Both the position numbers and the translations under genes were made by a program. Shown here piece after piece: positions 1-61,195 of a stretch of 61,195 nt of DNA. Each line of letters opens with the position of its first letter. The first letter of the stretch is position 1. The stretch is from contig JBCBZW010000021.1 of NCBI GenBank assembly GCA_039815145.1, positions 1-61,195 on the forward strand, read 5' to 3'. Source of the DNA: Pseudomonadota bacterium. GTDB lineage: Bacteria > Pseudomonadota > Gammaproteobacteria > Steroidobacterales > JBCBZW01. The notes under the pieces were generated by a model, which saw only the letters and a program-made list of their open reading frames with translations, was not told the DNA's origin and made no database searches.

Positions 1-136
1 CAAGTCCGCCCACCATACCCGCGCACCAGCGACGCGAGCTCGGCGTTGCGCAAAGTCACCTGTAGCTGCGGCTACAGGGAACTTCGCGCGCCTTGATCTC
101 GCGCCGCTGGACGCACGGGGCTGGCGACCGGACTTG
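1..136. repeat. Large imperfect palindrome (MITE/REP-like element)
   Basis: Two 66-base arms (1-66 and 71-136) are inverted imperfect copies of each other around the loop TGCG at 67-70. The ends read CAAGTCCG and CGGACTTG, and the centre CCTGTAGC/GCTACAGG (59-66 and 71-78) is perfect. A one-base shift aligns the middle of the arms (CCAGCGACGCGAG against CCAGCGGCGCGAG). It lies 12 bases beyond the stop codon of the kinase gene at 149, so it may also form a strong 3' hairpin for that operon. The left edge is the window edge, so the element could extend further. No second copy was seen in the window. Its identity as a dispersed element is inference from the structure. Confidence 0.7.
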
Positions 137-148
137 TGCAGAGCTTCC

Positions 149-1507
149 CTAGCCTGCTGAGGCAGCCTCCGCCGCTCGAGGCAGCGACATGGTCACCCGC
201 AGGCCCCCCTCAGGCCGGTTGACAGCCGCGATAGCCCCGCCGTGTAGGCGCATGCAGCGCTCGGCGATGGCAAGGCCCAGCCCGCCACTCCCCGACCGCG
301 TGCCACGTCCTTCCTCCACGCGAAAGAAGGGCGCGAAGAGCTGGGTGATCGCTTCCGGTGGAACACCCGGGCCCTGATCATCCACGGTCACCGTGACTCC
401 CGCGTCGGTGCGTGCGATCGAGACCTCGACCCGCGAATCCGGCGCCGTGTGGCGCACGGCGTTGCGCACGACGTTTTCGAACGCACTCGCGATGGCGCCA
501 TCGAGGGGCATCACGAGGGGCTCCGACCCCGCCAGCAGCTGCACCTCCTTGCCCTCTGCGTGGGCTTCGAGGCTGGCGTCGTCCACCACGTTTTCCAGGA
601 GGTCCACCAGGTCTATCGGTTGTCTGTGCAGCGCATCGGCGTGGTCGAGCTGGGCGAAGGCGAGGATGCTGGAGATCAGCTCGTCCACCCGATCGAGCTC
701 GCGCTCCATGCGGTCGAGTTGCTCGGTGCTCGCGGGGGCGTCGTCGGCCGCCGCGCGCTGGCGCGCGATGGAGATCAACGCCAGCAGCCGAGCCAGGGGC
801 GAGCGAAGCTCGTGGGATACGTCGCGCATCAGGCGCTGCTGATCCTGCAGCAAGCCCTCGACCTGCTCGGTCATGCGATCGAAGTCGCGGGCCAGGCTGG
901 CGATGTCGTCCGATCGATTACCCACCGTGTGCGCCACGCGCACCGAGAGGTCACCGTCGGCGACGCGGCGCCCCGCCTCGCGGATGCGGCGCACGGGCAG
1001 CACGATGAAGCGGGCGAGGAGAATGGAGATCAAGGCACTCACGGCCAGGCCTACGGCGAGCATGAAGGTACGGCCGCCCGGGCGCACGAGCACCTGCGCC
1101 AGGGGGAAGAACTGATCGTCGCCGATGATCGTGTACCCGCGCAGGTCGGGCGAGTCTACGTGCAGCATCGGGCTGCTGTGCTGGCGTTTCCCCGTGTACA
1201 CCTCAGCGATGCGTCGGGGGAGCGCACGGGCGAGCACGTCGTCGCCTGCCGGGTCGATGACGTAGATCTCCAGCAGCGGCGCCAGGCTCAGGTTCTGGCG
1301 CGTGAGCAGGGCCTCCACGGCGTTGTCCGGATCCTCTGCGAGGCCGGCGCTCAAGTCGCGGGCCACCTGCTGCACCAAGCGCGCGACGATGCGCTTGTCC
1401 GCGCTCTCGTCGCTGCCGGGCGCGAAGTGCACGGCGCTCAGGGAGATGGCCATGGTCAGCAGGAAGATGCCCCAGCTGGCAACGAGGATGCGTTGGTAGA
1501 AGGCCAT
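149..1507 (-). CDS. cpxA: CpxA-like envelope-stress sensor histidine kinase
   Basis: 452-residue inner-membrane histidine kinase. TM1 is at about residues 7-27, followed by a periplasmic sensor region of about 120 residues, TM2 at about 148-172, HAMP at about 173-225, the phospho-accepting H-box VSHELRSPLARL with His232, and a HATPase domain with N-box (ENVVRNAVRH), G1 (DDQGPGVP) and G2 (GGLGLAIAE). All kinase motifs look intact. It overlaps the stop of the OmpR-type regulator gene upstream by one base, so the two are translationally coupled. The H-box, the ExLARxF-like C-terminal half and the presence of a CpxP-like gene at the head of the operon point to CpxA. A related EnvZ/CpxA-family kinase with a different stimulus cannot be excluded. 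Confidence 0.8.
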   Translation of the reverse strand: MAFYQRILVASWGIFLLTMAISLSAVHFAPGSDESADKRIVARLVQQVARDLSAGLAEDPDNAVEALLTRQNLSLAPLLEIYVIDPAGDDVLARALPRRIAEVYTGKRQHSSPMLHVDSPDLRGYTIIGDDQFFPLAQVLVRPGGRTFMLAVGLAVSALISILLARFIVLPVRRIREAGRRVADGDLSVRVAHTVGNRSDDIASLARDFDRMTEQVEGLLQDQQRLMRDVSHELRSPLARLLALISIARQRAAADDAPASTEQLDRMERELDRVDELISSILAFAQLDHADALHRQPIDLVDLLENVVDDASLEAHAEGKEVQLLAGSEPLVMPLDGAIASAFENVVRNAVRHTAPDSRVEVSIARTDAGVTVTVDDQGPGVPPEAITQLFAPFFRVEEGRGTRSGSGGLGLAIAERCMRLHGGAIAAVNRPEGGLRVTMSLPRAAEAASAG

Positions 1508-2265
1508 CAGCTGAGGACGACGTAGAGGTAGCCACGCCCGCGCACGGTCTTGATCCGTTGTCGCCCATCGCTCAGGGGGCCTAGCTTTTTGCGTAGGTGG
1601 CCTACGTGCACGTCGACGCTGCGGTCGTAGGGCTGGAGGCGGCGACCGAGGGCGTGTTTGGCGATGGCGCCCTTGTCCACCACTTCCCCCGCCTGCGCCA
1701 GCAGGGCGTCCAGCACGAGGTACTCCGCGCCGGTGAGGGCGATGAGCTCGCCGTCGCGGTAGACGGAGCGGGAGCCAGCCTCCACCGTGAGATCACCGAT
1801 GACGGCGCGGCCGGACTCCGCCTGCACGTCGCTGCTACCGCCGCCGCGCGTTCGCCGCATGATGGCCCGGATACGGGCGGCGAGTTCGCGCAGGTTGCAG
1901 GGCTTGGCCAGGTAGTCGTCGGCGCCGATCTCCAGCCCCAGGATGCGATCGAGGTCGTCGCCTCGCGCCGTGAGCATGATGACGGGCGTGTCGATTTGCT
2001 CACGGATCAGCTTCAGGACGGAGAAGCCGTTCTGCTTGGGGAGCCCCACATCGAGGAGGATCACGTCGTACTCGCCCGTGAGGGCGCTGCGCGCGCCGGC
2101 CTCGCCGTCGCCGCGGGCGGTGACGGCAAAGCCGCCTTCGGCGCCCAGGTACTCGTCGACGAGCTGAGCGAACTCGGCGTCGTCGTCCACCAGCAGCACC
2201 TTGATCTCTTGGGTCACGGGCAGATCGGGCAACACGGCCAGGGTCCTCTCGCTTGGGTCAGACAT
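1507..2265 (-). CDS. cpxR: CpxR-like OmpR-family response regulator
   Basis: 252-residue response regulator. The receiver domain (about residues 21-135) has the acidic pocket VDDD, phospho-acceptor Asp72 in ILLDVGLP, conserved Thr in MLTARG and Lys in LAKPCN. A winged-helix OmpR/PhoB DNA-binding domain follows (about 155-250), ending in RIKTVRGRGYLYV. The GADDYLAKP..ELAARIRAI segment resembles CpxR. There is a roughly 20-residue N-terminal extension before the receiver. Its start overlaps the end of the preceding desaturase gene by 8 bases, and it is followed by its cognate kinase. It probably binds the candidate CpxR box at 3548-3562 and so controls its own operon. Confidence 0.82.
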   Translation of the reverse strand: MSDPSERTLAVLPDLPVTQEIKVLLVDDDAEFAQLVDEYLGAEGGFAVTARGDGEAGARSALTGEYDVILLDVGLPKQNGFSVLKLIREQIDTPVIMLTARGDDLDRILGLEIGADDYLAKPCNLRELAARIRAIMRRTRGGGSSDVQAESGRAVIGDLTVEAGSRSVYRDGELIALTGAEYLVLDALLAQAGEVVDKGAIAKHALGRRLQPYDRSVDVHVGHLRKKLGPLSDGRQRIKTVRGRGYLYVVLS

Positions 2266-3070
2266 GCGCTACACCGTCCACCTTGCGCACGCCATCGTCA
2301 ACGCTGGCGATCGGTGCCCTGCGCTCGCGCCAGTAGTTCACCAGGGGTTGCCACTGCACCCTCAGGGGGTTGTGACTGACAAACCCTGTGGTCACCCCGT
2401 AGTGCACGGGCTCGCGTTCCGCCTGATAGGTCCCGAAGAGTACATCCCACAGGATGAAGAATCCGGCGTAGTTGCGATCGACGTACTGCGCGTTGGCGCC
2501 ATGGTGCACGCGATGGGCGGACGGCGTGTTGAGCAGCTTACCCTCGAAGGCGCCCAGCTTGGGAATCGCCTGTGTGTGCAGGGGGAACTGATACAGCAGT
2601 CCGATGCCGAGGGAGAGGGCGATGAACGGAGCGGGCAGCCCGAGCAGCGCCAGTGGCACGAAGTAGAGCGGCGTGACGGCCTTGCCCAACCAGGGGAGAC
2701 GGATCGCGGTGCTCAGATTCATCCACGGGCTCGAGTGGTGTACCTGATGAATCGCCCACAGGGGCCGCCACCGATGACTGAGGCGATGAAACCAGTAGTA
2801 GGCGAAATCTGTCACCAGGAAGGTGAGGAGAAACACGGCGCCGGAGGTCGGTAGATCGACGACGCGCCAGGGCTGTACCAGGTTCAGCAGGAACAAGCTC
2901 CACGCGAGCGTGAGGGGTTTGATCAAGCCGTTGACGAAGGCGATCGCGACGTTGCACAGCACCTCGCGAACCTCGTAGGCGTGGCGCCTCGCGCGCCACG
3001 CCCACAGGCACTCCGCCAGGAACAGTGCCAGCATCACGCCGCCGAGGGCGAGCCTGGCGGTGCTCTCCAT
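2258..3070 (-). CDS. Sterol desaturase/fatty-acid hydroxylase family membrane protein
   Basis: 270-residue integral membrane di-iron enzyme of the fatty-acid hydroxylase superfamily. The histidine clusters expected for iron binding are present: HRLSH, HQVHH and HRVHH. Several hydrophobic segments run through the first 140 residues. Family members hydroxylate or desaturate lipid chains or sterol-like substrates; the substrate here cannot be read from sequence. It sits three bases downstream of the CpxP-like gene and overlaps cpxR by 8 bases, so a lipid-modifying enzyme is embedded in the envelope-stress operon. That placement suggests membrane-lipid remodelling as part of the response, which is inference. 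Confidence 0.85.
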   Translation of the reverse strand: MESTARLALGGVMLALFLAECLWAWRARRHAYEVREVLCNVAIAFVNGLIKPLTLAWSLFLLNLVQPWRVVDLPTSGAVFLLTFLVTDFAYYWFHRLSHRWRPLWAIHQVHHSSPWMNLSTAIRLPWLGKAVTPLYFVPLALLGLPAPFIALSLGIGLLYQFPLHTQAIPKLGAFEGKLLNTPSAHRVHHGANAQYVDRNYAGFFILWDVLFGTYQAEREPVHYGVTTGFVSHNPLRVQWQPLVNYWRERRAPIASVDDGVRKVDGVAHV

Positions 3071-3073
3071 GCC

Positions 3074-3475
3074 CTAGCGACCGCCGCGGATCTTGTTGCG
3101 CATCTGGGTGCGCATCTCATCCTGCAAGCGTGCGAACTCCTCCATCTGCGTCTCGCTCAAGATGCCGTCGAGCTGCTGGCGCGTGTTCTCGCGAAGGTCC
3201 TGCATGTCGCCGCGCAGCTGGCGCGCCGTGCGGGGGCTCGGACGGCCGCCCTGGCCGCTGGGGTCGATGCCGTACTTGCGAAGGAGCTGCTGCTGTTGAG
3301 CGAAGCTTTCGGTGATGATCGGTTCGATCTGCACCTTCTGCTCCTCGGTGAGCTCCAGGCGCTCAGCCACATCGGCCAGACGCTGTTGCAGTTCTTCCTG
3401 CTGGGCTTGGTTCGGCTGGGCCACGGCGATAGCGGTGGCGAAGGTCAGGGCCAGGGTGAGAAATAGGCGTGTCAT
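3074..3475 (-). CDS. CpxP/Spy-like periplasmic protein with LTxxQ motifs
   Basis: 133-residue exported protein. A signal peptide (MTRLFLTLALTFATAIAVAQ) precedes a Gln/Glu/Arg-rich, all-helical mature region. Two LTxxQ-like motifs are visible, LTEEQ (about residues 42-46) and LSETQ (about 107-111), the hallmark of the CpxP/Spy family of periplasmic chaperones and Cpx inhibitors. It is the first gene of a four-gene operon ending in a CpxR/CpxA-like pair, the genomic position expected for a CpxP-type feedback regulator. The start ATG has GGGAG about seven bases upstream. A generic Spy-like protein is the alternative. Confidence 0.72.
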   Translation of the reverse strand: MTRLFLTLALTFATAIAVAQPNQAQQEELQQRLADVAERLELTEEQKVQIEPIITESFAQQQQLLRKYGIDPSGQGGRPSPRTARQLRGDMQDLRENTRQQLDGILSETQMEEFARLQDEMRTQMRNKIRGGR

Positions 3476-3547
3476 GCGGGGGCTCCCGTTTCCATGTGGA
3501 TAGGGGAGCCACGATAGGCGCGGGGGCGTAAACCACCGCCATTGAAC

Positions 3548-3562
3548 GGAAAGAAACGTAAA
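3548..3562 (+). promoter_or_regulatory. Candidate CpxR box
   Basis: GGAAA-N5-GTAAA, one mismatch from the CpxR consensus GTAAA-N5-GTAAA, lies 73-87 bases upstream of the ATG of the CpxP-like gene. A further GTAAA lies at 3528-3532, exactly 30 bases before the second half-site. It would let the CpxR-like regulator autoregulate this operon. The match is by eye only. Confidence 0.45.
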
Positions 3563-3586
3563 GGCGCGAGGCGCCCCGGTGTCGGC

Positions 3587-4243
3587 TCAGGCCTCGCCCT
3601 TGCCCACCAGCGCTTCGTACTCCTCCTGTTCGATGAGTCCCCCCGCCGTGTCGGCCTTGCCCTGGTCCTTTGCCGGCAGCGCGTCCTGCACGAAGTTGAT
3701 CCGCTTCCAGGCCGGCATGGGCGTCTCTTGCCCCTCCTGAGGGACGTAGCGCGAGGTCTCCACCCGCTTGTGGGGATGGATGTAGCGCGGGCAGTTGACC
3801 CAGATCTCCTCGATCTTCACGTGCACCATGAACTGGGCTTCCGGGAAGTCGCCGAGCAGCGGTGAGTCGTCCACGATCTTGGCATCGCCCTGTACTCGCA
3901 GGCGATGGGGAGTCTCGAAGTCGATGAAGAGCATGCCGACCTTGGCCGTGCGGGCGAGATTACCCATGGAGTAGAACATGCCGTTGCCGTCGTAGCAGGG
4001 GAAGGCGAGGGTGCCTGGGTCGACGACGCGCACGAAGCCGGGGTTGCCGCCCTTGTAGGACACGGTGGGGCGGCCATGGGGATCGATCGTGGACAGGAAG
4101 AACATGTCGCGGCTGGCGAGGTAGGCCTGCTCCTGGTCGGTCAGGGCGTCGTGCACCAGCCCGCCTTCCATCAGATCGGCCATGCGGCGGCTGTCGAAAC
4201 GGTCTTGCAGGGCGCGGTGTTCATCGGCGTAGAGCTTGCTCAC
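3587..4243 (-). CDS. Pyridoxamine 5'-phosphate oxidase-family (FMN-binding split-barrel) protein
   Basis: 218-residue soluble protein of the PNPOx-like split-barrel superfamily. Recognisable features are MFFLSTIDPHGRPTVSYKGG in the first beta strands, FPCYDGNGMFYSMGNLARTAKVGMLF for flavin binding, and a C-terminal WVNCPRYIH segment. These proteins use FMN or F420-like cofactors for redox chemistry or bind flavin/heme; the substrate is unknown. I chose the GTG at 4243 because GAGGAG precedes it by nine bases and the protein then begins SKLYADEHRALQDRFD, the usual family start. An in-frame TTG at 4297 would add 18 residues without a visible ribosome site. Confidence 0.8.
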   Translation of the reverse strand: MSKLYADEHRALQDRFDSRRMADLMEGGLVHDALTDQEQAYLASRDMFFLSTIDPHGRPTVSYKGGNPGFVRVVDPGTLAFPCYDGNGMFYSMGNLARTAKVGMLFIDFETPHRLRVQGDAKIVDDSPLLGDFPEAQFMVHVKIEEIWVNCPRYIHPHKRVETSRYVPQEGQETPMPAWKRINFVQDALPAKDQGKADTAGGLIEQEEYEALVGKGEA

Positions 4244-4381
4244 CGGTGCGATCTCCTCGTGTGCAAAAGGGGGCAGTGCTACGTACCGGTGCGCCAACCG
4301 CCTCGGTCACGTCAGCGGGTGAGCCTGATCCAAGGGAAGGGTGGCGTCAACGGCCCGTGCGCCCGCACTAGTGAGTTAGGG

Positions 4382-6172
4382 TCAGTGCGGCAGGGCGCTG
4401 TGACTTTCCTGCACCTGGGCCTCGACCCAGCGCTGCACTTCGCTGCGCAGGGCCGCCAGCGGGAGCACGCCGTTGCCGAGCAGGGCGTCGTGGAAGTCGG
4501 GGAGGTCGAAGCGTTCGCCGAGCGCCTGCTCGGCTTCCTGGCGCAGGGCGATGATCTCCAGCGCCCCTGTGTCGTAGGCGGTGAGCTGGCCGGGTAGCAC
4601 CGCGATGCGATCCACCATCACGTGTGCCTGCTCACCGGCGAAGCGCCCGGACTCGCGGAGGAAGGCCACCGCGCGCTCGCGGCTCCAGCCAAAGGCGTGG
4701 ATCCCCGGATCGACCACCATGCCCCGCGAGGGCCAGGCGCGCCGGGTGATCTTCGCGAACACATCGTAGACCCCGGCCTCCTCGGCAAGCGCCTCGGCGT
4801 AGCGTGCCCAGCCCTCGACGTAGGCGGCGTTGGATGTCATCGAGACGGCGGGATGCAAGCGCAGACGTTCGTTAGCCGTGGCGATCTGCAGGTGATGGCC
4901 GGGCCACACCTCGTGGACCGTGAGGACTTGCGTCGATCCTCGGGTCGCTTGCTCCCAACCGTCGGTCGCGATGCGAAAGATCGCCGCGCTCGAGATGGTC
5001 GGGTTGCGCTCGTAGCGCGAGCTCTGGCCAGAGCCATCGAGGTAGGCGGGGTAGGGTTCGACCTGTGCCCGCTGGCGCGGTTGGTAGGCGAAGTAGGGGC
5101 CGATCTTCTCGCGCGCGTCGATCGCCGTGTCCGTGGCATAGGCGATGAACTCCTCGCGGGAGCTGAAGCTGTTGTTGGGTGCGGTATTGTTGCGACGAAT
5201 GATCTCGCGGACCTCATTCGTCGCATAGGTGGTCGCGCCAGCGTCGATCACCGCTTGCCGATTCGCGGTGACCGCTGCTGAGCCCCGCGCAAACATCTCC
5301 TGCGCGTCGATGGTCAACGTGGTGTAGTGGCGTAGCCAGGCGTCGTAGCACTGCTTTCCTTTTGGCAGTTCGCTTATTCCCAGGGATGTGCGTGCCCGCG
5401 GTCGGTAGAAGGAGGAGAGGAAATCGCGGTGGCGTTCGACCGCCGGCAGGATGCGCTGCGCGAGCAGGGTGAGGGCCCTCTCCCGATAGGGGGCGTCCTC
5501 GCTGCGCGTGGCGAAGGCGGCGAGCGCCGAGTCTTCTGGGGATTCTGTCAGCAAACCCTCGAGTTGACCGATCACCCGGTCTACGACACTCACGGGCACG
5601 CTGTAGCCAGCCTCGAGGCCGCGCCTCAGCCAATCCTCCTGTTGGGCGATGTAGGCGGGGAAGGCCGACCATCGGCGCAGGGCGGCCGCGCGATCGGCCT
5701 CGCTGTCGAGGGGTTGTTTGCCGGCCACGCGCGGGTAGAGCGTTTGCCAGCCGCTCATGTGGTTGAGGCCCCACAGTTCGTTGCGGCAGACGCGCAGGCC
5801 CTGCGATGCGCCCAGCTGCTCGCGAAGGCTCACCCAGAGCACCCAAGCGCTCGCCTCGCGTGTGCGCAGGCTTTCGCCGTCGATGGCATCCAGGCGAGCG
5901 AGTAGCGCGTCTTCCAGGCGCTGGCCGCGGGCCAGACCCTCGGGCGAATTGTCGGCGAGCGCGCCGTGATCGACCCGCGAGGCCGCGTCTTCCCCGCCCA
6001 CCCCCAGGTAGACCAACTCCGGAAGGGCGTCGAGTCGTGCGCTCATGTAATCGTTGCCGATGTCAACGACCTTATCGGCGTCGGACACCGGCGGGGCGGC
6101 GGCTAATACGGTGCTGACCATCGTAGTCAGCCACGCCAGTGCAAGATGCGAATGAGTATTGCGGTAATCCAT
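4382..6172 (-). CDS. Secreted DUF885 family protein
   Basis: Protein of 596 residues with a signal peptide (MDYRNTHSHLALAWLTTMVSTVLAAAP) and the DUF885 domain over nearly all of the mature chain. DUF885 proteins are distantly metallopeptidase-like. The motif TVHEVWPGHHLQ (HExxxGHH type) is the expected zinc/peptidase-like signature, and GWARYAEALAEEAG follows it, as in the family. The enzyme is probably periplasmic or outer-membrane associated; its substrate is unknown. An upstream in-frame ATG at 6253 would place 27 non-hydrophobic residues before the signal peptide, so the start at 6172 is preferred. Confidence 0.82.
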   Translation of the reverse strand: MDYRNTHSHLALAWLTTMVSTVLAAAPPVSDADKVVDIGNDYMSARLDALPELVYLGVGGEDAASRVDHGALADNSPEGLARGQRLEDALLARLDAIDGESLRTREASAWVLWVSLREQLGASQGLRVCRNELWGLNHMSGWQTLYPRVAGKQPLDSEADRAAALRRWSAFPAYIAQQEDWLRRGLEAGYSVPVSVVDRVIGQLEGLLTESPEDSALAAFATRSEDAPYRERALTLLAQRILPAVERHRDFLSSFYRPRARTSLGISELPKGKQCYDAWLRHYTTLTIDAQEMFARGSAAVTANRQAVIDAGATTYATNEVREIIRRNNTAPNNSFSSREEFIAYATDTAIDAREKIGPYFAYQPRQRAQVEPYPAYLDGSGQSSRYERNPTISSAAIFRIATDGWEQATRGSTQVLTVHEVWPGHHLQIATANERLRLHPAVSMTSNAAYVEGWARYAEALAEEAGVYDVFAKITRRAWPSRGMVVDPGIHAFGWSRERAVAFLRESGRFAGEQAHVMVDRIAVLPGQLTAYDTGALEIIALRQEAEQALGERFDLPDFHDALLGNGVLPLAALRSEVQRWVEAQVQESHSALPH

Positions 6173-6467
6173 AGCCCTAGTTACCCGTTCGCAAACTCGT
6201 GTGTCCTGGACGCTGGGAGGGGAACTGACCCACTCGGTTGCGGTCGCAGGCACCTGAGAGCGCTGCTAGGAGAGCGCAAATGAAAATCAGTCTTACCTGC
6301 GCCCGACTCTCAACGGGCAATTCTCCCGCGGGAGCAGTATAGACTTCATCCGCCTCGCCTCGGCGCACGAAAGTTGTACGCACAGCGTGCCGCGCCAGGC
6401 ACTGACTCACACGGTTCACGATCCCGTCGTAAACCGGTTCTTGCGAAGTCGTGATAAGGAGCAAGAG
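6173..6467. promoter_or_regulatory. Divergent intergenic region with a perfect palindrome
   Basis: This 295-base spacer separates the DUF885 gene (minus) from the HiPIP gene (plus). A perfect 12-base palindrome CTCCCGCGGGAG lies at 6323-6334, and GTATAGACTT, which could contain a -10 element, follows at 6337-6346. GCCCG/CGGGC arms lie at 6301-6318. These are candidate operator and promoter elements for one or both genes; nothing else was recognised. Confidence 0.3.
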
Positions 6468-6809
6468 ATGACCGACTCTACCCGTAATGATTCGGGCCGC
6501 CGCCACTTTTTGAAGCTGGCCAGCGGCGCCGTGTTGGCGATTCCTCTCGCGGGCCGTGTCGCCCAGGCCGAAGACAATAAGGTCTCCGAGGATGATCCCA
6601 CCGCCGTCGCCCTCGGCTACAAGCACGATGCCTCTACCGTCGATACCGCCGCCTACCCGGCCCGTGCCGGCGAGGACGGCGCCAAGAAGGTGTGCAAGAG
6701 CTGCCAGCTGTACATGGGCGGCGAGGAAGCTTGGGGCGCGTGCCCGATCTTCGCCGGCAAGCTGGTGAGCGCCAACGGTTGGTGCAACTCCTGGGTCGCC
6801 AAGGCCTGA
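6468..6809 (+). CDS. High-potential iron-sulfur protein (HiPIP)
   Basis: 113-residue periplasmic electron carrier. The N-terminus carries a Tat signal with twin arginine (SGRRHFLKLASGAVLAIPL) ending near VAQA. The mature part holds four cysteines in the HiPIP arrangement CKSCQ...GACP...GWCN, which ligate one [4Fe-4S] cluster. HiPIPs pass electrons between the bc1 complex and terminal oxidases or photosynthetic reaction centres. Tat export fits insertion of the cluster in the cytoplasm. The ATG at 6468 is preferred because AAGGAGCAAG precedes it; an upstream ATG at 6387 has no such site. The gene stands alone, followed by a strong hairpin. Confidence 0.93.
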   Translation: MTDSTRNDSGRRHFLKLASGAVLAIPLAGRVAQAEDNKVSEDDPTAVALGYKHDASTVDTAAYPARAGEDGAKKVCKSCQLYMGGEEAWGACPIFAGKLVSANGWCNSWVAKA

Positions 6810-6819
6810 TGAGACGTCT

Positions 6820-6854
6820 CTCACCGCGCTGGGCGTCGTGCCCAGCGCGGTGAG
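6820..6854 (+). terminator. 15-bp perfect hairpin after the HiPIP gene
   Basis: CTCACCGCGCTGGGC (6820-6834) pairs perfectly with 6840-6854 around a five-base loop. It starts 11 bases after the HiPIP stop codon and lies between convergent genes. There is no T-run on either side, so it may act as a 3' stabiliser or a weak bidirectional terminator rather than a classical intrinsic terminator. Confidence 0.6.
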
Positions 6855-6874
6855 GTCATCGGCCCCGCGCGCGA

Positions 6875-7381
6875 TCATGCATCGCGGCTCAGGGCCTCGG
6901 CCTCGCTCGCTGAGAGAGGCACCAGCGCATCGCCGCGCGTCAGCGTCCCTTCCTGCACCACGCGCGCGCAAATTCCGCCGTGTCCCCTCACGGCGTTGTA
7001 GCCCCCGGCACCGAGTGCGTCCTCCATGTGGGAGCAGGGTGCACAGGGACCCGTCCCCACAAGAATCGCCGAGCCCAAGCGAAAGGGGCGCTCTCGCAGG
7101 GCGAGCAACTGCAATCCGCTGACGCCGATGTTCCGTCGCAGTAGGGCAGGATCCACCGCGGCGCGCCCGGCGAGGGCGGCGATCACCGGCAGGTGTTCCC
7201 ACTGAAATAGGGTGATCGCTCGCTTGCCTGGGCGCTGGCGTCGGTCGCCTGCCAGGCCGCTGGCGGTGATCGTGGCCGTGTCGACCACCTCGACTGGCCC
7301 GCGCCGTTGCGTGCGCAAGCCGATCCACTGAACCTCGCCCGCCTGGGCGTGCTGCTCCATGAGCTCCCGAATGGTGCGCAT
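6875..7381 (-). CDS. Stand-alone MOSC domain protein
   Basis: 168-residue cytoplasmic protein consisting of one MOSC domain. Typical features are the GLAGDRR segment, ALRRNIGVSGL (RRNI) and the conserved cysteines around GPCAPCSHME, one of which would bind molybdopterin-type cofactor or sulfur, then GHGGICARVV near the end. MOSC domains occur in Moco sulfurases and in YiiM-like reductases of N-hydroxylated compounds. The exact reaction is not evident. It is shorter than YiiM and YcbX and lacks their extra domains. Confidence 0.85.
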   Translation of the reverse strand: MRTIRELMEQHAQAGEVQWIGLRTQRRGPVEVVDTATITASGLAGDRRQRPGKRAITLFQWEHLPVIAALAGRAAVDPALLRRNIGVSGLQLLALRERPFRLGSAILVGTGPCAPCSHMEDALGAGGYNAVRGHGGICARVVQEGTLTRGDALVPLSASEAEALSRDA

Positions 7382-7480
7382 CGTCGCCCTGCATCGATGG
7401 TGTTGCTGCTGCGAAGGCGAGAGTGTGGTTGCCAGTCAGGGCTGGGCGCAAGTGACCGACGGGGAACACGCCTCAGGCGC

Positions 7481-9169
7481 CTACTGGTTGTAGTAGCGCA
7501 CGATTCCGCGACGCTGCAAGGCGAGGAGCTCGGCCAGGTCATCGGCGGTGAGATCTTCGCCGAACAGGGGGCCTGCCACCTCGTCGCAGCCGTAGCGGGT
7601 CAACAGGTTCACCTCATCGGAGTTGTCCACGGACGTGGCGCCGACCTTCATGTCGAGGGCGTGCACGAACCGAGCGACGGCGTTGCACATGCGCTGCCCC
7701 GATTGGCTGCGCAGCTGTTGCACGAGGGCGTTCGATAGCTCGACGCCGCGGAAGGGTTGAGCCGCGAGGTCCGTGAGGCGGATCCGTTCGGCACCGAACT
7801 CGCGCAGCATGACTTGAACGCCGAGGCGAGCGAGGGCGACCAGGGTCGCCGCCGTATCCCCTCGCATCACCGCACGCTCCGGCGCGGTGACACAGATCTG
7901 CTCCGGCGCCACACCGCGCTCGCGACACTGGGTCTTGAGCTGGTTCGGCAGCTCTTCGCTGAGCTGGCCGATCTGCGCTTGGAAGCGGATGACGGCGCTG
8001 TCCTCGAGTTCGTCGCCCAGCACGCCGGGCACGCTGGACAAGGCCAGCTCCAGGGTCTGATGGAGCAGCAGCGCGGACAGGCCCGTCGATTCGGCGAAAC
8101 TGATCAATCGGGAGGATCCGATCTCCCCGCGCATCGGCGACTCGAGGACCGGGCGCACCTGCACGGCGAGGATCTCCCCCGAGCCAGCATTGACCACCGG
8201 TGAGTGGCGCAGCTTGAGTTGACCCTGTTCGATCGCCATGCGCAGTTCGTCCTGCACGTCGAGGCGGGAGAGGCTTCGCTGCGGCATCGTGTCGCTGTAG
8301 AAGGCGGGCCGCGCGCGGAACTGACCCGTGCGATCGTTCAGGGCGGCGTAGGCGTTTTGCAGGAGAACTTCTGCATCGTTCCCATCGCGCGGGAACAGGG
8401 AGATGCCGATACCGCTCTTCACGGCGAATTCTCGACCCTCCACCGCGAAGGGCGCGGCCAGGGTTTCGCTGATGCGCTCGGCGAGGGGAGTGACCTGCGA
8501 TGCACCGGTGACGCCGGGTACCACGAGGCCGATGGCGTCGCGGGCGAGCAGGGCGATCTCGTCGCGTTCGCTCTGGTCGCGGCGCCGCCGGATACGGGCG
8601 CCGATGCGATCGGCGGCGAGTTGCAGGATCTTCACGCTGACGGCGCGACCGAAGGACGCGTTGATCGTGTCGAGCTGGGGGAACTCGATCACCACCATGG
8701 CGACCGAGTCTTCGCGCAGGCGTGCGTCGTTGAAGCAGTCAACGGCTCGCGCCGTGAGCCAGTGGCGGGTGCGAAGGCCGGTCTCCGTGTCGAGGTCCAC
8801 GCTCGTGCTGGCGAGGCCCACCACGGTCGCTTCTTCGCGCAGGCTGTCGGCTGCACGCAGCAGCACTAGTACGGTGCTACGGCCGTGGGCACGGAAGCGC
8901 GCTTCGCACTCCACGTCCTGACCGTCGGCGCTGGGCAGCGTCAGCCGTGCAGACTGCGGTCGACGCGACTTGAGCACCTTGCGCGCCTCGCGCTGGATGG
9001 CTTCGCCCGCTTGCGTCGGCCAGAAGTCCGACAGGTGACGGCCGCATGGACTGGCGTCGAACAGGAAGCCGTCCGTGCCCGCGCACGCGTCCACGACCAC
9101 GCCCTGGCGATCGACGATCAATAGGGTGTCTGGAAGGCTAGTGCCCAGCATTTCCTGCAACGTACTCAT
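7481..9169 (-). CDS. Catalytically degenerate GGDEF/EAL protein with N-terminal PAS-like domain
   Basis: 562-residue protein with no membrane segment. Residues about 10-110 look PAS-like. The GGDEF-like domain (about 125-295) begins DTETGLRTRHWL in place of DxLTGLPNR, and where GGDEF should be it reads LARDAIGLVV. The EAL-like domain (about 310-560) has VQVRP in place of EAL, REFGAERI in place of DDFGTGYS and AGPLFGED in place of the QGxxF end motif. Neither cyclase nor phosphodiesterase activity is expected. Domain length and fold-level pattern are kept, so a receptor or scaffold role in c-di-GMP signalling is plausible. It is divergently placed next to an intact GGDEF-EAL receptor gene. Confidence 0.8.
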   Translation of the reverse strand: MSTLQEMLGTSLPDTLLIVDRQGVVVDACAGTDGFLFDASPCGRHLSDFWPTQAGEAIQREARKVLKSRRPQSARLTLPSADGQDVECEARFRAHGRSTVLVLLRAADSLREEATVVGLASTSVDLDTETGLRTRHWLTARAVDCFNDARLREDSVAMVVIEFPQLDTINASFGRAVSVKILQLAADRIGARIRRRRDQSERDEIALLARDAIGLVVPGVTGASQVTPLAERISETLAAPFAVEGREFAVKSGIGISLFPRDGNDAEVLLQNAYAALNDRTGQFRARPAFYSDTMPQRSLSRLDVQDELRMAIEQGQLKLRHSPVVNAGSGEILAVQVRPVLESPMRGEIGSSRLISFAESTGLSALLLHQTLELALSSVPGVLGDELEDSAVIRFQAQIGQLSEELPNQLKTQCRERGVAPEQICVTAPERAVMRGDTAATLVALARLGVQVMLREFGAERIRLTDLAAQPFRGVELSNALVQQLRSQSGQRMCNAVARFVHALDMKVGATSVDNSDEVNLLTRYGCDEVAGPLFGEDLTADDLAELLALQRRGIVRYYNQ

Positions 9170-9477
9170 AGCCGAGCAGGGTGCGCCGTTGCGTTGATGG
9201 TCTCAATGAACGGGCGCACAGGCTGCCAGGTCCACGCCTTACAGGCCGTGTGTCGTGGGGCGCCAAGACCCGAACCGGGCCCACGACACCCACCCGCGAG
9301 GTTGATCTGGATCACACCTGTAGCATCTCGCGAGGTGTGTCCGCGAAAGTGAGAACGGGCGAATTCCGTTGCCTCCAGCACCCGAGCACACTGCGGCCAA
9401 GCGGTAAGCCGATGGGGTAGCAGGATCCGGGTGATGGGTCCCAGCGCGCCCCACCGTTCCATTTTTGAGGCGCAGTT
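9170..9477. promoter_or_regulatory. Divergent regulatory region with CRP-like site
   Basis: This 308-base spacer lies between the two c-di-GMP genes. At 9301-9316 GTTGATCTGGATCACA matches the CRP/Vfr palindrome TGTGATCTAGATCACA at 13 of 16 positions. Overlapping it, CACACCT (9313-9319) and AGGTGTG (9333-9339) form a perfect seven-base inverted repeat with a 13-base spacer. These are candidate operators for coordinate control of both genes. No clear promoter boxes were identified. Confidence 0.35.
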
Positions 9478-12400
9478 GTGAGTCGAACCCTGATAGTGGT
9501 GCTGGTGGCCTTGCTCGGCGAACTCGCCCTGGCGAGTGCGTCGCCGCCGATGTACTTCGAACATCTGTCCGTGCAAGACGGCCTGTCGCAGAGCACGGTC
9601 AACGTTGTGCACCAGGACTCCCAAGGGTTTATCTGGATCGGCACGGAGAGCGGGCTGAACCGCTACGACGGCTACGAGGTGCGGCGCTACCAGAGCCGTC
9701 GCGACGACCCGTCTAGCCTGCCGAGCGATTACATCTGGGACATCGAAGAAGACGCCGACGGCAACCTCTGGCTGGCCACCGACGGCGGCGGTGTCGTGCG
9801 CTGGGTGCGCGCGACGGACAAGTTCCAGTCCTTCGCCGTCGATCGTGACGGACGCCAATCGGGCGGCGCCCTCTCCAGTGGATCGGTGCGCTCGATCGCC
9901 CTCGGCGCCGACGATAAAGTGTGGATCGGAACCCGCGGCGGCGGCCTGAATCGCCTCGATCCGGCCACCGGCCTGGTGGACATCTTTCGCGCCGGAGATC
10001 CTGGCACCGGCGCCCTGGCCAGCGATGAGGTGCGCGCGCTCCTCATCGACTCGCGCAATCGCCTCTGGGTGGGCACGGTGGAAGGCCTGCACCGCTACGA
10101 CGCAAGCTCGGGCAACTTCATTCGCTACACCCACGACCCGAGTCGACCCGAATCCTTGAGCGACAACACGGTAGTAGCCATCGCAGAGGACAGTGCGGGC
10201 AGCCTCTGGGTGGGTACCTTCGAGGGAGGCCTGAACCGCCTGGTCGAGTCGGCCCTCGGCACGGTGTCCTTCGAGCACTTTCGGGCGGACCCGAAGACGC
10301 CCGGCAGCTTGTCGCACAACTACGTGCGCGCGATTCAGTCCGATAGCTTCGGGCGCTTGTGGGTGGGGACCGCCGATGGTCTCAACCTCCTCAATGCGGC
10401 CGAGGGTACCTTCAGTACCTATCGGGATAGTAAGCTGGATTCGAACAGTCTCGCCGGCAACTACATCATGGGGCTCTACGAGGACGCTGGAGGCCTGCTC
10501 TGGGTAGGCACGCGCTCCGGGGGGGTATCCCGCTGGAACCCGCGTTCGTGGTCGATGGGGCACTTTGCCGGCGGTTGGCTGGACAACTCGATCGTCACCG
10601 CGCTGGTGGCCGATCGTGAGAACAAGCTGTGGATCGGCACGCTCGGCAACGGCCTCGCCCAGCTAGATCCCACCAGTCGCGAGTTGCGGGTGGACAGCGC
10701 GGAGCGTCCCTTGGGTCCGGTGCTGGAAGACACCCGGACCATGTCGTTGATGATCGACCAGGCCGAGAGCCTGTGGGTGGGCACGATGACCGGCGGCGTG
10801 CACCGCTACGATCCCACCACCGGTGAGACGGTGGTCTATCGCAACGTGCCGGGCGATCCGAACAGCATCAGTGCAAACGGCATCATGTCCCTGTTCGAGG
10901 CGGGCGACGGCAGCGTGTGGGTCGGCACCCACGGCGGTGGCGTGAGCGTGCTGGACAAGGCCACGGGGCGCTGGAAGCAATGGCCCCATGACCCGCTCAA
11001 CGACCACGCCTTGAGCGGTCCGCGCGCCAGCGTGATCGCGCAAACGCCGGACGGCACGATCTGGGTGGGTACCGACAACGCCGGGCTCAATCGCTTCGAT
11101 CCGCAGCTCCAGGGCTTCCACGTGTTCCGCAGCGACCGCAGCGATCCGAACAAGCTGCCGAGCGATGCGGTGTTCGCGCTGCACGTGGCCGAGGATGGCA
11201 CCCTGTGGCTGGGCACGGCGCAGGGGGATCTCATCGAGGTGGACTACGCCGGCGCCTCGCCGGGCGATGTCGTGTTCCGCTCCGTCGAGGAGATCGGGCT
11301 GCAGCTGAACGCCATCTACGGGATTCAATCGGACGAGGCGGGCCGCCTGTGGCTCTCCACCAACAACGGCCTGATGCGGTACAACCCGCAGAACGGCGAG
11401 AGCAAGCTGTACCGCCGCAGCCACGGCTTGCAGGGCGATGAGTTCAACTTCGCTGCCCACGATCGCGGCGCCAACGGCATGCTCTTCTTCGGCGGTGTCA
11501 ACGGCCTGAACGCGTTCTTCCCGGACGACGTCGAGGACCCGGCGCGACCTCCGCCCGTGGTCATCACCGACATTCGCATCTTCAACCTGCCCGCGCAGAC
11601 CGAGGATCCGCCCTCGCTGGTGCGCGCCCTCACCCTCGACCACACGCAGGACATGATCTCCTTCGCCTTCGCGGCGCTGGACTTCAATGCACCCGGCGAG
11701 AATCGCTACGAGTACCGCCTCGTGGGCTTCGACCGCGACTGGAACACGGTGGGTCCCCTCAACCAGGCCACGTACACGAACCTGGATGCGGGCAGCTACG
11801 TGTTCCAAGTGCGGGCGGCCAACAGCGACGGCGTGTGGAGCGGCAGCCGCTCCATCGACGTGCGTGTGCTGCCGGCTCCCTGGGAGACGATTTGGGCGTA
11901 CATCGCCTACGTGGCCACCGCACTGTTGCTGGTCCTCGGACTCCTCTTGTGGCAGCGCCAAAGGCATGAGCGCGAGGCAGAGATGCGTCGCCTGGAGAAC
12001 TTCGACAAGCTGACCGGCCTGCCCAACCGCAAGCTCTTCACCGAGCGCCTGCAGGAGGGGATCGACGAGGCGTCGGAGCGCGATGAGGGCATGGCCGTCA
12101 TCCACATCGACCTCGACAAGTTCAAGCGCATCAACGACACCCTCGGTCAGGCGGTAGGTGATAACGTCATCAAGGAGATCTCCTCGCGCCTCGCTCAGGA
12201 AGTCAGCCAGTCGAGCGACGGCGTGGGCCGTCGTGAGCTCGCCCACGCGGGGGGCGATGAGTTCTTCATCTTCGTGCGCCACATGTCGGCCATGCCCGAG
12301 GCGGAGCGCCTGGCGAGCACACTGCGAAATCGCATCTGCGCGCCGGTGCAGCACAGCGGTCAGGAGTTCGTGATCACCGCCAGTATCGGTATCGCCTCCT

Positions 12401-13353
12401 ACCCCGAGCACGGCGACTCGTCCGAGCAGCTCATCGCGCAGGCGGACACGGCCACCTTCAAGGTCAAGCAAGAGGGCGGCAACGCTCACGTGCGCTACAC
12501 GCGGCGCATGAACTCGCGCCAGGTGCAGCGCTTCGAACTCGAGAACGATCTGCGCACGGCGATCAAGCAGGGCGAGCTCGAGATCTACTTCCAGCCGAAG
12601 TTCTCCGCCCGCACCTTCGAGATCGTCGGCGCCGAGGCCTTGCTGCGCTGGCGCCACCCAACGCGGGGCTTCGTCTCACCGGCGGAGTTCATCCCGATCG
12701 CCGAGGAATCCGGCCTCATCGGCGACCTGGGCCATTTCGTCAGCTACGCGGCGAGTCAGCAGCAGGGGATCTGGCAGCGCAACGGCTTCGAGGTGGTGCC
12801 CATCGCCATCAACCTGTCGGCGGCGGAGTTCCATCGCGGCGACCCCGTCGACACCCTGCGCCTGGCGACCGACGTGGCGGAGATCTCGCCCACGCTCATC
12901 GAGGTGGAGATCACCGAGTCGATGTTGTTCCACGACCTCGGCGAGGTGGCGCGTTCCCTGGCCACCCTGCGTGAGCTCGGTTTCTCCCTGTCGGTCGATG
13001 ACTTCGGCACGGGGTATTCATCGCTCGGCTACCTGCGCAACCTGCCCCTGGACGCGCTGAAGATCGATCGTCAGTTCGTGTCGGACATCGGCGAGGATGC
13101 GGTGAGCGGACCGATCTGCGAGGCCATCATCGGCGTCGCGCACAGCTTGGGTCTGCGGGTGATCGCCGAGGGCATCGAGACGGAAGTGCAGGTTCGAGCC
13201 CTGCAGCGCTCGGGTTGCGATGAGTTCCAGGGCTTCCTTTTCGCCCGCCCCCTCACCTGCACCCAGTTCGAGTACTGGCTGCTGAACCGACGACATCCCT
13301 TAGGCGAGCGCTACGCCCTGACGGACGCGTCGGAGCAGGTGCAGGCCGGCTGA
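9478..13353 (+). CDS. Periplasmic-propeller receptor with GGDEF and EAL domains
   Basis: 1291-residue membrane receptor. A signal peptide (first about 20 residues) is followed by about 14 two-component-regulator propeller repeats of the form WVGTxxGLNRYD (residues about 25-680), then a Y_Y_Y domain (about 710-795), a TM helix at about 803-826, a GGDEF domain with intact AGGDEF (924-929) and an EAL domain with E1053 of EAL, NLSAAEF, EITES, DDFGTGYSS, KIDRQF and AEGIE all present. Both c-di-GMP synthesis and hydrolysis look possible; no RxxD inhibitory site precedes GGDEF. Fourteen blades would make two seven-bladed propellers that bind an unknown, often carbohydrate-type ligand. The start is GTG, placed right before the signal peptide. 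Confidence 0.93.
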   Translation: MSRTLIVVLVALLGELALASASPPMYFEHLSVQDGLSQSTVNVVHQDSQGFIWIGTESGLNRYDGYEVRRYQSRRDDPSSLPSDYIWDIEEDADGNLWLATDGGGVVRWVRATDKFQSFAVDRDGRQSGGALSSGSVRSIALGADDKVWIGTRGGGLNRLDPATGLVDIFRAGDPGTGALASDEVRALLIDSRNRLWVGTVEGLHRYDASSGNFIRYTHDPSRPESLSDNTVVAIAEDSAGSLWVGTFEGGLNRLVESALGTVSFEHFRADPKTPGSLSHNYVRAIQSDSFGRLWVGTADGLNLLNAAEGTFSTYRDSKLDSNSLAGNYIMGLYEDAGGLLWVGTRSGGVSRWNPRSWSMGHFAGGWLDNSIVTALVADRENKLWIGTLGNGLAQLDPTSRELRVDSAERPLGPVLEDTRTMSLMIDQAESLWVGTMTGGVHRYDPTTGETVVYRNVPGDPNSISANGIMSLFEAGDGSVWVGTHGGGVSVLDKATGRWKQWPHDPLNDHALSGPRASVIAQTPDGTIWVGTDNAGLNRFDPQLQGFHVFRSDRSDPNKLPSDAVFALHVAEDGTLWLGTAQGDLIEVDYAGASPGDVVFRSVEEIGLQLNAIYGIQSDEAGRLWLSTNNGLMRYNPQNGESKLYRRSHGLQGDEFNFAAHDRGANGMLFFGGVNGLNAFFPDDVEDPARPPPVVITDIRIFNLPAQTEDPPSLVRALTLDHTQDMISFAFAALDFNAPGENRYEYRLVGFDRDWNTVGPLNQATYTNLDAGSYVFQVRAANSDGVWSGSRSIDVRVLPAPWETIWAYIAYVATALLLVLGLLLWQRQRHEREAEMRRLENFDKLTGLPNRKLFTERLQEGIDEASERDEGMAVIHIDLDKFKRINDTLGQAVGDNVIKEISSRLAQEVSQSSDGVGRRELAHAGGDEFFIFVRHMSAMPEAERLASTLRNRICAPVQHSGQEFVITASIGIASYPEHGDSSEQLIAQADTATFKVKQEGGNAHVRYTRRMNSRQVQRFELENDLRTAIKQGELEIYFQPKFSARTFEIVGAEALLRWRHPTRGFVSPAEFIPIAEESGLIGDLGHFVSYAASQQQGIWQRNGFEVVPIAINLSAAEFHRGDPVDTLRLATDVAEISPTLIEVEITESMLFHDLGEVARSLATLRELGFSLSVDDFGTGYSSLGYLRNLPLDALKIDRQFVSDIGEDAVSGPICEAIIGVAHSLGLRVIAEGIETEVQVRALQRSGCDEFQGFLFARPLTCTQFEYWLLNRRHPLGERYALTDASEQVQAG

Positions 13354-13376
13354 GGGCTCGCCCAGGCGGGCGCTGC

Positions 13377-14120
13377 TCAGTCGATCAGTGCCCGGGCGAA
13401 GTGGTGGCGCACCTGACGTCGCCACCAGGCCCAGTCGTGGTCCACGTCGTGGCCCCACAGGTCCGTCTCGCAGCTGATGCCCTTGGAGGTGAGTAGCTCG
13501 CCGAGGGCTGCCGTGTCCTCGATGTTCCCATCCTCCCACTTGCCCTGCCCGCACACGAGCGTGAGGTGCGTGTTCTCGCGTACGGCGTCGAGGTAGCCGC
13601 CCGTCATGTTGGCGACGTAGGCCATGGGGTTGTTGAAGTAGACGTCTTCGTTGGTGAAGCCATCGGTGAGGCGGGTGGCGTGGTAGCGCCCGCTCATGCA
13701 CAGGGCGTAGCGGAAGATCTTGGGGAACTTCAGGGCCAGGTTGGCGGCGTAGAAGGCGCCCATGCTCGTGCCTGTCACGGCGATGGGGATGTCCTCGCTC
13801 TCGCAGTCCTGGCGGATCAGGGGCACCAGTTCCTCCACCAGGTAGCGCTCGAAGGCCATGTGGCGGCGGATGCGCCATTGCGGTGGGCCTTCCTTGCGCG
13901 TCCAGGCCTCGGCCACGTTGCTCTCGGTGCAGTAGAGCTTGAGGCGACCGGCATCGAGCCAGTCACCCAAGGTCTCGATCATGCCGCCGGCTTCCCACTC
14001 GTGAGCCATACCGGCAGCGGAAGGAAGCACCAGCACTGGCGGCCCGAAATGCCCGTAGCGCCACAGGTGCATGGGTCGATCCATGTGCTTGGTGGGGACG
14101 AGGTCGTGCTTCCTGAACAT
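13377..14120 (-). CDS. Putative esterase (alpha/beta-hydrolase, esterase D-like)
   Basis: 247-residue alpha/beta hydrolase without a signal peptide. The nucleophile elbow is GTSMGAFYAANLA, and the C-terminal histidine lies in WGHDVDHDWAWW. The sequence resembles the Pfam putative-esterase group (esterase D/PHB depolymerase-like). The substrate is unknown. It is the last gene in the same direction as Ku and the MerR-TPR gene, with a 117-base gap before it, so co-transcription is uncertain. It converges on the propeller-receptor gene with a 23-base gap. Confidence 0.8.
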   Translation of the reverse strand: MFRKHDLVPTKHMDRPMHLWRYGHFGPPVLVLPSAAGMAHEWEAGGMIETLGDWLDAGRLKLYCTESNVAEAWTRKEGPPQWRIRRHMAFERYLVEELVPLIRQDCESEDIPIAVTGTSMGAFYAANLALKFPKIFRYALCMSGRYHATRLTDGFTNEDVYFNNPMAYVANMTGGYLDAVRENTHLTLVCGQGKWEDGNIEDTAALGELLTSKGISCETDLWGHDVDHDWAWWRRQVRHHFARALID

Positions 14121-14237
14121 GCCTTTACTTCCTAGAACGTGAGGCCCGCGTGAGGTCCGCGGGGCTGCGATGGCGGTAAGGGGGCGTAGCGTAGCGCAGG
14201 CGCTCGCCGAGGGGGAACCGCTGGGAGCGCGGCGAAC

Positions 14238-15137
14238 TCAGCCTTGGCCCGTGAGATCGCGGTAGCGGCGCAGATGGCGAAAGGCGGTGACCCGGTCGCC
14301 GGCCAGCCCGTGGAGACGGGAGAGATTGAAGTGCGTATCCGCATGATCGGGATCGCGCTCCAGCGCCAGCTCGTAGGCGGTGATCGCCTCGGCGTGCCGG
14401 CCCTGGTCCTCGAGCGCCACCCCGAGGTTGAAGCGCGCCGTGGGGTGCTCCGGATACACCGCGAGGGCGCGGCGGTAGCACTGTTCGGCGTCCTGCACGT
14501 CGCCCGTGTCGTGCAGCAGCCGACCCAGGTTGATGTTGGCATCGGCGTGGCGTGGATCTACTGCGACGGCCTGGGCGTAGGCCACGATGGCGCGGTCCGC
14601 CTCGTCTACGGACTCGAGGTCGAGGCCGAGGACGAACCAGTCCTCGGCGGTGGTGGCGATGTCCTCTTCCGCCGCATCGGCACTGGCGATGACCAGCGGG
14701 GCCGCATCCGCGGCGAGGTCGTGGACGTTGAAGTCGAAGGTGGCTTGTCCCGTCTCCGGTTGCCACAGGGTGCCTTGCTCGCGCACGAGCACCTTGTCCC
14801 CCACGGCGGTAATACGCACGCCCGTGAGCGGCTGCCGCGAGGGCAGCCGTTGGCGCAGGGCGTGCAGGGCGGTGCGGATCCGTCGCGCGGGCACTTGCGC
14901 CTGCTCCAGCTCGCTGGCCGCGCGCAGAAGCACGATGTCGCGGAAGCTGTAACGGTACTGGCTGCCCTGCGCCTCGCGCTCGGCATCCAGCAGGCCGGCG
15001 CGCGCGAAGCTGCGCACACGCTCCAGGGGCAGGGCGGCGAGCTGAGCCGCTTCACGGGTGGTGTATCCGCGCATAGGGGTGCTGCTGCTGGTCGAGAGCG
15101 TTGGTGGGGCGAGCTGGGCGCTGCTGGCGTGTGCCAT
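14238..15137 (-). CDS. MerR-type HTH protein fused to TPR repeats
   Basis: 299-residue protein. A MerR-like winged helix (about residues 22-95: YTTREAAQLAALPLERVRSFARAGLL...YRYSFRDIVLLRAASEL) is followed by a linker rich in Asp/Ala and four TPR-like units from about residue 165, for example NINLGRLLHDTGDVQDAEQCYRRALAVYPEHPTA. It lies 33 bases downstream of ku on the same strand and probably forms an operon with it. A protein of this architecture next to NHEJ genes suggests a regulator or adaptor of the pathway; that is inference from position. An internal ATG at 15074 is an alternative start. Confidence 0.78.
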   Translation of the reverse strand: MAHASSAQLAPPTLSTSSSTPMRGYTTREAAQLAALPLERVRSFARAGLLDAEREAQGSQYRYSFRDIVLLRAASELEQAQVPARRIRTALHALRQRLPSRQPLTGVRITAVGDKVLVREQGTLWQPETGQATFDFNVHDLAADAAPLVIASADAAEEDIATTAEDWFVLGLDLESVDEADRAIVAYAQAVAVDPRHADANINLGRLLHDTGDVQDAEQCYRRALAVYPEHPTARFNLGVALEDQGRHAEAITAYELALERDPDHADTHFNLSRLHGLAGDRVTAFRHLRRYRDLTGQG

Positions 15138-15170
15138 CGTACGGTGACCGATCGAGGCTTGAAAAGCGGA

Positions 15171-16085
15171 TCAGCGCTCGCCGGCCGCCACCTTGCGCTT
15201 GCGGGTGGTGGGGCTTGAGCTGCTGGTGCTGGCCTTCTTCTTTTTCCTGGTCGTCGCCTTCTTGGCGGCGGGGCTCTTGCGCGCAGGCTTGCGCGACTGA
15301 CCTTCCTCACCGTCGCGCGAGGCGATGCTCGCCTTCAGCGCCTCCATGATATCGATGATCTTGTCATCCGCGTGCTCGGCCGGGGTGACGCTGATGTCCT
15401 CACCGTCCACCTTGCGCTGGATCAGATCCAGCATCCGTTCGCGCACCTCGTCCTTGTACTTCTCCGGCTCGAAGCGCTCACTAGCCGATTGCTCGATGAG
15501 CTGCACCGCGAGGTCGAGTTCGCCGTCACGCACCTCCGCCGTCTCCACCTCCAGGTCGGAGAAGCGGCGCAGTTCCTGCGCGTAGTGCAGCTGCTCCAGC
15601 ATCAAGCCGTCCTCGAAGGGGCGCACCATCACCAGGTGCTGGCGCCCGCGCGCAGCGTAGCGAGCGATGGCGGCTCGGCCGGTCTTGCGCAGGGCTGCGG
15701 CCAGCAAGCTGTAGGCGCGAGCGCCACCCTTGTCCGGCCCGAGGTAGTAGGCCTTGTCCACCATCAGGTGATCGACCTGGGAAGCCTCGATGAACTCCAC
15801 CACGTCGATCATCTGGTCCGCCGTGGCTTCCAGCGCCTTTAGCTCCTCGGGGGAGAACAGCACGTACTGGTCCTTACTGAACTCGTAGCCCTTGACGATC
15901 TCGCTGCGCGGCACCGGTTCGCCAGTCTTGGCCGAGACGGTCTGGTGCTTGATGCGCGAGCCGTCCTTGCTGTGGATCTGGTTGAAACGCACCGCGTGGG
16001 TGGAATCGACGGCGGCGAAGAGCTTCACCGGAATCGAGACCAGACCGAAGGCGATGCTGGCTGAGGCCAACGCGCGTGCTGCCAT
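15171..16085 (-). CDS. ku: Ku DNA end-binding protein (NHEJ)
   Basis: 304-residue bacterial Ku homologue. The start MAARALASASIAFGLVSIPVKLFAA and segments such as VKGYEFSKDQYVLFSPEEL and LDLIQRKVDGEDI are diagnostic. The Ku core spans residues about 1-255, and the last 45 residues are a Lys/Ser/Thr-rich tail that is likely disordered and DNA-contacting. As a homodimer it rings DNA ends and recruits LigD. The ATG has GGGAG upstream. It is divergent from ligD with only 28-79 bases between start codons, depending on the ligD start. Confidence 0.96.
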   Translation of the reverse strand: MAARALASASIAFGLVSIPVKLFAAVDSTHAVRFNQIHSKDGSRIKHQTVSAKTGEPVPRSEIVKGYEFSKDQYVLFSPEELKALEATADQMIDVVEFIEASQVDHLMVDKAYYLGPDKGGARAYSLLAAALRKTGRAAIARYAARGRQHLVMVRPFEDGLMLEQLHYAQELRRFSDLEVETAEVRDGELDLAVQLIEQSASERFEPEKYKDEVRERMLDLIQRKVDGEDISVTPAEHADDKIIDIMEALKASIASRDGEEGQSRKPARKSPAAKKATTRKKKKASTSSSSPTTRKRKVAAGER

Positions 16086-16113
16086 GGCTACCCGCTCCCT
16101 TGTTTGTTGAGCG

Positions 16114-18729
16114 ATGATGACGGTTCGTCAGCATAGCCCCCAGGGGGGCTCTCAGGCAACTCACGTGCCCGGTAAAACAACAGAAAAACTCGCAACTTAC
16201 AGGGCAAAGCGATCTGCCGACTCAACTCCGGAGCCCTTCGCCGGCGGGTGGCCCGTGGCGGGGGGTAACCTGTTTGTTGTGCAGCAGCATCACGCCCAGG
16301 CGCGCCACTACGATCTGCGCCTGGAGATGGCGGGCGTGCTGGTCTCCTGGGCCGTGCCCAAGGGGCCGTCGCCGAACTCCTCCACCAAGCGCTTTGCGGT
16401 GCAGACCGAGGACCACCCCCTGGAGTACGCCAACTTCGAAGGGGTGATTCCCGAAGGCAACTACGGCGCCGGCACGATGATCGTGTGGGACCAGGGGCGC
16501 TGGGAGCCGCTGGAAGATGTCGATGCTGGCTTCGAGAAGGGCAAGCTGCTTTTCAACCTCCACGGCGCCAAGCTGCACGGCCGCTGGACCCTCATCAAGA
16601 CCAAACGTGGGGAGAAGGACTGGCTGCTCATCAAGGAGCGCGATCGCCACGTTCAGGATGAGGACACGGACGAGGCCTACCCGCACGATTCGGTGCTGAG
16701 CGGACTCACGGTGGAGCAGGTGGCGGCTGGCTACGACGCCGATGCGGCGCTCGGTGCGCAGCTGGCTAAGGCGTCGGGCGCTGAGCGGCGTCGGGTCGAA
16801 CTGTCGGCGGTGAAGCCGATGCTGGCCGAGCCGGCCAAGCCCTTCAGTGACCCCGCCTGGCTGTTCGAACCGAAGCTGGATGGCTATCGGCTGCTGGCGG
16901 CGAGGGAGGGTGGCGACCAACCGGTGGTGCTGAGGTCGCGCAAGGGGAACGATCTCACCGACACGTTCCCGGAGGTCGCCTTCGCTCTCTCGCGCCTGCC
17001 CGTGACGCGATGGTTGATCGATGGCGAGGTCGTCGTGAATGACGCGCGGGGCCTGCCGTCCTTCGCCCTCATGCAACAGCGCGCCAAACGTCTGCGGCGA
17101 ACGGATGTGCGGGCGGCGAGCGTGCGCATGCCGGCGCAGTACCACGCCTTCGATCTCCCCGTGGTGGGCGACTTCGATCTGCGCTCCCTGCCCCTGCACG
17201 AGCGCAAGCAGTGGCTGGCGAAGCTCCTGCCGAGCAGCGGCCTGGTGCGCTACACGGGGCATGTGCAAGAGGCGGGGGAGGCCCTGTACGAGCAAGCGCA
17301 GCGCCTGGACCTCGAGGGCTTGATGGCCAAGCGCGCCGACTCGCCCTACGTGGAGGGGCGATCGGCGCACTGGCGCAAGCTTCCCGTGGAGCACCGGGCG
17401 GATTGTCTGGTGCTCGGCTACACGGACAGCGACGGGGCTCAGAGTGGCTTCGGCGCCCTGCTGCTCGGTCAGTATCAAGGCGATCGACTGCGCTACGTGG
17501 GGCGGGTCGGCACGGGCTTCGACGGTGCCCTGAGAGATCGGTTGGCAGCGAGGCTGCGCACGGCTGCGCCCTTGGCGAAGCTCCCCGAGGCCCTGCCTCC
17601 TGGGGCGATGGGTAGTTGGCATTGGCGCTCGAGCGATCTGATCTGTGAGGTACGTCACAAGCAGTACAGTGGCGAGGGGCGCTTGCGCCAACCGGTGTTC
17701 CTGCGCCTGCGTGAAGATAAGGAGATCCACGAGTGCCTCTACGCGGGGGCAGGGGAACCCGAGCAGTCGGCCGCCACGACGACTGACTCGGCGCCGTCGG
17801 ATGCGCCCACCGGTGCGCAGCAGCCCGCCGAGGTGCCGGTGACCAATCAGGATAAGGTCTTCTGGCCGGAGGATGGGATCACCAAGGGCCAGCTCGTCAG
17901 CTACTACGATCAGATCGCCCCTTACCTTTTACCTTATCTTCGCGATAGGCCTCTCGTGCTGACCCGCTATCCCGATGGCATCGAAGGGAAGTCCTTCTTC
18001 CAGAAAGATGCCCCCGCCTACGCACCCCCTTGGCTGCGCCGCGAAACCCTGTGGAGCCAACACGCCGAGCGCGAGATCAACTACTTCGTGGCTGAGGACG
18101 AGCAGGCCCTGCGCTGGATCATCAACTTAGGCACGATCCCCCTGCACATCTGGTCCAGCCGCCTCAGTCACCTGGCCCATCCGGACTGGAGCATCATCGA
18201 CCTCGATCCCAAGGGCGCCCCCTTTTCGGACGTGTTGAGGATCGCTCGCTTCCTGCAGGCGCTGTGTGCGGACGTGCAGCTGCCGGCCTTCGTGAAGACC
18301 ACTGGATCCACCGGCCTGCACATTTTGTTGCCCCTGGGCGGGCAGCTCGCCTACGAGCAATCGCGCACGCTGGCGGAGCTGCTGGCGCGTATCACGGTAG
18401 CCGCCTTGCCGAAAATCGCCACCATCACGCGCGCCGTGGAGCGGCGCCAGAACAAGGTGTACATCGATTATCTGCAGAACGGCCACGGCCGCCTGCTGGT
18501 CGCTCCCTACAGCGTGCGCCCCCTGCCGGGCGCCCCCGTGTCAATGCCCCTGGCCTGGCGCGAGGTCAAGGGTGGTCTCCAATCGCAGCGCTACACGGTG
18601 ACCAATGCGCTACGCCGCTTGCGCTCCCTGCGCGTCGACCCATGGGCCGATCTATTGACCGAGGCACCGGATCTGCTGGCGGTGCTGCAGCGCCTCGGCA
18701 GCCGTTGGGAGGCACACCGAGACGCTTGA
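16114..18729 (+). CDS. ligD: ATP-dependent DNA ligase D (PE-LIG-POL)
   Basis: 871-residue three-domain NHEJ enzyme. The order is 3'-phosphoesterase (about residues 40-200, HHAQARHYDLRLE), ligase (about 225-540, adenylated Lys254 in EPKLDGYRL) and primase/polymerase (about 580-860, metal-binding Asp696 and Asp698 in IIDLDPKG). This is the Pseudomonas-type order and differs from mycobacterial POL-PE-LIG. All three active sites look intact. A low-complexity Thr/Ala/Pro linker separates LIG and POL. Neither the ATG pair at 16114 nor the in-frame GTG at 16165 has a convincing ribosome site; family alignment (TYRAKRSADSTPEPF near the start) allows either. Confidence 0.95.
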   Translation: MMTVRQHSPQGGSQATHVPGKTTEKLATYRAKRSADSTPEPFAGGWPVAGGNLFVVQQHHAQARHYDLRLEMAGVLVSWAVPKGPSPNSSTKRFAVQTEDHPLEYANFEGVIPEGNYGAGTMIVWDQGRWEPLEDVDAGFEKGKLLFNLHGAKLHGRWTLIKTKRGEKDWLLIKERDRHVQDEDTDEAYPHDSVLSGLTVEQVAAGYDADAALGAQLAKASGAERRRVELSAVKPMLAEPAKPFSDPAWLFEPKLDGYRLLAAREGGDQPVVLRSRKGNDLTDTFPEVAFALSRLPVTRWLIDGEVVVNDARGLPSFALMQQRAKRLRRTDVRAASVRMPAQYHAFDLPVVGDFDLRSLPLHERKQWLAKLLPSSGLVRYTGHVQEAGEALYEQAQRLDLEGLMAKRADSPYVEGRSAHWRKLPVEHRADCLVLGYTDSDGAQSGFGALLLGQYQGDRLRYVGRVGTGFDGALRDRLAARLRTAAPLAKLPEALPPGAMGSWHWRSSDLICEVRHKQYSGEGRLRQPVFLRLREDKEIHECLYAGAGEPEQSAATTTDSAPSDAPTGAQQPAEVPVTNQDKVFWPEDGITKGQLVSYYDQIAPYLLPYLRDRPLVLTRYPDGIEGKSFFQKDAPAYAPPWLRRETLWSQHAEREINYFVAEDEQALRWIINLGTIPLHIWSSRLSHLAHPDWSIIDLDPKGAPFSDVLRIARFLQALCADVQLPAFVKTTGSTGLHILLPLGGQLAYEQSRTLAELLARITVAALPKIATITRAVERRQNKVYIDYLQNGHGRLLVAPYSVRPLPGAPVSMPLAWREVKGGLQSQRYTVTNALRRLRSLRVDPWADLLTEAPDLLAVLQRLGSRWEAHRDA

Positions 18730-18780
18730 GGGGCGTGGGGCTCGGCGCAGCCACCTTGTGATACTCTGAAGGGAGTTTTC

Positions 18781-19347
18781 GTGCGCGTTCACCTCATGCC
18801 CTGGCGATCACCCCTCCTGCTCATCTGCGCCCTTGCGCTGCTCACCGCTTGCTCCAGCACCACCTCCGTGGTCATGGTCGATCGCATTCGGCCGGGCAAC
18901 GGCTACGCACTGATCGTCGTGCACACCAACTGGGAGGCGTACGAGATCGGTTTCGAGCGGCTCCAGCTCTACTACGCGCCGAGGGGCGATGGCGCGTCGG
19001 GCAAGGTGAGGGTCAGGCGAAGCGGCGAGTTGGAGCTGGTCGAACTGCCGGCGGGTGACTATCAATGGCGCGAGGTGCGCCTGGGCCTGCACAGCGTTCC
19101 CCTTTCCCGCGATAGCGGATTCCGCGTCCGCGAGGGCGCCATCACCTATCTGGGCGATCTCGAAGCCGCCTACGATCGCGACACGCGAAAGCTGATCAGC
19201 CTCGAGGTGCGCGATGGCGCCGACGTCGCGCGGGAGCGCTTCCGCGAGGCCAACACGCCGCTGCTCGAGCGCTATCCCCTGTACACCGATCAGATCATGG
19301 TGCTCACCCCGGAGCCGGCGCTGCGCGACCCTCGCGATCAGCCTTGA
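18781..19347 (+). CDS. Putative lipoprotein at the head of the Pot-like operon
   Basis: 188-residue protein of unknown function. A lipoprotein signal (SPLLLICALALLTAC) with lipobox LTAC predicts lipidation at about Cys21. The mature part has mixed beta-type segments and no recognised domain. The start is GTG with AAGGGAG upstream. It ends 24 bases before the PotA-like gene, so it is probably co-transcribed. It does not resemble PotD or another substrate-binding protein, being about half their length. An auxiliary role for the transporter is only a guess. Confidence 0.65.
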   Translation: MRVHLMPWRSPLLLICALALLTACSSTTSVVMVDRIRPGNGYALIVVHTNWEAYEIGFERLQLYYAPRGDGASGKVRVRRSGELELVELPAGDYQWREVRLGLHSVPLSRDSGFRVREGAITYLGDLEAAYDRDTRKLISLEVRDGADVARERFREANTPLLERYPLYTDQIMVLTPEPALRDPRDQP

Positions 19348-19371
19348 TCTTCCCCACTCGCAGGTAGACCC

Positions 19372-20490
19372 ATGAGCGCAGCGCCACCACCAGTGCTTCG
19401 TGTGGAGGGCTTGCGCAGGATGCGCCAGGAGGAGCAGGCGGCGATCGACGGTGTCGATCTGCAGATCTCGCCCGGCGAGGCCTTTTGCCTGCTCGGTCAG
19501 TCGGGCAGCGGCGCCCGCACCATGCTCCACGCCTTGGGGGGCTTGGTTCAGGTGGATGAAGGGCGTATCGAACTCGACGGCGAGGACATCACGGCTGCGC
19601 CGGCCCATCGCCGGCAGCTGAACACGGTGTTTCGGTCGAACGCCTTGTTCCCCCACCTGAGCGTGGCCGGGAACATCCGCTTCGGGCTGCAGCGCGAGGG
19701 CCTTGGTAAGGCGCAGATGCGCGAACGGCTGGATGAGATGCTGGCGCTGCTGCAACTCGAAGCGCAAGCGACCCTCAAACCACAGGCACTCACGAGCGAG
19801 CAACAACGCCGCGTCGCCCTCGCGCGCTGCCTGGCGAAGCGACCGCGTTTGTTGCTCCTGGAGGAACCCCTCGGCGGCCTCGATCAGCAGCAGCGAGTCG
19901 ACATGCAGTTGGTCTTGCTCAGGATGCGGGCGACGCTCGATCTCACCTTCGTCATCGCGACGCGCGACTGGGAGGAAGCGATCACGATGGCCACGCGAGT
20001 GGGCGTCATGCGATCGGGACGCCTCGAGCAGGTGGGGTCACCGCGTGAGATCTACGACACTCCTCGGAATCGGTTCGTGGCTGGCCAGGTGGGGATCACC
20101 AACGCCTTCGACGGGGAGGTTACGGGGCAGCGCGATAGCGGGTTTTTGACCGTGCGCGTTGAGGGGATGGGCGATGATCTGCAGGTAAGCGGTGCCGCAC
20201 CCCTGGCGCCCGGTACCAAGGTCACGGTGATGGTCAGGCCCGAACGGCTTCGCTTTCTCACTCTCAAGGATCGGGTGGATGAGAGTTTTGTGAGCAACGC
20301 GTTCGAAGCCGAGGTCACCCAGCGCATCTTCCGCGGCGAACGCTTTTCTTATGTGGTTAGCTTTGGCGGGCGGACGCTGCAGGTGAGCATCCCCCATGGG
20401 TTCCTCGACGAGGGTGCCCCCAGCCCCGAGGTGGGTGAGCGCGTGCGCCTGGCGTTTACCCCGCCAGCCGCGTGGGTGCTCAGCGAGTGA
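19372..20490 (+). CDS. PotA-like ABC ATPase subunit with degenerate catalytic motifs
   Basis: 372-residue spermidine/putrescine-type (PotA family) ABC subunit with ABC domain (about 8-240) and C-terminal TOBE domain (about 285-370). Every nucleotide motif is altered. Walker A is GQSGSGARTM, with the lysine replaced by Ala48. The Q-loop reads VFRSNALFPH with Arg88 for Gln. The signature is LTSEQQRR for LSGGQQQR. Walker B is LLLLEEP with Glu164 for Asp. The switch reads ATRDWEEA with Arg198 for the H-loop His. The frame is open and the D-loop region and TOBE domain persist, so this is a pseudo-ATPase under constraint rather than an obvious pseudogene. It overlaps potB by four bases. Confidence 0.88.
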   Translation: MSAAPPPVLRVEGLRRMRQEEQAAIDGVDLQISPGEAFCLLGQSGSGARTMLHALGGLVQVDEGRIELDGEDITAAPAHRRQLNTVFRSNALFPHLSVAGNIRFGLQREGLGKAQMRERLDEMLALLQLEAQATLKPQALTSEQQRRVALARCLAKRPRLLLLEEPLGGLDQQQRVDMQLVLLRMRATLDLTFVIATRDWEEAITMATRVGVMRSGRLEQVGSPREIYDTPRNRFVAGQVGITNAFDGEVTGQRDSGFLTVRVEGMGDDLQVSGAAPLAPGTKVTVMVRPERLRFLTLKDRVDESFVSNAFEAEVTQRIFRGERFSYVVSFGGRTLQVSIPHGFLDEGAPSPEVGERVRLAFTPPAAWVLSE

Positions 20491-21401
20491 ATCGAGCGGT
20501 GGCCAGCGGACTGCGCATCTCCACGACCGCAGGTCCTGGCACCCGTAGGTGGCGAGGTGTGGTGATCCTCCTGCCGATGCTCTGGCTGATTGGCGTGGTC
20601 GTATTGCCGATGCTCGTGCTATTGAAGGTGGCACTGGCGCAGGCGCCCGCAGCCGACGGCGTAGTGAACGTGTTCTCGTGGCAGGTCTCCCTGGAGCACC
20701 TGCGGCAGCTGGCTGAGGATGCCCGCTACTCGTCGGCATATATCAACTCGCTTCGGATGGCTTCGCTCACCACCATCGCCTGTCTGCTGCTCGGTGTGCC
20801 GTTGGCGCTCGCGATTGCGCGCAGCCCTCGGCGCTGGCGGGGGCTGTTGCTGTTCGCTGCGGTGTTGCCGTTCTTCACATCCTTCCTGCTGCGCGCCTAC
20901 GCTTGGATGGGGTTTGTGGGAAGCGCGGGTCCGCTCGACGTCGCCCTGCGGGTCTTCGGCGTGGACGCCGGGATCCTCGCCGTGCTCGGTTCGCCACCAG
21001 TGATCCTGCTCGGCATGGTCTACACCTATCTGCCGATGATGGTGGTGCCCGTGTACGTGAATCTGGTACGCCAGGACGTGCGCTTGCTTGAGGCGGCTCG
21101 CGATCTCGGCGCCTCCGAGCTACATAGCGTTGTCTCCATCACCCTGCCCCTGGCCCTGCCCGGCATGCTCGCTGGGTGCATGTTGGTGTTCGGTCCGGCC
21201 GTTGGGGAGTTCATCGTTCCGGTGCTGTTGGCCGGGGCCGAGGCGCCGATGGTCGGCGTGGTGATCTGGGAGGCGTTCTTCACCGCCGGCGATTGGCCGG
21301 TGGCGGCCGCCTTGGCCGTCGTGCTGGGTCTGCTGCTCCTGTCACCGATGGCGCTGTTACAGGCGCGCCTCCTGCTGCCGGCCGGGGAGTCCCGCGCATG
21401 A
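20487..21401 (+). CDS. PotB-like ABC transporter permease
   Basis: Permease of about 304 residues in the spermidine/putrescine family with six predicted TM segments and the cytoplasmic coupling motif EAARDLGASELHSVVSITLPLALPG, which is intact. It pairs with the PotC-like permease to form the channel. The start is taken as the GTG at 20487, which overlaps the potA stop in a GTGA arrangement typical of translational coupling; an in-frame GTG at 20472 would add five residues. No substrate-binding PotD gene is in the window. Confidence 0.88.
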   Translation: MNRAVASGLRISTTAGPGTRRWRGVVILLPMLWLIGVVVLPMLVLLKVALAQAPAADGVVNVFSWQVSLEHLRQLAEDARYSSAYINSLRMASLTTIACLLLGVPLALAIARSPRRWRGLLLFAAVLPFFTSFLLRAYAWMGFVGSAGPLDVALRVFGVDAGILAVLGSPPVILLGMVYTYLPMMVVPVYVNLVRQDVRLLEAARDLGASELHSVVSITLPLALPGMLAGCMLVFGPAVGEFIVPVLLAGAEAPMVGVVIWEAFFTAGDWPVAAALAVVLGLLLLSPMALLQARLLLPAGESRA

Positions 21402-22198
21402 GCGCTCGGGCGCGCTGGCCGCTGTACAGCGTAGCGGCATTCACCTATGCATTGCTTTATGTGCCCCTGTTCACCTTGATCATCGGCGCGTTCAACGGCT
21501 CGCCTCAGGGCGGCGCCTGGGGTGGATTCTCCTTGCGCTGGTTCACCGCTCTGTTCGCCGATCAGCGAGTGCTCGGCGCTGCAGCTTTCAGCCTGCGCGT
21601 AGCGGCGGTGAATGCGACGTTGGCGCTCGTGCTCGGCACGCTGGCCGCGGTGGCTCTCGAGCGGATCGGGGGATTCCGGGGTCGCGCAGCCCTTGGCGGT
21701 CTGGTGGGCTTGCCGCTCGTGGTGCCGGAGGTGATCACGGGCTTGTCGTTGGTCCTGTTGTTCGTCGCCTTGGAGCAAGCCGTCGGCTGGCCGGCGCGTC
21801 GCGGGGGCGATGTGATTGCGATCGCGCATGCGACCCTTGCCACCGCCTACACCGCCGTCCTGTTGCGCGACCGACTTGCTCGCCTGGACCGCAGTCTGGA
21901 GGCGGCGGCGAGGGATCTGGGCGCCCACCCAGCTGCGGCCTTCGCCCTGGTGACGGTACCGGCCTTGGCTCCAGCGATGTTCGCGGCCTGGATCCTGGCG
22001 TTCACCCTATCCCTGGACGACTTGATGATCGCCAGCTTCGTGGCGGACGCCGACGCCCTGAGCTTGCCCATGGTAGTGTTCGCCGAGTCCCGTTCGGGGC
22101 TCAACCCGCTGGTCAATGCACTGGCTACCGTTATGATTGTGCTCGTGGCCAGCGGGCTCGCCTTGAGCGCATGGATGAGGAGTCGCCGTGCCAGCTGA
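21398..22198 (+). CDS. PotC-like ABC transporter permease
   Basis: 266-residue permease of the same family, with six TM segments and coupling motif EAAARDLGAHPAAAFALVTVPALAPA. The start ATG overlaps the potB stop (ATGA) and has GGGGAG about eight bases upstream. The SLDDLMIASF segment near the end is typical of PotC. It ends inside the start of the following sulfotransferase-like gene (11-base overlap), indicating one operon from 18781 or 19372 to 22940. Confidence 0.88.
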   Translation: MSARARWPLYSVAAFTYALLYVPLFTLIIGAFNGSPQGGAWGGFSLRWFTALFADQRVLGAAAFSLRVAAVNATLALVLGTLAAVALERIGGFRGRAALGGLVGLPLVVPEVITGLSLVLLFVALEQAVGWPARRGGDVIAIAHATLATAYTAVLLRDRLARLDRSLEAAARDLGAHPAAAFALVTVPALAPAMFAAWILAFTLSLDDLMIASFVADADALSLPMVVFAESRSGLNPLVNALATVMIVLVASGLALSAWMRSRRAS

Positions 22199-22940
22199 CC
22201 CGTCAATGTCCCCGGCCGCCGTGCGCATCGCCATGTGGTCCGGGCCGCGCAACATCTCCACGGCCATGATGCGGGCCTTCGATGCGCGCGGGGATTGCGC
22301 CGTGTGCGACGAGCCGCTGTACGCGCACTACCTGCACGAGACCCGACTTGCCCATCCCGCCGCGCAGGAGGTGATCGCCTCCCAGTCGACCAACTGGCGT
22401 GAGGTGGTGGCCGAACTCCTGGGGCCTGTACCCGGCGCTAAAGCCCTGTGGTACCAAAAGCACATGAGCCATCATCTGCTCGAGGTGATCGACCGCCAGT
22501 GGATCTTGCCGTTGCGTAACGCCTTTCTGATCCGTTCGCCTCGCGCGATGCTCGCGTCCCTGGCGCGGGTGCTCGATCAACCACGGATCGAAGACACCGG
22601 CCTACCCCAACAGGTGGCGCTCTTCGAGTGGCTGACCGAGCGCACCGGGCTGATACCGCCGGTTGTAGACAGCGAAGATGTGTTGCGCGATCCGCCCGCC
22701 TTGCTGAGTGCCCTCTGCGCGCACCTTCGCGTCCCGTTCACCGAGGCGATGTTGACCTGGGCGCCCGGTCCGCGCGCGAGTGATGGCGTGTGGGCGGAGC
22801 ACTGGTACGGCTCCGTGACCAACAGTGCCGGTTTCAGCCCGTGGCAGGCGCGGGAGGTCGAGGTGCCCGAGGTGGTGGCGCCGCTGGTAGCTCCCTGCGA
22901 GGCGCTCTACGCCAAGCTCTATCGCCATCGCCTGCGCTGA
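22188..22940 (+). CDS. Sulfotransferase-like P-loop protein
   Basis: 250-residue cytoplasmic protein. The N-terminal IAMWSGPRNISTAMMRAF resembles the PAPS-binding 5' loop of sulfotransferases and of the branched-chain-aminotransferase-like sulfotransferase group. FLIRSPRAMLASLARV corresponds to the 3'-phosphate binding strand. PAPS-dependent sulfation or a related phosphoryl chemistry is likely, but the acceptor is unknown. The GTG start overlaps potC by 11 bases and has GAGGAG-like sequence upstream. Its presence in the transporter operon links it to the transported molecule, by context only. Confidence 0.7.
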   Translation: MPADPSMSPAAVRIAMWSGPRNISTAMMRAFDARGDCAVCDEPLYAHYLHETRLAHPAAQEVIASQSTNWREVVAELLGPVPGAKALWYQKHMSHHLLEVIDRQWILPLRNAFLIRSPRAMLASLARVLDQPRIEDTGLPQQVALFEWLTERTGLIPPVVDSEDVLRDPPALLSALCAHLRVPFTEAMLTWAPGPRASDGVWAEHWYGSVTNSAGFSPWQAREVEVPEVVAPLVAPCEALYAKLYRHRLR

Positions 22941-23050
22941 CCCGCGCCGTTGCCCGGCGCCTTCTCGACGGCAATCGCGGTAGACTGTCGGGCGCACGCG
23001 GGCTGACCTGTCGCTAGCCTTCGGCGCCGTCGATCACCCTGCCGAGATCC

Positions 23051-24574
23051 ATGCCGGTGAGCGCTTCCACAGACAGCCAATCCGAGATTCCTGCCATCCG
23101 GGAGGAGGAGCAGCCCGAGCGCGGCCGCCTTGGACCGATCGTGTTCCTGCTCGGTGCTTGCTTCGTGCTCGTGGCGACGCCGCTGGTGATCGCGATCTCC
23201 GTGGCCTACTTCAGTGTGGAAGGGCTGTCGGATGCTGCGGCGCGGGAGGTGGAGGACACGAGCAACATCGCTGCCTTCGCCCGTGATGTGGCGCGAGATA
23301 TTACCGAGCTGCGTCGTTTCAGTCGGCAGGCCCCGGTGGTCGCTGCCGACAAGGAGCTCTACGAGGATCTGTACTCGGCGGTGACATCGCGTCAGATCAA
23401 GATGAGCAAGACCATCCACAACCTGCTCAACCAGCCTATCGACGAGTCGCCTCGCCGGCAGCTGCACGAATTGTTGGAGATGAGTGCCGCGCTCCTGGTT
23501 GGGTTTGTGGAGCGCCCAGAGGATCCCGATCGCTTGGCTATGATCGACGAGATGCAGCGTCTGGTCGATGAGGTGATCACCTACCCCGAGACCAAGCGCC
23601 TGCAGGTCACGGCGCAGGTGCGTGAGCGCGCCCAGCGCACCCTCGATGTGCTGACCAAGCTGCTGGTGGCAGCCATTCCGACGGCGGCGCTCCTAATCGT
23701 GCTCTTCACCTTCTTGATCTCACAGTCCATGCGCGACATCACCGGTGCCATCAAGCAGCTGGGCGACAACCGCTTCGAGGACCGCATCAGCGTCAAGGGG
23801 CCTGCCGACCTGCGGGCGCTCGGCGGTGAGTTGGACGTGCTTCGAGACCGCCTGCAGCAAGCCGAGATTCAGAAGCAACGTTTCCTGCGCCACATGTCGC
23901 ACGAGCTCAAGACACCGCTCGCGAGCCTCCTGGAGGGCACGGAGCTGTTCGTCGACGGATCCCTCGGCCACTTGCCCACGGCCCAGTCCGAGGTGGCGGG
24001 TATTTTGCGCAGCAATGCGCAGGAACTGCGCCATCTCATCGAAAACTTGCTCGACTACAGCGCGTGGCAGTCCCATGGCAGCACCTTGCGCTGCACCGAG
24101 TTCGACCTACAGGTACTGTGTTCGCAGGTGCTCGACCAGTATCGACTGATGATGCGTACGCGGCGCGTGACCGTGGATCAGCGCGTCGTACCTGTCGATC
24201 TGATGGCCGATCGCGACAAGCTGCGCACGGTCCTGAGCAACTTGTTGTCAAACGCTATCAAATACACGCCGGAGAACGGCACCATCTTTTTGCGCGCCTA
24301 CCGCGCGGGCGGTCACTTGCTGTTAGATATCGCGGACTCGGGGCCCAATATTCCCGAGGCGGAGAGAGCCCACGTGTTCGAACCGTTTTACACCGGAACA
24401 CCGCCACAGCAGGCACACTTGAAGGGCAGCGGCATCGGCCTATCGCTGGTGCGCGAATACGTGAGAGCCCATGGGGGCGAGGTAAACCTGGTGGATGGAA
24501 TTTATCGCGGCGCGCACTTCCGGATACGGATGCCGGTAAAGGCGCAGTCAGGACCGGTGAGGGTATCCGCATGA
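23051..24574 (+). CDS. glrK: GlrK/QseE-like sensor histidine kinase
   Basis: 507-residue inner-membrane kinase. TM1 is at about 28-55, with a periplasmic helical region to about 190, TM2 at about 198-222, HAMP, H-box HMSHELKTPLASLLEG and a HATPase domain with LSNLLSNAIKYTPENG and KGSGIGLSLVREYVRAHGG. The G1 box reads DSGPNIPE, with Asn for the usual Gly. The order kinase, QseG-like lipoprotein, NtrC-type regulator matches the glrK-qseG-glrR locus of enterobacteria, which controls envelope-related genes. It overlaps the next gene as ATGA. Confidence 0.86.
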   Translation: MPVSASTDSQSEIPAIREEEQPERGRLGPIVFLLGACFVLVATPLVIAISVAYFSVEGLSDAAAREVEDTSNIAAFARDVARDITELRRFSRQAPVVAADKELYEDLYSAVTSRQIKMSKTIHNLLNQPIDESPRRQLHELLEMSAALLVGFVERPEDPDRLAMIDEMQRLVDEVITYPETKRLQVTAQVRERAQRTLDVLTKLLVAAIPTAALLIVLFTFLISQSMRDITGAIKQLGDNRFEDRISVKGPADLRALGGELDVLRDRLQQAEIQKQRFLRHMSHELKTPLASLLEGTELFVDGSLGHLPTAQSEVAGILRSNAQELRHLIENLLDYSAWQSHGSTLRCTEFDLQVLCSQVLDQYRLMMRTRRVTVDQRVVPVDLMADRDKLRTVLSNLLSNAIKYTPENGTIFLRAYRAGGHLLLDIADSGPNIPEAERAHVFEPFYTGTPPQQAHLKGSGIGLSLVREYVRAHGGEVNLVDGIYRGAHFRIRMPVKAQSGPVRVSA

Positions 24575-25194
24575 GCGCAGTCGCACCGCAGCGCCGGCGC
24601 GCGAATCGGCGACTCATCGGCGCAGGGATGGCGGCCCTGGTCGCCACGCTCACGCTCAGTGCTTGCGAGACCCTGGGTGACCTCGGTGGGGAGCGCATCG
24701 GCTCGGGTAGTCCCACCGTAACCGGCGAATGGTTGGAGCAGCCGCGCGCCTACGCCACGCGGATTGCCAGTGCGGAAGCGCCGAGTCGTGCGCGCGAACG
24801 CCAGCAGGCTCTGGCCGCTCTGCTGCGCGACCCGCGGGCCGATTCCGCCGTACGTGCCCAGCTGATCTACTCCGCTGCGGTGCTCGACGTGGAAGAGGCC
24901 TACCAGGCACGCGATGAGATCGCGTCAGCCCTCAGCCAAGCGCCGAGCCCCTTCGCCAAGGCCGTGCTGACGAGCCTCGATCTTTCGATCGAGCAGCGCC
25001 AGAGCGCTTACCGCGAGGCGCTGGAGCAGGAAAACCTGCGCAACGTCGAGATTCAGGAGCGGACGGAGGCGGAACTCGAGCGCGACCGCCTGGCCCGGGA
25101 GCGAGCCCGCCTCGCGCGCGCCCTGGAGGAAGCACAAGGTCGCCTCAGGGCCCTTATGTCCATCGAAGAGCAGCTCCAGAGCGACGGCACCTGA
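24571..25194 (+). CDS. qseG: QseG-like lipoprotein
   Basis: 207-residue lipoprotein. The signal peptide ends in lipobox LSAC (about residues 30-33: ATLTLSACETLGDLGG). A helical region follows, then a charged coiled coil from about residue 150 (ERTEAELERDRLARERARL). Position between the GlrK-like kinase and the GlrR-like regulator, lipidation and coiled-coil tail match QseG, an outer-membrane partner that activates the kinase. Its ATG overlaps the kinase stop by four bases. A 25-base tandem duplication spans its stop codon. Confidence 0.75.
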   Translation: MSAVAPQRRRANRRLIGAGMAALVATLTLSACETLGDLGGERIGSGSPTVTGEWLEQPRAYATRIASAEAPSRARERQQALAALLRDPRADSAVRAQLIYSAAVLDVEEAYQARDEIASALSQAPSPFAKAVLTSLDLSIEQRQSAYREALEQENLRNVEIQERTEAELERDRLARERARLARALEEAQGRLRALMSIEEQLQSDGT

Positions 25195-25225
25195 ACCCGC
25201 CCAGAGCGGCGGCACCCGAACCCGC
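25176..25225 (+). repeat. 25-bp tandem duplication over the qseG stop codon
   Basis: Positions 25176-25200 and 25201-25225 are adjacent copies of the same 25 bases, differing at two positions (GAGCGACGG against GAGCGGCGG and CACCTGAA against CACCCGAA). In the first copy the CTGA change supplies the qseG stop TGA; the second copy reads CCGA there. The stop may therefore lie at a recently duplicated site. Confidence 0.85.
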
Positions 25226-25370
25226 CCCTAGCGACCACATCTGACACGCAAATCGTCTCGCAAATTCAGGAGCTTGGAGAGGATCACGCTTTGCCCGGCG
25301 GGCGCGTGGTAGCGTGTCACCATAGTCCCGTCGCCAGGCGACGACGGATACCGTCGCGCCGTCCACTACG

Positions 25371-26753
25371 ATGAACTTGGGCGCCATGAGTAATCCAACT
25401 GCCATCGCCACCCTCAAGCCCGAGCACCGCGGCCACGTCTTGCTGGTCGACGATGATCCGGGGCTCCTTCGCCTGCTCAGCATCCGCCTGGAGCAGTACG
25501 GCTTCTCCGTCGAGGCGGTCAACAACGCCTCAGCGGGCCTGCAGAGTGTGCAGACCCGACGACCCGATGCGGTGATCACCGATCTACGCATGGACGGCAT
25601 GGACGGGATCAACCTGCTCGAAGCGTTGCAGCGTGAGCATCCGGGCTTGCCCGTGATCCTCATCACCGCCCACGGCACGATCCCCGACGCCGTGCGGGCC
25701 ACGCAGAGCGGAGCCCTCGCGTTCCTGACCAAGCCGGTTGAGCGCACGGAGCTGCTGGAGGCCTTGGATAAGGCCCTGCGCACGGGTGCCGCACAGGCCG
25801 GGAAACCGGAGGAGCAGCAGGACTGGCGCTCCGACATCGTGACCCGCTCGGGCCGGATGGAAGAGCTGCTCGCTGAGCTCGACCGCGTCGCCCAGACGAG
25901 CTCCGGCGTAATGCTGGCCGGCGAGGGCGGCACCGGCAAGCGCCTCCTGGCCGAAGCTCTGCATCGGGCGAGCGCGCGCGAGGCCAAGCCCTTCCGGGCC
26001 GTGAGCTGCTCCTCCATGAGCGAGGCCATGCTCGATGTGGAGCTGTTCGGTCACGCCGACGGCGAAGTGGCTGCGCAGCCCGGTCAGCTCGTGGAAGCGG
26101 ACGGCGGCACGGTCTTCCTCAACGACGTCGGCGATCTGCCGCCCGCACTGCAAGCGAAGCTATTGCGGATGCTCACCGACGGCAAGGTGCGACCCGTCGG
26201 CGCCACGCACGATGTGGAAGTGGATGTGCGCGTGGTGTGCGCCGTCTCCCAAGACCTTATGCCAGCGATAGGTGACGGCCGTTTTCGGGAAGATCTCTAC
26301 TACCGCTTGAACGTGGTGCGATTGGAAGTGCCGTCCCTGGCCGAGCGTCGCGAGGATGTCCCCGCCCTGGCCATGCACTTCCTCCAGCGCATCGCCGCGC
26401 GTACGGGCGAAGCGCCGAAGATGTTCTCGCCGGAAGCGATGGAGCGCCTGGTCACCGCGGACTGGCCCGGTAATGTGCGCCAGCTGGCAAATCTGATCGA
26501 GCAGACCGTGGCTCTGTCCGCGTCGTCGGTCATCAGCGCCAAGCTCGTGGACAAGTCACTCGGCTCCGAGTCGCGGGGGCTGCCGCCACTCGCGCAGGCG
26601 CGCGACGAGTTCGTGCGCAACTACCTCCTGCAGCTCCTGCAGACCACCCGAGGCAACGTCAGTCAGGCGGCGCGCCTGGCCCAGCGCAACCGCACCGAGT
26701 TCTACAAGCTCCTCGCTCGCCACGACATAAACCCTCAAGCGTTCAAGCGCTGA
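25371..26753 (+). CDS. glrR: GlrR-like NtrC-family regulator lacking GAFTGA
   Basis: 460-residue regulator. The receiver has Asp71 in VITDLRMDG. The AAA+ domain has Walker A GEGGTGK (184-190), arginine-finger segment FREDLYYRLNVV and a C-terminal Fis-type helix-turn-helix RGNVSQAARLAQRNRTEFYKL, close to E. coli GlrR. The sigma-54 contact loop is lost: after ELFGH the sequence reads ADGEVAAQPG (229-238), four residues shorter than a GAFTGA protein. Walker B reads VFLNDVGD with Asn251-Asp252 for Asp-Glu. It probably cannot open sigma-54 promoters and may act at sigma-70 promoters, like other GAFTGA-less NtrC relatives. An ATG at 25386 is an alternative start. Confidence 0.86.
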   Translation: MNLGAMSNPTAIATLKPEHRGHVLLVDDDPGLLRLLSIRLEQYGFSVEAVNNASAGLQSVQTRRPDAVITDLRMDGMDGINLLEALQREHPGLPVILITAHGTIPDAVRATQSGALAFLTKPVERTELLEALDKALRTGAAQAGKPEEQQDWRSDIVTRSGRMEELLAELDRVAQTSSGVMLAGEGGTGKRLLAEALHRASAREAKPFRAVSCSSMSEAMLDVELFGHADGEVAAQPGQLVEADGGTVFLNDVGDLPPALQAKLLRMLTDGKVRPVGATHDVEVDVRVVCAVSQDLMPAIGDGRFREDLYYRLNVVRLEVPSLAERREDVPALAMHFLQRIAARTGEAPKMFSPEAMERLVTADWPGNVRQLANLIEQTVALSASSVISAKLVDKSLGSESRGLPPLAQARDEFVRNYLLQLLQTTRGNVSQAARLAQRNRTEFYKLLARHDINPQAFKR

Positions 26754-26908
26754 TCCGCAGCGACGCACCGCTCGTCGCGATCGGCGTCGGAACCGCGAGG
26801 CTCCTCACGGTTCTGCCTGCTGTGCGCTGGCACGATGCCCCTGATGCTTCGGGGGCACGCACCCCCTCACTCTCGCCTGCGCGCGCCGCGCGCTTCGGAG
26901 GTGCTTCT

Positions 26909-27199
26909 ATGGGATTTCACCCGTCACGCTCGGCTGCCAGTGGCCGGCGCATGAGCGTCGTCCGCTCCGTGGCCATCGCCACGACCGTCCTGTCGACCAC
27001 CGCGTTCGCCAATGCGATCGGCATGTTCAACACCTTGGATGCCGATCACAACGGACTCCTACGACGACCGGAACTCGCCGCCCACCCGGCGCTCACGGCA
27101 CGTTTTGCGCAGGCCGATCAGAATCGGGACGGGGCGCTTTCGCTAGCGGAGTTCGAGGCCCTGCTCGCCATGCCTGGGGCGACGCCCAGTCTCGAGTGA
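26909..27199 (+). CDS. Small exported EF-hand protein
   Basis: 96-residue protein with an N-terminal signal-like segment (SVVRSVAIATTVLSTTAFA) and two EF-hand loops, DADHNGLLRRPEL and DQNRDGALSLAEF, each with Ca2+ ligands at positions 1, 3, 5 and 12. This suggests a periplasmic calcium binder. The ATG at 26909 has GGAGGTG six bases upstream, which decides the start over an upstream in-frame GTG at 26822. A weak hairpin (GTGCG and GCCCC pairing with GGGGC and CGCAC, 26822-26862) lies between it and glrR. It ends at a bidirectional terminator. Confidence 0.75.
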   Translation: MGFHPSRSAASGRRMSVVRSVAIATTVLSTTAFANAIGMFNTLDADHNGLLRRPELAAHPALTARFAQADQNRDGALSLAEFEALLAMPGATPSLE

Positions 27200-27236
27200 G
27201 CTGACGCGACCCCACGGCCACGGACGCCCGGCAAAG

Positions 27237-27272
27237 AAAAAGGCCGTCAGCGCAAACGCTGACGGCCTTTTT
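27237..27272. terminator. Bidirectional intrinsic terminator
   Basis: AAAAAGGCCGTCAGCG (27237-27252) and its perfect complement (27257-27272) form a 16-bp stem with loop CAAA. T-runs follow on both strands. It separates the convergent EF-hand and PEP-CTERM genes and serves both. Confidence 0.93.
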
Positions 27273-27324
27273 GCTCGAGGCCGCGGCAACGTCGCTTGGA
27301 CGCTACCGCTGCTGCCGACGCGGC

Positions 27325-28035
27325 TTAGGCGCTGCGACGGCGTCGCAGGGCGCCGAGGCCGAGCAGACCGAGGCCGAACAGGGCCAGCTGGCCGGGCTCG
27401 CTCACGCGCGTCTGGCGGTTGGAGAAGTCCAACCAGGACTGACGGTTGAAGCTCCACTGGTTGATCGAACCGTCCGCGTTGTAGGCCGCATTGAGATCCC
27501 ACACCGGGTGGAACCACACACCGATGGAGGCGCCGAAGCCAACACCGCGCCAGCCGTCACCGTCGTTGGGAACTGCCGGATTCGGATCGTTGATCATGCT
27601 GGCATCGAGGCTGAAGCCCTGGGTCGCACCGCTGTTGATCAGGTTGCTGCTGTAGTCGCCGAGGTACACGCCGGGGTTGAGCCAGCTGTTGGCGTTGTTT
27701 TGGCCGTTGTAGGCGTAGACAGCCAAGCGGTCGTTCACGAAATCCATGTAGAAGATGGCGAGCTCGTTGACGTCGGCCTGCTTGGGGTTCGGGCCGTCGT
27801 TCAGCACCAGCCAGGCGCCAGCCATCTGCGAGCCGTTGCGCACGCCGCTCTCTACGGTCCAGGTGACACGCTCGTTGGCGTCATTGTAGGCAGCCGTGAC
27901 GTTAGAGAAAGAGCCGCCGGAGCCGCCGAAGGTGCCGTTGTTGCTCTCGTAGATGAAGGTGGTGGCGCTGGCGGCGGTGGCCGCGAGCGACAGGGCAGCG
28001 ATCGCAGCGCCCTTTCCGATCATTGATAGGTTCAT
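27325..28035 (-). CDS. PEP-CTERM sorting-domain surface protein
   Basis: 236-residue exported protein. The signal peptide (MNLSMIGKGAAIAALSLAATAASA) is followed by a Gly/Asn/Ser-rich, probably beta-rich region and a C-terminal sorting signal SEPGQLALFGLGLLGLGALRRRR: a PEP-like tripeptide, a hydrophobic helix and an arginine cluster. Such proteins are processed by exosortase (EpsH/XrtA-type) and linked to exopolysaccharide production; no exosortase is in the window. AGGAAGAG before the ATG at 28035 decides the start over an upstream frame opening at 28122. A sigma-54-like promoter lies 157 bases upstream. Confidence 0.85.
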   Translation of the reverse strand: MNLSMIGKGAAIAALSLAATAASATTFIYESNNGTFGGSGGSFSNVTAAYNDANERVTWTVESGVRNGSQMAGAWLVLNDGPNPKQADVNELAIFYMDFVNDRLAVYAYNGQNNANSWLNPGVYLGDYSSNLINSGATQGFSLDASMINDPNPAVPNDGDGWRGVGFGASIGVWFHPVWDLNAAYNADGSINQWSFNRQSWLDFSNRQTRVSEPGQLALFGLGLLGLGALRRRRSA

Positions 28036-28191
28036 GTTGTTGTCTCTTCCTAAAGTTGCTGCCGGCCCTCGCTCCTTCCTGTGAGCTTCAAACGGGCGGG
28101 GATTCTTATGAGCAGAAACCACCTAAGCCGGCTATCTCTCTTGTCCCGACGCGACTCCCAAGAGGTGTCACGCCGATCCGTGACTCATTCT

Positions 28192-28207
28192 TGCATTCTT
28201 TGTGCCA
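28192..28207 (-). promoter_or_regulatory. Candidate sigma-54 promoter for the PEP-CTERM gene
   Basis: On the minus strand TGGCACAAAGAATGCA matches TGGCACRNNNNTTGCW with one mismatch and correct GG-to-GC spacing. The predicted start near 28180 gives a leader of about 145 bases. Sigma-54 control through PrsK/PrsR is known for PEP-CTERM/exosortase genes. The surrounding 28130-28300 is visibly richer in A+T than its neighbours. Confidence 0.55.
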
Positions 28208-28323
28208 CTCAGATTTTTTCTTAAGCTTTTCAGACGGTAATGAGTTTTTCGCGGCAGATGCCGTAGGACGATTCGAGGTGAGGTGTATATATTTTCGACG
28301 AACGGTCGTCGGCGCCGCGGAGC

Positions 28324-29919
28324 CTACCGCCGCCGGGGGCGCCTCACGGAGCGTGTGAGGCGGGGCTCTTGGCCGGGTACCTCGGCCTGGCCCGGCACGG
28401 CCAGGACCCGCTCCAGGGCGCTGGCAGCAGCGAACAGGGCGGGTTCGCAGCCTCCGATGCCGGCCAGGGTGACGGATGGAGGCAAGCCGGAACGCGGATC
28501 CCGGTCGGACCATGCAGGCAGGCAGATCGCGGCCAGATCGAGGTAGTTGCACAAGGTGAGGGGGGTGAGCGTGCGGTTCAGGCCCGGACGCAGGGAGGCC
28601 CGATTCATGGCCGAGTGCGGCGGCGCGAGCACGCCGAGCGTGGGCAGCAGGACGAGCCGGTTCGGGCCGAGCAGGCTGGTGTAGCGATCGCGGGCCTGCA
28701 GGTAGCGCTTCAGCAAGGCCTGGGCGCGGGCGCCTCCTCGAGGTTTGAGCAGCGGCAGCGCCGTCATGATCTGAAACACGGCGTTGCTCACGGAGGCGCG
28801 TCCGCGCACGCGCCGCCAAGTCTCCTGCAACTTGGAGAAGCGGCTGCCGTCCGCCGTGCTCAGCATCTGCTCGAGCATCGGCAGCAACTCGACGGCGAGT
28901 ACCGCGCCGACGTCACGGGCAAGGCCCTCGATATCCCCGAAGTCCACGGAGACGCGTCGCAGGCCGGCCAGTTCGAGGGCTCGGGCCGCGCGTTGCCAGG
29001 CGGAGTTGATCGCCGGGTCGTTCACCTCGAGGGGAAACGGCTCCGGCACCACGAATTCGAGTTCTTCCAGCAGCGGTGGCAGGCCGAGGGGGCCTGCGAT
29101 CACCTCGCTGATCATGCGTGCGTCGCGCACGGAGCGGGTCAGGGGGCCTACGCAGTGCCAGCCGTCCAGGGTGCCGCTCACGGGGGGCCACACGCCGCGC
29201 TTGTCGACGGCGCCCGCCACCGGCTTGTAGCCGACGATGCCGCAGAAGGCGGCCGGGATGCGCAGGGAGCCGAGCATGTCCGACCCCACTGCCGCGGCGA
29301 CCGAACCGGAGGCCACCAGGGCGGCGTCGCCACCGGAGGAGCCGCCGCAGGTGCGGGTGGGGTCAAGGGGGTTGTTGCTGCGGCCGTAGCGCGGGTTGTC
29401 GGTCTCGCCGGCGAGCCCCAACTCGGGCACGTTGCCCCGGGCCAGGATGATCGCGCCCGCCTCCTTCAGCCGCGTGACCACCACAGCATCGCGCGGGCAC
29501 TCCACCGGCGCCATCCGGCGCGAGCCGGTGGTGACCTGCTCGCCGCCGAGGCCGATCTGTTCCTTCACGCTGATGGGCAGGCCGCCCAAGGGGCCCGCCA
29601 CAGGCGCTGCGGCCTGGGCGATCGCTCGCTCCGCCCGCACCTGGCAGGCGGCGTTCAGGCGGCTCTGCTCGCGGGTCAGGCGCGCGAGGTGTTCTTCGAC
29701 CAGCGCGCCTGCGGTCTGGCGACCCTCACGCATGGACGCAAGCAGATCCGTAGCGTCTGGGAACTCGTAGGGCAGTCGCTCTTCCAGTCCACGTACCGGG
29801 GGAAGTTCGCCGAGCGTGTCCGGCGTGGGGGCAGGCCCTGAGCTCGGATCCACGCCGGGCACGAGGAAGGGTTCATCGAGTTCCGTTTCGCTAGCGGTCC
29901 GATCGGCGTCGGATGACAT
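28324..29919 (-). CDS. Amidase signature family enzyme
   Basis: 531-residue amidase. The Ser-cisSer-Lys triad is present: Lys in PISVKEQIG, cis-Ser in CGGSSGGDAAL and the nucleophile Ser in GSLRIPAAFCGIVGYKP. It hydrolyses an amide such as an acylamide or amino-acid amide; the substrate cannot be assigned. The N-terminal 60 residues are an acidic, Pro-rich extension with no signal peptide, so the enzyme is cytoplasmic. AGGAG precedes the ATG. It is 60 bases downstream of the gliding-type ABC operon in the same direction and could be its last gene. Confidence 0.9.
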   Translation of the reverse strand: MSSDADRTASETELDEPFLVPGVDPSSGPAPTPDTLGELPPVRGLEERLPYEFPDATDLLASMREGRQTAGALVEEHLARLTREQSRLNAACQVRAERAIAQAAAPVAGPLGGLPISVKEQIGLGGEQVTTGSRRMAPVECPRDAVVVTRLKEAGAIILARGNVPELGLAGETDNPRYGRSNNPLDPTRTCGGSSGGDAALVASGSVAAAVGSDMLGSLRIPAAFCGIVGYKPVAGAVDKRGVWPPVSGTLDGWHCVGPLTRSVRDARMISEVIAGPLGLPPLLEELEFVVPEPFPLEVNDPAINSAWQRAARALELAGLRRVSVDFGDIEGLARDVGAVLAVELLPMLEQMLSTADGSRFSKLQETWRRVRGRASVSNAVFQIMTALPLLKPRGGARAQALLKRYLQARDRYTSLLGPNRLVLLPTLGVLAPPHSAMNRASLRPGLNRTLTPLTLCNYLDLAAICLPAWSDRDPRSGLPPSVTLAGIGGCEPALFAAASALERVLAVPGQAEVPGQEPRLTRSVRRPRRR

Positions 29920-29979
29920 CCATGACTCTCCTGAAGTGGCTCAGCATCGGACCCGTCGCGTCTTAAGTGCCTCAGCTCC

Positions 29980-31110
29980 CTAGCCGGCGTCCGGTGTCGG
30001 CGGCGGGTCCTGCACGAGATCGTCCATGCGCCGGGTCAGCTGTTCCAACTTGTACCGACCGACGCCGTACACCCACGGCGCCAGGCGCGCGTTCAGCACC
30101 TCAGTTTCCGCCCGGACCTGCGCCAGGGGTTTGAATTGCGCGTCGTCGGCGGGGCTGGCACCCTCGCCAGCCGCCGGCGAGGCGTCAGTCTCGCTGGCGT
30201 CGCTCGGCGGTGCAAACCGCTGGGCCTGTTCCTCATCGACGCTCGCCTGCAAGGTCAGCCACTGCGCATCGCCCGCGTCGAAGGTCTCTACGTCGAGGAC
30301 GAGGCCGTCGAAGGTCAGGTACCGCACCTGGGTGAGCCCCTCGGCAACCTTCAAGGGCGAGTCCGTCGCCGCCGCGGCCCTGATGTCCTCCAGGCGCAGG
30401 TTAGCCAGGGCGGAGCCGATCGGGTTGGCGATGGCCTCGTAGCGCAGCTCCTGCCCTTCGGGCACGTCGAGCAGGGCGTAGCCTGTCTCCTGCGGATCGG
30501 TCTTCTCGATGCGCACGACTTCCCCGTCGGGGTGTGTGATGGTCACCGATTGTATCCGCTCGCCGGGCACGTTCAGGACTACCGGGTCCACCCAGCTGAG
30601 CGCGTCTGCTTGCGCGGAGAGGCTACCGCTCACCAGCCAGGTGGAGGCCTCGTCCCCACGTCGAATGTAGGTGGCGCTACCCCGGCGCGCAGCGTTACCC
30701 AGGCTGATCGCCTGCGGTCCGTCGAAGGCGTCCGCGGTGAGGGTCACCGTGGTGGGTTCGGTGAGCCCGAGCACAGCGTAGTTCTCCGGATTGCTCGTCT
30801 TCTCCTCGAGCAGCGTGGCCTCGGCCAGCGCGAGGAGCAGTTCGCGCACGCGCCCCACCTGCGCCGCATAGCCGTCGCGCTCGCGGATGGACCAACCGTC
30901 CTCACCGCGCTCGAGGGTGATCACCTGATCTCCCTCGCTTACCTGCACGCTATCGATAGCGTTGACCGCAGGCGCGAGCGCGGGCAGCAGGGCCTCACCG
31001 AGGTTGCTGCCGGTGCTGCTGCCGGTGTCGTCTCCACCGCTCAGCAGCAACGCGGCGCCGAGCGCCACCGCGGCGACGGCGCCCAATACGATCAGCTGAT
31101 TGGCCTTCAT
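29980..31110 (-). CDS. DUF4340 protein of gliding-type ABC system
   Basis: 376-residue membrane-anchored protein. One N-terminal TM (QLIVLGAVAAVALGAALLL) precedes a DUF4340 extracytoplasmic region built of repeated beta-type units (for example DQVITLERGEDGWSIRERDGYAAQVGRVRELL), ending in an acidic, Ala-rich tail. DUF4340 proteins typically accompany GldA/F/G-type ABC transporters. It is three bases downstream of the GldG-like gene, so it is certainly in the same operon. Its molecular role is unknown. Confidence 0.82.
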   Translation of the reverse strand: MKANQLIVLGAVAAVALGAALLLSGGDDTGSSTGSNLGEALLPALAPAVNAIDSVQVSEGDQVITLERGEDGWSIRERDGYAAQVGRVRELLLALAEATLLEEKTSNPENYAVLGLTEPTTVTLTADAFDGPQAISLGNAARRGSATYIRRGDEASTWLVSGSLSAQADALSWVDPVVLNVPGERIQSVTITHPDGEVVRIEKTDPQETGYALLDVPEGQELRYEAIANPIGSALANLRLEDIRAAAATDSPLKVAEGLTQVRYLTFDGLVLDVETFDAGDAQWLTLQASVDEEQAQRFAPPSDASETDASPAAGEGASPADDAQFKPLAQVRAETEVLNARLAPWVYGVGRYKLEQLTRRMDDLVQDPPPTPDAG

Positions 31111-31113
31111 CGA

Positions 31114-33021
31114 TTACGCCTCCCTTGCTCTGCGACTGGTGAACCAGGCGCTGCCGACGGCAAAGAGGATGATCAGCAGGGGCACCAGTGCGATGTTGAT
31201 GATCTTCAGGACCGTGCCGAGCTGCTCGATGTCCTTATCGAGCTCGCGGCGAACGCGTCGCAGTTCCTGACGAATCTCGAGCTTGCGCGCCTGGAAGCGT
31301 TCGATCTCCTCGCGCTGCTCGTCGGAGAGGATCAAGAGGTTGTCCGCATCCGTGCGCGAGCTTTGCAGTTCCGTCAGGCGCGATTCGGTCTCCTCCAGCT
31401 CCTTCTGGAGCTGCTGTTCCGTGTCGCGGAAGCGCAGGGCCGCCTCGCGGCGCAGGTCTTCGACGCGCTGGAAGGGCCGGACGAAGCTCGCCCGACCGCG
31501 CACGCCGATCAGATCGCTGCTGCCCGTGAGGTTGTCGAGGCTGTTGATCACGAACGCGCCATTGCTCGCGAGCTCCTCGAGCAGCCGCTCCCCGAACAGG
31601 CGCTGCACGCGCACCCACAGCTCGTCCGCCAGCAGGTCCACATCGCCCACGAGCACCAGGTTCACCGGGCCGTCGGAGCTCGCGCGGTGGGCCGGCAATG
31701 CGGTCGCCGCTTCGAGGTCGTCGGCCACGGGTGCGATGGTGGGCGCACCGTCTGCGAAGGCGCTCGGCAGCTCACCGCTCACGCGTACAGCGATCGGCCA
31801 GCGCTCGCCGCTCGGCTCGAAGCCGTCCTGCAGCTCCGCGGGATCGATGGTCACCTTGAAGCGCTGCACCGGGGCCAGGGACGACTCGGGCGTTGTCACC
31901 ACCAGGGGCTGCAGCTCGAGCGGGGAGTCGTCGCTGAGGCCGAAGTAGCCGGCGATGAGGAAGTTCATGCTGGTGAGCCCACTGGTCACCACATCCTGCT
32001 CGGAAAAGCTGTCGCCGGTGAGGCCGATCAGGCCGAGGTGGGAGACGGCGCCGCGGCCGCTGCGGGCCGCGACCTGGAGCGCGGCGCCCGCGTCCAGGAT
32101 GCCTTGCTCGGCGCTGAACTCGATGCCCCAGGCGTCGAACAGCGTCGGTAGGTTGGACGAGCGATCCGCCATCATCGCGGCCGTGGGGTCGTTCGGGTCC
32201 GTGTCGATCTGCTCGAACTGCGAGAAGGGGTCGACGAAGATCATCGCGCGCCCGCCCCCCATCACGAACTGATCGATGGCGTAGACCGTCTGCTCGGAGA
32301 GGGACTTCGGATGTACCACGAGCAGTACGTCGATCTCCTCGTCGATCGCGTCGAGGCCATCTTCCAGGTTGCGCACGTCGAAGAGCTGCTGGATCTGAGT
32401 GGAGACCGCCCAGGGCTCACGCATACGGTTGGTCAGGGGATCGAAGCCGGACTGCAGGGGCATGCTGCTGAGCAGACCCACGACGGGCTTCTCCGGGTTA
32501 TCGAGGGTGTAGATCAGGCGCGCGAGATCGTACTCGAGGAACTCCTCCTTCGCGGGATCGAAGAAGGGGATGATCTCCTCATCGTCCACGGAGTTGGTCG
32601 CCGCCAGGCCGAAGAAGATGCCGTCCTCCGCGCCGCGCACGGGCACGCCGGGCAAGCCGAAGCGGGAGGCCTCGTCTTCCTCCTCCGAGAAGGGCTGAGG
32701 ATCGATCACCTGCAGGTTCAGCTTGCCGCGGGAGATCGCCACGAACTCCTCCAGCGTCTCGCGCACGCGGCGCGAGTAGGCGCGCCACTGCGGCAGATCT
32801 TCCGTCGCCCGGTCGGAGAAGAAGAAGTACAGGTTGATCGGCTCATCGATATCGCCGAGGACGGCACGGGTGCCGTCCGAGAGCGTGTACAGCTGGTTCT
32901 CCGTGAGGTCCAGGCGCACGCCGCGGAACAGGGTGTTGGAGAGCATCACGGCCGCAATGAACAGCACGGCGATGATGGCGAGGGCGCTAAATCCAAGCGC
33001 TTTGGTGCGATTCGTATCCAT
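31114..33021 (-). CDS. GldG-like ABC auxiliary protein
   Basis: 635-residue protein with an N-terminal TM (about 10-30), a GldG/ABC-auxiliary extracytoplasmic domain (LDLTENQLYTLSDGTRAVLGDI near residues 38-58, VDPQP.., and a DxxF segment FVDPFSQFEQ), a C-terminal coiled coil (about 525-600, RDTEQQLQKELEETESRL...) and a final TM (about 605-625). In Bacteroidetes GldG acts with GldA and GldF; in proteobacteria similar operons are common but their cargo is unknown. It follows the permease gene after 20 bases. Confidence 0.84.
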   Translation of the reverse strand: MDTNRTKALGFSALAIIAVLFIAAVMLSNTLFRGVRLDLTENQLYTLSDGTRAVLGDIDEPINLYFFFSDRATEDLPQWRAYSRRVRETLEEFVAISRGKLNLQVIDPQPFSEEEDEASRFGLPGVPVRGAEDGIFFGLAATNSVDDEEIIPFFDPAKEEFLEYDLARLIYTLDNPEKPVVGLLSSMPLQSGFDPLTNRMREPWAVSTQIQQLFDVRNLEDGLDAIDEEIDVLLVVHPKSLSEQTVYAIDQFVMGGGRAMIFVDPFSQFEQIDTDPNDPTAAMMADRSSNLPTLFDAWGIEFSAEQGILDAGAALQVAARSGRGAVSHLGLIGLTGDSFSEQDVVTSGLTSMNFLIAGYFGLSDDSPLELQPLVVTTPESSLAPVQRFKVTIDPAELQDGFEPSGERWPIAVRVSGELPSAFADGAPTIAPVADDLEAATALPAHRASSDGPVNLVLVGDVDLLADELWVRVQRLFGERLLEELASNGAFVINSLDNLTGSSDLIGVRGRASFVRPFQRVEDLRREAALRFRDTEQQLQKELEETESRLTELQSSRTDADNLLILSDEQREEIERFQARKLEIRQELRRVRRELDKDIEQLGTVLKIINIALVPLLIILFAVGSAWFTSRRAREA

Positions 33022-33041
33022 CGTATTCAGCTCCTCGCGAG

Positions 33042-33791
33042 TTACTCGGCCTTGTTGCCGTCGAGCACGATGGCATTCGCCACCAGCCAGGCACTGATCA
33101 GAAACGCGTAGTAGAGCAGGTCGCGCAGGTCGATCACTCCCTTACGAATGGACTCGAAGTGGGTCCATAGGCTGAGTCCCGCCACCGTGTCGACGAGGCT
33201 CTGGGGCAGGATCGCGCTGATCGGCTCGAGCACCAGCGGAATCCCGCTCACCAGGAACAGAAAGCACACCACCACGGTGATGATGAAGGCGATCACCTGG
33301 TTGCGCGTGATGGCCGAGAGGCAGGTGCCGATGGCGAGGAAGCCACCGGCCATCAGCAGGCTGCCTATGTAGGCGGCGAAGATCACGCCGTTGTCCGGGT
33401 CACCGAGGTAGTTGACCGTGATCCAGATGGGGAAGGTCAGTGCCAGGGCGATGCCCGTGAACAGCCAGGCGGCGAGGAACTTGCCGAGCACCGCGTCCAT
33501 CAGCGTGACCGGCAAGGTCATGAGCAACTCGATGCTGCCGCTCTTGCGCTCCTCGGCCCACAGGCGCATGGAGATCGCCGGTACCAGGAACAGGTACAAC
33601 CATGGGTGGTAGAAGAAGAACGCGTCCAGCGTCGCGCTACCGCCCTCGTAGAAGTTACCGAAGTAGAACGTAAACATGCCGGCGAGCATCAGGAAGATCA
33701 CGATGAACACGTAGGCGACGGGGGTGGAGAAGTAGCTCGCCAGCTCCCGGCGCAGGATGATGCCGACGTTGCGCAGGCTGATCTGGTTCAT
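33042..33791 (-). CDS. GldF-like ABC-2 permease
   Basis: 249-residue integral membrane protein with six predicted TM helices and the ABC-2 family pattern (RRELASYFSTPVAYVFIVIF at the N-terminus, EERKSGSIELLMTLPVTLMDAVLGKF after TM2). It forms the membrane channel for the adjacent ATPase. Its start overlaps the stop of the ATPase gene by four bases, which implies translational coupling. The cargo is not indicated by the sequence. Confidence 0.88.
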   Translation of the reverse strand: MNQISLRNVGIILRRELASYFSTPVAYVFIVIFLMLAGMFTFYFGNFYEGGSATLDAFFFYHPWLYLFLVPAISMRLWAEERKSGSIELLMTLPVTLMDAVLGKFLAAWLFTGIALALTFPIWITVNYLGDPDNGVIFAAYIGSLLMAGGFLAIGTCLSAITRNQVIAFIITVVVCFLFLVSGIPLVLEPISAILPQSLVDTVAGLSLWTHFESIRKGVIDLRDLLYYAFLISAWLVANAIVLDGNKAE

Positions 33792-34735
33792 GACAACGCC
33801 CCCTTTGCGGCCTGGGTGGTGACGGTGCGGAACACCTCGTCCAGGCGCCCGGACTCGAGCTTGAGCTCGGCCACGGGCCAGCCGGCTTCGCTCGCCATGG
33901 CGCTGATCTGCGTGAGCGCCGTGCTGGAACCGTTGGACAAGGCCGTGAGGCGACGGTCGCGGGCGTCCTGTTCGACGGCGCTCACCCCGTCGAGCGCTTC
34001 GATCCTGCGCGCCGCGTCCGCCATATCCGTCTCGGCGGAGAAGCGCACGCTCACCGCGTTGTGGTAACGCGAGCGGGCTTCGAGGTTGGCCGGCGTATCG
34101 TCAGCGAGGATGCGTCCGCGGGCGATGATGATCGCGCGGTTACACAGGGCGTCCACCTCTTCCAGAATGTGGGTGGAGATGATTACCAGCTTGTCCGCCG
34201 CCATGTCGTGGATCAGCGAGCGCACCTCGTGCTTCTGGTTGGGGTCAAGACCGTCCGTAGGCTCGTCCAGGACCAGCACGGCGGGGTCGTGGATGATCGC
34301 CTGGGCAAGGCCGACGCGGCGCTTGAAGCCCTTGGATAAGGTCTCGATGCGCTGGTGGAGCACGCGATCGAGGTGCAGGCGAGAGACCGTCTCGGCCATG
34401 CGCTGGCGGCGGTGGTCGCCGCTCAGGCCGCGCACGTCGGCGATGAACTCGAGGAAGGAGGCGGGGGTCATCTCGCCGTAGCTGGGCGCGCCCTCTGGCA
34501 GGTAGCCGATGGCGCGCTTGGCCTCGACGGGGGCCTCCGTGACGTCGAAGCCGCAGACCCTCGCGGTACCGGATGTCGGCGCTAGAAAGCCCGACAGGAT
34601 CTTCATGGTGGTGGACTTGCCAGCGCCGTTCGGGCCGAGGAAGCCGAGGACCTCGCCAGGACGCACCTGGAAGCTCAGTCCATCGACGGCCGTCAGGTCG
34701 CCGTAGCGCTTGGTTAGCTGCTCTGTCTCAATCAT
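33788..34735 (-). CDS. GldA-like ABC ATPase
   Basis: 315-residue ATPase with intact Walker A FLGPNGAGKSTTMK, Q-loop YLPEGAPSYGEMT, signature LSKGFKRRVGLAQAI, Walker B VLVLDEPTDGLD and H-loop IISTHIL. The C-terminal domain of about 90 residues is that of the GldA/multidrug-type ABC-2 ATPases. It heads the operon ATPase-permease-GldG-DUF4340(-amidase). All catalytic motifs are present, in contrast to the PotA-like subunit at 19372. Confidence 0.93.
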   Translation of the reverse strand: MIETEQLTKRYGDLTAVDGLSFQVRPGEVLGFLGPNGAGKSTTMKILSGFLAPTSGTARVCGFDVTEAPVEAKRAIGYLPEGAPSYGEMTPASFLEFIADVRGLSGDHRRQRMAETVSRLHLDRVLHQRIETLSKGFKRRVGLAQAIIHDPAVLVLDEPTDGLDPNQKHEVRSLIHDMAADKLVIISTHILEEVDALCNRAIIIARGRILADDTPANLEARSRYHNAVSVRFSAETDMADAARRIEALDGVSAVEQDARDRRLTALSNGSSTALTQISAMASEAGWPVAELKLESGRLDEVFRTVTTQAAKGALS

Positions 34736-34915
34736 CGCCAGCCGCTCCCGATAAGGTTCGGTTCCGATCTTTCGTATTCGGACAACTGCGCTCGCCGGCG
34801 GAAGCCACGCGGGAAGGCGTGGGCCGGCAGCACTCGTTTCGTGCGAGTCGGTGGCAGCGGGGCACGGGGAGCTACGGGGGAGGCAGCTCCGGCGGGCCTT
34901 CGGATCGCTGCCGCC

Positions 34916-34946
34916 GAGCGGGGCGTATTTCTACCACGCCCCGCTC
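34916..34946. other. Perfect 11-bp stem-loop between icd and the ABC operon
   Basis: GAGCGGGGCGT (34916-34926) pairs with ACGCCCCGCTC (34936-34946) around a nine-base loop. It lies 61 bases past the icd stop in the direction of icd transcription, so it may end that transcript or protect its 3' end, although no T-run follows on the minus strand. The rest of the 34736-35006 spacer holds the upstream region of the ABC operon with no recognised promoter. Confidence 0.5.
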
Positions 34947-35006
34947 AGATTTCAAGGGGGGACCTCGGTAATGCCCTGATTTAGGACGGGCTAATCGCGA
35001 GGTCGA

Positions 35007-36308
35007 TTAGAGCTTCTCGATCAGGCAGTCGGCGAAGGCGCTGCACTTAACCTCCTTCGCACCGTCCATGAGACGGGCGAAATCGTAGGTCACCGAGCCG
35101 CTGGCGATGGTGGCGTCCATGGCCGCGATGATGCGGTCGGCCGCTTCGGTCCAGCCCATGTAGCGCAGCATCATCTCGCCGGAGAGCACCAGGGACCCGG
35201 GGTTGACCTTGTCCTGGTTGGCGTACTTCGGCGCTGTGCCGTGGGTGGCCTCGAACACGGCGTGGCCGGTGTCGTAGTTGATGTTGCCGCCGGGGGCGAT
35301 GCCGATGCCACCCACCTGCGCCGCCAACGCATCGGAGAGGTAGTCGCCGTTCAGGTTGAGGGTGGCGATGACATCGAACTCGCGCGGACGGGTCAGCACC
35401 TGCTGCAGGGTGATGTCGGCGATCGCGTCCTTGACCAGGATGCGACCGTCGGCGAGGGCAGCGTCTTGTTCCTCGTTGGCCGCGGGCTGGCCCTTCTCCT
35501 GCAGCGTGCGTTCCCACTGGCTCCAGGTGTAGGTCTCCTGCGGGAACTCCTTCTCGGCCAACTCATAGCCCCAGTTCCGGAATGCACCTTCCGTGAACTT
35601 CATGATGTTGCCCTTGTGCACGAAGGTGACGCTCTTGCGCTCGTTGGCGATGGCGTACTGGATCGCGGCGCGAACCAGGCGACCGGTGCCCTGGGGCGAG
35701 ACGGGCTTGATGCCGATGCCCACTTCCTCGGGGAAGCGGATCTTGCCGAACTCGCGGGGGAAGTGCTCCTTCAGCATCCCGAGGAACTTCTGGTTCGCCT
35801 CGCTCCCGGCCTCGAACTCGATGCCCGCATAAATGTCTTCGGTGTTTTCGCGGAAGATGACCATGTCTACTTCCTGCGGTGCGCGCACCGGGGAGGGCAC
35901 GCCCTCGAACCAACGCACGGGTCGCAGGCAGACGTAGAGGTCCAGCAGCTGGCGCAGGGCCACGTTGAGGGAGCGGATGCCGCCACCGACCGGCGTGGTC
36001 AGGGGGCCCTTGATCGAGACCAGGTACTCGCGGCAGGCCTCCACGGTGGCCTCAGGAAGCCAGCTGCCGGTCTGGTTGAAGGCCTTCTCACCGGCCAGAA
36101 TCTCCATCCAGTGGATCTGCCGCGAGCCGCCGTAGGCCGCCTTCACGGCCGCATCGAGCACGCGCACGGTGGCTCGCCAGATGTCGGGGCCGGTGCCATC
36201 ACCCTCGATGAAGGGCACGATCGGGTTGTCCGGAACGGATAGCTTGCCGTCGGCGATGGTGATGCGCGCGCCGCCGGCGGGCGGCGTCGGGCTCGAATGG
36301 TCAGTCAT
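35007..36308 (-). CDS. icd: NADP-dependent isocitrate dehydrogenase
   Basis: 433-residue TCA-cycle enzyme that converts isocitrate to 2-oxoglutarate and CO2 with NADP. It follows E. coli Icd throughout: the substrate loop [23 protein letters not shown] with the regulatory serine, [31 protein letters not shown], the metal-binding [17 protein letters not shown] and the NADP-specific [17 protein letters not shown] with Lys-Tyr. The serine that AceK phosphorylates in E. coli is conserved, but no aceK is in the window. It is preceded by a small gene after 43 bases, probably in one transcript. Confidence 0.97.
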
Positions 36309-36351
36309 ACCTGCCTCGTCTATTGGGTTGTCGTCGTGCTTGCCAGGGGCT

Positions 36352-36648
36352 TCAGGCGTTGGCGCCTGAGCCGCCTGGTCGGCGGGTGTAGCGGTCCGGT
36401 CGGGGTTGCTCGACCGGCTCGTAGATCAGCGTGGGGCGATCGCCCGCACGGGAGAAGAGGTGTTCGGCGCGCATTTTCTCGAGCGCCTCGTCCCGTGCCC
36501 GCTCGCTGGCGTACCAGCGGTACATGGTGTTGTCGTTACCAAGAATGTTCACAAAGGCATCGGTCGCTGGCAGGCGCATGCGGATACCATAGACATGGTC
36601 TCCAGCCGTGCGAATTCGACCGGGGTCGGTGTTTTCAGATGAACTCAT
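36352..36648 (-). CDS. Small conserved-looking protein upstream of icd
   Basis: 98-residue soluble protein that I do not recognise. A compact region [16 protein letters not shown] (about 17-32) and [22 protein letters not shown] (about 42-63) looks folded and could be a small alpha/beta domain; the last 30 residues are Pro/Arg/Gly-rich and probably disordered. It lies 43 bases upstream of icd on the same strand and would be the first gene of that transcript. No export signal or membrane segment is seen. A role linked to icd is only positional. Confidence 0.6.
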
Positions 36649-36731
36649 GTTGCCGGGTGTCCGATGGGGTTAACACGGGCGCGCAGAGCAAGTTGAGTGG
36701 CACGCAGGGCCGAAGATCAGGCAAGCTCCGC

Positions 36732-36755
36732 TTTGCGGCGCAAATTGTGTCACAA
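36732..36755. promoter_or_regulatory. Two adjacent odd palindromes in a divergent spacer
   Basis: TTTGCGGCGCAAA (36732-36744) and TTGTGTCACAA (36745-36755) are perfect palindromes about a central base and abut directly. They lie between the icd operon (start 36648, minus) and the NarL-type regulator gene (start 36838, plus), 83-107 bases from each start. They are likely operator sites; the binding protein is unknown. Confidence 0.4.
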
Positions 36756-36837
36756 ATCCAAGGCCGACTGGGCTGGCTCGGGAGGGGGGCCTCGAAGTCG
36801 CGAGCGCGTGACTGCTCAGTGGGTCGGGAGAAAGGAC

Positions 36838-37524
36838 GTGTCTAACGCTAGTGCAAGCGAGATCGCGGGGGAGCCGAGGGGCTCGACCAAGATTTACCTA
36901 ATCGACGATCACCAGGGTGTACGGGCCGGATTGCGCGGTCTGCTGGACAACGTGGCGGATATGGAGGTTGTCGGCGAGGCGGGCGACGGCACCCACGCGC
37001 TGCAGTGCATCGTAGACGACCGACCCGAGGTGGTGATCACCGACCTGAGCATGGACGGCATGGACGGCCTCGAGGCCATCGCGGCCCTCAAGGCGCTGCC
37101 GAACGCCCCCAGCGTTGTCGTCTGGTCCATGTACCACAAGCCCGAACAGGTGCGGCGCGCCGTGCTGGCAGGCGCCGACGGCTACGTGGCCAAGGGCGAT
37201 GAGTTCCGCCACGTGGTGCAGGCGGTGCGCTCGGTGATGCTCGGCCAACGCTACTTCTCAGCCGCGGTGCGCGACTGGGAGCAGGCCGTGGGCGATTCGC
37301 GCTTGGAGAGCCTCACGCCGCGCCAGCGCGAGATCCTGCAGCTGATCGCCGAAGGTCATCGCACGCGGCAGATCGCGGAGATGCTCGGCGTGGCGGCGAA
37401 GACCGTCGACACGCACCGCACGCAGCTGATGCAGCGGTTGAACATCCACGACATCGCCGGCCTCACGCGCTTCGCCATCGAAGTGGGCTTGATCAACCTC
37501 AGCAGCGAGACGCCTCGCTCCTGA
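36838..37524 (+). CDS. Orphan NarL/LuxR-family response regulator
   Basis: 228-residue regulator. The receiver domain (STKIYLIDDHQGVRAGLRGLL..., phospho-acceptor Asp in VVITDLSMDGMDG, conserved Lys in YVAKGDEF) is followed by a LuxR helix-turn-helix (LTPRQREILQLIAEGHRTRQIAEMLGVAAKTVDTHRTQL). No kinase gene adjoins it. The GTG at 36838 is preferred, with GGGAG seven bases upstream; an upstream ATG at 36697 would add 47 basic residues through the candidate operator region. A hairpin follows its stop. Confidence 0.87.
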   Translation: MSNASASEIAGEPRGSTKIYLIDDHQGVRAGLRGLLDNVADMEVVGEAGDGTHALQCIVDDRPEVVITDLSMDGMDGLEAIAALKALPNAPSVVVWSMYHKPEQVRRAVLAGADGYVAKGDEFRHVVQAVRSVMLGQRYFSAAVRDWEQAVGDSRLESLTPRQREILQLIAEGHRTRQIAEMLGVAAKTVDTHRTQLMQRLNIHDIAGLTRFAIEVGLINLSSETPRS

Positions 37525-37532
37525 TCGAGCCA

Positions 37533-37556
37533 CCTGGCGGCCTGCGCGCCGCCAGG
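37533..37556 (+). terminator. Hairpin after the NarL-type regulator
   Basis: CCTGGCGGC (37533-37541) and GCCGCCAGG (37548-37556) form a perfect nine-base stem nine bases past the stop codon. No T-run follows, so termination strength is uncertain. The remaining spacer to 37678 shows nothing else recognisable. Confidence 0.45.
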
Positions 37557-37678
37557 GCCAACACCCCGATCCGACGCCATCCAGTAGAGCGCCCGCCGCA
37601 AGGTGGGTATTATCTAACGCGCTATCCAAGGCCGACCCGATCCCGGGCGGTTGCGGCGTCGAGGAGTCCCGAGCCAAG

Positions 37679-38821
37679 GTGCCTGATCGTATTCAGAGGC
37701 GGGCTGCCCAGAGCGGCGCCGCCCATGTCGCTGTCGATGCGTCCGAAAACCTGATCACTTGCAGCGGTCGCTGGACCTCTGGCTGTCTCGGCGACATGGA
37801 GCTGCGTCTGACCAAGCTCCCCCTGACCACCGGCAGCGTGGTGGTCGATCTCGAATCCGTCACCGCCCTGGACATGACCGGCGCCTGGCTCGTGCACCGC
37901 ACGCGCGAGCGCCTGGAGGCGGACGGTCGCGCGGTCCAGGTGGTGGGGGCGACGGACGTCGCCAAGCGCCTCCTCGAGCTGGTGGAGAACAACCGGCCGG
38001 GCCAGGTCCCCGCGAGCACCGACAGCCACGGCCTGGTGGAGGACATCGGGCGTTCCAGCACGCGCCAGGTCGCCTTCTACGTCGAGTTCCTCGAGTTCGT
38101 TGGCAACGTCACCTACCTGGCGATGCGCGCGGCCTTGCGGCCGGCCACCATGTACTGGGCGGTGATCGTCAAGGAGTTGGAGGAAGCGGGCTTTGATGCC
38201 TTGCCCATCGTCGGCCTGCTTACCACCCTGATCGGCGTGGTCATCGCCTACCAGGGCGGCATCGTGCTGGCCCAGTACGGCGGGAGCATCTTCATCGCGG
38301 ACATGGTGGGTGCCGCGATCCTGCGCGAGCTGTCACCCTTGATTACGGCGATCATCGTCGCCGGCCGCACGGGATCGGCCTACACGGCGCAGATCGGCAC
38401 CATGCAGGTGACCGAAGAGGTGGATGCCCTGCGCAGCATGGGCATCTCCCCCATCGATCTGCTGGTGCTACCGAAGGTGATTGCGCTGGTGGTGGCCCTG
38501 CCGTTGCTCACCATGTTCGGTGACATCATGGGCCTGCTCGGCGGTGCGATCATGGCCAACGCGCTGCTCGACATTAGCCTCAACAGCTTTGTCGATCGCC
38601 TGAGCCAGGTGATCAACATCGAGACGTTCCTGATCGGGATCGGTAAGGCGCCGGTCTTCGCCGCCATCATCGCTGGCGTGGGCACCTTCCAGGGCTTTCG
38701 GGTCAGTGGTGGCGCCGACTCGGTCGGCAAGCAGACCACCTTGTGCGTGGTTCAGTGCATCTTCCTGGTCATCGTGGTGGATGCGATCTTCTCGATCATC
38801 TTCTCGAGGCTGGGCATTTGA
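37679..38821 (+). CDS. mlaE: STAS-MlaE fusion permease
   Basis: 380-residue protein. Residues about 15-110 form a STAS-like domain (SGRWTSGCLGDMELRLTKL, DLESVTALDMTGAWLVHRTRERLEADG), and residues about 130-380 are an MlaE/YrbE permease with five to six TMs and the conserved ITAIIVAGRTGSAYTAQIGTM and EVDALRSMGI segments. In E. coli the STAS partner MlaB is a separate protein; here it is fused to the permease N-terminus. The complex moves phospholipid between membranes. The start is GTG with GAGGAG 12 bases upstream. Confidence 0.9.
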   Translation: MPDRIQRRAAQSGAAHVAVDASENLITCSGRWTSGCLGDMELRLTKLPLTTGSVVVDLESVTALDMTGAWLVHRTRERLEADGRAVQVVGATDVAKRLLELVENNRPGQVPASTDSHGLVEDIGRSSTRQVAFYVEFLEFVGNVTYLAMRAALRPATMYWAVIVKELEEAGFDALPIVGLLTTLIGVVIAYQGGIVLAQYGGSIFIADMVGAAILRELSPLITAIIVAGRTGSAYTAQIGTMQVTEEVDALRSMGISPIDLLVLPKVIALVVALPLLTMFGDIMGLLGGAIMANALLDISLNSFVDRLSQVINIETFLIGIGKAPVFAAIIAGVGTFQGFRVSGGADSVGKQTTLCVVQCIFLVIVVDAIFSIIFSRLGI

Positions 38822-39627
38822 GCGAGCACATACACATCGAGGGCGAACGCGAGGTGGTGGTGCGCATCCGGCGCCTGGCCACGCAGTTCGGCGATCGCGT
38901 GGTGCACAAGGACATCAACCTCGACGTCTACCGCGGCGAGGTGACGGCCGTGGTGGGGGGCTCGGGCAGCGGCAAGTCCACCCTGATGCGCGAGATGGTC
39001 ATGCTGCAGGAACCGTCGGCGGGGTCGGTGCAGGTGTTGGGGCAGGAGGTGGTCGGCATCGGCGACATGCAGTCGCTGCCCCTGCGGCGGCGCCTGGGGG
39101 TGATGTTCCAGTACGGCGCCCTGTTCGGCGATCAGACGGTGCTGGAGAACGTCGGCGTGCCCCTGCGCGAACACACCTCGCTCAGCGATGAGCTGATCGA
39201 CGAGGTGGCCATGATGAAGCTCGGCATGGTCGGCCTCGACCCCGCGGTGGCGCCGCTCTACCCCTCGCAGATCTCCGGTGGCATGCGCAAGCGCGCCGCC
39301 ATGGCCCGCGCCATCGCGCTGGACCCTGAGATGATCTTTCTCGATGAGCCGAGTTCCGGCCTAGACCCGGTCAGCGCCGATGCCCTCGACAGCTTGATCC
39401 TGCGCTTGCAGAGCCTGCTCGGTCTGACCGTTGTGTCCATCACCCACGACATGGACTCCCTCTGGCGAATCGCCGATCGGGTGGTACTGCTCGGCAAGCA
39501 ACGCATCCTCGCGGTGGGTAGCATGGAGGAGTTGCGCGACAGCGACGACCCGGACGTGCAGGAGTTCTTCGCCGGTCCCCGGGGCCGCTTCAGCGCCAGT
39601 GCGCACGTTAAGGAGCAGTCGGCATGA
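38818..39627 (+). CDS. mlaF: MlaF-like ABC ATPase
   Basis: 269-residue ATPase with intact Walker A GGSGSGKSTLMR, signature ISGGMRKRAAMARAI, Walker B MIFLDEPSSGLDP and H-loop SITHDMDS. It powers MlaE-dependent lipid transport. The best start is the TTG at 38818, which overlaps the mlaE stop as TTGA and gives LSEHIHIEGE at the N-terminus; frames opening further upstream lie inside mlaE. A GTG at 38854 is another possibility. Confidence 0.9.
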   Translation: MSEHIHIEGEREVVVRIRRLATQFGDRVVHKDINLDVYRGEVTAVVGGSGSGKSTLMREMVMLQEPSAGSVQVLGQEVVGIGDMQSLPLRRRLGVMFQYGALFGDQTVLENVGVPLREHTSLSDELIDEVAMMKLGMVGLDPAVAPLYPSQISGGMRKRAAMARAIALDPEMIFLDEPSSGLDPVSADALDSLILRLQSLLGLTVVSITHDMDSLWRIADRVVLLGKQRILAVGSMEELRDSDDPDVQEFFAGPRGRFSASAHVKEQSA

Positions 39628-40583
39628 CGCCCAAAACCAGCTACGTCCTCGTCGGCCTCTTCGTGCTGATGCTGGGCGCAGCCTTGATCGCCACCATCCT
39701 CTGGCTCACCACGGGCGGGCCGCCGAAGGATTATCGCGAGTACTTCGTGTACATGACCGAGTCCGTGTCCGGCCTTGCCGTGGACTCGCCGGTGAAGTAC
39801 AAGGGCGTGGATCGCGGCCGCGTGCGCCGCATCGAGCTCGATCCGGACAACCCCGAGCTGGTGCGCCTGACCCTATTGGTTCTGGAAGGTACGCCGGTGA
39901 ACGTAGACACGGTGGCCGTGCTGGAGCAGCAGGGCATTACGGGCATCGCCGCCATCAACTTGAGCGGCGGCAGCATGGTGTCGCCACCGCTGGAGCCGGG
40001 GCCAAACGGTGAGCCCGCGGTCATCAAGAGTCGTCCTTCCCTGTTCACGCGTCTGGACCAGGCGGCATCCGAGCTCATTCAGAGCATCAACGAGACCAGC
40101 CAGCGCATGCAGGATCTGCTCAACCTGGAGAACCGCGACGCGGTGCAGGACCTCCTGGCGAACCTGGTCGAGGTCTCGCGCAACCTCAACCAGCGCCTGG
40201 ACGATGTGGAGGGCCTGGTGGACAACGTCGACGGGCTGACCACCGAACTGCGCACGTCCATCGCGGGCGCGCCAGCTCTGCTGGAGACGGCCACCGAGAG
40301 CGCCGCGGCCTTCGGTGATGCCGCACGCACCTACGAGGCCCTCGCCGGCGATCTGCGCGAGACCATCGACGGCATCAGCGAGAACCTGGTCGGTAGCTCC
40401 CGTGAGCTGGAGCATTTCGCCACCACCGCCTTGCCCGAGGCCGAGTCGCTCATGTACGAGCTTCGATACGCGTCGGAGGCCCTGCGCCGGGCCAGCGAAT
40501 CGGTGGAGCGTGACCCCAGCGCGTTGCTGTTCGGCCTGCCGGCGCCGCCGCCGGGACCGGGCGAGAAGGGAGGAAGCTACTAG
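39624..40583 (+). CDS. mlaD: MlaD-like MCE-domain protein
   Basis: 319-residue protein anchored by one N-terminal TM (YVLVGLFVLMLGAALIATILWL), with an MCE domain (about 40-125: VSGLAVDSPVKYKGVDRGRVRRI) and a long helical C-terminal extension of about 190 residues. That is longer than E. coli MlaD and closer to PqiB/Mce-type proteins with a helical needle. It forms the periplasmic lipid conduit of the MlaEF transporter. It overlaps mlaF as ATGA and ends one base into the lipoprotein start. Confidence 0.9.
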   Translation: MTPKTSYVLVGLFVLMLGAALIATILWLTTGGPPKDYREYFVYMTESVSGLAVDSPVKYKGVDRGRVRRIELDPDNPELVRLTLLVLEGTPVNVDTVAVLEQQGITGIAAINLSGGSMVSPPLEPGPNGEPAVIKSRPSLFTRLDQAASELIQSINETSQRMQDLLNLENRDAVQDLLANLVEVSRNLNQRLDDVEGLVDNVDGLTTELRTSIAGAPALLETATESAAAFGDAARTYEALAGDLRETIDGISENLVGSSRELEHFATTALPEAESLMYELRYASEALRRASESVERDPSALLFGLPAPPPGPGEKGGSY

Positions 40584-41227
40584 TGGTGTTCGCGAACGAC
40601 GTTCGTCGGGCTGTGCTGCTTCGCGGCCTGGGGCTTTGTGTCGCCGGCGTCGCGGCCCTGCTGCTCTCGGGGTGCAGCGTGTTGGGCGGATCGACCGAGC
40701 CGGTCGCCTCCTACCGCCTCGAAGGGGCGGGCGCTTCGGTAAGCGCTTTCACCGGTGAGGCCTGTTGCGTACTTGAGGTGCGAACGCCGCTGCCAGCCCC
40801 GGGGTTCGCCACGGCGCGCATGATCTACCAGCGCAACGATTATCAGAACGAGGCCTTCGCCTACGCGGAGTGGGTGGATACGCTGCCCACCATGTTGCGG
40901 GCGAGCATGATCGATACCTTCGATAGCCTCGGTCGCTTCGAGAGCGTGGTCGGCGCGCCCTCGCCGCAGCTGCCGGACTATCGCCTGGAGAGCCGGGGGC
41001 TGATGGTCATCCAGCGCTTCGATGGGCAGAGCAGTGAGGTGGAACTCACCCTTCGTGCCCGGGTCGTGGATGCGGATGAACGCGAACTGCTCGGCGCCCG
41101 CCGCTTCTCCGTGGTGGTGCGCGCAGTTCCCGCCAACTCCGAGGGCGGCGTGCAAGCTGCCAACGAGGCCCTCGATAAGCTAATGGATGAGTTGACTCGC
41201 TACGTACTCGAGCTGGTCGACGGTTGA
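40583..41227 (+). CDS. ABC-type transport auxiliary lipoprotein (PqiC-like)
   Basis: 214-residue lipoprotein. The signal peptide ends in LLSGC (about residues 26-30). The mature part resembles the ABC_trans_aux/PqiC family: TPLPAPGFATARMIYQRNDYQNEAFAYAEWVDTLPTML at residues 68-105 is typical. It probably docks the MCE complex to the outer membrane. The GTG start overlaps the mlaD stop by one base, with GGGAGG upstream. Its last 28 bases overlap the 3' end of the hydrolase gene on the other strand. Confidence 0.85.
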   Translation: MVFANDVRRAVLLRGLGLCVAGVAALLLSGCSVLGGSTEPVASYRLEGAGASVSAFTGEACCVLEVRTPLPAPGFATARMIYQRNDYQNEAFAYAEWVDTLPTMLRASMIDTFDSLGRFESVVGAPSPQLPDYRLESRGLMVIQRFDGQSSEVELTLRARVVDADERELLGARRFSVVVRAVPANSEGGVQAANEALDKLMDELTRYVLELVDG

Positions 41228-42174
41228 TCGGTGCGGGCGCTGGCCCGTTGAAACAGCGCCCGACAGTGCTCGGCCACCTCCCGTGGCCGCTCGAGCATCG
41301 GCAGATGGCCCGTGTCGGGCAGGATCACCACCTCGGCGTCCGGCAGGAGACGCCCGAACATCTGCGCATCCTCCACCGGTAGTACCCGGTCCTCGCGACC
41401 CCACAGCACCAGGGCGGGCACGGTGGGCAGCGCGGGGCCGTGTTCGAGGGGTTCGTAGCTGTCCTGATATTCGTTGAACACCCGTTCGTACCAGGCTCGA
41501 TGGGCCATGGCGCGGTCGCCGAGGTGATCCAGCACCCGCCCCGGCACCACCGGTGGCTTGACGAACATCATCGAGGTGAGTCGACGAAAGTCCTGGCGCG
41601 AATCGGCGAGCAGGAGGTTGCGCCCCCCTGCCAAGGCCTGGTGGAACTCGGTGCTGCCCTGGGGGTCTACGCCAGCAGCATCCAGCAGCCCCAGGGAGCG
41701 TACGCGCTCGGGGTGGGCGCGGGCGAAGGCCGCGGCCAGGTGGCCGCCCATGGAGTTGCCGACCACGTGCACGGCGTCGAGGCCCAGGGCATCGAGCAGG
41801 GCGACGATGCGCTCCACCTGCGCCGGCACGGCGTAGGAGGCGTGGGTATCGCAACTGGACTCACCGAAGCCCGGCAGATCCGGCGCCACCACCTCGTAGT
41901 GGCGGGTGAGGTGCACGGCCATGCGCGGCCAGTGGTAGCGATCCGCCCCGAAACCGTGCAGGAGCAGAACGGGCTCGCCGCTGCCGCCACGCAGGTACGC
42001 GAGGTCGTGGCCCGCCACCTGCACGCGGGCGTTGCGCAGTCGCGCCCGGCCCCGCTCGGCGAACATGGCCAGTGCGTAGACTAGGTCTGGACGGAACTGG
42101 TAAAACGCGGCTGCGCCGAGGATGCAGGCGATTGCAATTGGAAACCACATCCGAGGATTGTGGCGACGCAGCAA
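41200..42174 (-). CDS. Membrane-anchored alpha/beta hydrolase
   Basis: 324-residue hydrolase. One N-terminal TM (MWFPIAIACILGAAAFYQF) is followed by an alpha/beta hydrolase fold with oxyanion LLLHGFGADRYHW, nucleophile elbow VVGNSMGGHLAAAFA, Asp in LWGREDRVLP and His in LPDTGHLPMLERP. The triad is complete; lipase or esterase-type activity is likely. It converges on the Mla operon with a 28-base overlap and is divergent from the glutaredoxin gene. Confidence 0.87.
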   Translation of the reverse strand: MLRRHNPRMWFPIAIACILGAAAFYQFRPDLVYALAMFAERGRARLRNARVQVAGHDLAYLRGGSGEPVLLLHGFGADRYHWPRMAVHLTRHYEVVAPDLPGFGESSCDTHASYAVPAQVERIVALLDALGLDAVHVVGNSMGGHLAAAFARAHPERVRSLGLLDAAGVDPQGSTEFHQALAGGRNLLLADSRQDFRRLTSMMFVKPPVVPGRVLDHLGDRAMAHRAWYERVFNEYQDSYEPLEHGPALPTVPALVLWGREDRVLPVEDAQMFGRLLPDAEVVILPDTGHLPMLERPREVAEHCRALFQRASARTDQPSTSSST

Positions 42175-42230
42175 AAAGAAGGCAAGGGCCCAGCGATTCC
42201 CGTGAAGCGCTCGAGTAGTTCGTAACCTCT

Positions 42231-42596
42231 ATGAAAAAACAGATAATTTTCCTTATCGCGCTGTTCCTGCTGATCCAGTACCGGATGGATCTGTTGGCAT
42301 GGGCGCTGCCGAGCGGGCCGAGCTACGATCCAGAGCTCCACGGCGAGGTGGTGCTGCTGAGCACCAGCGGTTGTCGGTTCTGCAAGAGCGAGCGCGAGTA
42401 TCTCGCGGATCACGGCGTGCCCTTCGTCGAGTACGACGTCTCCTCCGACGCCCTGGGCGCCCAGCTCTTCCGCATGACCGGCAAGCAGGGCGTACCGATG
42501 CTGCTGGTGGGCGATGAGGTGGTGCAGGGCTTCAATCCCCTCGCCATTCGCGGTGCCTTCCAGCGCGTGGCGCAAGCGGAAGCCGACCGGCGCTGA
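42231..42596 (+). CDS. Membrane-anchored glutaredoxin-like protein
   Basis: 121-residue thiol redox protein. An N-terminal TM or uncleaved signal (KKQIIFLIALFLLIQY) leads to a glutaredoxin fold with active site STSGCRFCKSERE (CxxC) and the cis-Pro segment QGVPMLLVG. It probably acts at the periplasmic face or is membrane tethered. The first 20 bases of the gene are strikingly A+T-rich. Its stop abuts the stop of the DUF2845 gene on the opposite strand. Confidence 0.82.
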   Translation: MKKQIIFLIALFLLIQYRMDLLAWALPSGPSYDPELHGEVVLLSTSGCRFCKSEREYLADHGVPFVEYDVSSDALGAQLFRMTGKQGVPMLLVGDEVVQGFNPLAIRGAFQRVAQAEADRR

Positions 42597-42956
42597 CTAG
42601 AAGCCGTATCCCAGGGTGCGGATTTCGGCCACGGCCCCGCCCTCGAGGCGAACCTGGCGCATCAGTCGGCGCGGACCGAAGTTGTAGGTCCACACCTCCA
42701 CGCTCACCGGGTTCAACGGGGAGGCGAAGGGGGCGTAGAAGCGGTCGCCGAACACGGTGGCACCGGGTACGAGGAGCGCGGGAAACCGTTCGATGGTCGC
42801 CGGTTCGCCACATTCCTTCAGCACTTCGATCTGGTGATCGCCGACGCTCACCACGGCCTGGCCGCAGCGCATGGCGTTGCCGTAGGCCGTCTGGCCCGCC
42901 AGTAAGAGCCCGGCGCCAAGCCAGGCCAGGAAGGTTGATCGTGGCATCTTGCCCAT
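42597..42956 (-). CDS. Exported DUF2845 protein
   Basis: 119-residue protein with a signal peptide (PRSTFLAWLGAGLLLAGQTAYG) and the DUF2845 pattern MRCGQAVVSVGDHQIEVLKECGEPA...EVWTYNFGPRRLMRQVRLEGG. The two cysteines may form a disulfide. The function of the family is unknown; the periplasm is the likely location. AGGAGC before the ATG at 42956 decides this start over a frame opening at 43130, which would cross the divergent promoter region. Confidence 0.82.
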   Translation of the reverse strand: MGKMPRSTFLAWLGAGLLLAGQTAYGNAMRCGQAVVSVGDHQIEVLKECGEPATIERFPALLVPGATVFGDRFYAPFASPLNPVSVEVWTYNFGPRRLMRQVRLEGGAVAEIRTLGYGF

Positions 42957-43048
42957 GAGGTGCTCCTGCGCTACCGCGGACGCCGCCGGCTGGGCGGGCC
43001 GCTCACCGTCATTGTCGCCGGCGCTCCTGAACAGCATCTTAACTCGCG

Positions 43049-43083
43049 TACAATCAGGATTAGCCCCCGCGCCTGCGGGGGCT
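43049..43083 (+). promoter_or_regulatory. Candidate promoter and leader hairpin of the acyltransferase operon
   Basis: TACAAT at 43049-43054 is one base from the sigma-70 -10 consensus; a weak -35 (CTGAAC, 43027-43032) precedes it by 16 bases. AGCCCCCGC (43062-43070) and GCGGGGGCT (43075-43083) form a perfect nine-base hairpin just upstream of the ribosome site GGGAG and ATG 43111. The hairpin would lie at or near the start of the mRNA. Confidence 0.4.
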
Positions 43084-43110
43084 GCTTGATCTACCCATGG
43101 GAGTTCCTGC

Positions 43111-43986
43111 ATGAGCACCGAGCTGCGCAAGGGCCACGCGCCCGGTGATGCGCCCCCGCCGCCACTGCCGCGAAAGCCCGTGGAGGTACTGGAGCGCCTG
43201 CTCGTTCCGGAGGATCTCGAGGCGGCGCTCGCCCGCTTGGATCGACCCAGCGGCTCCTACGATTACGACCCCTGGGGCCTCTCCATCGAGCGCTCCAAAC
43301 TGTTCGTCGGCCTGGTCAAGCGCCTGTACGATAACTACTTCCGGGTCACGGCCCATGGCCTGGAGAACGTGCCCGCCAAGGGGCGCGCCCTGATCATCGC
43401 CAACCACTCGGGGCAGCTGCCGATCGACGCCACCCTGATGGCCATGGCGATGCTCACCAGCCCCTACGCGCCGCGCGCCCCCCGCGCCATGATCGAGCGC
43501 TTCTTCCCGAAAGTGCCCTTCGTCGGCAACCTGCTGAACCGCGTGGGGGCGGTGATCGGCGATCCCCTCAACTGCTCGCGCATGCTCGAGAACGAGGAGG
43601 CGATCATCGTCTTCCCGGAAGGCGTACGCGGTTCGGGCAAGCTCTACCGCGACCGCTATCAGCTGCAGCGCTTCGGGGCCGGCTTCATGCATCTGGCGAT
43701 GGAGCATCGCGCGCCGATCGTGCCCGTGGGGGTGGTGGGCTGCGAGGAGACCATGCCGTCGCTCGCGGACATCAAACCGATCTCCCGCCTGCTCGGTCTG
43801 CCGTACTTCCCGCTCACCACCCTCGTGCCCCTGCCGGCACGGGTCAGCCTCTACTTCGGCGAACCGATGGAGTTCGCCGGCGAGGTGACGAGCGAGGCGG
43901 ACGTGGTGGCGCGGGTGGATCAGGTGAAGGACGCGATACGTGGCCTGATCGCTCGGGGCTTGTCCGAGCGCGAGAGCATTTTCTGA
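43111..43986 (+). CDS. PlsC-like lysophospholipid acyltransferase family protein
   Basis: 291-residue acyltransferase with the HxxxxD motif in IANHSGQLPIDATL, the acceptor-binding FPEGVRGSGK and VPVGVVGCEE block. It probably acylates a glycerolipid or related acceptor at the membrane surface, although no strong TM is seen. It is the first gene of an apparent operon with the epimerase, MATE and hydrolase genes (gaps of 16-24 bases). Confidence 0.85.
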   Translation: MSTELRKGHAPGDAPPPPLPRKPVEVLERLLVPEDLEAALARLDRPSGSYDYDPWGLSIERSKLFVGLVKRLYDNYFRVTAHGLENVPAKGRALIIANHSGQLPIDATLMAMAMLTSPYAPRAPRAMIERFFPKVPFVGNLLNRVGAVIGDPLNCSRMLENEEAIIVFPEGVRGSGKLYRDRYQLQRFGAGFMHLAMEHRAPIVPVGVVGCEETMPSLADIKPISRLLGLPYFPLTTLVPLPARVSLYFGEPMEFAGEVTSEADVVARVDQVKDAIRGLIARGLSERESIF

Positions 43987-44002
43987 AGGAATTTGTGTGT
44001 AG

Positions 44003-44980
44003 ATGAGCCAAGAGCAGGACGCATCAGTAGCGAGCGGAAGCAGCAGCGCCCGCCGTCCCACCGTGCTGGTCACCGGTGCCGCGGGCACCTTGGCTCGCCA
44101 GGTGATCCGCGGGTTGAAGGCGGACCACGAGGTGGTGGCGGTGGACTTCCGCTACGCCGCTCGCCTGGGGCCGCGGGTGCCCAGCTACAAGGTGGACGTG
44201 ACCAAGCGCGGCTTCGAGGACGTCTTCCGCAAGCACGATATCGACGGCATCGTGCACATCGGCCGCATCGGTGAGGACTCCAGCCGCGAGAGCCGCTACA
44301 ACGCGAACGTGCTGGGGTCGCGCCGCATGTTCGACCTGGCCCTGAACTACGGGGTTCGCAAGGTGGTGGTGCTCTCCACCTTCTACGTGTATGGCGCCGA
44401 CGCCTACAACCCGGCGCTGCTCGATGAGGCCTCGCCCCTGAAGGCGTCCAACCTCACCATGGACCTGGTGGACAGCGTCGAACTCGAGAACCTCGCCAAC
44501 ATCTACCTGTGGCGCTACCCCGAGCTCGACATGACCATCCTGCGCCCTTGCCACATCGCCGGGCCCGGTGTGCGAAACACTATGAGCCTTTTGTTGTCAC
44601 AGCCCATGGCGCCCTTCCTGGTGGGCTTCTCGCCGATGATGCAGTTTCTGCACGTCGACGACATGGCGCGGGCCGTGGAGATGGCCTTTCGCCATCGCGG
44701 CCGCGGCATCTACAACGTCGCCCCCCAGGACTGGCTGCCCTATCAGGATGTGCTGCGAGAGTGCGGGTGCCTCGGCTTACCCGTGCCCTCGCTCCCGCCA
44801 AATGTGCCTGCGACCCTGTCGCGCCTGATGCGGTGGAAGGCCTTCCCCAGCTTTCTGGTGGACTACTTCAAGTACCCGGTGGTGATCGATGGCGCCTTGT
44901 TCCGCAAGACCTTCGGCTTTGAGCCGGAACACTCTATGGCTGCCGTGTTCGAGCACTACCGGCACAAGAAGAAGCGTTAG
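44003..44980 (+). CDS. NAD-dependent epimerase/dehydratase (extended SDR)
   Basis: 325-residue extended short-chain dehydrogenase. The Rossmann motif VTGAAGTLARQVIRGL is near residue 18. The central region includes VVVLSTFYVYGADAYNP and an NADB-type ILRPCHIAGPG segment. The family epimerises or reduces nucleotide sugars or related compounds; the substrate is unknown. The canonical YxxxK motif is not obvious. It is followed after 24 bases by the MATE gene. Confidence 0.82.
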   Translation: MSQEQDASVASGSSSARRPTVLVTGAAGTLARQVIRGLKADHEVVAVDFRYAARLGPRVPSYKVDVTKRGFEDVFRKHDIDGIVHIGRIGEDSSRESRYNANVLGSRRMFDLALNYGVRKVVVLSTFYVYGADAYNPALLDEASPLKASNLTMDLVDSVELENLANIYLWRYPELDMTILRPCHIAGPGVRNTMSLLLSQPMAPFLVGFSPMMQFLHVDDMARAVEMAFRHRGRGIYNVAPQDWLPYQDVLRECGCLGLPVPSLPPNVPATLSRLMRWKAFPSFLVDYFKYPVVIDGALFRKTFGFEPEHSMAAVFEHYRHKKKR

Positions 44981-45004
44981 TCGCGCGAGCGGAACCAACC
45001 CCTA

Positions 45005-46342
45005 GTGCAGCGCTTGCATCGGATCCTGGGCCTCGCCTTGCCGATCATCGGCGGCATGGTGTCGCAGAACGTCCTCAATCTCGTGGACACGGCGATGGTC
45101 GGTCGCCTGCCCGACCCGGCGGCGGCCCTGGGCGCCGTAGGGATCGGCGGCTTCGCCAACTTCGCGGCGATGGCCGTGTTGCTTGGCCTGTCCACCGGGG
45201 TGCAGGCCACGGCGGCGCGGCGCAAGGGCGAGGGCAAGTGCGATGAGATGGCGCGCCCCCTGAACGCGGGGTTGGCGATCGCCGCGGTGGCGGCGCCGGT
45301 GCTGTCCGTCATCCTCTGCCTGCTGACGCCATGGATCTACCCCTTTCTGGTGGAAGATCCCGCCGTGATCGCCCTCGGCGTGCCCTACCTGCAGATCCGC
45401 CTGCTGTCCATGGTGTTCGTGGCGATGAACTTCGCCTTCCGCGGCTACTGGAACGCCGTGGACATGGCGCGCGTGTACATGACCACGTTGGTGGTGATGC
45501 ATGCGGTCAACATCGCGCTTAACTACGTGTTCATCTTCGGCCATTTCGGTGCGCCGCAGCTCGGCGTGGCCGGCGCGGGGCTGGCCTCCGCGATCTCCAC
45601 CGTCGTCGGCACCAGCGTGTACGCCTACATGGGGTCGCGCCTGGCGCGGGGTGCCGGCTTCCTGCGCTTCAAGCCGAGCTGGGTGGAGGTGCGGCGTCTG
45701 ATCAGCCTGTCCCTGCCGAACAGCGTGCAACAGCTGGCCTTCTCGAGCGGCATGCTGGCCACCTTTGTCATCATCGCTCGCCTCGGTACCGTCGAACTCG
45801 GGGCGGCGAACATTCTCATTAATGTGATGTTGGTGGCCCTGCTGCCGGGGATGGGCTTTGGCCTTGCCTCCGCCACCCTGGTGGGGCAGGCCCTCGGGCG
45901 CAACGATGCGGCCGACGCCGAACGCTGGGGCTGGGACGTATGTCGGGTCAGTGCCGCCGTCCTCACCCTGCTGGCAATTCCCATGTGGGTGGCCCCGCAG
46001 ATGATCATCAGCCTGTTCCTGAGTGCCCAGCAGGCCGGTGGCGATGCCATCGTTGAGGCGGCAACCTTCCCCATGCGCCTCGTCGGCCTCTCGATGACCG
46101 TGGAGGCGGCCGGTATGGTGTTCATGCACTCGTTGCTCGGCGCGGGCGACACGCGGCGGGTGATGAAGGTGGCCGTACTCATGCAGTGGGGCGTCTTCCT
46201 GCCGGTCGCCTGGCTCATCGGGCCGGTGCTGGGCGGTGGACTGACAGCCGTCTGGTTCGCGCAGATCGCCTATCGCGGCGTGCAAGCCGGGGTCTTCGCC
46301 AAGTACTGGACCGATCGTCGCTGGTCGGCCGTGAACGTCTAG
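45005..46342 (+). CDS. MATE family efflux transporter
   Basis: 445-residue, twelve-TM multidrug and toxin extrusion antiporter (PIIGGMVSQNVLNLVDTAMVGRLPDPAAALGAVGIGG at the N-terminus is typical of the MATE/DinF type). It exports organic cations or related compounds with Na+ or H+. The start is a GTG. It is the third gene of the acyltransferase-epimerase operon. The cargo cannot be predicted. Confidence 0.92.
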   Translation: MQRLHRILGLALPIIGGMVSQNVLNLVDTAMVGRLPDPAAALGAVGIGGFANFAAMAVLLGLSTGVQATAARRKGEGKCDEMARPLNAGLAIAAVAAPVLSVILCLLTPWIYPFLVEDPAVIALGVPYLQIRLLSMVFVAMNFAFRGYWNAVDMARVYMTTLVVMHAVNIALNYVFIFGHFGAPQLGVAGAGLASAISTVVGTSVYAYMGSRLARGAGFLRFKPSWVEVRRLISLSLPNSVQQLAFSSGMLATFVIIARLGTVELGAANILINVMLVALLPGMGFGLASATLVGQALGRNDAADAERWGWDVCRVSAAVLTLLAIPMWVAPQMIISLFLSAQQAGGDAIVEAATFPMRLVGLSMTVEAAGMVFMHSLLGAGDTRRVMKVAVLMQWGVFLPVAWLIGPVLGGGLTAVWFAQIAYRGVQAGVFAKYWTDRRWSAVNV

Positions 46343-46358
46343 GACGGAGGGGGATCGC

Positions 46359-47246
46359 GTGGTAGACGGCCTTTCACAGTGGCACGCGGCGGGCGCTCGC
46401 GTGGAGCTCATGGGCGAGCGAGTGTTCTACCGTGATTCGAATCCCGACGGCGCCGAGGGGCTGCCGAGCCTGCTCCTCCTGCACGGCTTTCCTACCGCCT
46501 CCTGGGACTGGCGCTTCGTCTGGTCCGCCCTGGGCCGTCACTACCGCCTGATCGCGCCTGATTTTCCCGGCTTCGGCTTCTCGGCCAAGCCCGTACGCGC
46601 CTACACGATCCAGGGCCAGGCGGACGTGGCGGCTGCGCTGCTCGACAGGCTTGGGATTCAACGCGCGACCGTCCTCGCCCACGACTACGGCGACTCGGTG
46701 GCACAGGAACTGCTCGCCCGTGCCGCCTCGGGCATCGGCGCGTCGCCCGCCCTGGACGCCGTGTGCTTCTTGAACGGGGGCCTCTTCCCGGAGGCGCAGC
46801 GACCCTTGCGGATTCAACAGGTGTTGGCCGGTCCCGCCGGGCCCTGGTTGGTACACCTCGTGGACAAGCGCCGCGCGATGGCCAGCCTGCGGTCGGTGTT
46901 CGGCGAGGGCACGCGCCCGTCCGAGGGCGACCTCGAGTCCTACTGGACGCTGCTCACCCGCGAGCGAGGCCTGCGCATCGTGCCGGCGATTCTTGGGTAT
47001 CTGGCTCAGCGCCGCGAGTATCGCGAGCGCTGGGTGAACGGGCTTGCGGTGGCCGATGTGCCCCTGCGCTTCGTGGTCGGCATGCGTGATCCGGTCTCCG
47101 GGGCCCCGATGGCTAGCCGTTACCGTGAACTCGTGGCCCGAGCAGATGTCATCGAGATTGAGAGCGTTGGGCACTACCCCCAGTGCGAGTCGCCGGATGC
47201 GGTGATCGACGCGATGCTGGCGTTCGCCCCCGGCGCAGCGGTTTGA
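46359..47246 (+). CDS. Alpha/beta hydrolase, haloalkane dehalogenase/epoxide hydrolase-like
   Basis: 295-residue cytoplasmic hydrolase. It has oxyanion LLLHGFPTASWDWRFVW and nucleophile segment VLAHDYGDSVAQELLAR, where Asp lies in the haloalkane dehalogenase/epoxide hydrolase position (HDYGDS), acid in VGMRDPVSG and His in VGHYPQCESPDAV. An Asp nucleophile favours dehalogenase or epoxide hydrolase activity. The start is GTG 16 bases after the MATE gene. Confidence 0.82.
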   Translation: MVDGLSQWHAAGARVELMGERVFYRDSNPDGAEGLPSLLLLHGFPTASWDWRFVWSALGRHYRLIAPDFPGFGFSAKPVRAYTIQGQADVAAALLDRLGIQRATVLAHDYGDSVAQELLARAASGIGASPALDAVCFLNGGLFPEAQRPLRIQQVLAGPAGPWLVHLVDKRRAMASLRSVFGEGTRPSEGDLESYWTLLTRERGLRIVPAILGYLAQRREYRERWVNGLAVADVPLRFVVGMRDPVSGAPMASRYRELVARADVIEIESVGHYPQCESPDAVIDAMLAFAPGAAV

Positions 47247-47423
47247 GTGCCGTTCGCGGGCGGCTGAACGTGCGTTCTGCGACGCCCGACAGGGTTGCCG
47301 CCTCAGTACTCGCTGTCACCCGGTTCACGACTCCCTGACGGGCGGTCGCGCCACCGGCCCCTTGTTGTAGACTCGACGGCTTTGGCTTGCCTCACCGCAC
47401 CCACAGAAGGAAAGCACGCGCGC

Positions 47424-48388
<965 letters not shown>

Positions 48389-48392
<4 letters not shown>

Positions 48393-49393
48393 CATCGTCT
48401 GCCTCGACCGCGCCAAGTGACCTCGCCTCGCGGCGCGAGCGTCTCTCCGCCGAGGCGTTGGCCGACGCCGTGGACGCCGGCGTTCGGGTGAGCACGCAGG
48501 AGCTCGTGCGCCTGCGCCACGCGGCGGGCAACCTGCCCCTGAACGCTATGCGCATCCGCGCGGCCGCTGCTGACACCCGTGCTTCGCCCTTCAAGGGGCG
48601 GGGTATGGAGTTTGAGGAATCGCGGCCCTATCAGCCGGGCGACGATCTGCGCAGCCTTGATTGGCGGGTGATGGCCCGCACCGGCAAGCCTTACACCAAG
48701 CTCTTTCGTGAGGAGCGCGAGCGTCCGGTGCTGCTCTGGGTGGATCTGCGCCGAAGCATGTTGTTCGCCACGCGGGGGGCCTTCAAGGCGGTGCTCGCGG
48801 CGCGTCTCGCCGCTGCCGTCGGTTGGTCCGCCCTGCGCCAGGGCGATCGGGTGGGAGGCTTGGTCTTCTGCGACAACAGCCACGACGAGGTGCGACCCTC
48901 GCGCGGCAAGGGGTCGGTCATGCGCCTGATCGACACCCTGAGCCATCACAGTGGCTGGTCCGCCGACCTCGATGCCACGCCCGTTGATCTCGAGGCCGCC
49001 GCTGCGCGCCTGCGCCGCGTCGCGCGCCCGGGGAGCCTAATATTTTTGCTGAGTGATTTCTACGGCCTGACGGACATGGCAGCGGCCCACCTGCAACGCA
49101 CGGCGGCCCATTGCGATGTGGTGCAGGTGCAGTTCTACGATCCCCTGGAACGTGAGCTGCCGGATCCTGGCTTGTATCGGCTGCAGAGCGGTGGCGAGAC
49201 GCTCACCCTCGATACGGCCGACGGCTCGCGCCGCCGTGAGTACCAGACACGTTTCGACGCCCACTGCGGGCAGGTGGAGGAACTCGCCCGTCGCCTGGCG
49301 ATTTCCTCCATGCGTTGCGCGACGGACGACGACCCCATCGAGGTGGTCCGCAGCGGCTTAGGGCTGCGCGCGGGCGGGGGCGTGAGCGGATGA
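48389..49393 (+). CDS. DUF58 domain protein
   Basis: 334-residue cytoplasmic protein with the DUF58 signature FKGRGMEFEESRPYQPGDDLRSLDWRVMAR and a following vWA-like fold (LLWVDLRRSMLFAT, with partial MIDAS). DUF58 proteins are obligate companions of MoxR and Bat proteins. The GTG start overlaps the moxR stop. The end overlaps the next gene as ATGA. Confidence 0.92.
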
Positions 49394-49869
49394 CCGATCC
49401 GGCGGACCTCGACCTGCGCGACATTCACCTGCCGCCCGAGCTGCCCTGGTGGCCACCCGCGATCGGTTGGTGGCTGCTGGCCTTGGCCCTGATCGTGGGG
49501 GCGGTGATCCTCGCCGTCCGCTGGCATCACTATCAGGCCGAGCGCGTCCGGCGCCTGGCCCTGGCGGAGCTGGATGCCCTCGGCGAACGTTGCGCGAGTA
49601 CACCTCAGCGATTGCCCGCAGAGCTCTCCACGTGGCTGCGTCGCGTCGCCCTGTCCGTGGGCGCACGGCGTGAGCTGGCGGGCCTGACGGGGCAAGCCTG
49701 GCTCGCCGCGCTCGAGCGCTTGAGTCCACGGTCGCGCCTGACGCGCGAGTTTCCCGCCCTGTTGGTCGAGGGCCCCTACGCGGGCAGCGCGCCCGCGTCG
49801 GAGGAAGAGCTGCAAGCGCTGTTGGCCGCCTGCCGGGAGTGGACCGCGAAGCTGGAGCTGCGGTCTTGA
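49390..49869 (+). CDS. DUF4381 membrane protein
   Basis: 159-residue protein with one TM (PAIGWWLLALALIVGAVILAV, about residues 20-40) after the conserved LRDIHLPPELPWWPP and a cytoplasmic or periplasmic helical domain. DUF4381 is typical of Bat operons. It overlaps both neighbours (ATGA with the gene before, TTGA with the gene after). Confidence 0.87.
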   Translation: MTDPADLDLRDIHLPPELPWWPPAIGWWLLALALIVGAVILAVRWHHYQAERVRRLALAELDALGERCASTPQRLPAELSTWLRRVALSVGARRELAGLTGQAWLAALERLSPRSRLTREFPALLVEGPYAGSAPASEEELQALLAACREWTAKLELRS

Positions 49870-50843
49870 TCAGCTTCGAATGGCCCCTGCTATGGCTCGC
49901 GCTGCCGCTGCCGCTGCTGGTGCGCTGGTTGGCACCGCCCGCCAACGTCAGCCAGCAGACCGCTCTGCGCGTGCCCTCGCTCACCCCGTTCCAGTCGCTC
50001 GGCGGCGGCGGGGCAGGGGTGGCGAACCTGCGCTCTTGGCCGCTGCTGGTGGCCGCCCTCGCATGGACCCTGCTGGTGGGCGCCTCGGCGCGACCGATCT
50101 GGCAGGGCGAGGCGATCTCCCTGCCGGTGAGCGGGCGCGACCTGATGATGGCCGTCGATATCTCCGGCAGCATGCAGAATCGCGACTTCCGCCTCGGCGG
50201 GCGCATGGTCGATCGCCTCGAGGCAACCAAGACCGTTGCCTCTGAGTTCATCATCCGTCGCGAAGGCGATCGGATCGGGTTAGTGCTGTTCGGGCGCCAG
50301 GCCTACCTACAGACACCGTTGACCTTCGATCGGGAGACCGTGAAGACGCTACTGGAGGAGGCCGAGGTGGGCTTCGCCGGCAAGGAGACGGCGATCGGCG
50401 ATGCGATCGGCCTCTCCTTGAAGCGCCTGCGCCGAGATGCCGGCGACGACCGCGTGCTGATCCTGCTCACCGACGGCGCCAACACGGCGGGCGAACTCGA
50501 TCCCCTCAAGGCAGCCGAGCTCGCCGCGAGCGAGGGTCTGCGTATCTACACGATCGGCATCGGGGCGGCGGGCCGTGCCTCGCCCTTCACCCTGCGCATG
50601 TTGCCAGGATCCGAGCTCGATGAGTCCACCCTGATCAGCATCGCCGAGACAACGGGCGGCCAGTACTTCCGCGCCCACGATACGGCGGAGCTGGCGCGCA
50701 TCTACGCCTACCTCGACGAGCTCGAGAAGGTGGAGCAGGACGTGGGTGGTTTCCGACCGCGCCATGCGCTGTTCGCCTGGCCCCTGGCGGGCGCGCTTGG
50801 TTTGAGTGGTCTGTTGGCCTGGCTACGGTTTCGGTTAGCCTAG
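49866..50843 (+). CDS. batA: BatA-like vWA membrane protein
   Basis: 325-residue protein with an N-terminal TM (ISFEWPLLWLALPLPLLVRWL), a second TM, and a vWA domain with MIDAS motif DISGS in LMMAVDISGSMQNRDF, ITEDGANTAG-like LLTDGANTAGELDP, then a C-terminal TM. The start is TTG, overlapping the DUF4381 stop. It belongs to the BatA family of aerotolerance operons, which assemble with BatB and BatD in the inner membrane. Confidence 0.9.
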   Translation: MISFEWPLLWLALPLPLLVRWLAPPANVSQQTALRVPSLTPFQSLGGGGAGVANLRSWPLLVAALAWTLLVGASARPIWQGEAISLPVSGRDLMMAVDISGSMQNRDFRLGGRMVDRLEATKTVASEFIIRREGDRIGLVLFGRQAYLQTPLTFDRETVKTLLEEAEVGFAGKETAIGDAIGLSLKRLRRDAGDDRVLILLTDGANTAGELDPLKAAELAASEGLRIYTIGIGAAGRASPFTLRMLPGSELDESTLISIAETTGGQYFRAHDTAELARIYAYLDELEKVEQDVGGFRPRHALFAWPLAGALGLSGLLAWLRFRLA

Positions 50844-50845
50844 CG

Positions 50846-52663
50846 ATGGAGCACTTTCACTTTCTCCGGCCGCTGTGGTTTCTCGCCCTTATCGCGCTGC
50901 CCCTGCTCCACCATGTGCTGCGCAACGGGGCGCTCCTGTCGAGTGCGTGGGCGCGCATCGTCGACTCCAAGCTGCTGCCCTATCTTCTGGCCGACGGGGC
51001 GAGCGCCTCGGGGCGCCGGGCCTGGGTGCTGCGTTGGTTGCCGCTGGTGGCGTTCTTCCTCGCCGTGGTCGCCCTGGCGGGGCCGGCCTGGCGAGAGCTG
51101 CCGCAGCCCGTGTTGCGCGACCAGTCCTCCCTGGTGATCGCCTTCGATCTCTCCCAGTCGATGAATGCGACGGACCTCACCCCGTCTCGCTTGGAGCGCG
51201 CCCGGCTCAAGGTGATCGACTTGCTCGATGGCCGCGAGGACGGGCAAACGGCACTGATCGCCTTCGCCGGCCTGCCCTTCATCGTCAGTCCCCTGACCTC
51301 CGATGCGGCGACGATCCAATCGCTGGTGCCCGTGCTCGAACCGGACATCATGCCCTCGGGGGGCAGTCGCGCCGACCGTGCGCTGCGCTTGGCGGGCGAG
51401 CTGATCGATGGTGGCGGCGACGGCAACGGCAACATCCTGTTGATCACCGACAACGCCATGGCGCGCGACGTGGAGGTGGCCCGAGCGCTCGCCGAACGCG
51501 GCATCCGAACGTCGGTGATGGGCGTGGGCACGCGCGAGGGGGCGCCGGTGCGCGTGAGCAACGGCGCGCTGCTCAAGGACGCCCAGGGCCGCATCGTCCA
51601 CACCCGCCTCGAGGAAGACCTGCTGCGCGACATCGCCGCGGCGGGCGGTGGTCGCTACACGCGAATGAGCATCGACGATGCGGACCTCGACCGCCTGGGC
51701 GACGCGCTCGCCAGCGGCGGTCAATTCGAGAACGAGGATGCGATGAGCACGGACATTTGGCGAGAAGAGGGGCCCTGGCTGCTCCTGCCGCTGTTGCCCC
51801 TGGCCGCGCTGGTGTTTCGCCGCGGGGCCCTGGTGGTGTTGTTAGGTCTAGTGCTGTTGCCTGCGCCGCGCCCGGCCTACGCCTTCGAGTGGTCCTCCCT
51901 GTGGAGCCGCGATGACCAGCGCGGCCGCCAGGCGCTCGAGCAGGAACGCTACGACGAGGCGGGCGAACTCCTCGCCGATCCCGAGTGGAAGGCGGCCGCC
52001 TACTACCGTGGCGAGCGCTTCGAGGAAAGTGCGGGCCTGCTCGAGTCGCAGGAGGGGATTCGCGCCCTCTACAACCGCGGCACGGCGGTGGCGCGCGATG
52101 GTGATTACCGCAGCGCCATCGAGCTCTATCGCGAATTGTTGGAGCGAGATCCGGAACACGCCGACGCCCAGCACAACCTCGAGGTGCTACTCGACGAGTT
52201 GGAGCGCCAACAAGAGGAGGGCGAGGGCGAGCAGGGCGAAGAGGGCCAACAGCCACCGCAGGACAGCGACACCCAGGGCGCCCAAGGGCAGCAGGGCAGC
52301 GGCCAGGATCCGTCCTCGCGCCAGCCCCAGGGCGGCGGTAGCGGCGGCGATGATCAGGAGCAGATGGCCGATCAGCAGGAGCGCGGCGACAAGATGACGC
52401 GCGAGGAGATCGAAGCCGAAGCGGAGCGCCGCGCCGCCCAGGAACTCCCCGACGATTCCGAAGGCGAGGCGCAGGAAGAGCGCATGGCACAGGTGGGCGA
52501 GCCGAGCGACACCAGCGGTGAGGAGCGCGAGCAGCAGGCTGCGGTGGAGCAATGGCTGCGGCGTATCCCGGACGATCCGGGTGGCCTGCTTCGGCGCAAG
52601 TTTGTGTACGAGCTACAGCGCCGTCGCCAGCAAGGCGAGGTGAGTGAGGAAGATCCATGGTAG
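50846..52663 (+). CDS. BatB-BatC fusion (vWA plus TPR protein)
   Basis: 605-residue protein. The BatB part has N-terminal TMs and a vWA domain with MIDAS DLSQS (IAFDLSQSMNATD) up to about residue 310, with two further TM segments to about 350. The BatC part starts near FEWSSLWSRDDQRGRQALEQ and has TPR units (LYNRGTAVARDGDYRSAIELYRELLERDPEHADAQ). It ends in a Gln/Glu/Gly-rich low-complexity stretch and the compact motif WLRRIPDDPGGLLRRKF. In other organisms batB and batC are separate genes. It overlaps batD by seven bases. Confidence 0.88.
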   Translation: MEHFHFLRPLWFLALIALPLLHHVLRNGALLSSAWARIVDSKLLPYLLADGASASGRRAWVLRWLPLVAFFLAVVALAGPAWRELPQPVLRDQSSLVIAFDLSQSMNATDLTPSRLERARLKVIDLLDGREDGQTALIAFAGLPFIVSPLTSDAATIQSLVPVLEPDIMPSGGSRADRALRLAGELIDGGGDGNGNILLITDNAMARDVEVARALAERGIRTSVMGVGTREGAPVRVSNGALLKDAQGRIVHTRLEEDLLRDIAAAGGGRYTRMSIDDADLDRLGDALASGGQFENEDAMSTDIWREEGPWLLLPLLPLAALVFRRGALVVLLGLVLLPAPRPAYAFEWSSLWSRDDQRGRQALEQERYDEAGELLADPEWKAAAYYRGERFEESAGLLESQEGIRALYNRGTAVARDGDYRSAIELYRELLERDPEHADAQHNLEVLLDELERQQEEGEGEQGEEGQQPPQDSDTQGAQGQQGSGQDPSSRQPQGGGSGGDDQEQMADQQERGDKMTREEIEAEAERRAAQELPDDSEGEAQEERMAQVGEPSDTSGEEREQQAAVEQWLRRIPDDPGGLLRRKFVYELQRRRQQGEVSEEDPW

Positions 52664-54423
52664 CCATCGACGACACCCCACCCGTGCCCGGCCGGGGTCA
52701 GCCCAGCCTGGGCCGTCTCTTGCTTTGGCTCGCCTGCGCCTTGCTGCTGCTGCCCGTGCTCAGCGCCCAGGCGCGCGTCGACGTGGCGGTGGATCCACCG
52801 ATCCTGTCTCTCGGTGAAAGCCTGACGGTCACGTTCAGTGCCGACGAGCGGGGGCTGACCGAACCGGATTTCAGCCCCCTCGAGGAGCAGTTCGACATCC
52901 TGCGCACGAACAGCCGGGAGACCTTGCAGATCGTCAACGGGCAGGCGCAGCAGACCAAGGTGTGGCGCTTGACCCTGGTGCCGCGCGAGGAGGGGACGCT
53001 GGAGATCCCCTCGATCGAATTCGGCGGGACCCGCTCCGCCTCGCGCCGCATCACCGTGACCCCCGCGCGCAGCGAACGTCCAGGTGAGGCGGAGGTGTTC
53101 ATCGAGGTGTCGGTGGAGCCGCAGGGCCCCGTGTACGTGCAATCGCAGGTGATGATGACCGTACGTCTGCACTGGGACGAAGCCGTACGCCTCAGCAACG
53201 CCACCCTCGCCAAGCCGAGCAGTCGCGACGGCGACCTGGTGGTCGAAACGGTGGCGGAAGAGCGGTCGGAGAAACGCATCGGCGAGCGGGACTACCGCGT
53301 TTTCGAGCAACGCTACGCGCTCTTCCCCCAGCGCAGCGGGCAGGTGGAGCTGGACCCGATCGTGTTCAGCGCCGACATGCGCCTGTACTACGAGCGCCCG
53401 TCCTTTCGCCGCGTGCAGTCTGAATCAGTGGTGTTGGACGTGTTGCCCGCCAACCCTGGCGGCGCGCGACCCTGGTTGCCGGCGAGTGCGATCACCCTCG
53501 AGCAGTCCTTCCCCGATGCGCAGGACGGCGGTGAACTCGTCGGACGGGTCGGCGAACCGGTGACGAGGGCCGTCACCCTCAACGCCCTCGGCCTGACCTC
53601 CGCCCAATTGCCGGAGGTGCAGATACCGGTGCCTGAGGGGTTCAAGGTCTATCCCGATCAGCCGACCTTCGATCAGCGCGTCGCCCTGGAGGGGATCCTG
53701 GGCGAGCGCGTGGAGCGCTTGGCCATGCTACCGACGGCCGCGGGCGTCTTCGAATTGCCAGCCGTGGAACTCGAATGGTGGGACGTGGCCGCCGACCTAC
53801 CGCGCACGGCGCGCCTCGAGCCCGTGCGCATTCGGGTGCTGCCCGCCGTCGGTGACGGCCAGGGCGGCGATGTGGCCGGAGATGGTGGCGCTGTGACCGC
53901 TGGCGCTAATGGCGCCGATAGCCTTGGCAGCTCACCCCTCACAGGTGGCCCGGCCTCGGTCGGCGTACGCTACGAGCCGGGAATGTGGCCCTGGCTGGCG
54001 CTGATCATGGCCTTCGGGTGGGCGGCCACCGGTGGGTTCTGGTGGCAGAGTCGGCGCGCGCCAGGCGCCGGTGCCGGGGAACAGGCGCCGGAGGTTCGCG
54101 CGGGTAGTGAATCCCTGGCGGCCTCGCTCAAGCGATTACGTGCCGCCGTGCAGGCCGGGGACCCCGGGCAGGTGCGTCTGGCGACGTTGCACTGGGCGCG
54201 AGCCCGTTGGCCGAACCACGGCGTGCGCGACCTGATCGACGTTCGCCGTCTCGGTGGCGAGGCGCTCGCCGACGCCCTGGACGCGATGGACGCCGCGCGC
54301 TACGGCAGCGGCGAGCAGGCCGAGGGGGCTATGCAGCGCCTGCTCGAGCAAGCGGATGCGCTTTCGGCGCGCACGTCGCGGGAAGTCGCGGGAACCGGGC
54401 AGCTCGAGCCGCTCTACCGCTAG
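52657..54423 (+). CDS. batD: BatD-like protein
   Basis: 588-residue exported membrane protein. The signal peptide (LLLWLACALLLLPVLSAQA) is followed by the BatD beta-sandwich region (VDPPILSLGESLTVTFSADERGL...FDILRTNSRETLQIVNGQ) and a single TM at about 440-462 (WPWLALIMAFGWAATGGFWW), with a short cytoplasmic helix-rich tail. It is the last gene of the MoxR-Bat operon and probably anchors the complex in the periplasm. Confidence 0.88.
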   Translation: MVAIDDTPPVPGRGQPSLGRLLLWLACALLLLPVLSAQARVDVAVDPPILSLGESLTVTFSADERGLTEPDFSPLEEQFDILRTNSRETLQIVNGQAQQTKVWRLTLVPREEGTLEIPSIEFGGTRSASRRITVTPARSERPGEAEVFIEVSVEPQGPVYVQSQVMMTVRLHWDEAVRLSNATLAKPSSRDGDLVVETVAEERSEKRIGERDYRVFEQRYALFPQRSGQVELDPIVFSADMRLYYERPSFRRVQSESVVLDVLPANPGGARPWLPASAITLEQSFPDAQDGGELVGRVGEPVTRAVTLNALGLTSAQLPEVQIPVPEGFKVYPDQPTFDQRVALEGILGERVERLAMLPTAAGVFELPAVELEWWDVAADLPRTARLEPVRIRVLPAVGDGQGGDVAGDGGAVTAGANGADSLGSSPLTGGPASVGVRYEPGMWPWLALIMAFGWAATGGFWWQSRRAPGAGAGEQAPEVRAGSESLAASLKRLRAAVQAGDPGQVRLATLHWARARWPNHGVRDLIDVRRLGGEALADALDAMDAARYGSGEQAEGAMQRLLEQADALSARTSREVAGTGQLEPLYR

Positions 54424-54509
54424 CTCAGGATACTAGTGGCCGCCACCCCTGCCGGCCGCACGCGACCAGGCAGGGGCGGGCGACCTCATTCCCTTGCCTT
54501 CCCTTTGGC

Positions 54510-55346
54510 TCAGGGGTTCACGCCGATCGGTGTCTCAGCCACCACGGCGGCCGTGTCCTCGGCGTCGTCGGGATTGCCGTTGTCATCCACATCGCCCGGG
54601 CCCCCACAGGTGGGGTGACCGAAGCCGCTGGCGCTGGCGCCATCCGCATCCAGGTCGAAGATGACGTTGTCGGCCGAGACGCCGTTCGCATCCCCCACGC
54701 CGCCCGGCACGAAGTCCAAGCCCAGCGCATCGCGCGTACGCCAGGCGATGTTGTGGTCGGCGCAGGAGGTGTCACCGCTCACGCCGATGGCCCCGACCAG
54801 CGTGCCCTCTTCGTTGTAGAGCGCCAGGCCGCCGCCGAAGACGTTCACGCCGCCGATGAGCGAACCCACCATCGGGTCCTGCACGGTGCCGTAGTTCACC
54901 ACCTCGGCCGTGTTCAGCCCCAGGGCGCGGGCGCCACCGTAGGCTGTCTGCGGATCGACGGGGTTGGAGAACTGCAGGCCGAAGAGGCTGCCGCCCGGTT
55001 GCGTGGCGGCCCAGAGGTTGGCCGTGGACAGGGCCAGCCCCGGCAAGCTGAAGGCGTTCGCCGTGTTGGCCTTCTGTGCCGAGATGACGCGCGAGCCGGG
55101 CCACTGGTCGCCGCGGTCGGCGCCGCTGCGGGCGACGGCGCAGACGATACCGTCGCGGTCGACGATGCTCGCCCACATGTTGAGATCGAATCCACCGTTC
55201 GGCGTGCCGCTGGTCGGTGCCACCGAGGCCTGCAATGCAGCAGTGAGCGCTGCATGGTCGGGCAGGTCGTCGCAGGCGGCGTGGGCGCCCAGGCTCAGGG
55301 AACCGATCGCCAGTCCGGAGAGAATCGCGGAAATCGACTGTTGCAT
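54510..55346 (-). CDS. Exported HbpS-like protein with acidic Asp-rich tail
   Basis: 278-residue protein. A signal peptide (SISAILSGLAIGSLSLGAHA) is followed by a region of the HbpS/GlcG heme-degrading-like family (VSGDTSCADHNIAWRTRDALGLDF and GGGLALYNEEGTLVGAIGVSG, where HbpS domains have GGxxxxxxGxxxGAIGVSG). The last 50 residues are Asp-rich (GDVDDNGNPDDAED), a possible calcium-binding or dockerin-like end. The preferred ATG at 55346 has GAAGGAAA upstream. Its function is unknown. Confidence 0.72.
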   Translation of the reverse strand: MQQSISAILSGLAIGSLSLGAHAACDDLPDHAALTAALQASVAPTSGTPNGGFDLNMWASIVDRDGIVCAVARSGADRGDQWPGSRVISAQKANTANAFSLPGLALSTANLWAATQPGGSLFGLQFSNPVDPQTAYGGARALGLNTAEVVNYGTVQDPMVGSLIGGVNVFGGGLALYNEEGTLVGAIGVSGDTSCADHNIAWRTRDALGLDFVPGGVGDANGVSADNVIFDLDADGASASGFGHPTCGGPGDVDDNGNPDDAEDTAAVVAETPIGVNP

Positions 55347-55663
55347 CGAGTATTTCCTTCTACTACTTGATTTGATAACAGAACAACGCCGCCGACAGGC
55401 AGCGTGTAGAAGCGATAGCAAACGATCAACACTGCTATCGCCTGAGATTATGTGCCGCATGCGGCAGATTCGTCGCACCCGGTGGGTCATTTGTTTGGCA
55501 TTTGGCTTAGACGGTTTCCACGTTCATCACCACGCGAATTACCACGGTGGGGCCCTATCGTCCGCTGCTCATGCGTTGCTGCGGTGCGAAGCCTGAAGGA
55601 AGCTGATTCGCCGAACACCCGCGCACGCCCTTACGAACACAGGTCGGATAGCGAGGTTGAGCG
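55347..55663. promoter_or_regulatory. Divergent spacer with CCACG iterons and a palindrome
   Basis: This 317-base spacer holds three CCACG direct repeats at 55519-55523, 55531-55535 and 55543-55547, exactly 12 bases apart (just over one helical turn). A perfect palindrome TGCCGCATGCGGCA lies at 55453-55466. It separates the HbpS-like gene (minus) from the homocysteine methyltransferase gene (plus). These are candidate operators; no riboswitch or clear promoter was recognised. Confidence 0.35.
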
Positions 55664-56638
55664 ATGCGCCATCTACGGCAACGATCCGCGGGCCTTCCGC
55701 AGCTCGACGGTGGACTCTTCTTCACCGACGGCGGGCTCGAGACGGACATGATCTTCAATCACGGTCTCGAGCTGCCGGCCTTCGCAGCGCACACGCTGCT
55801 TCAGGACGCGGTCGGCCGCGCAGCCCTCGTGCGCTACTGGCGTGGCTTTCTCGCCCTCGCCCAGCTGACGGGCCACGGGTTCATCCTCGACTGCGCCACC
55901 TGGCGCGCAAGCCGGGCCTGGGCCGATGCGCTTCAGTGCACGCCGGAGCGCCTGGCCGCGGCCAACCGCGAGGCCGTTCACTTCGCGGCGGAGTTGCGGG
56001 ATGAGTTCGCCGCCAACCGAGGCGCCATCGTCCTGAATGGGCTGATCGGCCCCCGCGATGACGCCTACGCGCCCGAGGCGTGGATCGATGCGGAGGACTC
56101 CGCGGCCTACCACAGCGAGCAGATCGGGTGGCTCGCCAGCACGGAGGTGGACATGGTCTCGGCCCTGACCATGACCCACAGCGGGGAGGCGGTGGGCGTC
56201 GTGCGGGCAGCGGCGCGCACGGGGCTGCCCGTGGTCATCTCCTTCACCGTGGAGACGGACGGTTGCTTACCGTCGGGCGAGAGCCTGGCGGAGGCGATCG
56301 GCGAGACGGACGCGCAGACGGACGGGTTTGCGTCCTACTTCATGATCAACTGCGCCCATCCCGAGCATTTCGAAGAGGCCTTGGCCGGGTGTCGCCTCGC
56401 CCGGCGCGTTCGCGGGCTTCGCTGCAACGCCTCGCGCTGTAGCCACGAGGCCCTGGAGCAGGCCACTTCCCTCGACGCGGGTTGCCCCGACGAACTGGCC
56501 GGTGCCTACGCGCGCCTGCGCGGGAGCCATCCCTGGTTGAACGTGTTCGGTGGGTGCTGCGGTACCGACCTTCGCCACATCACCGCCATGACCGGTGTGC
56601 TGGCGCGGGACGAGCAGCCACTCGTGGTGGACGCTTAA
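55664..56638 (+). CDS. Homocysteine S-methyltransferase family protein
   Basis: 324-residue zinc-dependent methyltransferase. The N-terminal FTDGGLETDMIFNHG is the family start, and the zinc cysteines are in NCAHPEHF and FGGCCGTDLRHI. It transfers a methyl group to homocysteine to make methionine, using a donor such as S-methylmethionine. It is shorter than MetH and matches MmuM size. No B12 or SAM riboswitch was seen upstream. Confidence 0.9.
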   Translation: MRHLRQRSAGLPQLDGGLFFTDGGLETDMIFNHGLELPAFAAHTLLQDAVGRAALVRYWRGFLALAQLTGHGFILDCATWRASRAWADALQCTPERLAAANREAVHFAAELRDEFAANRGAIVLNGLIGPRDDAYAPEAWIDAEDSAAYHSEQIGWLASTEVDMVSALTMTHSGEAVGVVRAAARTGLPVVISFTVETDGCLPSGESLAEAIGETDAQTDGFASYFMINCAHPEHFEEALAGCRLARRVRGLRCNASRCSHEALEQATSLDAGCPDELAGAYARLRGSHPWLNVFGGCCGTDLRHITAMTGVLARDEQPLVVDA

Positions 56639-56648
56639 GGATCAGGCC

Positions 56649-57029
56649 CTAGGAGGGCTCGCGGGCGCGCTCGCCGGGTTCAGGGCGGCTCAGCACGTAG
56701 GTGGCACTAGCGCTGAGTACCAGTGCCTGGATCGCGAGCACCGTAGGGGCAACACCTAATGCTAGCGATAGGGCAAAGATGGCCATCATCGAGATGGCCG
56801 CCGTCACCTTGGCACGGCGAGAGATGGCGCCCTCGCGCTGCCAGTCGCGGATAATGGGCCCGAACAGGGCATGCCCCAGGAGCCAGTCGTGGCAACGGCG
56901 CGAGGAGCGCGCGAAGGCGTAGGCGGCGAGCAGGACGAAGGGGGTGGTGGGTAGCAGCGGAAGCACCACGCCCACGGCCCCCAGGGCGAGGGCGCTCAGG
57001 CCGACGGCGAACCAGATCATGCGCATCAT
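56649..57029 (-). CDS. DUF454 (YbaN-like) inner-membrane protein
   Basis: 126-residue protein with three to four TM segments and the DUF454 pattern GAVGVVLPLLPTTPFVLLAAYAFARSSRRCHDWLL. Function is unknown in the family. It converges on the homocysteine methyltransferase gene with a ten-base gap and is 25 bases downstream of the YcbX-like gene on the same strand. Confidence 0.88.
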   Translation of the reverse strand: MMRMIWFAVGLSALALGAVGVVLPLLPTTPFVLLAAYAFARSSRRCHDWLLGHALFGPIIRDWQREGAISRRAKVTAAISMMAIFALSLALGVAPTVLAIQALVLSASATYVLSRPEPGERAREPS

Positions 57030-57054
57030 CGCGAGCGGTCCACCGCAGCGGTGG

Positions 57055-57843
57055 TCACAGCACGTGCACCGGGTCGCCGACGTGCAAGGTGCCGGTGCCT
57101 GCGTAGAGCAGGTTCTGGCCGAAGTAGACCTTGCGATCCTCGGCGCGCCGGTAGGAGGCGAGGGCGCGCAGGAGCTCCGGGTGGCGCTCGCCCGTGCGTT
57201 GGTCGAGGGCGGGCACGGTGCAGCGGTCGCAGGGTTTGGCCACGGTGAGGGTCATCTCGCCGATCCGCAGCTGCTGCCAATCGTCCTCGGCGTGGGCGGC
57301 GCACCCGGCCACCACGAGGTTGGGGCGAAAGCGATCCAGGCCCACGGAGGTGCTGAGGCGAGCGTTCAGCTCATCCAGGGATGCGGCTGACACCAGCAGC
57401 AGGGGATAGCCGTCCGCGAGGCTCACCGTCTCGCCCGCCTTGGCGTAGGCAGGGTTGACCAGCCGCCGCGCATCATCGGGCAGGTACACCAGGCGCAGGG
57501 GGCGATCGAGGCGTGCGCTGAACCATGCTGCCGCCTCGTCATCAGCATCGCAGGCGCCCACCGTGTCGTTCCAGATGGTCACCTCACGTGGCGCCGAGGT
57601 GGGGAACGGGACCTCGAGGATGTCGACGTCGTCGTAGCTCAAGCGCAGCCCCTCGGCCGTCGGCAGAGCCGCCACGCGGGCGAGGCCCGGCAGCTGGCGT
57701 TGGGTGACGAACTGGCCTTCCGGATCGACCAGCATCCAGCGGCGGTCGCCGCTCGGGCCGAAGCGATCCAAGGCCGTGCTGGTCAGGGTGGTGCCGCGAC
57801 CTCCCTTCAGGGGGTAGATGTGTATCGAGGAGAGCGTGTACAT
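57055..57843 (-). CDS. YcbX-like MOSC domain protein
   Basis: 262-residue protein with a MOSC N-terminal beta-barrel (MYTLSSIHIYPLKGGRGTTL) and MOSC domain (about 110-250) with the molybdenum-ligand cysteine in KPCDRCTVPALDQRTG. YcbX-type proteins bind Moco and reduce N-hydroxylated base analogues. The ATG at 57843 is chosen by the conserved N-terminus; the open frame extends to 57990 but holds no conserved sequence. Confidence 0.88.
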   Translation of the reverse strand: MYTLSSIHIYPLKGGRGTTLTSTALDRFGPSGDRRWMLVDPEGQFVTQRQLPGLARVAALPTAEGLRLSYDDVDILEVPFPTSAPREVTIWNDTVGACDADDEAAAWFSARLDRPLRLVYLPDDARRLVNPAYAKAGETVSLADGYPLLLVSAASLDELNARLSTSVGLDRFRPNLVVAGCAAHAEDDWQQLRIGEMTLTVAKPCDRCTVPALDQRTGERHPELLRALASYRRAEDRKVYFGQNLLYAGTGTLHVGDPVHVL

Positions 57844-57977
57844 CGCGCGGTGCGTCGCCTGCGGGGTCTTTGAGGCCAAAGTCCCGGCCACGATACGCCC
57901 CGAGTGTCGAAAAGGCAGGGCCTTGGGTTCGATTTTCGCAGCCAGGGGCGACGGCGCGCCGTCGACGCAGGGCAAAA

Positions 57978-58010
57978 AGAAGGCCCGCAAGCGTCGCTTG
58001 CGAGCCTTCT
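57978..58010 (-). terminator. Intrinsic terminator of the sialidase-repeat gene
   Basis: A 15-base stem with one mismatch (arms 57978-57992 and 57996-58010, loop of three) is followed on the minus strand by TTTTT (complement of 57974-57978). It lies about 60 bases past the stop of the 975-residue protein gene. Confidence 0.85.
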
Positions 58011-58071
58011 CGGTACCGAGGGGTGATCGCTATCGCCAGCGTTCACCCGTTGGCTTCAGGCCCGTGGGCCC

Positions 58072-60999
58072 TTAGTCACAGACGTTCGGCACACCGCTCG
58101 GCCCGGGGGCAGCGCCGACCAGGGAGCGGAACACGCGGAAGTCGAACCCGTTGGTGATGCCATCACCGTTGAAGTCCGTGTCCGCGTTGTCCGTGCCGAA
58201 GTTGTCGCGGAAGATCTGGAAGTCGGCGCCATCGACGAAGCAGCTCTGATTGAAGTCTGCGTCGCAGATGTTGCCGATGCCGTCACCGTCCGTATCGCGC
58301 TGGGTCGGGTTACGGCGCAGGGTGCAGTTGTCCTGATCGTCAGGAATACCGTCCATGTCCGTGTCCGTCGGATCGCCACCGCCTTCGGTGACCGGCGTCA
58401 GGCACCACTCGTTTAGGGTACCCGTGTCCTGACCGGCCGCGTCGGTGACCAGCAGGCGCCAGGTGCCGGAGAGGTCCTGGCCGTCCAGGGCGCTCAGGGG
58501 CGAGTTCGGCGTGAAGCTGCCGTCGATGGTGGGGATGCCCGCCGCACACTCGTCTTCGATCGGCGAGGCCGCTTCGTCGTCGAGGGTGGCCGCGATGTCA
58601 TCACCGCCGCAACCGAAGCCCGTGTCCACCCGTCCCGGACGATCCATCAGCGCGACGCTGATGCCCGAGTCCACGTGGGTCAGCGTGGCGCTCAAGTCGC
58701 CCACGAAGGTGTGGGTGATGTCGAGGAACACGTTGAGGTCCGTGAGCGTGCCACCCTCGGCCACCACCAACTCGTCCGTGACACCGGCCGGGTTGTTGTC
58801 GGGGATGCCTGCGCCCGGCGTCGAGCAGATGAACGCACCGGTGGTGAAGCGGAAGGCGGCGGAGTAGGTGCCGTTACCGCATTCGTTGACTGCGCGCACG
58901 CGCCAGAAGTAAGTGGTGGCGCTCTGCAGGTTGCCTTCGAGGCGGTAGCTGGTGCCCTCCACCGTGGCGGCGAAGTCGACGCTCGCGAAGGTTGGATCGT
59001 CGTCGATCTCGATCTCGTAGGCAGCCGCTTGCGCCACCGCGTTCCAGGTGAACTCCGGTGCCAGGGCCTGGTCACCCGCGCCGTCTCCCGGCATGGACAG
59101 ACCCGGGGCCACCGGTACGTCGTCGAACACGGTGAGGCCGACGCCGATCTCACGATCGTCCGACCCGGTCGCCGAGCCCACGATGGAGAAGCTGACATCG
59201 CCGGCGGGAACGTTGCCAACCGTGACAGACGCCGTGCTGGTGCCGGGCGGGATCACGGGGTTGGTCGAGAAGGTGCCCGTGATGCCGTTCGGCAGATTGG
59301 CGTAGGACAGGGCGACCGGCTCGGAGAAGCCCTGAATCTGAATCACATCGACCGTGATGTCCTGCAGGTCATCAGGCGCGCAGACAGCCTGGGAGAGCGG
59401 GCTGCCGGAGAGGGAGAAGCCAGGGCCGGCACCCACGTTCAGCAGGTTGGCGGCGAAGACGTCTTTCATGTTCGGCGGGCCATCGCGGTTGTCGGTCCAC
59501 ACGCTGATGATGCGCTCGCCGATCACCGTGACACCGTTGTAGTCGCCCCATTCCTGACCGTCCGTGAGGTTGGCGGAGGTCTCACCGGAGACGCGCGTGA
59601 GCTCGTTCCAGGTGACGCCGCCATCCGCGGAGAAGGTGTAGTAGAGGTCGACGCCCGTGCGGTTCTCGGAGTTACGAGTGTCGTAGAACACCACGTGGAC
59701 GGTGCCGTTCTCATCGACCGTCAGCCACTGGTTGTAGCGGTCGACGGTGAGCACGTCGCTGGTGGGGTGCGGGAAGCTCTCGTTCCAGGTGGCACCGCCG
59801 TCGCGGGAGTAGGCCACGTGCACCTGGTTGTTGTTGGCCTGCGGGTTGCTGTCCACCTCCGGGCGGAAGGTGTCCGTCCAGGCCACGTAGATGCTGCCGT
59901 CGAAGGCGCCGCCGGAGCGGTCAGCGTCGGCGGACGCGTAGATCCACGAACGACGGCTCTCCATCGAAGGCACGGGCCAGTCGAAGGAGCCGTTGGTGGT
60001 GGCCACGGTGAACGGCGCGTCGAAGGTCACACCGCCGTCCGTGGACTTCAGCATGATGATCTCGCGCTCGTTGAAGGCACCGTAGAAGTGGTAGACGTTA
60101 CCGGCCGAGTCGGTGGTGACGTCGCTGCCGATGCCGCGCGGCGCGCCAGGGAAGGCCTGGATGTCCCAGGTGGCCCCCTGGTTTTCCGAGCGGGCGAACT
60201 GCATCACGTTACCGTTGTGGTAGGAGATGTAGACGTTGTCCTGGTGCGGCGAGGTGGGGGAGCGGTCGACGTGGAGGAATTCCTTGTCACTGCCCGAGGC
60301 CGTGAGGTCGAAGCGATCGACCCAGGTCTGGCCGGCGTCGAAGGAGCGCCAGAAGGACACCCCGATGGCGCCGCTCAAGGCCGCCACGTAGGCCACGGAG
60401 CCGTCCGCGGACCAGCCGATGGTGGGGTCACAGCAGGTGAAGGGCAGGACGCCCTGGATGGTCCAGGTGTCGCCGCCGTCGCTCGAGAAGTACATCTCCT
60501 GGCCGCCGGCGTTGTTCGAGCCAGCGATCACCTGCATTGGGTTCACGGGGTTGACCTCGACGGTTACCTCGTTCGCACCCAACACCTGGTTTAGCTGCAG
60601 CTCCCCCTCCACCGGTACCGGCACCTTGGGTGCGGGCGGCTGCGCGGCGGTGTTGCTGTTGCGCAGGCCACCGTAGCGCAGCTGGAACAGCGGCACGGCA
60701 GCGCGCGGGTACTGCACCATACCCTTGCGCGGCAGATCCATCTCACGGCGCAGTTCCACGCGGAAGAAGGCCGGGATGGGAATGTTCAGCTCCGCCTCGT
60801 TGTCGGCGAGCAAGGCGAGGTCTTCCAGCGTGAGCTGGTAGTTGCGTTGGTCCCAGGGACCGAACTTCATGAGGTCCGTGTAGCGAACCCGTTGGTCGGC
60901 ACCGAGCTCTTGGCGGATCACAGGGTCCGCGGCGAGCGCCGGCAAGGCGAGTGCGAGGAAGGCGGCGCCGAGCGCAGCCCTTCGAATAGCGTGAAGCAA
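58072..60999 (-). CDS. Large secreted sialidase/BNR-repeat protein with P/Homo B and TSP3-like domains
   Basis: 975-residue exported protein. The signal peptide (RRAALGAAFLALALPALAAD) precedes a BNR/sialidase-like propeller (about 130-540) with repeated SxDGGxTW units, for example FSSDGGDTWT, RDGGATWNE and SADGGVTWNE. A fibronectin-like segment (about 640-720) and a P/Homo B-type domain (about 730-875) follow. The C-terminus has thrombospondin type 3-like Ca2+ motifs (DTDMDGIPDDQDNC, DTDGDGIGNICD) and dockerin-like repeats (DFNGDGITNGFDF). It is probably a surface or secreted adhesin or enzyme; the catalytic role is unknown. Confidence 0.85.
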   Translation of the reverse strand: MLHAIRRAALGAAFLALALPALAADPVIRQELGADQRVRYTDLMKFGPWDQRNYQLTLEDLALLADNEAELNIPIPAFFRVELRREMDLPRKGMVQYPRAAVPLFQLRYGGLRNSNTAAQPPAPKVPVPVEGELQLNQVLGANEVTVEVNPVNPMQVIAGSNNAGGQEMYFSSDGGDTWTIQGVLPFTCCDPTIGWSADGSVAYVAALSGAIGVSFWRSFDAGQTWVDRFDLTASGSDKEFLHVDRSPTSPHQDNVYISYHNGNVMQFARSENQGATWDIQAFPGAPRGIGSDVTTDSAGNVYHFYGAFNEREIIMLKSTDGGVTFDAPFTVATTNGSFDWPVPSMESRRSWIYASADADRSGGAFDGSIYVAWTDTFRPEVDSNPQANNNQVHVAYSRDGGATWNESFPHPTSDVLTVDRYNQWLTVDENGTVHVVFYDTRNSENRTGVDLYYTFSADGGVTWNELTRVSGETSANLTDGQEWGDYNGVTVIGERIISVWTDNRDGPPNMKDVFAANLLNVGAGPGFSLSGSPLSQAVCAPDDLQDITVDVIQIQGFSEPVALSYANLPNGITGTFSTNPVIPPGTSTASVTVGNVPAGDVSFSIVGSATGSDDREIGVGLTVFDDVPVAPGLSMPGDGAGDQALAPEFTWNAVAQAAAYEIEIDDDPTFASVDFAATVEGTSYRLEGNLQSATTYFWRVRAVNECGNGTYSAAFRFTTGAFICSTPGAGIPDNNPAGVTDELVVAEGGTLTDLNVFLDITHTFVGDLSATLTHVDSGISVALMDRPGRVDTGFGCGGDDIAATLDDEAASPIEDECAAGIPTIDGSFTPNSPLSALDGQDLSGTWRLLVTDAAGQDTGTLNEWCLTPVTEGGGDPTDTDMDGIPDDQDNCTLRRNPTQRDTDGDGIGNICDADFNQSCFVDGADFQIFRDNFGTDNADTDFNGDGITNGFDFRVFRSLVGAAPGPSGVPNVCD

Positions 61000-61195
61000 G
61001 ATGGTGACTCCCCCGTCCGGTTCCGTCCGGACTTCCTTTCAAGTTGTTGTATTGGCCGACGATGTACGCGTGGCGAGAGGCCACTACACCGCTAGGCGAT
61101 GGCCAGGGTAGGGGGCCTCCAAGGGGGGTGTCAAACGTCGGCGAGGCATGCCGCAGTGCCACCTTGCCCGCATTGGTCAGATTCGCTCATCGCCA
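61000..61195. other. Upstream region of the sialidase-repeat gene
   Basis: The 196-base stretch to the window edge has no recognisable gene. On the minus strand GGGGGAG precedes the ATG of the large secreted protein by about ten bases, and TTGACA (complement of 61129-61134) could be a -35 element, but no good -10 follows at 16-18 bases. A near-miss to a sigma-54 site at 61146-61161 was rejected on spacing. Confidence 0.3.

Follow-up and report, generated by a model that had tools for sequence, protein, structure and literature searches.

The question raised by this locus is what becomes of an ATP-binding subunit of a polyamine-type ABC transporter when the residues of its ATP site are replaced and its gene remains part of a full-length operon. 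The stretch of DNA analysed (61,195 nucleotides; hereafter the window) is the entire contig C21 of a 6.0 Mb genome that comprises 295 contigs and is 99.5% complete, with 1.64% estimated contamination. On its forward strand, a gene at 19372–20490 was identified from frame, profile and alignment evidence to encode a PotA/PotG-like ATP-binding subunit of 372 amino acids with a degenerate ATP site.

The PotA-like subunit and its ATP site

The gene starts with ATG and extends over 372 codons with zero internal stops. Its product possesses the Pfam domains ABC_tran (residues 26–167) and TOBE_2 (residues 286–370; 20227–20481 of the forward strand), which bears out the description of an open frame of 372 codons with the TOBE domain included, given in an earlier note made from the sequence of this DNA. 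The top NCBIfam model was that of PotA (NF006987) with 287.5 bits against a curated cut-off of 482, and TIGR01187 also missed its cut-off (284.4 vs. 355.6 bits). The runners-up were models of other polyamine and of phosphonate ATPases, and all of these scored below their curated cut-offs. The GC content of potA by codon position (0.716/0.458/0.794) is inside the range of the neighbouring genes. An AlphaFold2 model of the protein, computed from a 47-sequence alignment, gave a mean pLDDT of 89.5, with helices at residues 48–55 and 142–154 corresponding to those of Walker A and the signature. Its top match in the PDB was E. coli PotA (TM 0.88 by query length, 38% identity), and the sequence is thus predicted to be compatible with the PotA fold. 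Because the alignment was made of intact homologues, the model speaks for compatibility with the fold and not for or against the binding of ATP.

Substitutions were mapped by aligning the protein with E. coli PotA and with homologues from 60 loci. Using this approach, the hallmarks of a PotA-type ATPase, namely the Walker A Lys, the Q-loop Gln, LSGGQ, the Walker B Asp and the H-loop His, were all found to be missing. In Walker A (GQSGSGART, 19495–19521; the stretch reads on as GQSGSGARTM) the Lys is replaced by Ala48 and the following Thr/Ser by Arg49, with the glycines kept. The Q-loop Gln is Arg88 (19633–19635), the signature is LTSEQ at residues 140–144 (19789–19803; LSGGQ or LSGGE in the relatives), Walker B ends in EEP (19861–19869) with Asp changed to Glu164 and the catalytic Glu165 kept, and the H-loop His is Arg198 (19963–19965), all on the forward strand. 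The five substitutions claimed previously (Ala48, Arg88, LTSEQ, Glu164 and Arg198) are therefore real by both alignments. To these can be added three that had gone unmentioned, with the E. coli residue given first: Arg143 to Leu135, Gln147 to Ala139 and, in the A-loop, Phe27 to Arg18 (19423–19425, forward strand). The last alignment is uncertain by one residue; as there are zero aromatics in residues 9–37, the A-loop aromatic is gone despite this gap. Both signature glycines are lost along with the Q-loop Gln. Kept are the Walker A glycines, Thr50, Leu140 and Gln144 of the signature, Glu165 and the Leu-Asp of the D-loop. The statement that every catalytic motif had been lost was consequently slightly too strong as regards the Walker A glycines and Glu165, and it left uncounted the losses at the A-loop, Arg49, Leu135 and Ala139.

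The available part of the cryo-EM study of E. coli PotABC (PMC11414716) names 12 positions of PotA as ATP-contacting or catalytic. Nine of these are replaced in the window protein (F27R, K30Q, K56A, T57R, R143L, Q147A, S149T, D172E and H206R, in E. coli numbers) and three are kept (S52, T58 and E173). According to the same part of that study, alanine at F27, T57, S149 or D172 lowered the ATPase activity of E. coli PotA, and R143A had no strong effect on it. In light of the established biochemistry of nucleotide-binding domains (NBDs), these replacements indicate that the subunit has almost certainly lost both the binding and the hydrolysis of ATP.

The permeases and the layout of the operon

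Two permease genes follow on the forward strand, identified by ORF, NCBIfam and Pfam analysis: a PotB/PotH-like gene at 20472–21401, which starts at GTG 20472 or GTG 20487, and a PotC/PotI-like gene at 21398–22198. The stop of potA overlaps the start of potB as GTGA (20487–20490), so that the overlap reported earlier is real, with the in-frame GTG at 20472 as the other possible start. The end of potB runs 4 bases into potC; with GTG 22188 as the start of the following gene, the end of potC would likewise run 11 bases into it. The frames of potA, potB and potC are all open and full-length, and pseudogene signs (frameshift, nonsense or truncation) are absent. The top models for the two permeases were PotH and PotI, with NCBIfam scores below the curated cut-offs. 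The conserved residues of the EAA loop are kept in PotB (A208, A209, D211, L212 and G213) and in PotC (A170, A171, D173, L174 and A176), which upholds the earlier statement that the coupling motifs of the permeases are intact, though PotB has the change F220V. At the positions of the E. coli spermidine and gate residues, the commonest residue of the relatives is present at 4/8 in PotB and 7/8 in PotC, some operons being counted twice. In PotC, the acidic cavity residues Glu111 and Asp207 stand where E. coli PotC has D108 and D198.

Terminator-like matches over the operon stretch numbered 3 against 2.4 expected and promoter-like matches 1 against 0.3, both near chance; the single promoter-like site falls inside the end of potC. 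The gene whose start region overlaps the end of potC (22188–22940) has a Sulfotransfer_5 domain, and in the congener described below the Sulfotransfer_5 gene is found directly after the upstream lipoprotein-like gene.

Homologues, constraint and the congener

Lys48, Ser/Thr49, Gln88, LSGG, Asp164 and His198 are present in 60/60 of the homologous loci read, which come from the same order, class and phylum and are 36–49% identical to the PotA-like protein. These loci (L037–L081, L092 and L115–L128) are the matches that were returned as loci, some of them near-identical. The search for a second carrier of the same substitutions, suggested in the earlier note, thus gave none, all 60 loci being intact. 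Searches over 59, 196, 369, 396 and 398 genomes (overlapping sets, strict thresholds) brought up no closer homologue. The thresholds used were 1e-60 to 1e-78 with only the best first-look candidates scored, and a more diverged dead PotA could therefore be missed. A scan of a collection of genome contigs with short exact peptide patterns, which detects close relatives only, returned three distant relatives and no carrier. The state with a dead ATP site is known from one genome only and, with a single carrier, its conservation cannot be shown. The operon gave no DNA match among plasmids, no protein match among them at 1e-60 and no match among viral contigs. There is also no GC break across the window in steps of 2 kb; the AT skew dips to -0.317 at 20001–22000, over the permeases. 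As far as tested, there is no sign of a plasmid or viral origin.

For PotA, constraint was assessed over 46 of the 60 loci, taking the columns in which at least 95% of these relatives agree; 45 loci served for PotB, as the flank of L080 has no PotB, and 8 stretches for PotC. In PotA, 31/100 conserved columns are changed, compared to 0 to 10 (at most 10/102) in the intact relatives when each was left out in turn; outside the motif windows the count is 16/62. Changes were found in 12/63 conserved columns of PotB and in 7/46 of PotC. The two most divergent intact operons have 18/70 and 17/56 changed in PotB and 15/61 and 11/57 in PotC, and less divergent intact relatives have 0 to 4 PotB columns changed. 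From these column counts, PotA is relaxed at conserved columns relative to intact PotAs of equal divergence, whereas PotB and PotC appear no more relaxed than divergent intact homologues, a comparison which rests on two outliers. Within PotA, columns of the ATP site are changed more often (8/11) than those elsewhere (23/89; hypergeometric p = 0.003), for a set of sites that was picked post hoc; restricted to the residues that the available part of PMC11414716 names, a set also chosen post hoc, the counts are 5/8 and 26/92 (p = 0.058). A BLOSUM test of conservative change gave p = 0.06 outside the ATP site and 0.19 inside it.

Maximum-likelihood trees were built for PotA and PotB, and in each the longest terminal branch is that of the window (1.82 and 2.06, respectively). 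The ratio of mean PotA to PotB distances is 0.98 in the window and 0.71–1.48 in the other operons. In the PotA tree the window lacks a supported sister; in the PotB tree it groups with L092 where support is weak. Neutral evolution was also simulated, beginning from the window's own open frames. When all changes at conserved columns were made neutral, the three frames were jointly open with a probability of 0.0003–0.016 without indels and of far less with indels. PotA alone stayed open in 0.8–10% of runs without indels, which is suggestive, and in 0/1000 runs under each of three settings with 0.05 frameshifts per substitution. With only the excess of 21 PotA changes made neutral, its frame was open in 7–21% of runs without indels. 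It is thus unlikely that the three frames would survive fully neutral decay, and more possible if polarity protects them.

The only other genome of the family that was compared is G001, of the same genus. Its contig C3 (locus L110) matches window 12000–19347 at 82% and 22178–30000 at 79%, and between these flanks the stretch at 19348–22177, which holds the 2.83-kb operon, is missing and replaced by 45 other bases. That potC overlaps the gene after it leans towards loss of the operon in the congener, yet the intact relatives inspected have differing gene surroundings. The earlier note had held that intact close relatives at the same locus, together with relaxed selection here, would indicate a decaying gene. 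Relatives are indeed intact and PotA is relaxed; none of them has the operon at this locus, however, and the permeases show no relaxation in excess of the two outliers.

Possible fates of the importer: a retained pseudo-ATPase complex or loss

There is no PotD/PotF-like binding protein in the operon. In 7/7 of the longer stretches available for relatives (L093–L099), the operon is accompanied by a homologue of the L093 binding protein. The L093 protein used as a query, in a search that had no control of its own, gave no match in this genome (G000) or in the congener. Compared locally, it matches the binding proteins of 6/6 other relatives at E <= 3e-38 and is unmatched by the two SBP_bac_8 proteins of the genome (best E 0.53); the search of the genome with binding-protein families had 13/14 controls positive. 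Contig 154 of the same genome encodes an extracellular SBP_bac_6/8-type binding protein (L112, 1348–2451) adjacent to a regulator judged LysR-like by eye, and no transporter genes were recognised within the 3.6 kb listed around it.

With the PotA-like protein as a query, 49 places in the genome were matched, its own gene included, with the next best at 38% identity. This ATPase, FbpC-like by eye, adjoins its own binding protein and a permease of 544 amino acids. Searched with PotB, the genome yielded a single additional weak match, which lies on contig C2 next to another ATPase. On contig 15 (L114, 2069–6064), an ATPase and a binding protein on the reverse strand are divergent from a two-domain permease on the forward strand, in an arrangement that is Fbp-like by eye. 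An orphan intact PotA, which had been proposed earlier as something to look for in the full genome, was not found: no second gene scored above the cut-off of the PotA family model, and the window's own gene is below it as well. The operon itself encodes one ATPase gene, and with no other PotA over the cut-off genome-wide no second competent NBD partner was identified.

Having neither a binding protein that could be found nor a usable ATP site, the importer is taken to pump no longer. We give roughly even chances to the explanation that this former importer has been kept as a complex of permeases and a pseudo-ATPase. The ancestor would have been a polyamine-type ABC importer, in which a PotA worked with PotH/PotI-like permeases, and its ATP-binding subunit would have become a pseudo-ATPase that kept its fold and C-terminal domain. 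A static, nucleotide-free PotA dimer would then most likely hold the PotB–PotC pair facing inward, which is the form of apo E. coli PotABC in the available part of PMC11414716. The role of such a complex would not be pumping; it might allow slow or gated passage, or act as a polyamine-responsive membrane complex. We infer its assembly, its locked state and any present role. A bolder form, which we regard as possible though distinctly doubtful, is that a type I importer has become ATP-independent, with the dead-site homodimer as a fixed scaffold or regulatory platform for a PotB–PotC pore that serves as a gate, a facilitator or a polyamine-responsive switch without a binding protein.

Against retention as a complex stands the view that the operon is in the course of being lost: the binding protein went, the importer became useless, the ATP site was relaxed and the rest is to follow, with the frames still open either by chance or on account of the polar effect that a nonsense mutation would have on the sulfotransferase-like gene downstream. 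This is the main rival, and we consider it somewhat improbable. The relaxation of PotA at 31/100 conserved columns, the longest branches in both trees, the lack of a PotD/PotF-like match in the genome, the clean absence of the operon from G001, the occurrence of the state in one genome and the overlap of the potC end with the next gene would all be expected of it. It is harder to reconcile with three open frames, given their joint neutral probability of 0.0003–0.016 without indels, with the ordinary codon-position GC of potA, and with permeases whose relaxation does not exceed that of the two most divergent intact homologues. Polarity might account for the open frames and not for the conserved permease residues, and would itself be reduced if the promoter-like site in the end of potC is real. 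An artefact of sequencing, assembly or binning is very improbable. It could be argued from an assembly in 295 contigs with 1.64% estimated contamination and from there being a single sequence of the operon, but the frame is fully open, both flanks match the congener at about 77–82% identity, and the changes are many, several of them of two or three bases. The earlier judgement that this is no sequencing error is sustained, since the changed site residues number about a dozen and some of their codons differ at two or three bases; several ATP-site codons are two or three bases away from any Lys, Phe or Gln codon of the standard code. Sequencing error as such is ruled out by the open frame, the multi-base codon changes and the syntenic flanks.

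It had also been suggested that the permeases borrow another ATPase of the cell, with the window subunit replaced or acting as the silent half of a mixed NBD pair. Multitask NBDs are known in type I importers, such as MsmX, which drives several importers in Bacillus subtilis (PMC7658222, in its available part), so that by this likeness the permeases could work without a dedicated ATPase; the EAA-loop residues are kept, and the genome has intact ATPases of related kinds, the nearest at 38%. In contrast to the MsmX case, neither the PotA-model search of the genome nor the neighbourhood of the nearest ATPase gave an orphan PotA-type ATPase. The suggestion is weakened by there being no other gene over the PotA cut-off and by the nearest ATPase having transporter partners of its own, both a binding protein and a permease, and no polyamine binding protein was found in the genome. 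A mixed pair would moreover leave both composite sites damaged, because each joins the Walker A of one subunit to the signature of the other. A borrowed ATPase is for us an unlikely explanation.

Compared to known systems, the window operon resembles the E. coli PotD–PotABC spermidine importer (PDB 8y5f/8zx1; PMC11414716, as far as its available part describes it) in its subunits A, B and C, in the NBD with a C-terminal domain, in the EAA-loop residues and in the acidic cavity residues of PotC. It differs in the replacement of 9/12 named ATP positions, in the lack of a detectable PotD and in several of the spermidine and gate residues of PotB. With the PotGHI putrescine importers and the intact PotABC homologues of the same order it shares the A-B-C gene order and PotH and PotI as best models, whereas the homologues have intact ATP sites at 60/60 loci and a binding protein beside the operon in 7/7. 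As it fails on the ATP site, the curated scores and the binding protein, we class the window system as a descendant of PotA-type importers and not as a working one. Heterodimeric exporters with a degenerate site (TM287/288 and others; PMC7756269) likewise retain a subunit whose site residues have changed naturally. In these exporters, by the available part of that source, one site is degenerate yet holds ATP and the other hydrolyses it, whereas the one ATPase gene of the operon would render both sites dead. No importer with both ATP sites degenerate was found in the open literature searched, although one may still be in print. If the complex has been kept, an importer whose only ATPase gene has both composite sites lost, while fold, frame and most of the permease conservation persist, would separate the structural job of the NBD from its catalytic one; if it is decaying, the locus would record the steps of an importer's loss, with binding protein and ATP site going before the permeases.

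The surroundings of the operon contain genes of other kinds. Directly upstream, at 14238–18729, there is a divergent pair of end-joining repair genes encoding Ku and a three-domain LigD, adjoined by a gene for a protein with a MerR-like helix-turn-helix and TPR repeats (14238–15137). Downstream, at 23051–26753, a histidine kinase and a sigma-54-type response regulator are encoded with a small gene between them. A link of the operon to this kinase was set aside, because the congener carries the kinase and the regulator without the operon. For the same reason, the earlier suggestion that the complex is a sensor rather than a pump gained nothing in its favour from these neighbours, and no other sign pointed to it. 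The arrangement of kinase, small gene and regulator is one that we take to resemble that of QseE/G/F.
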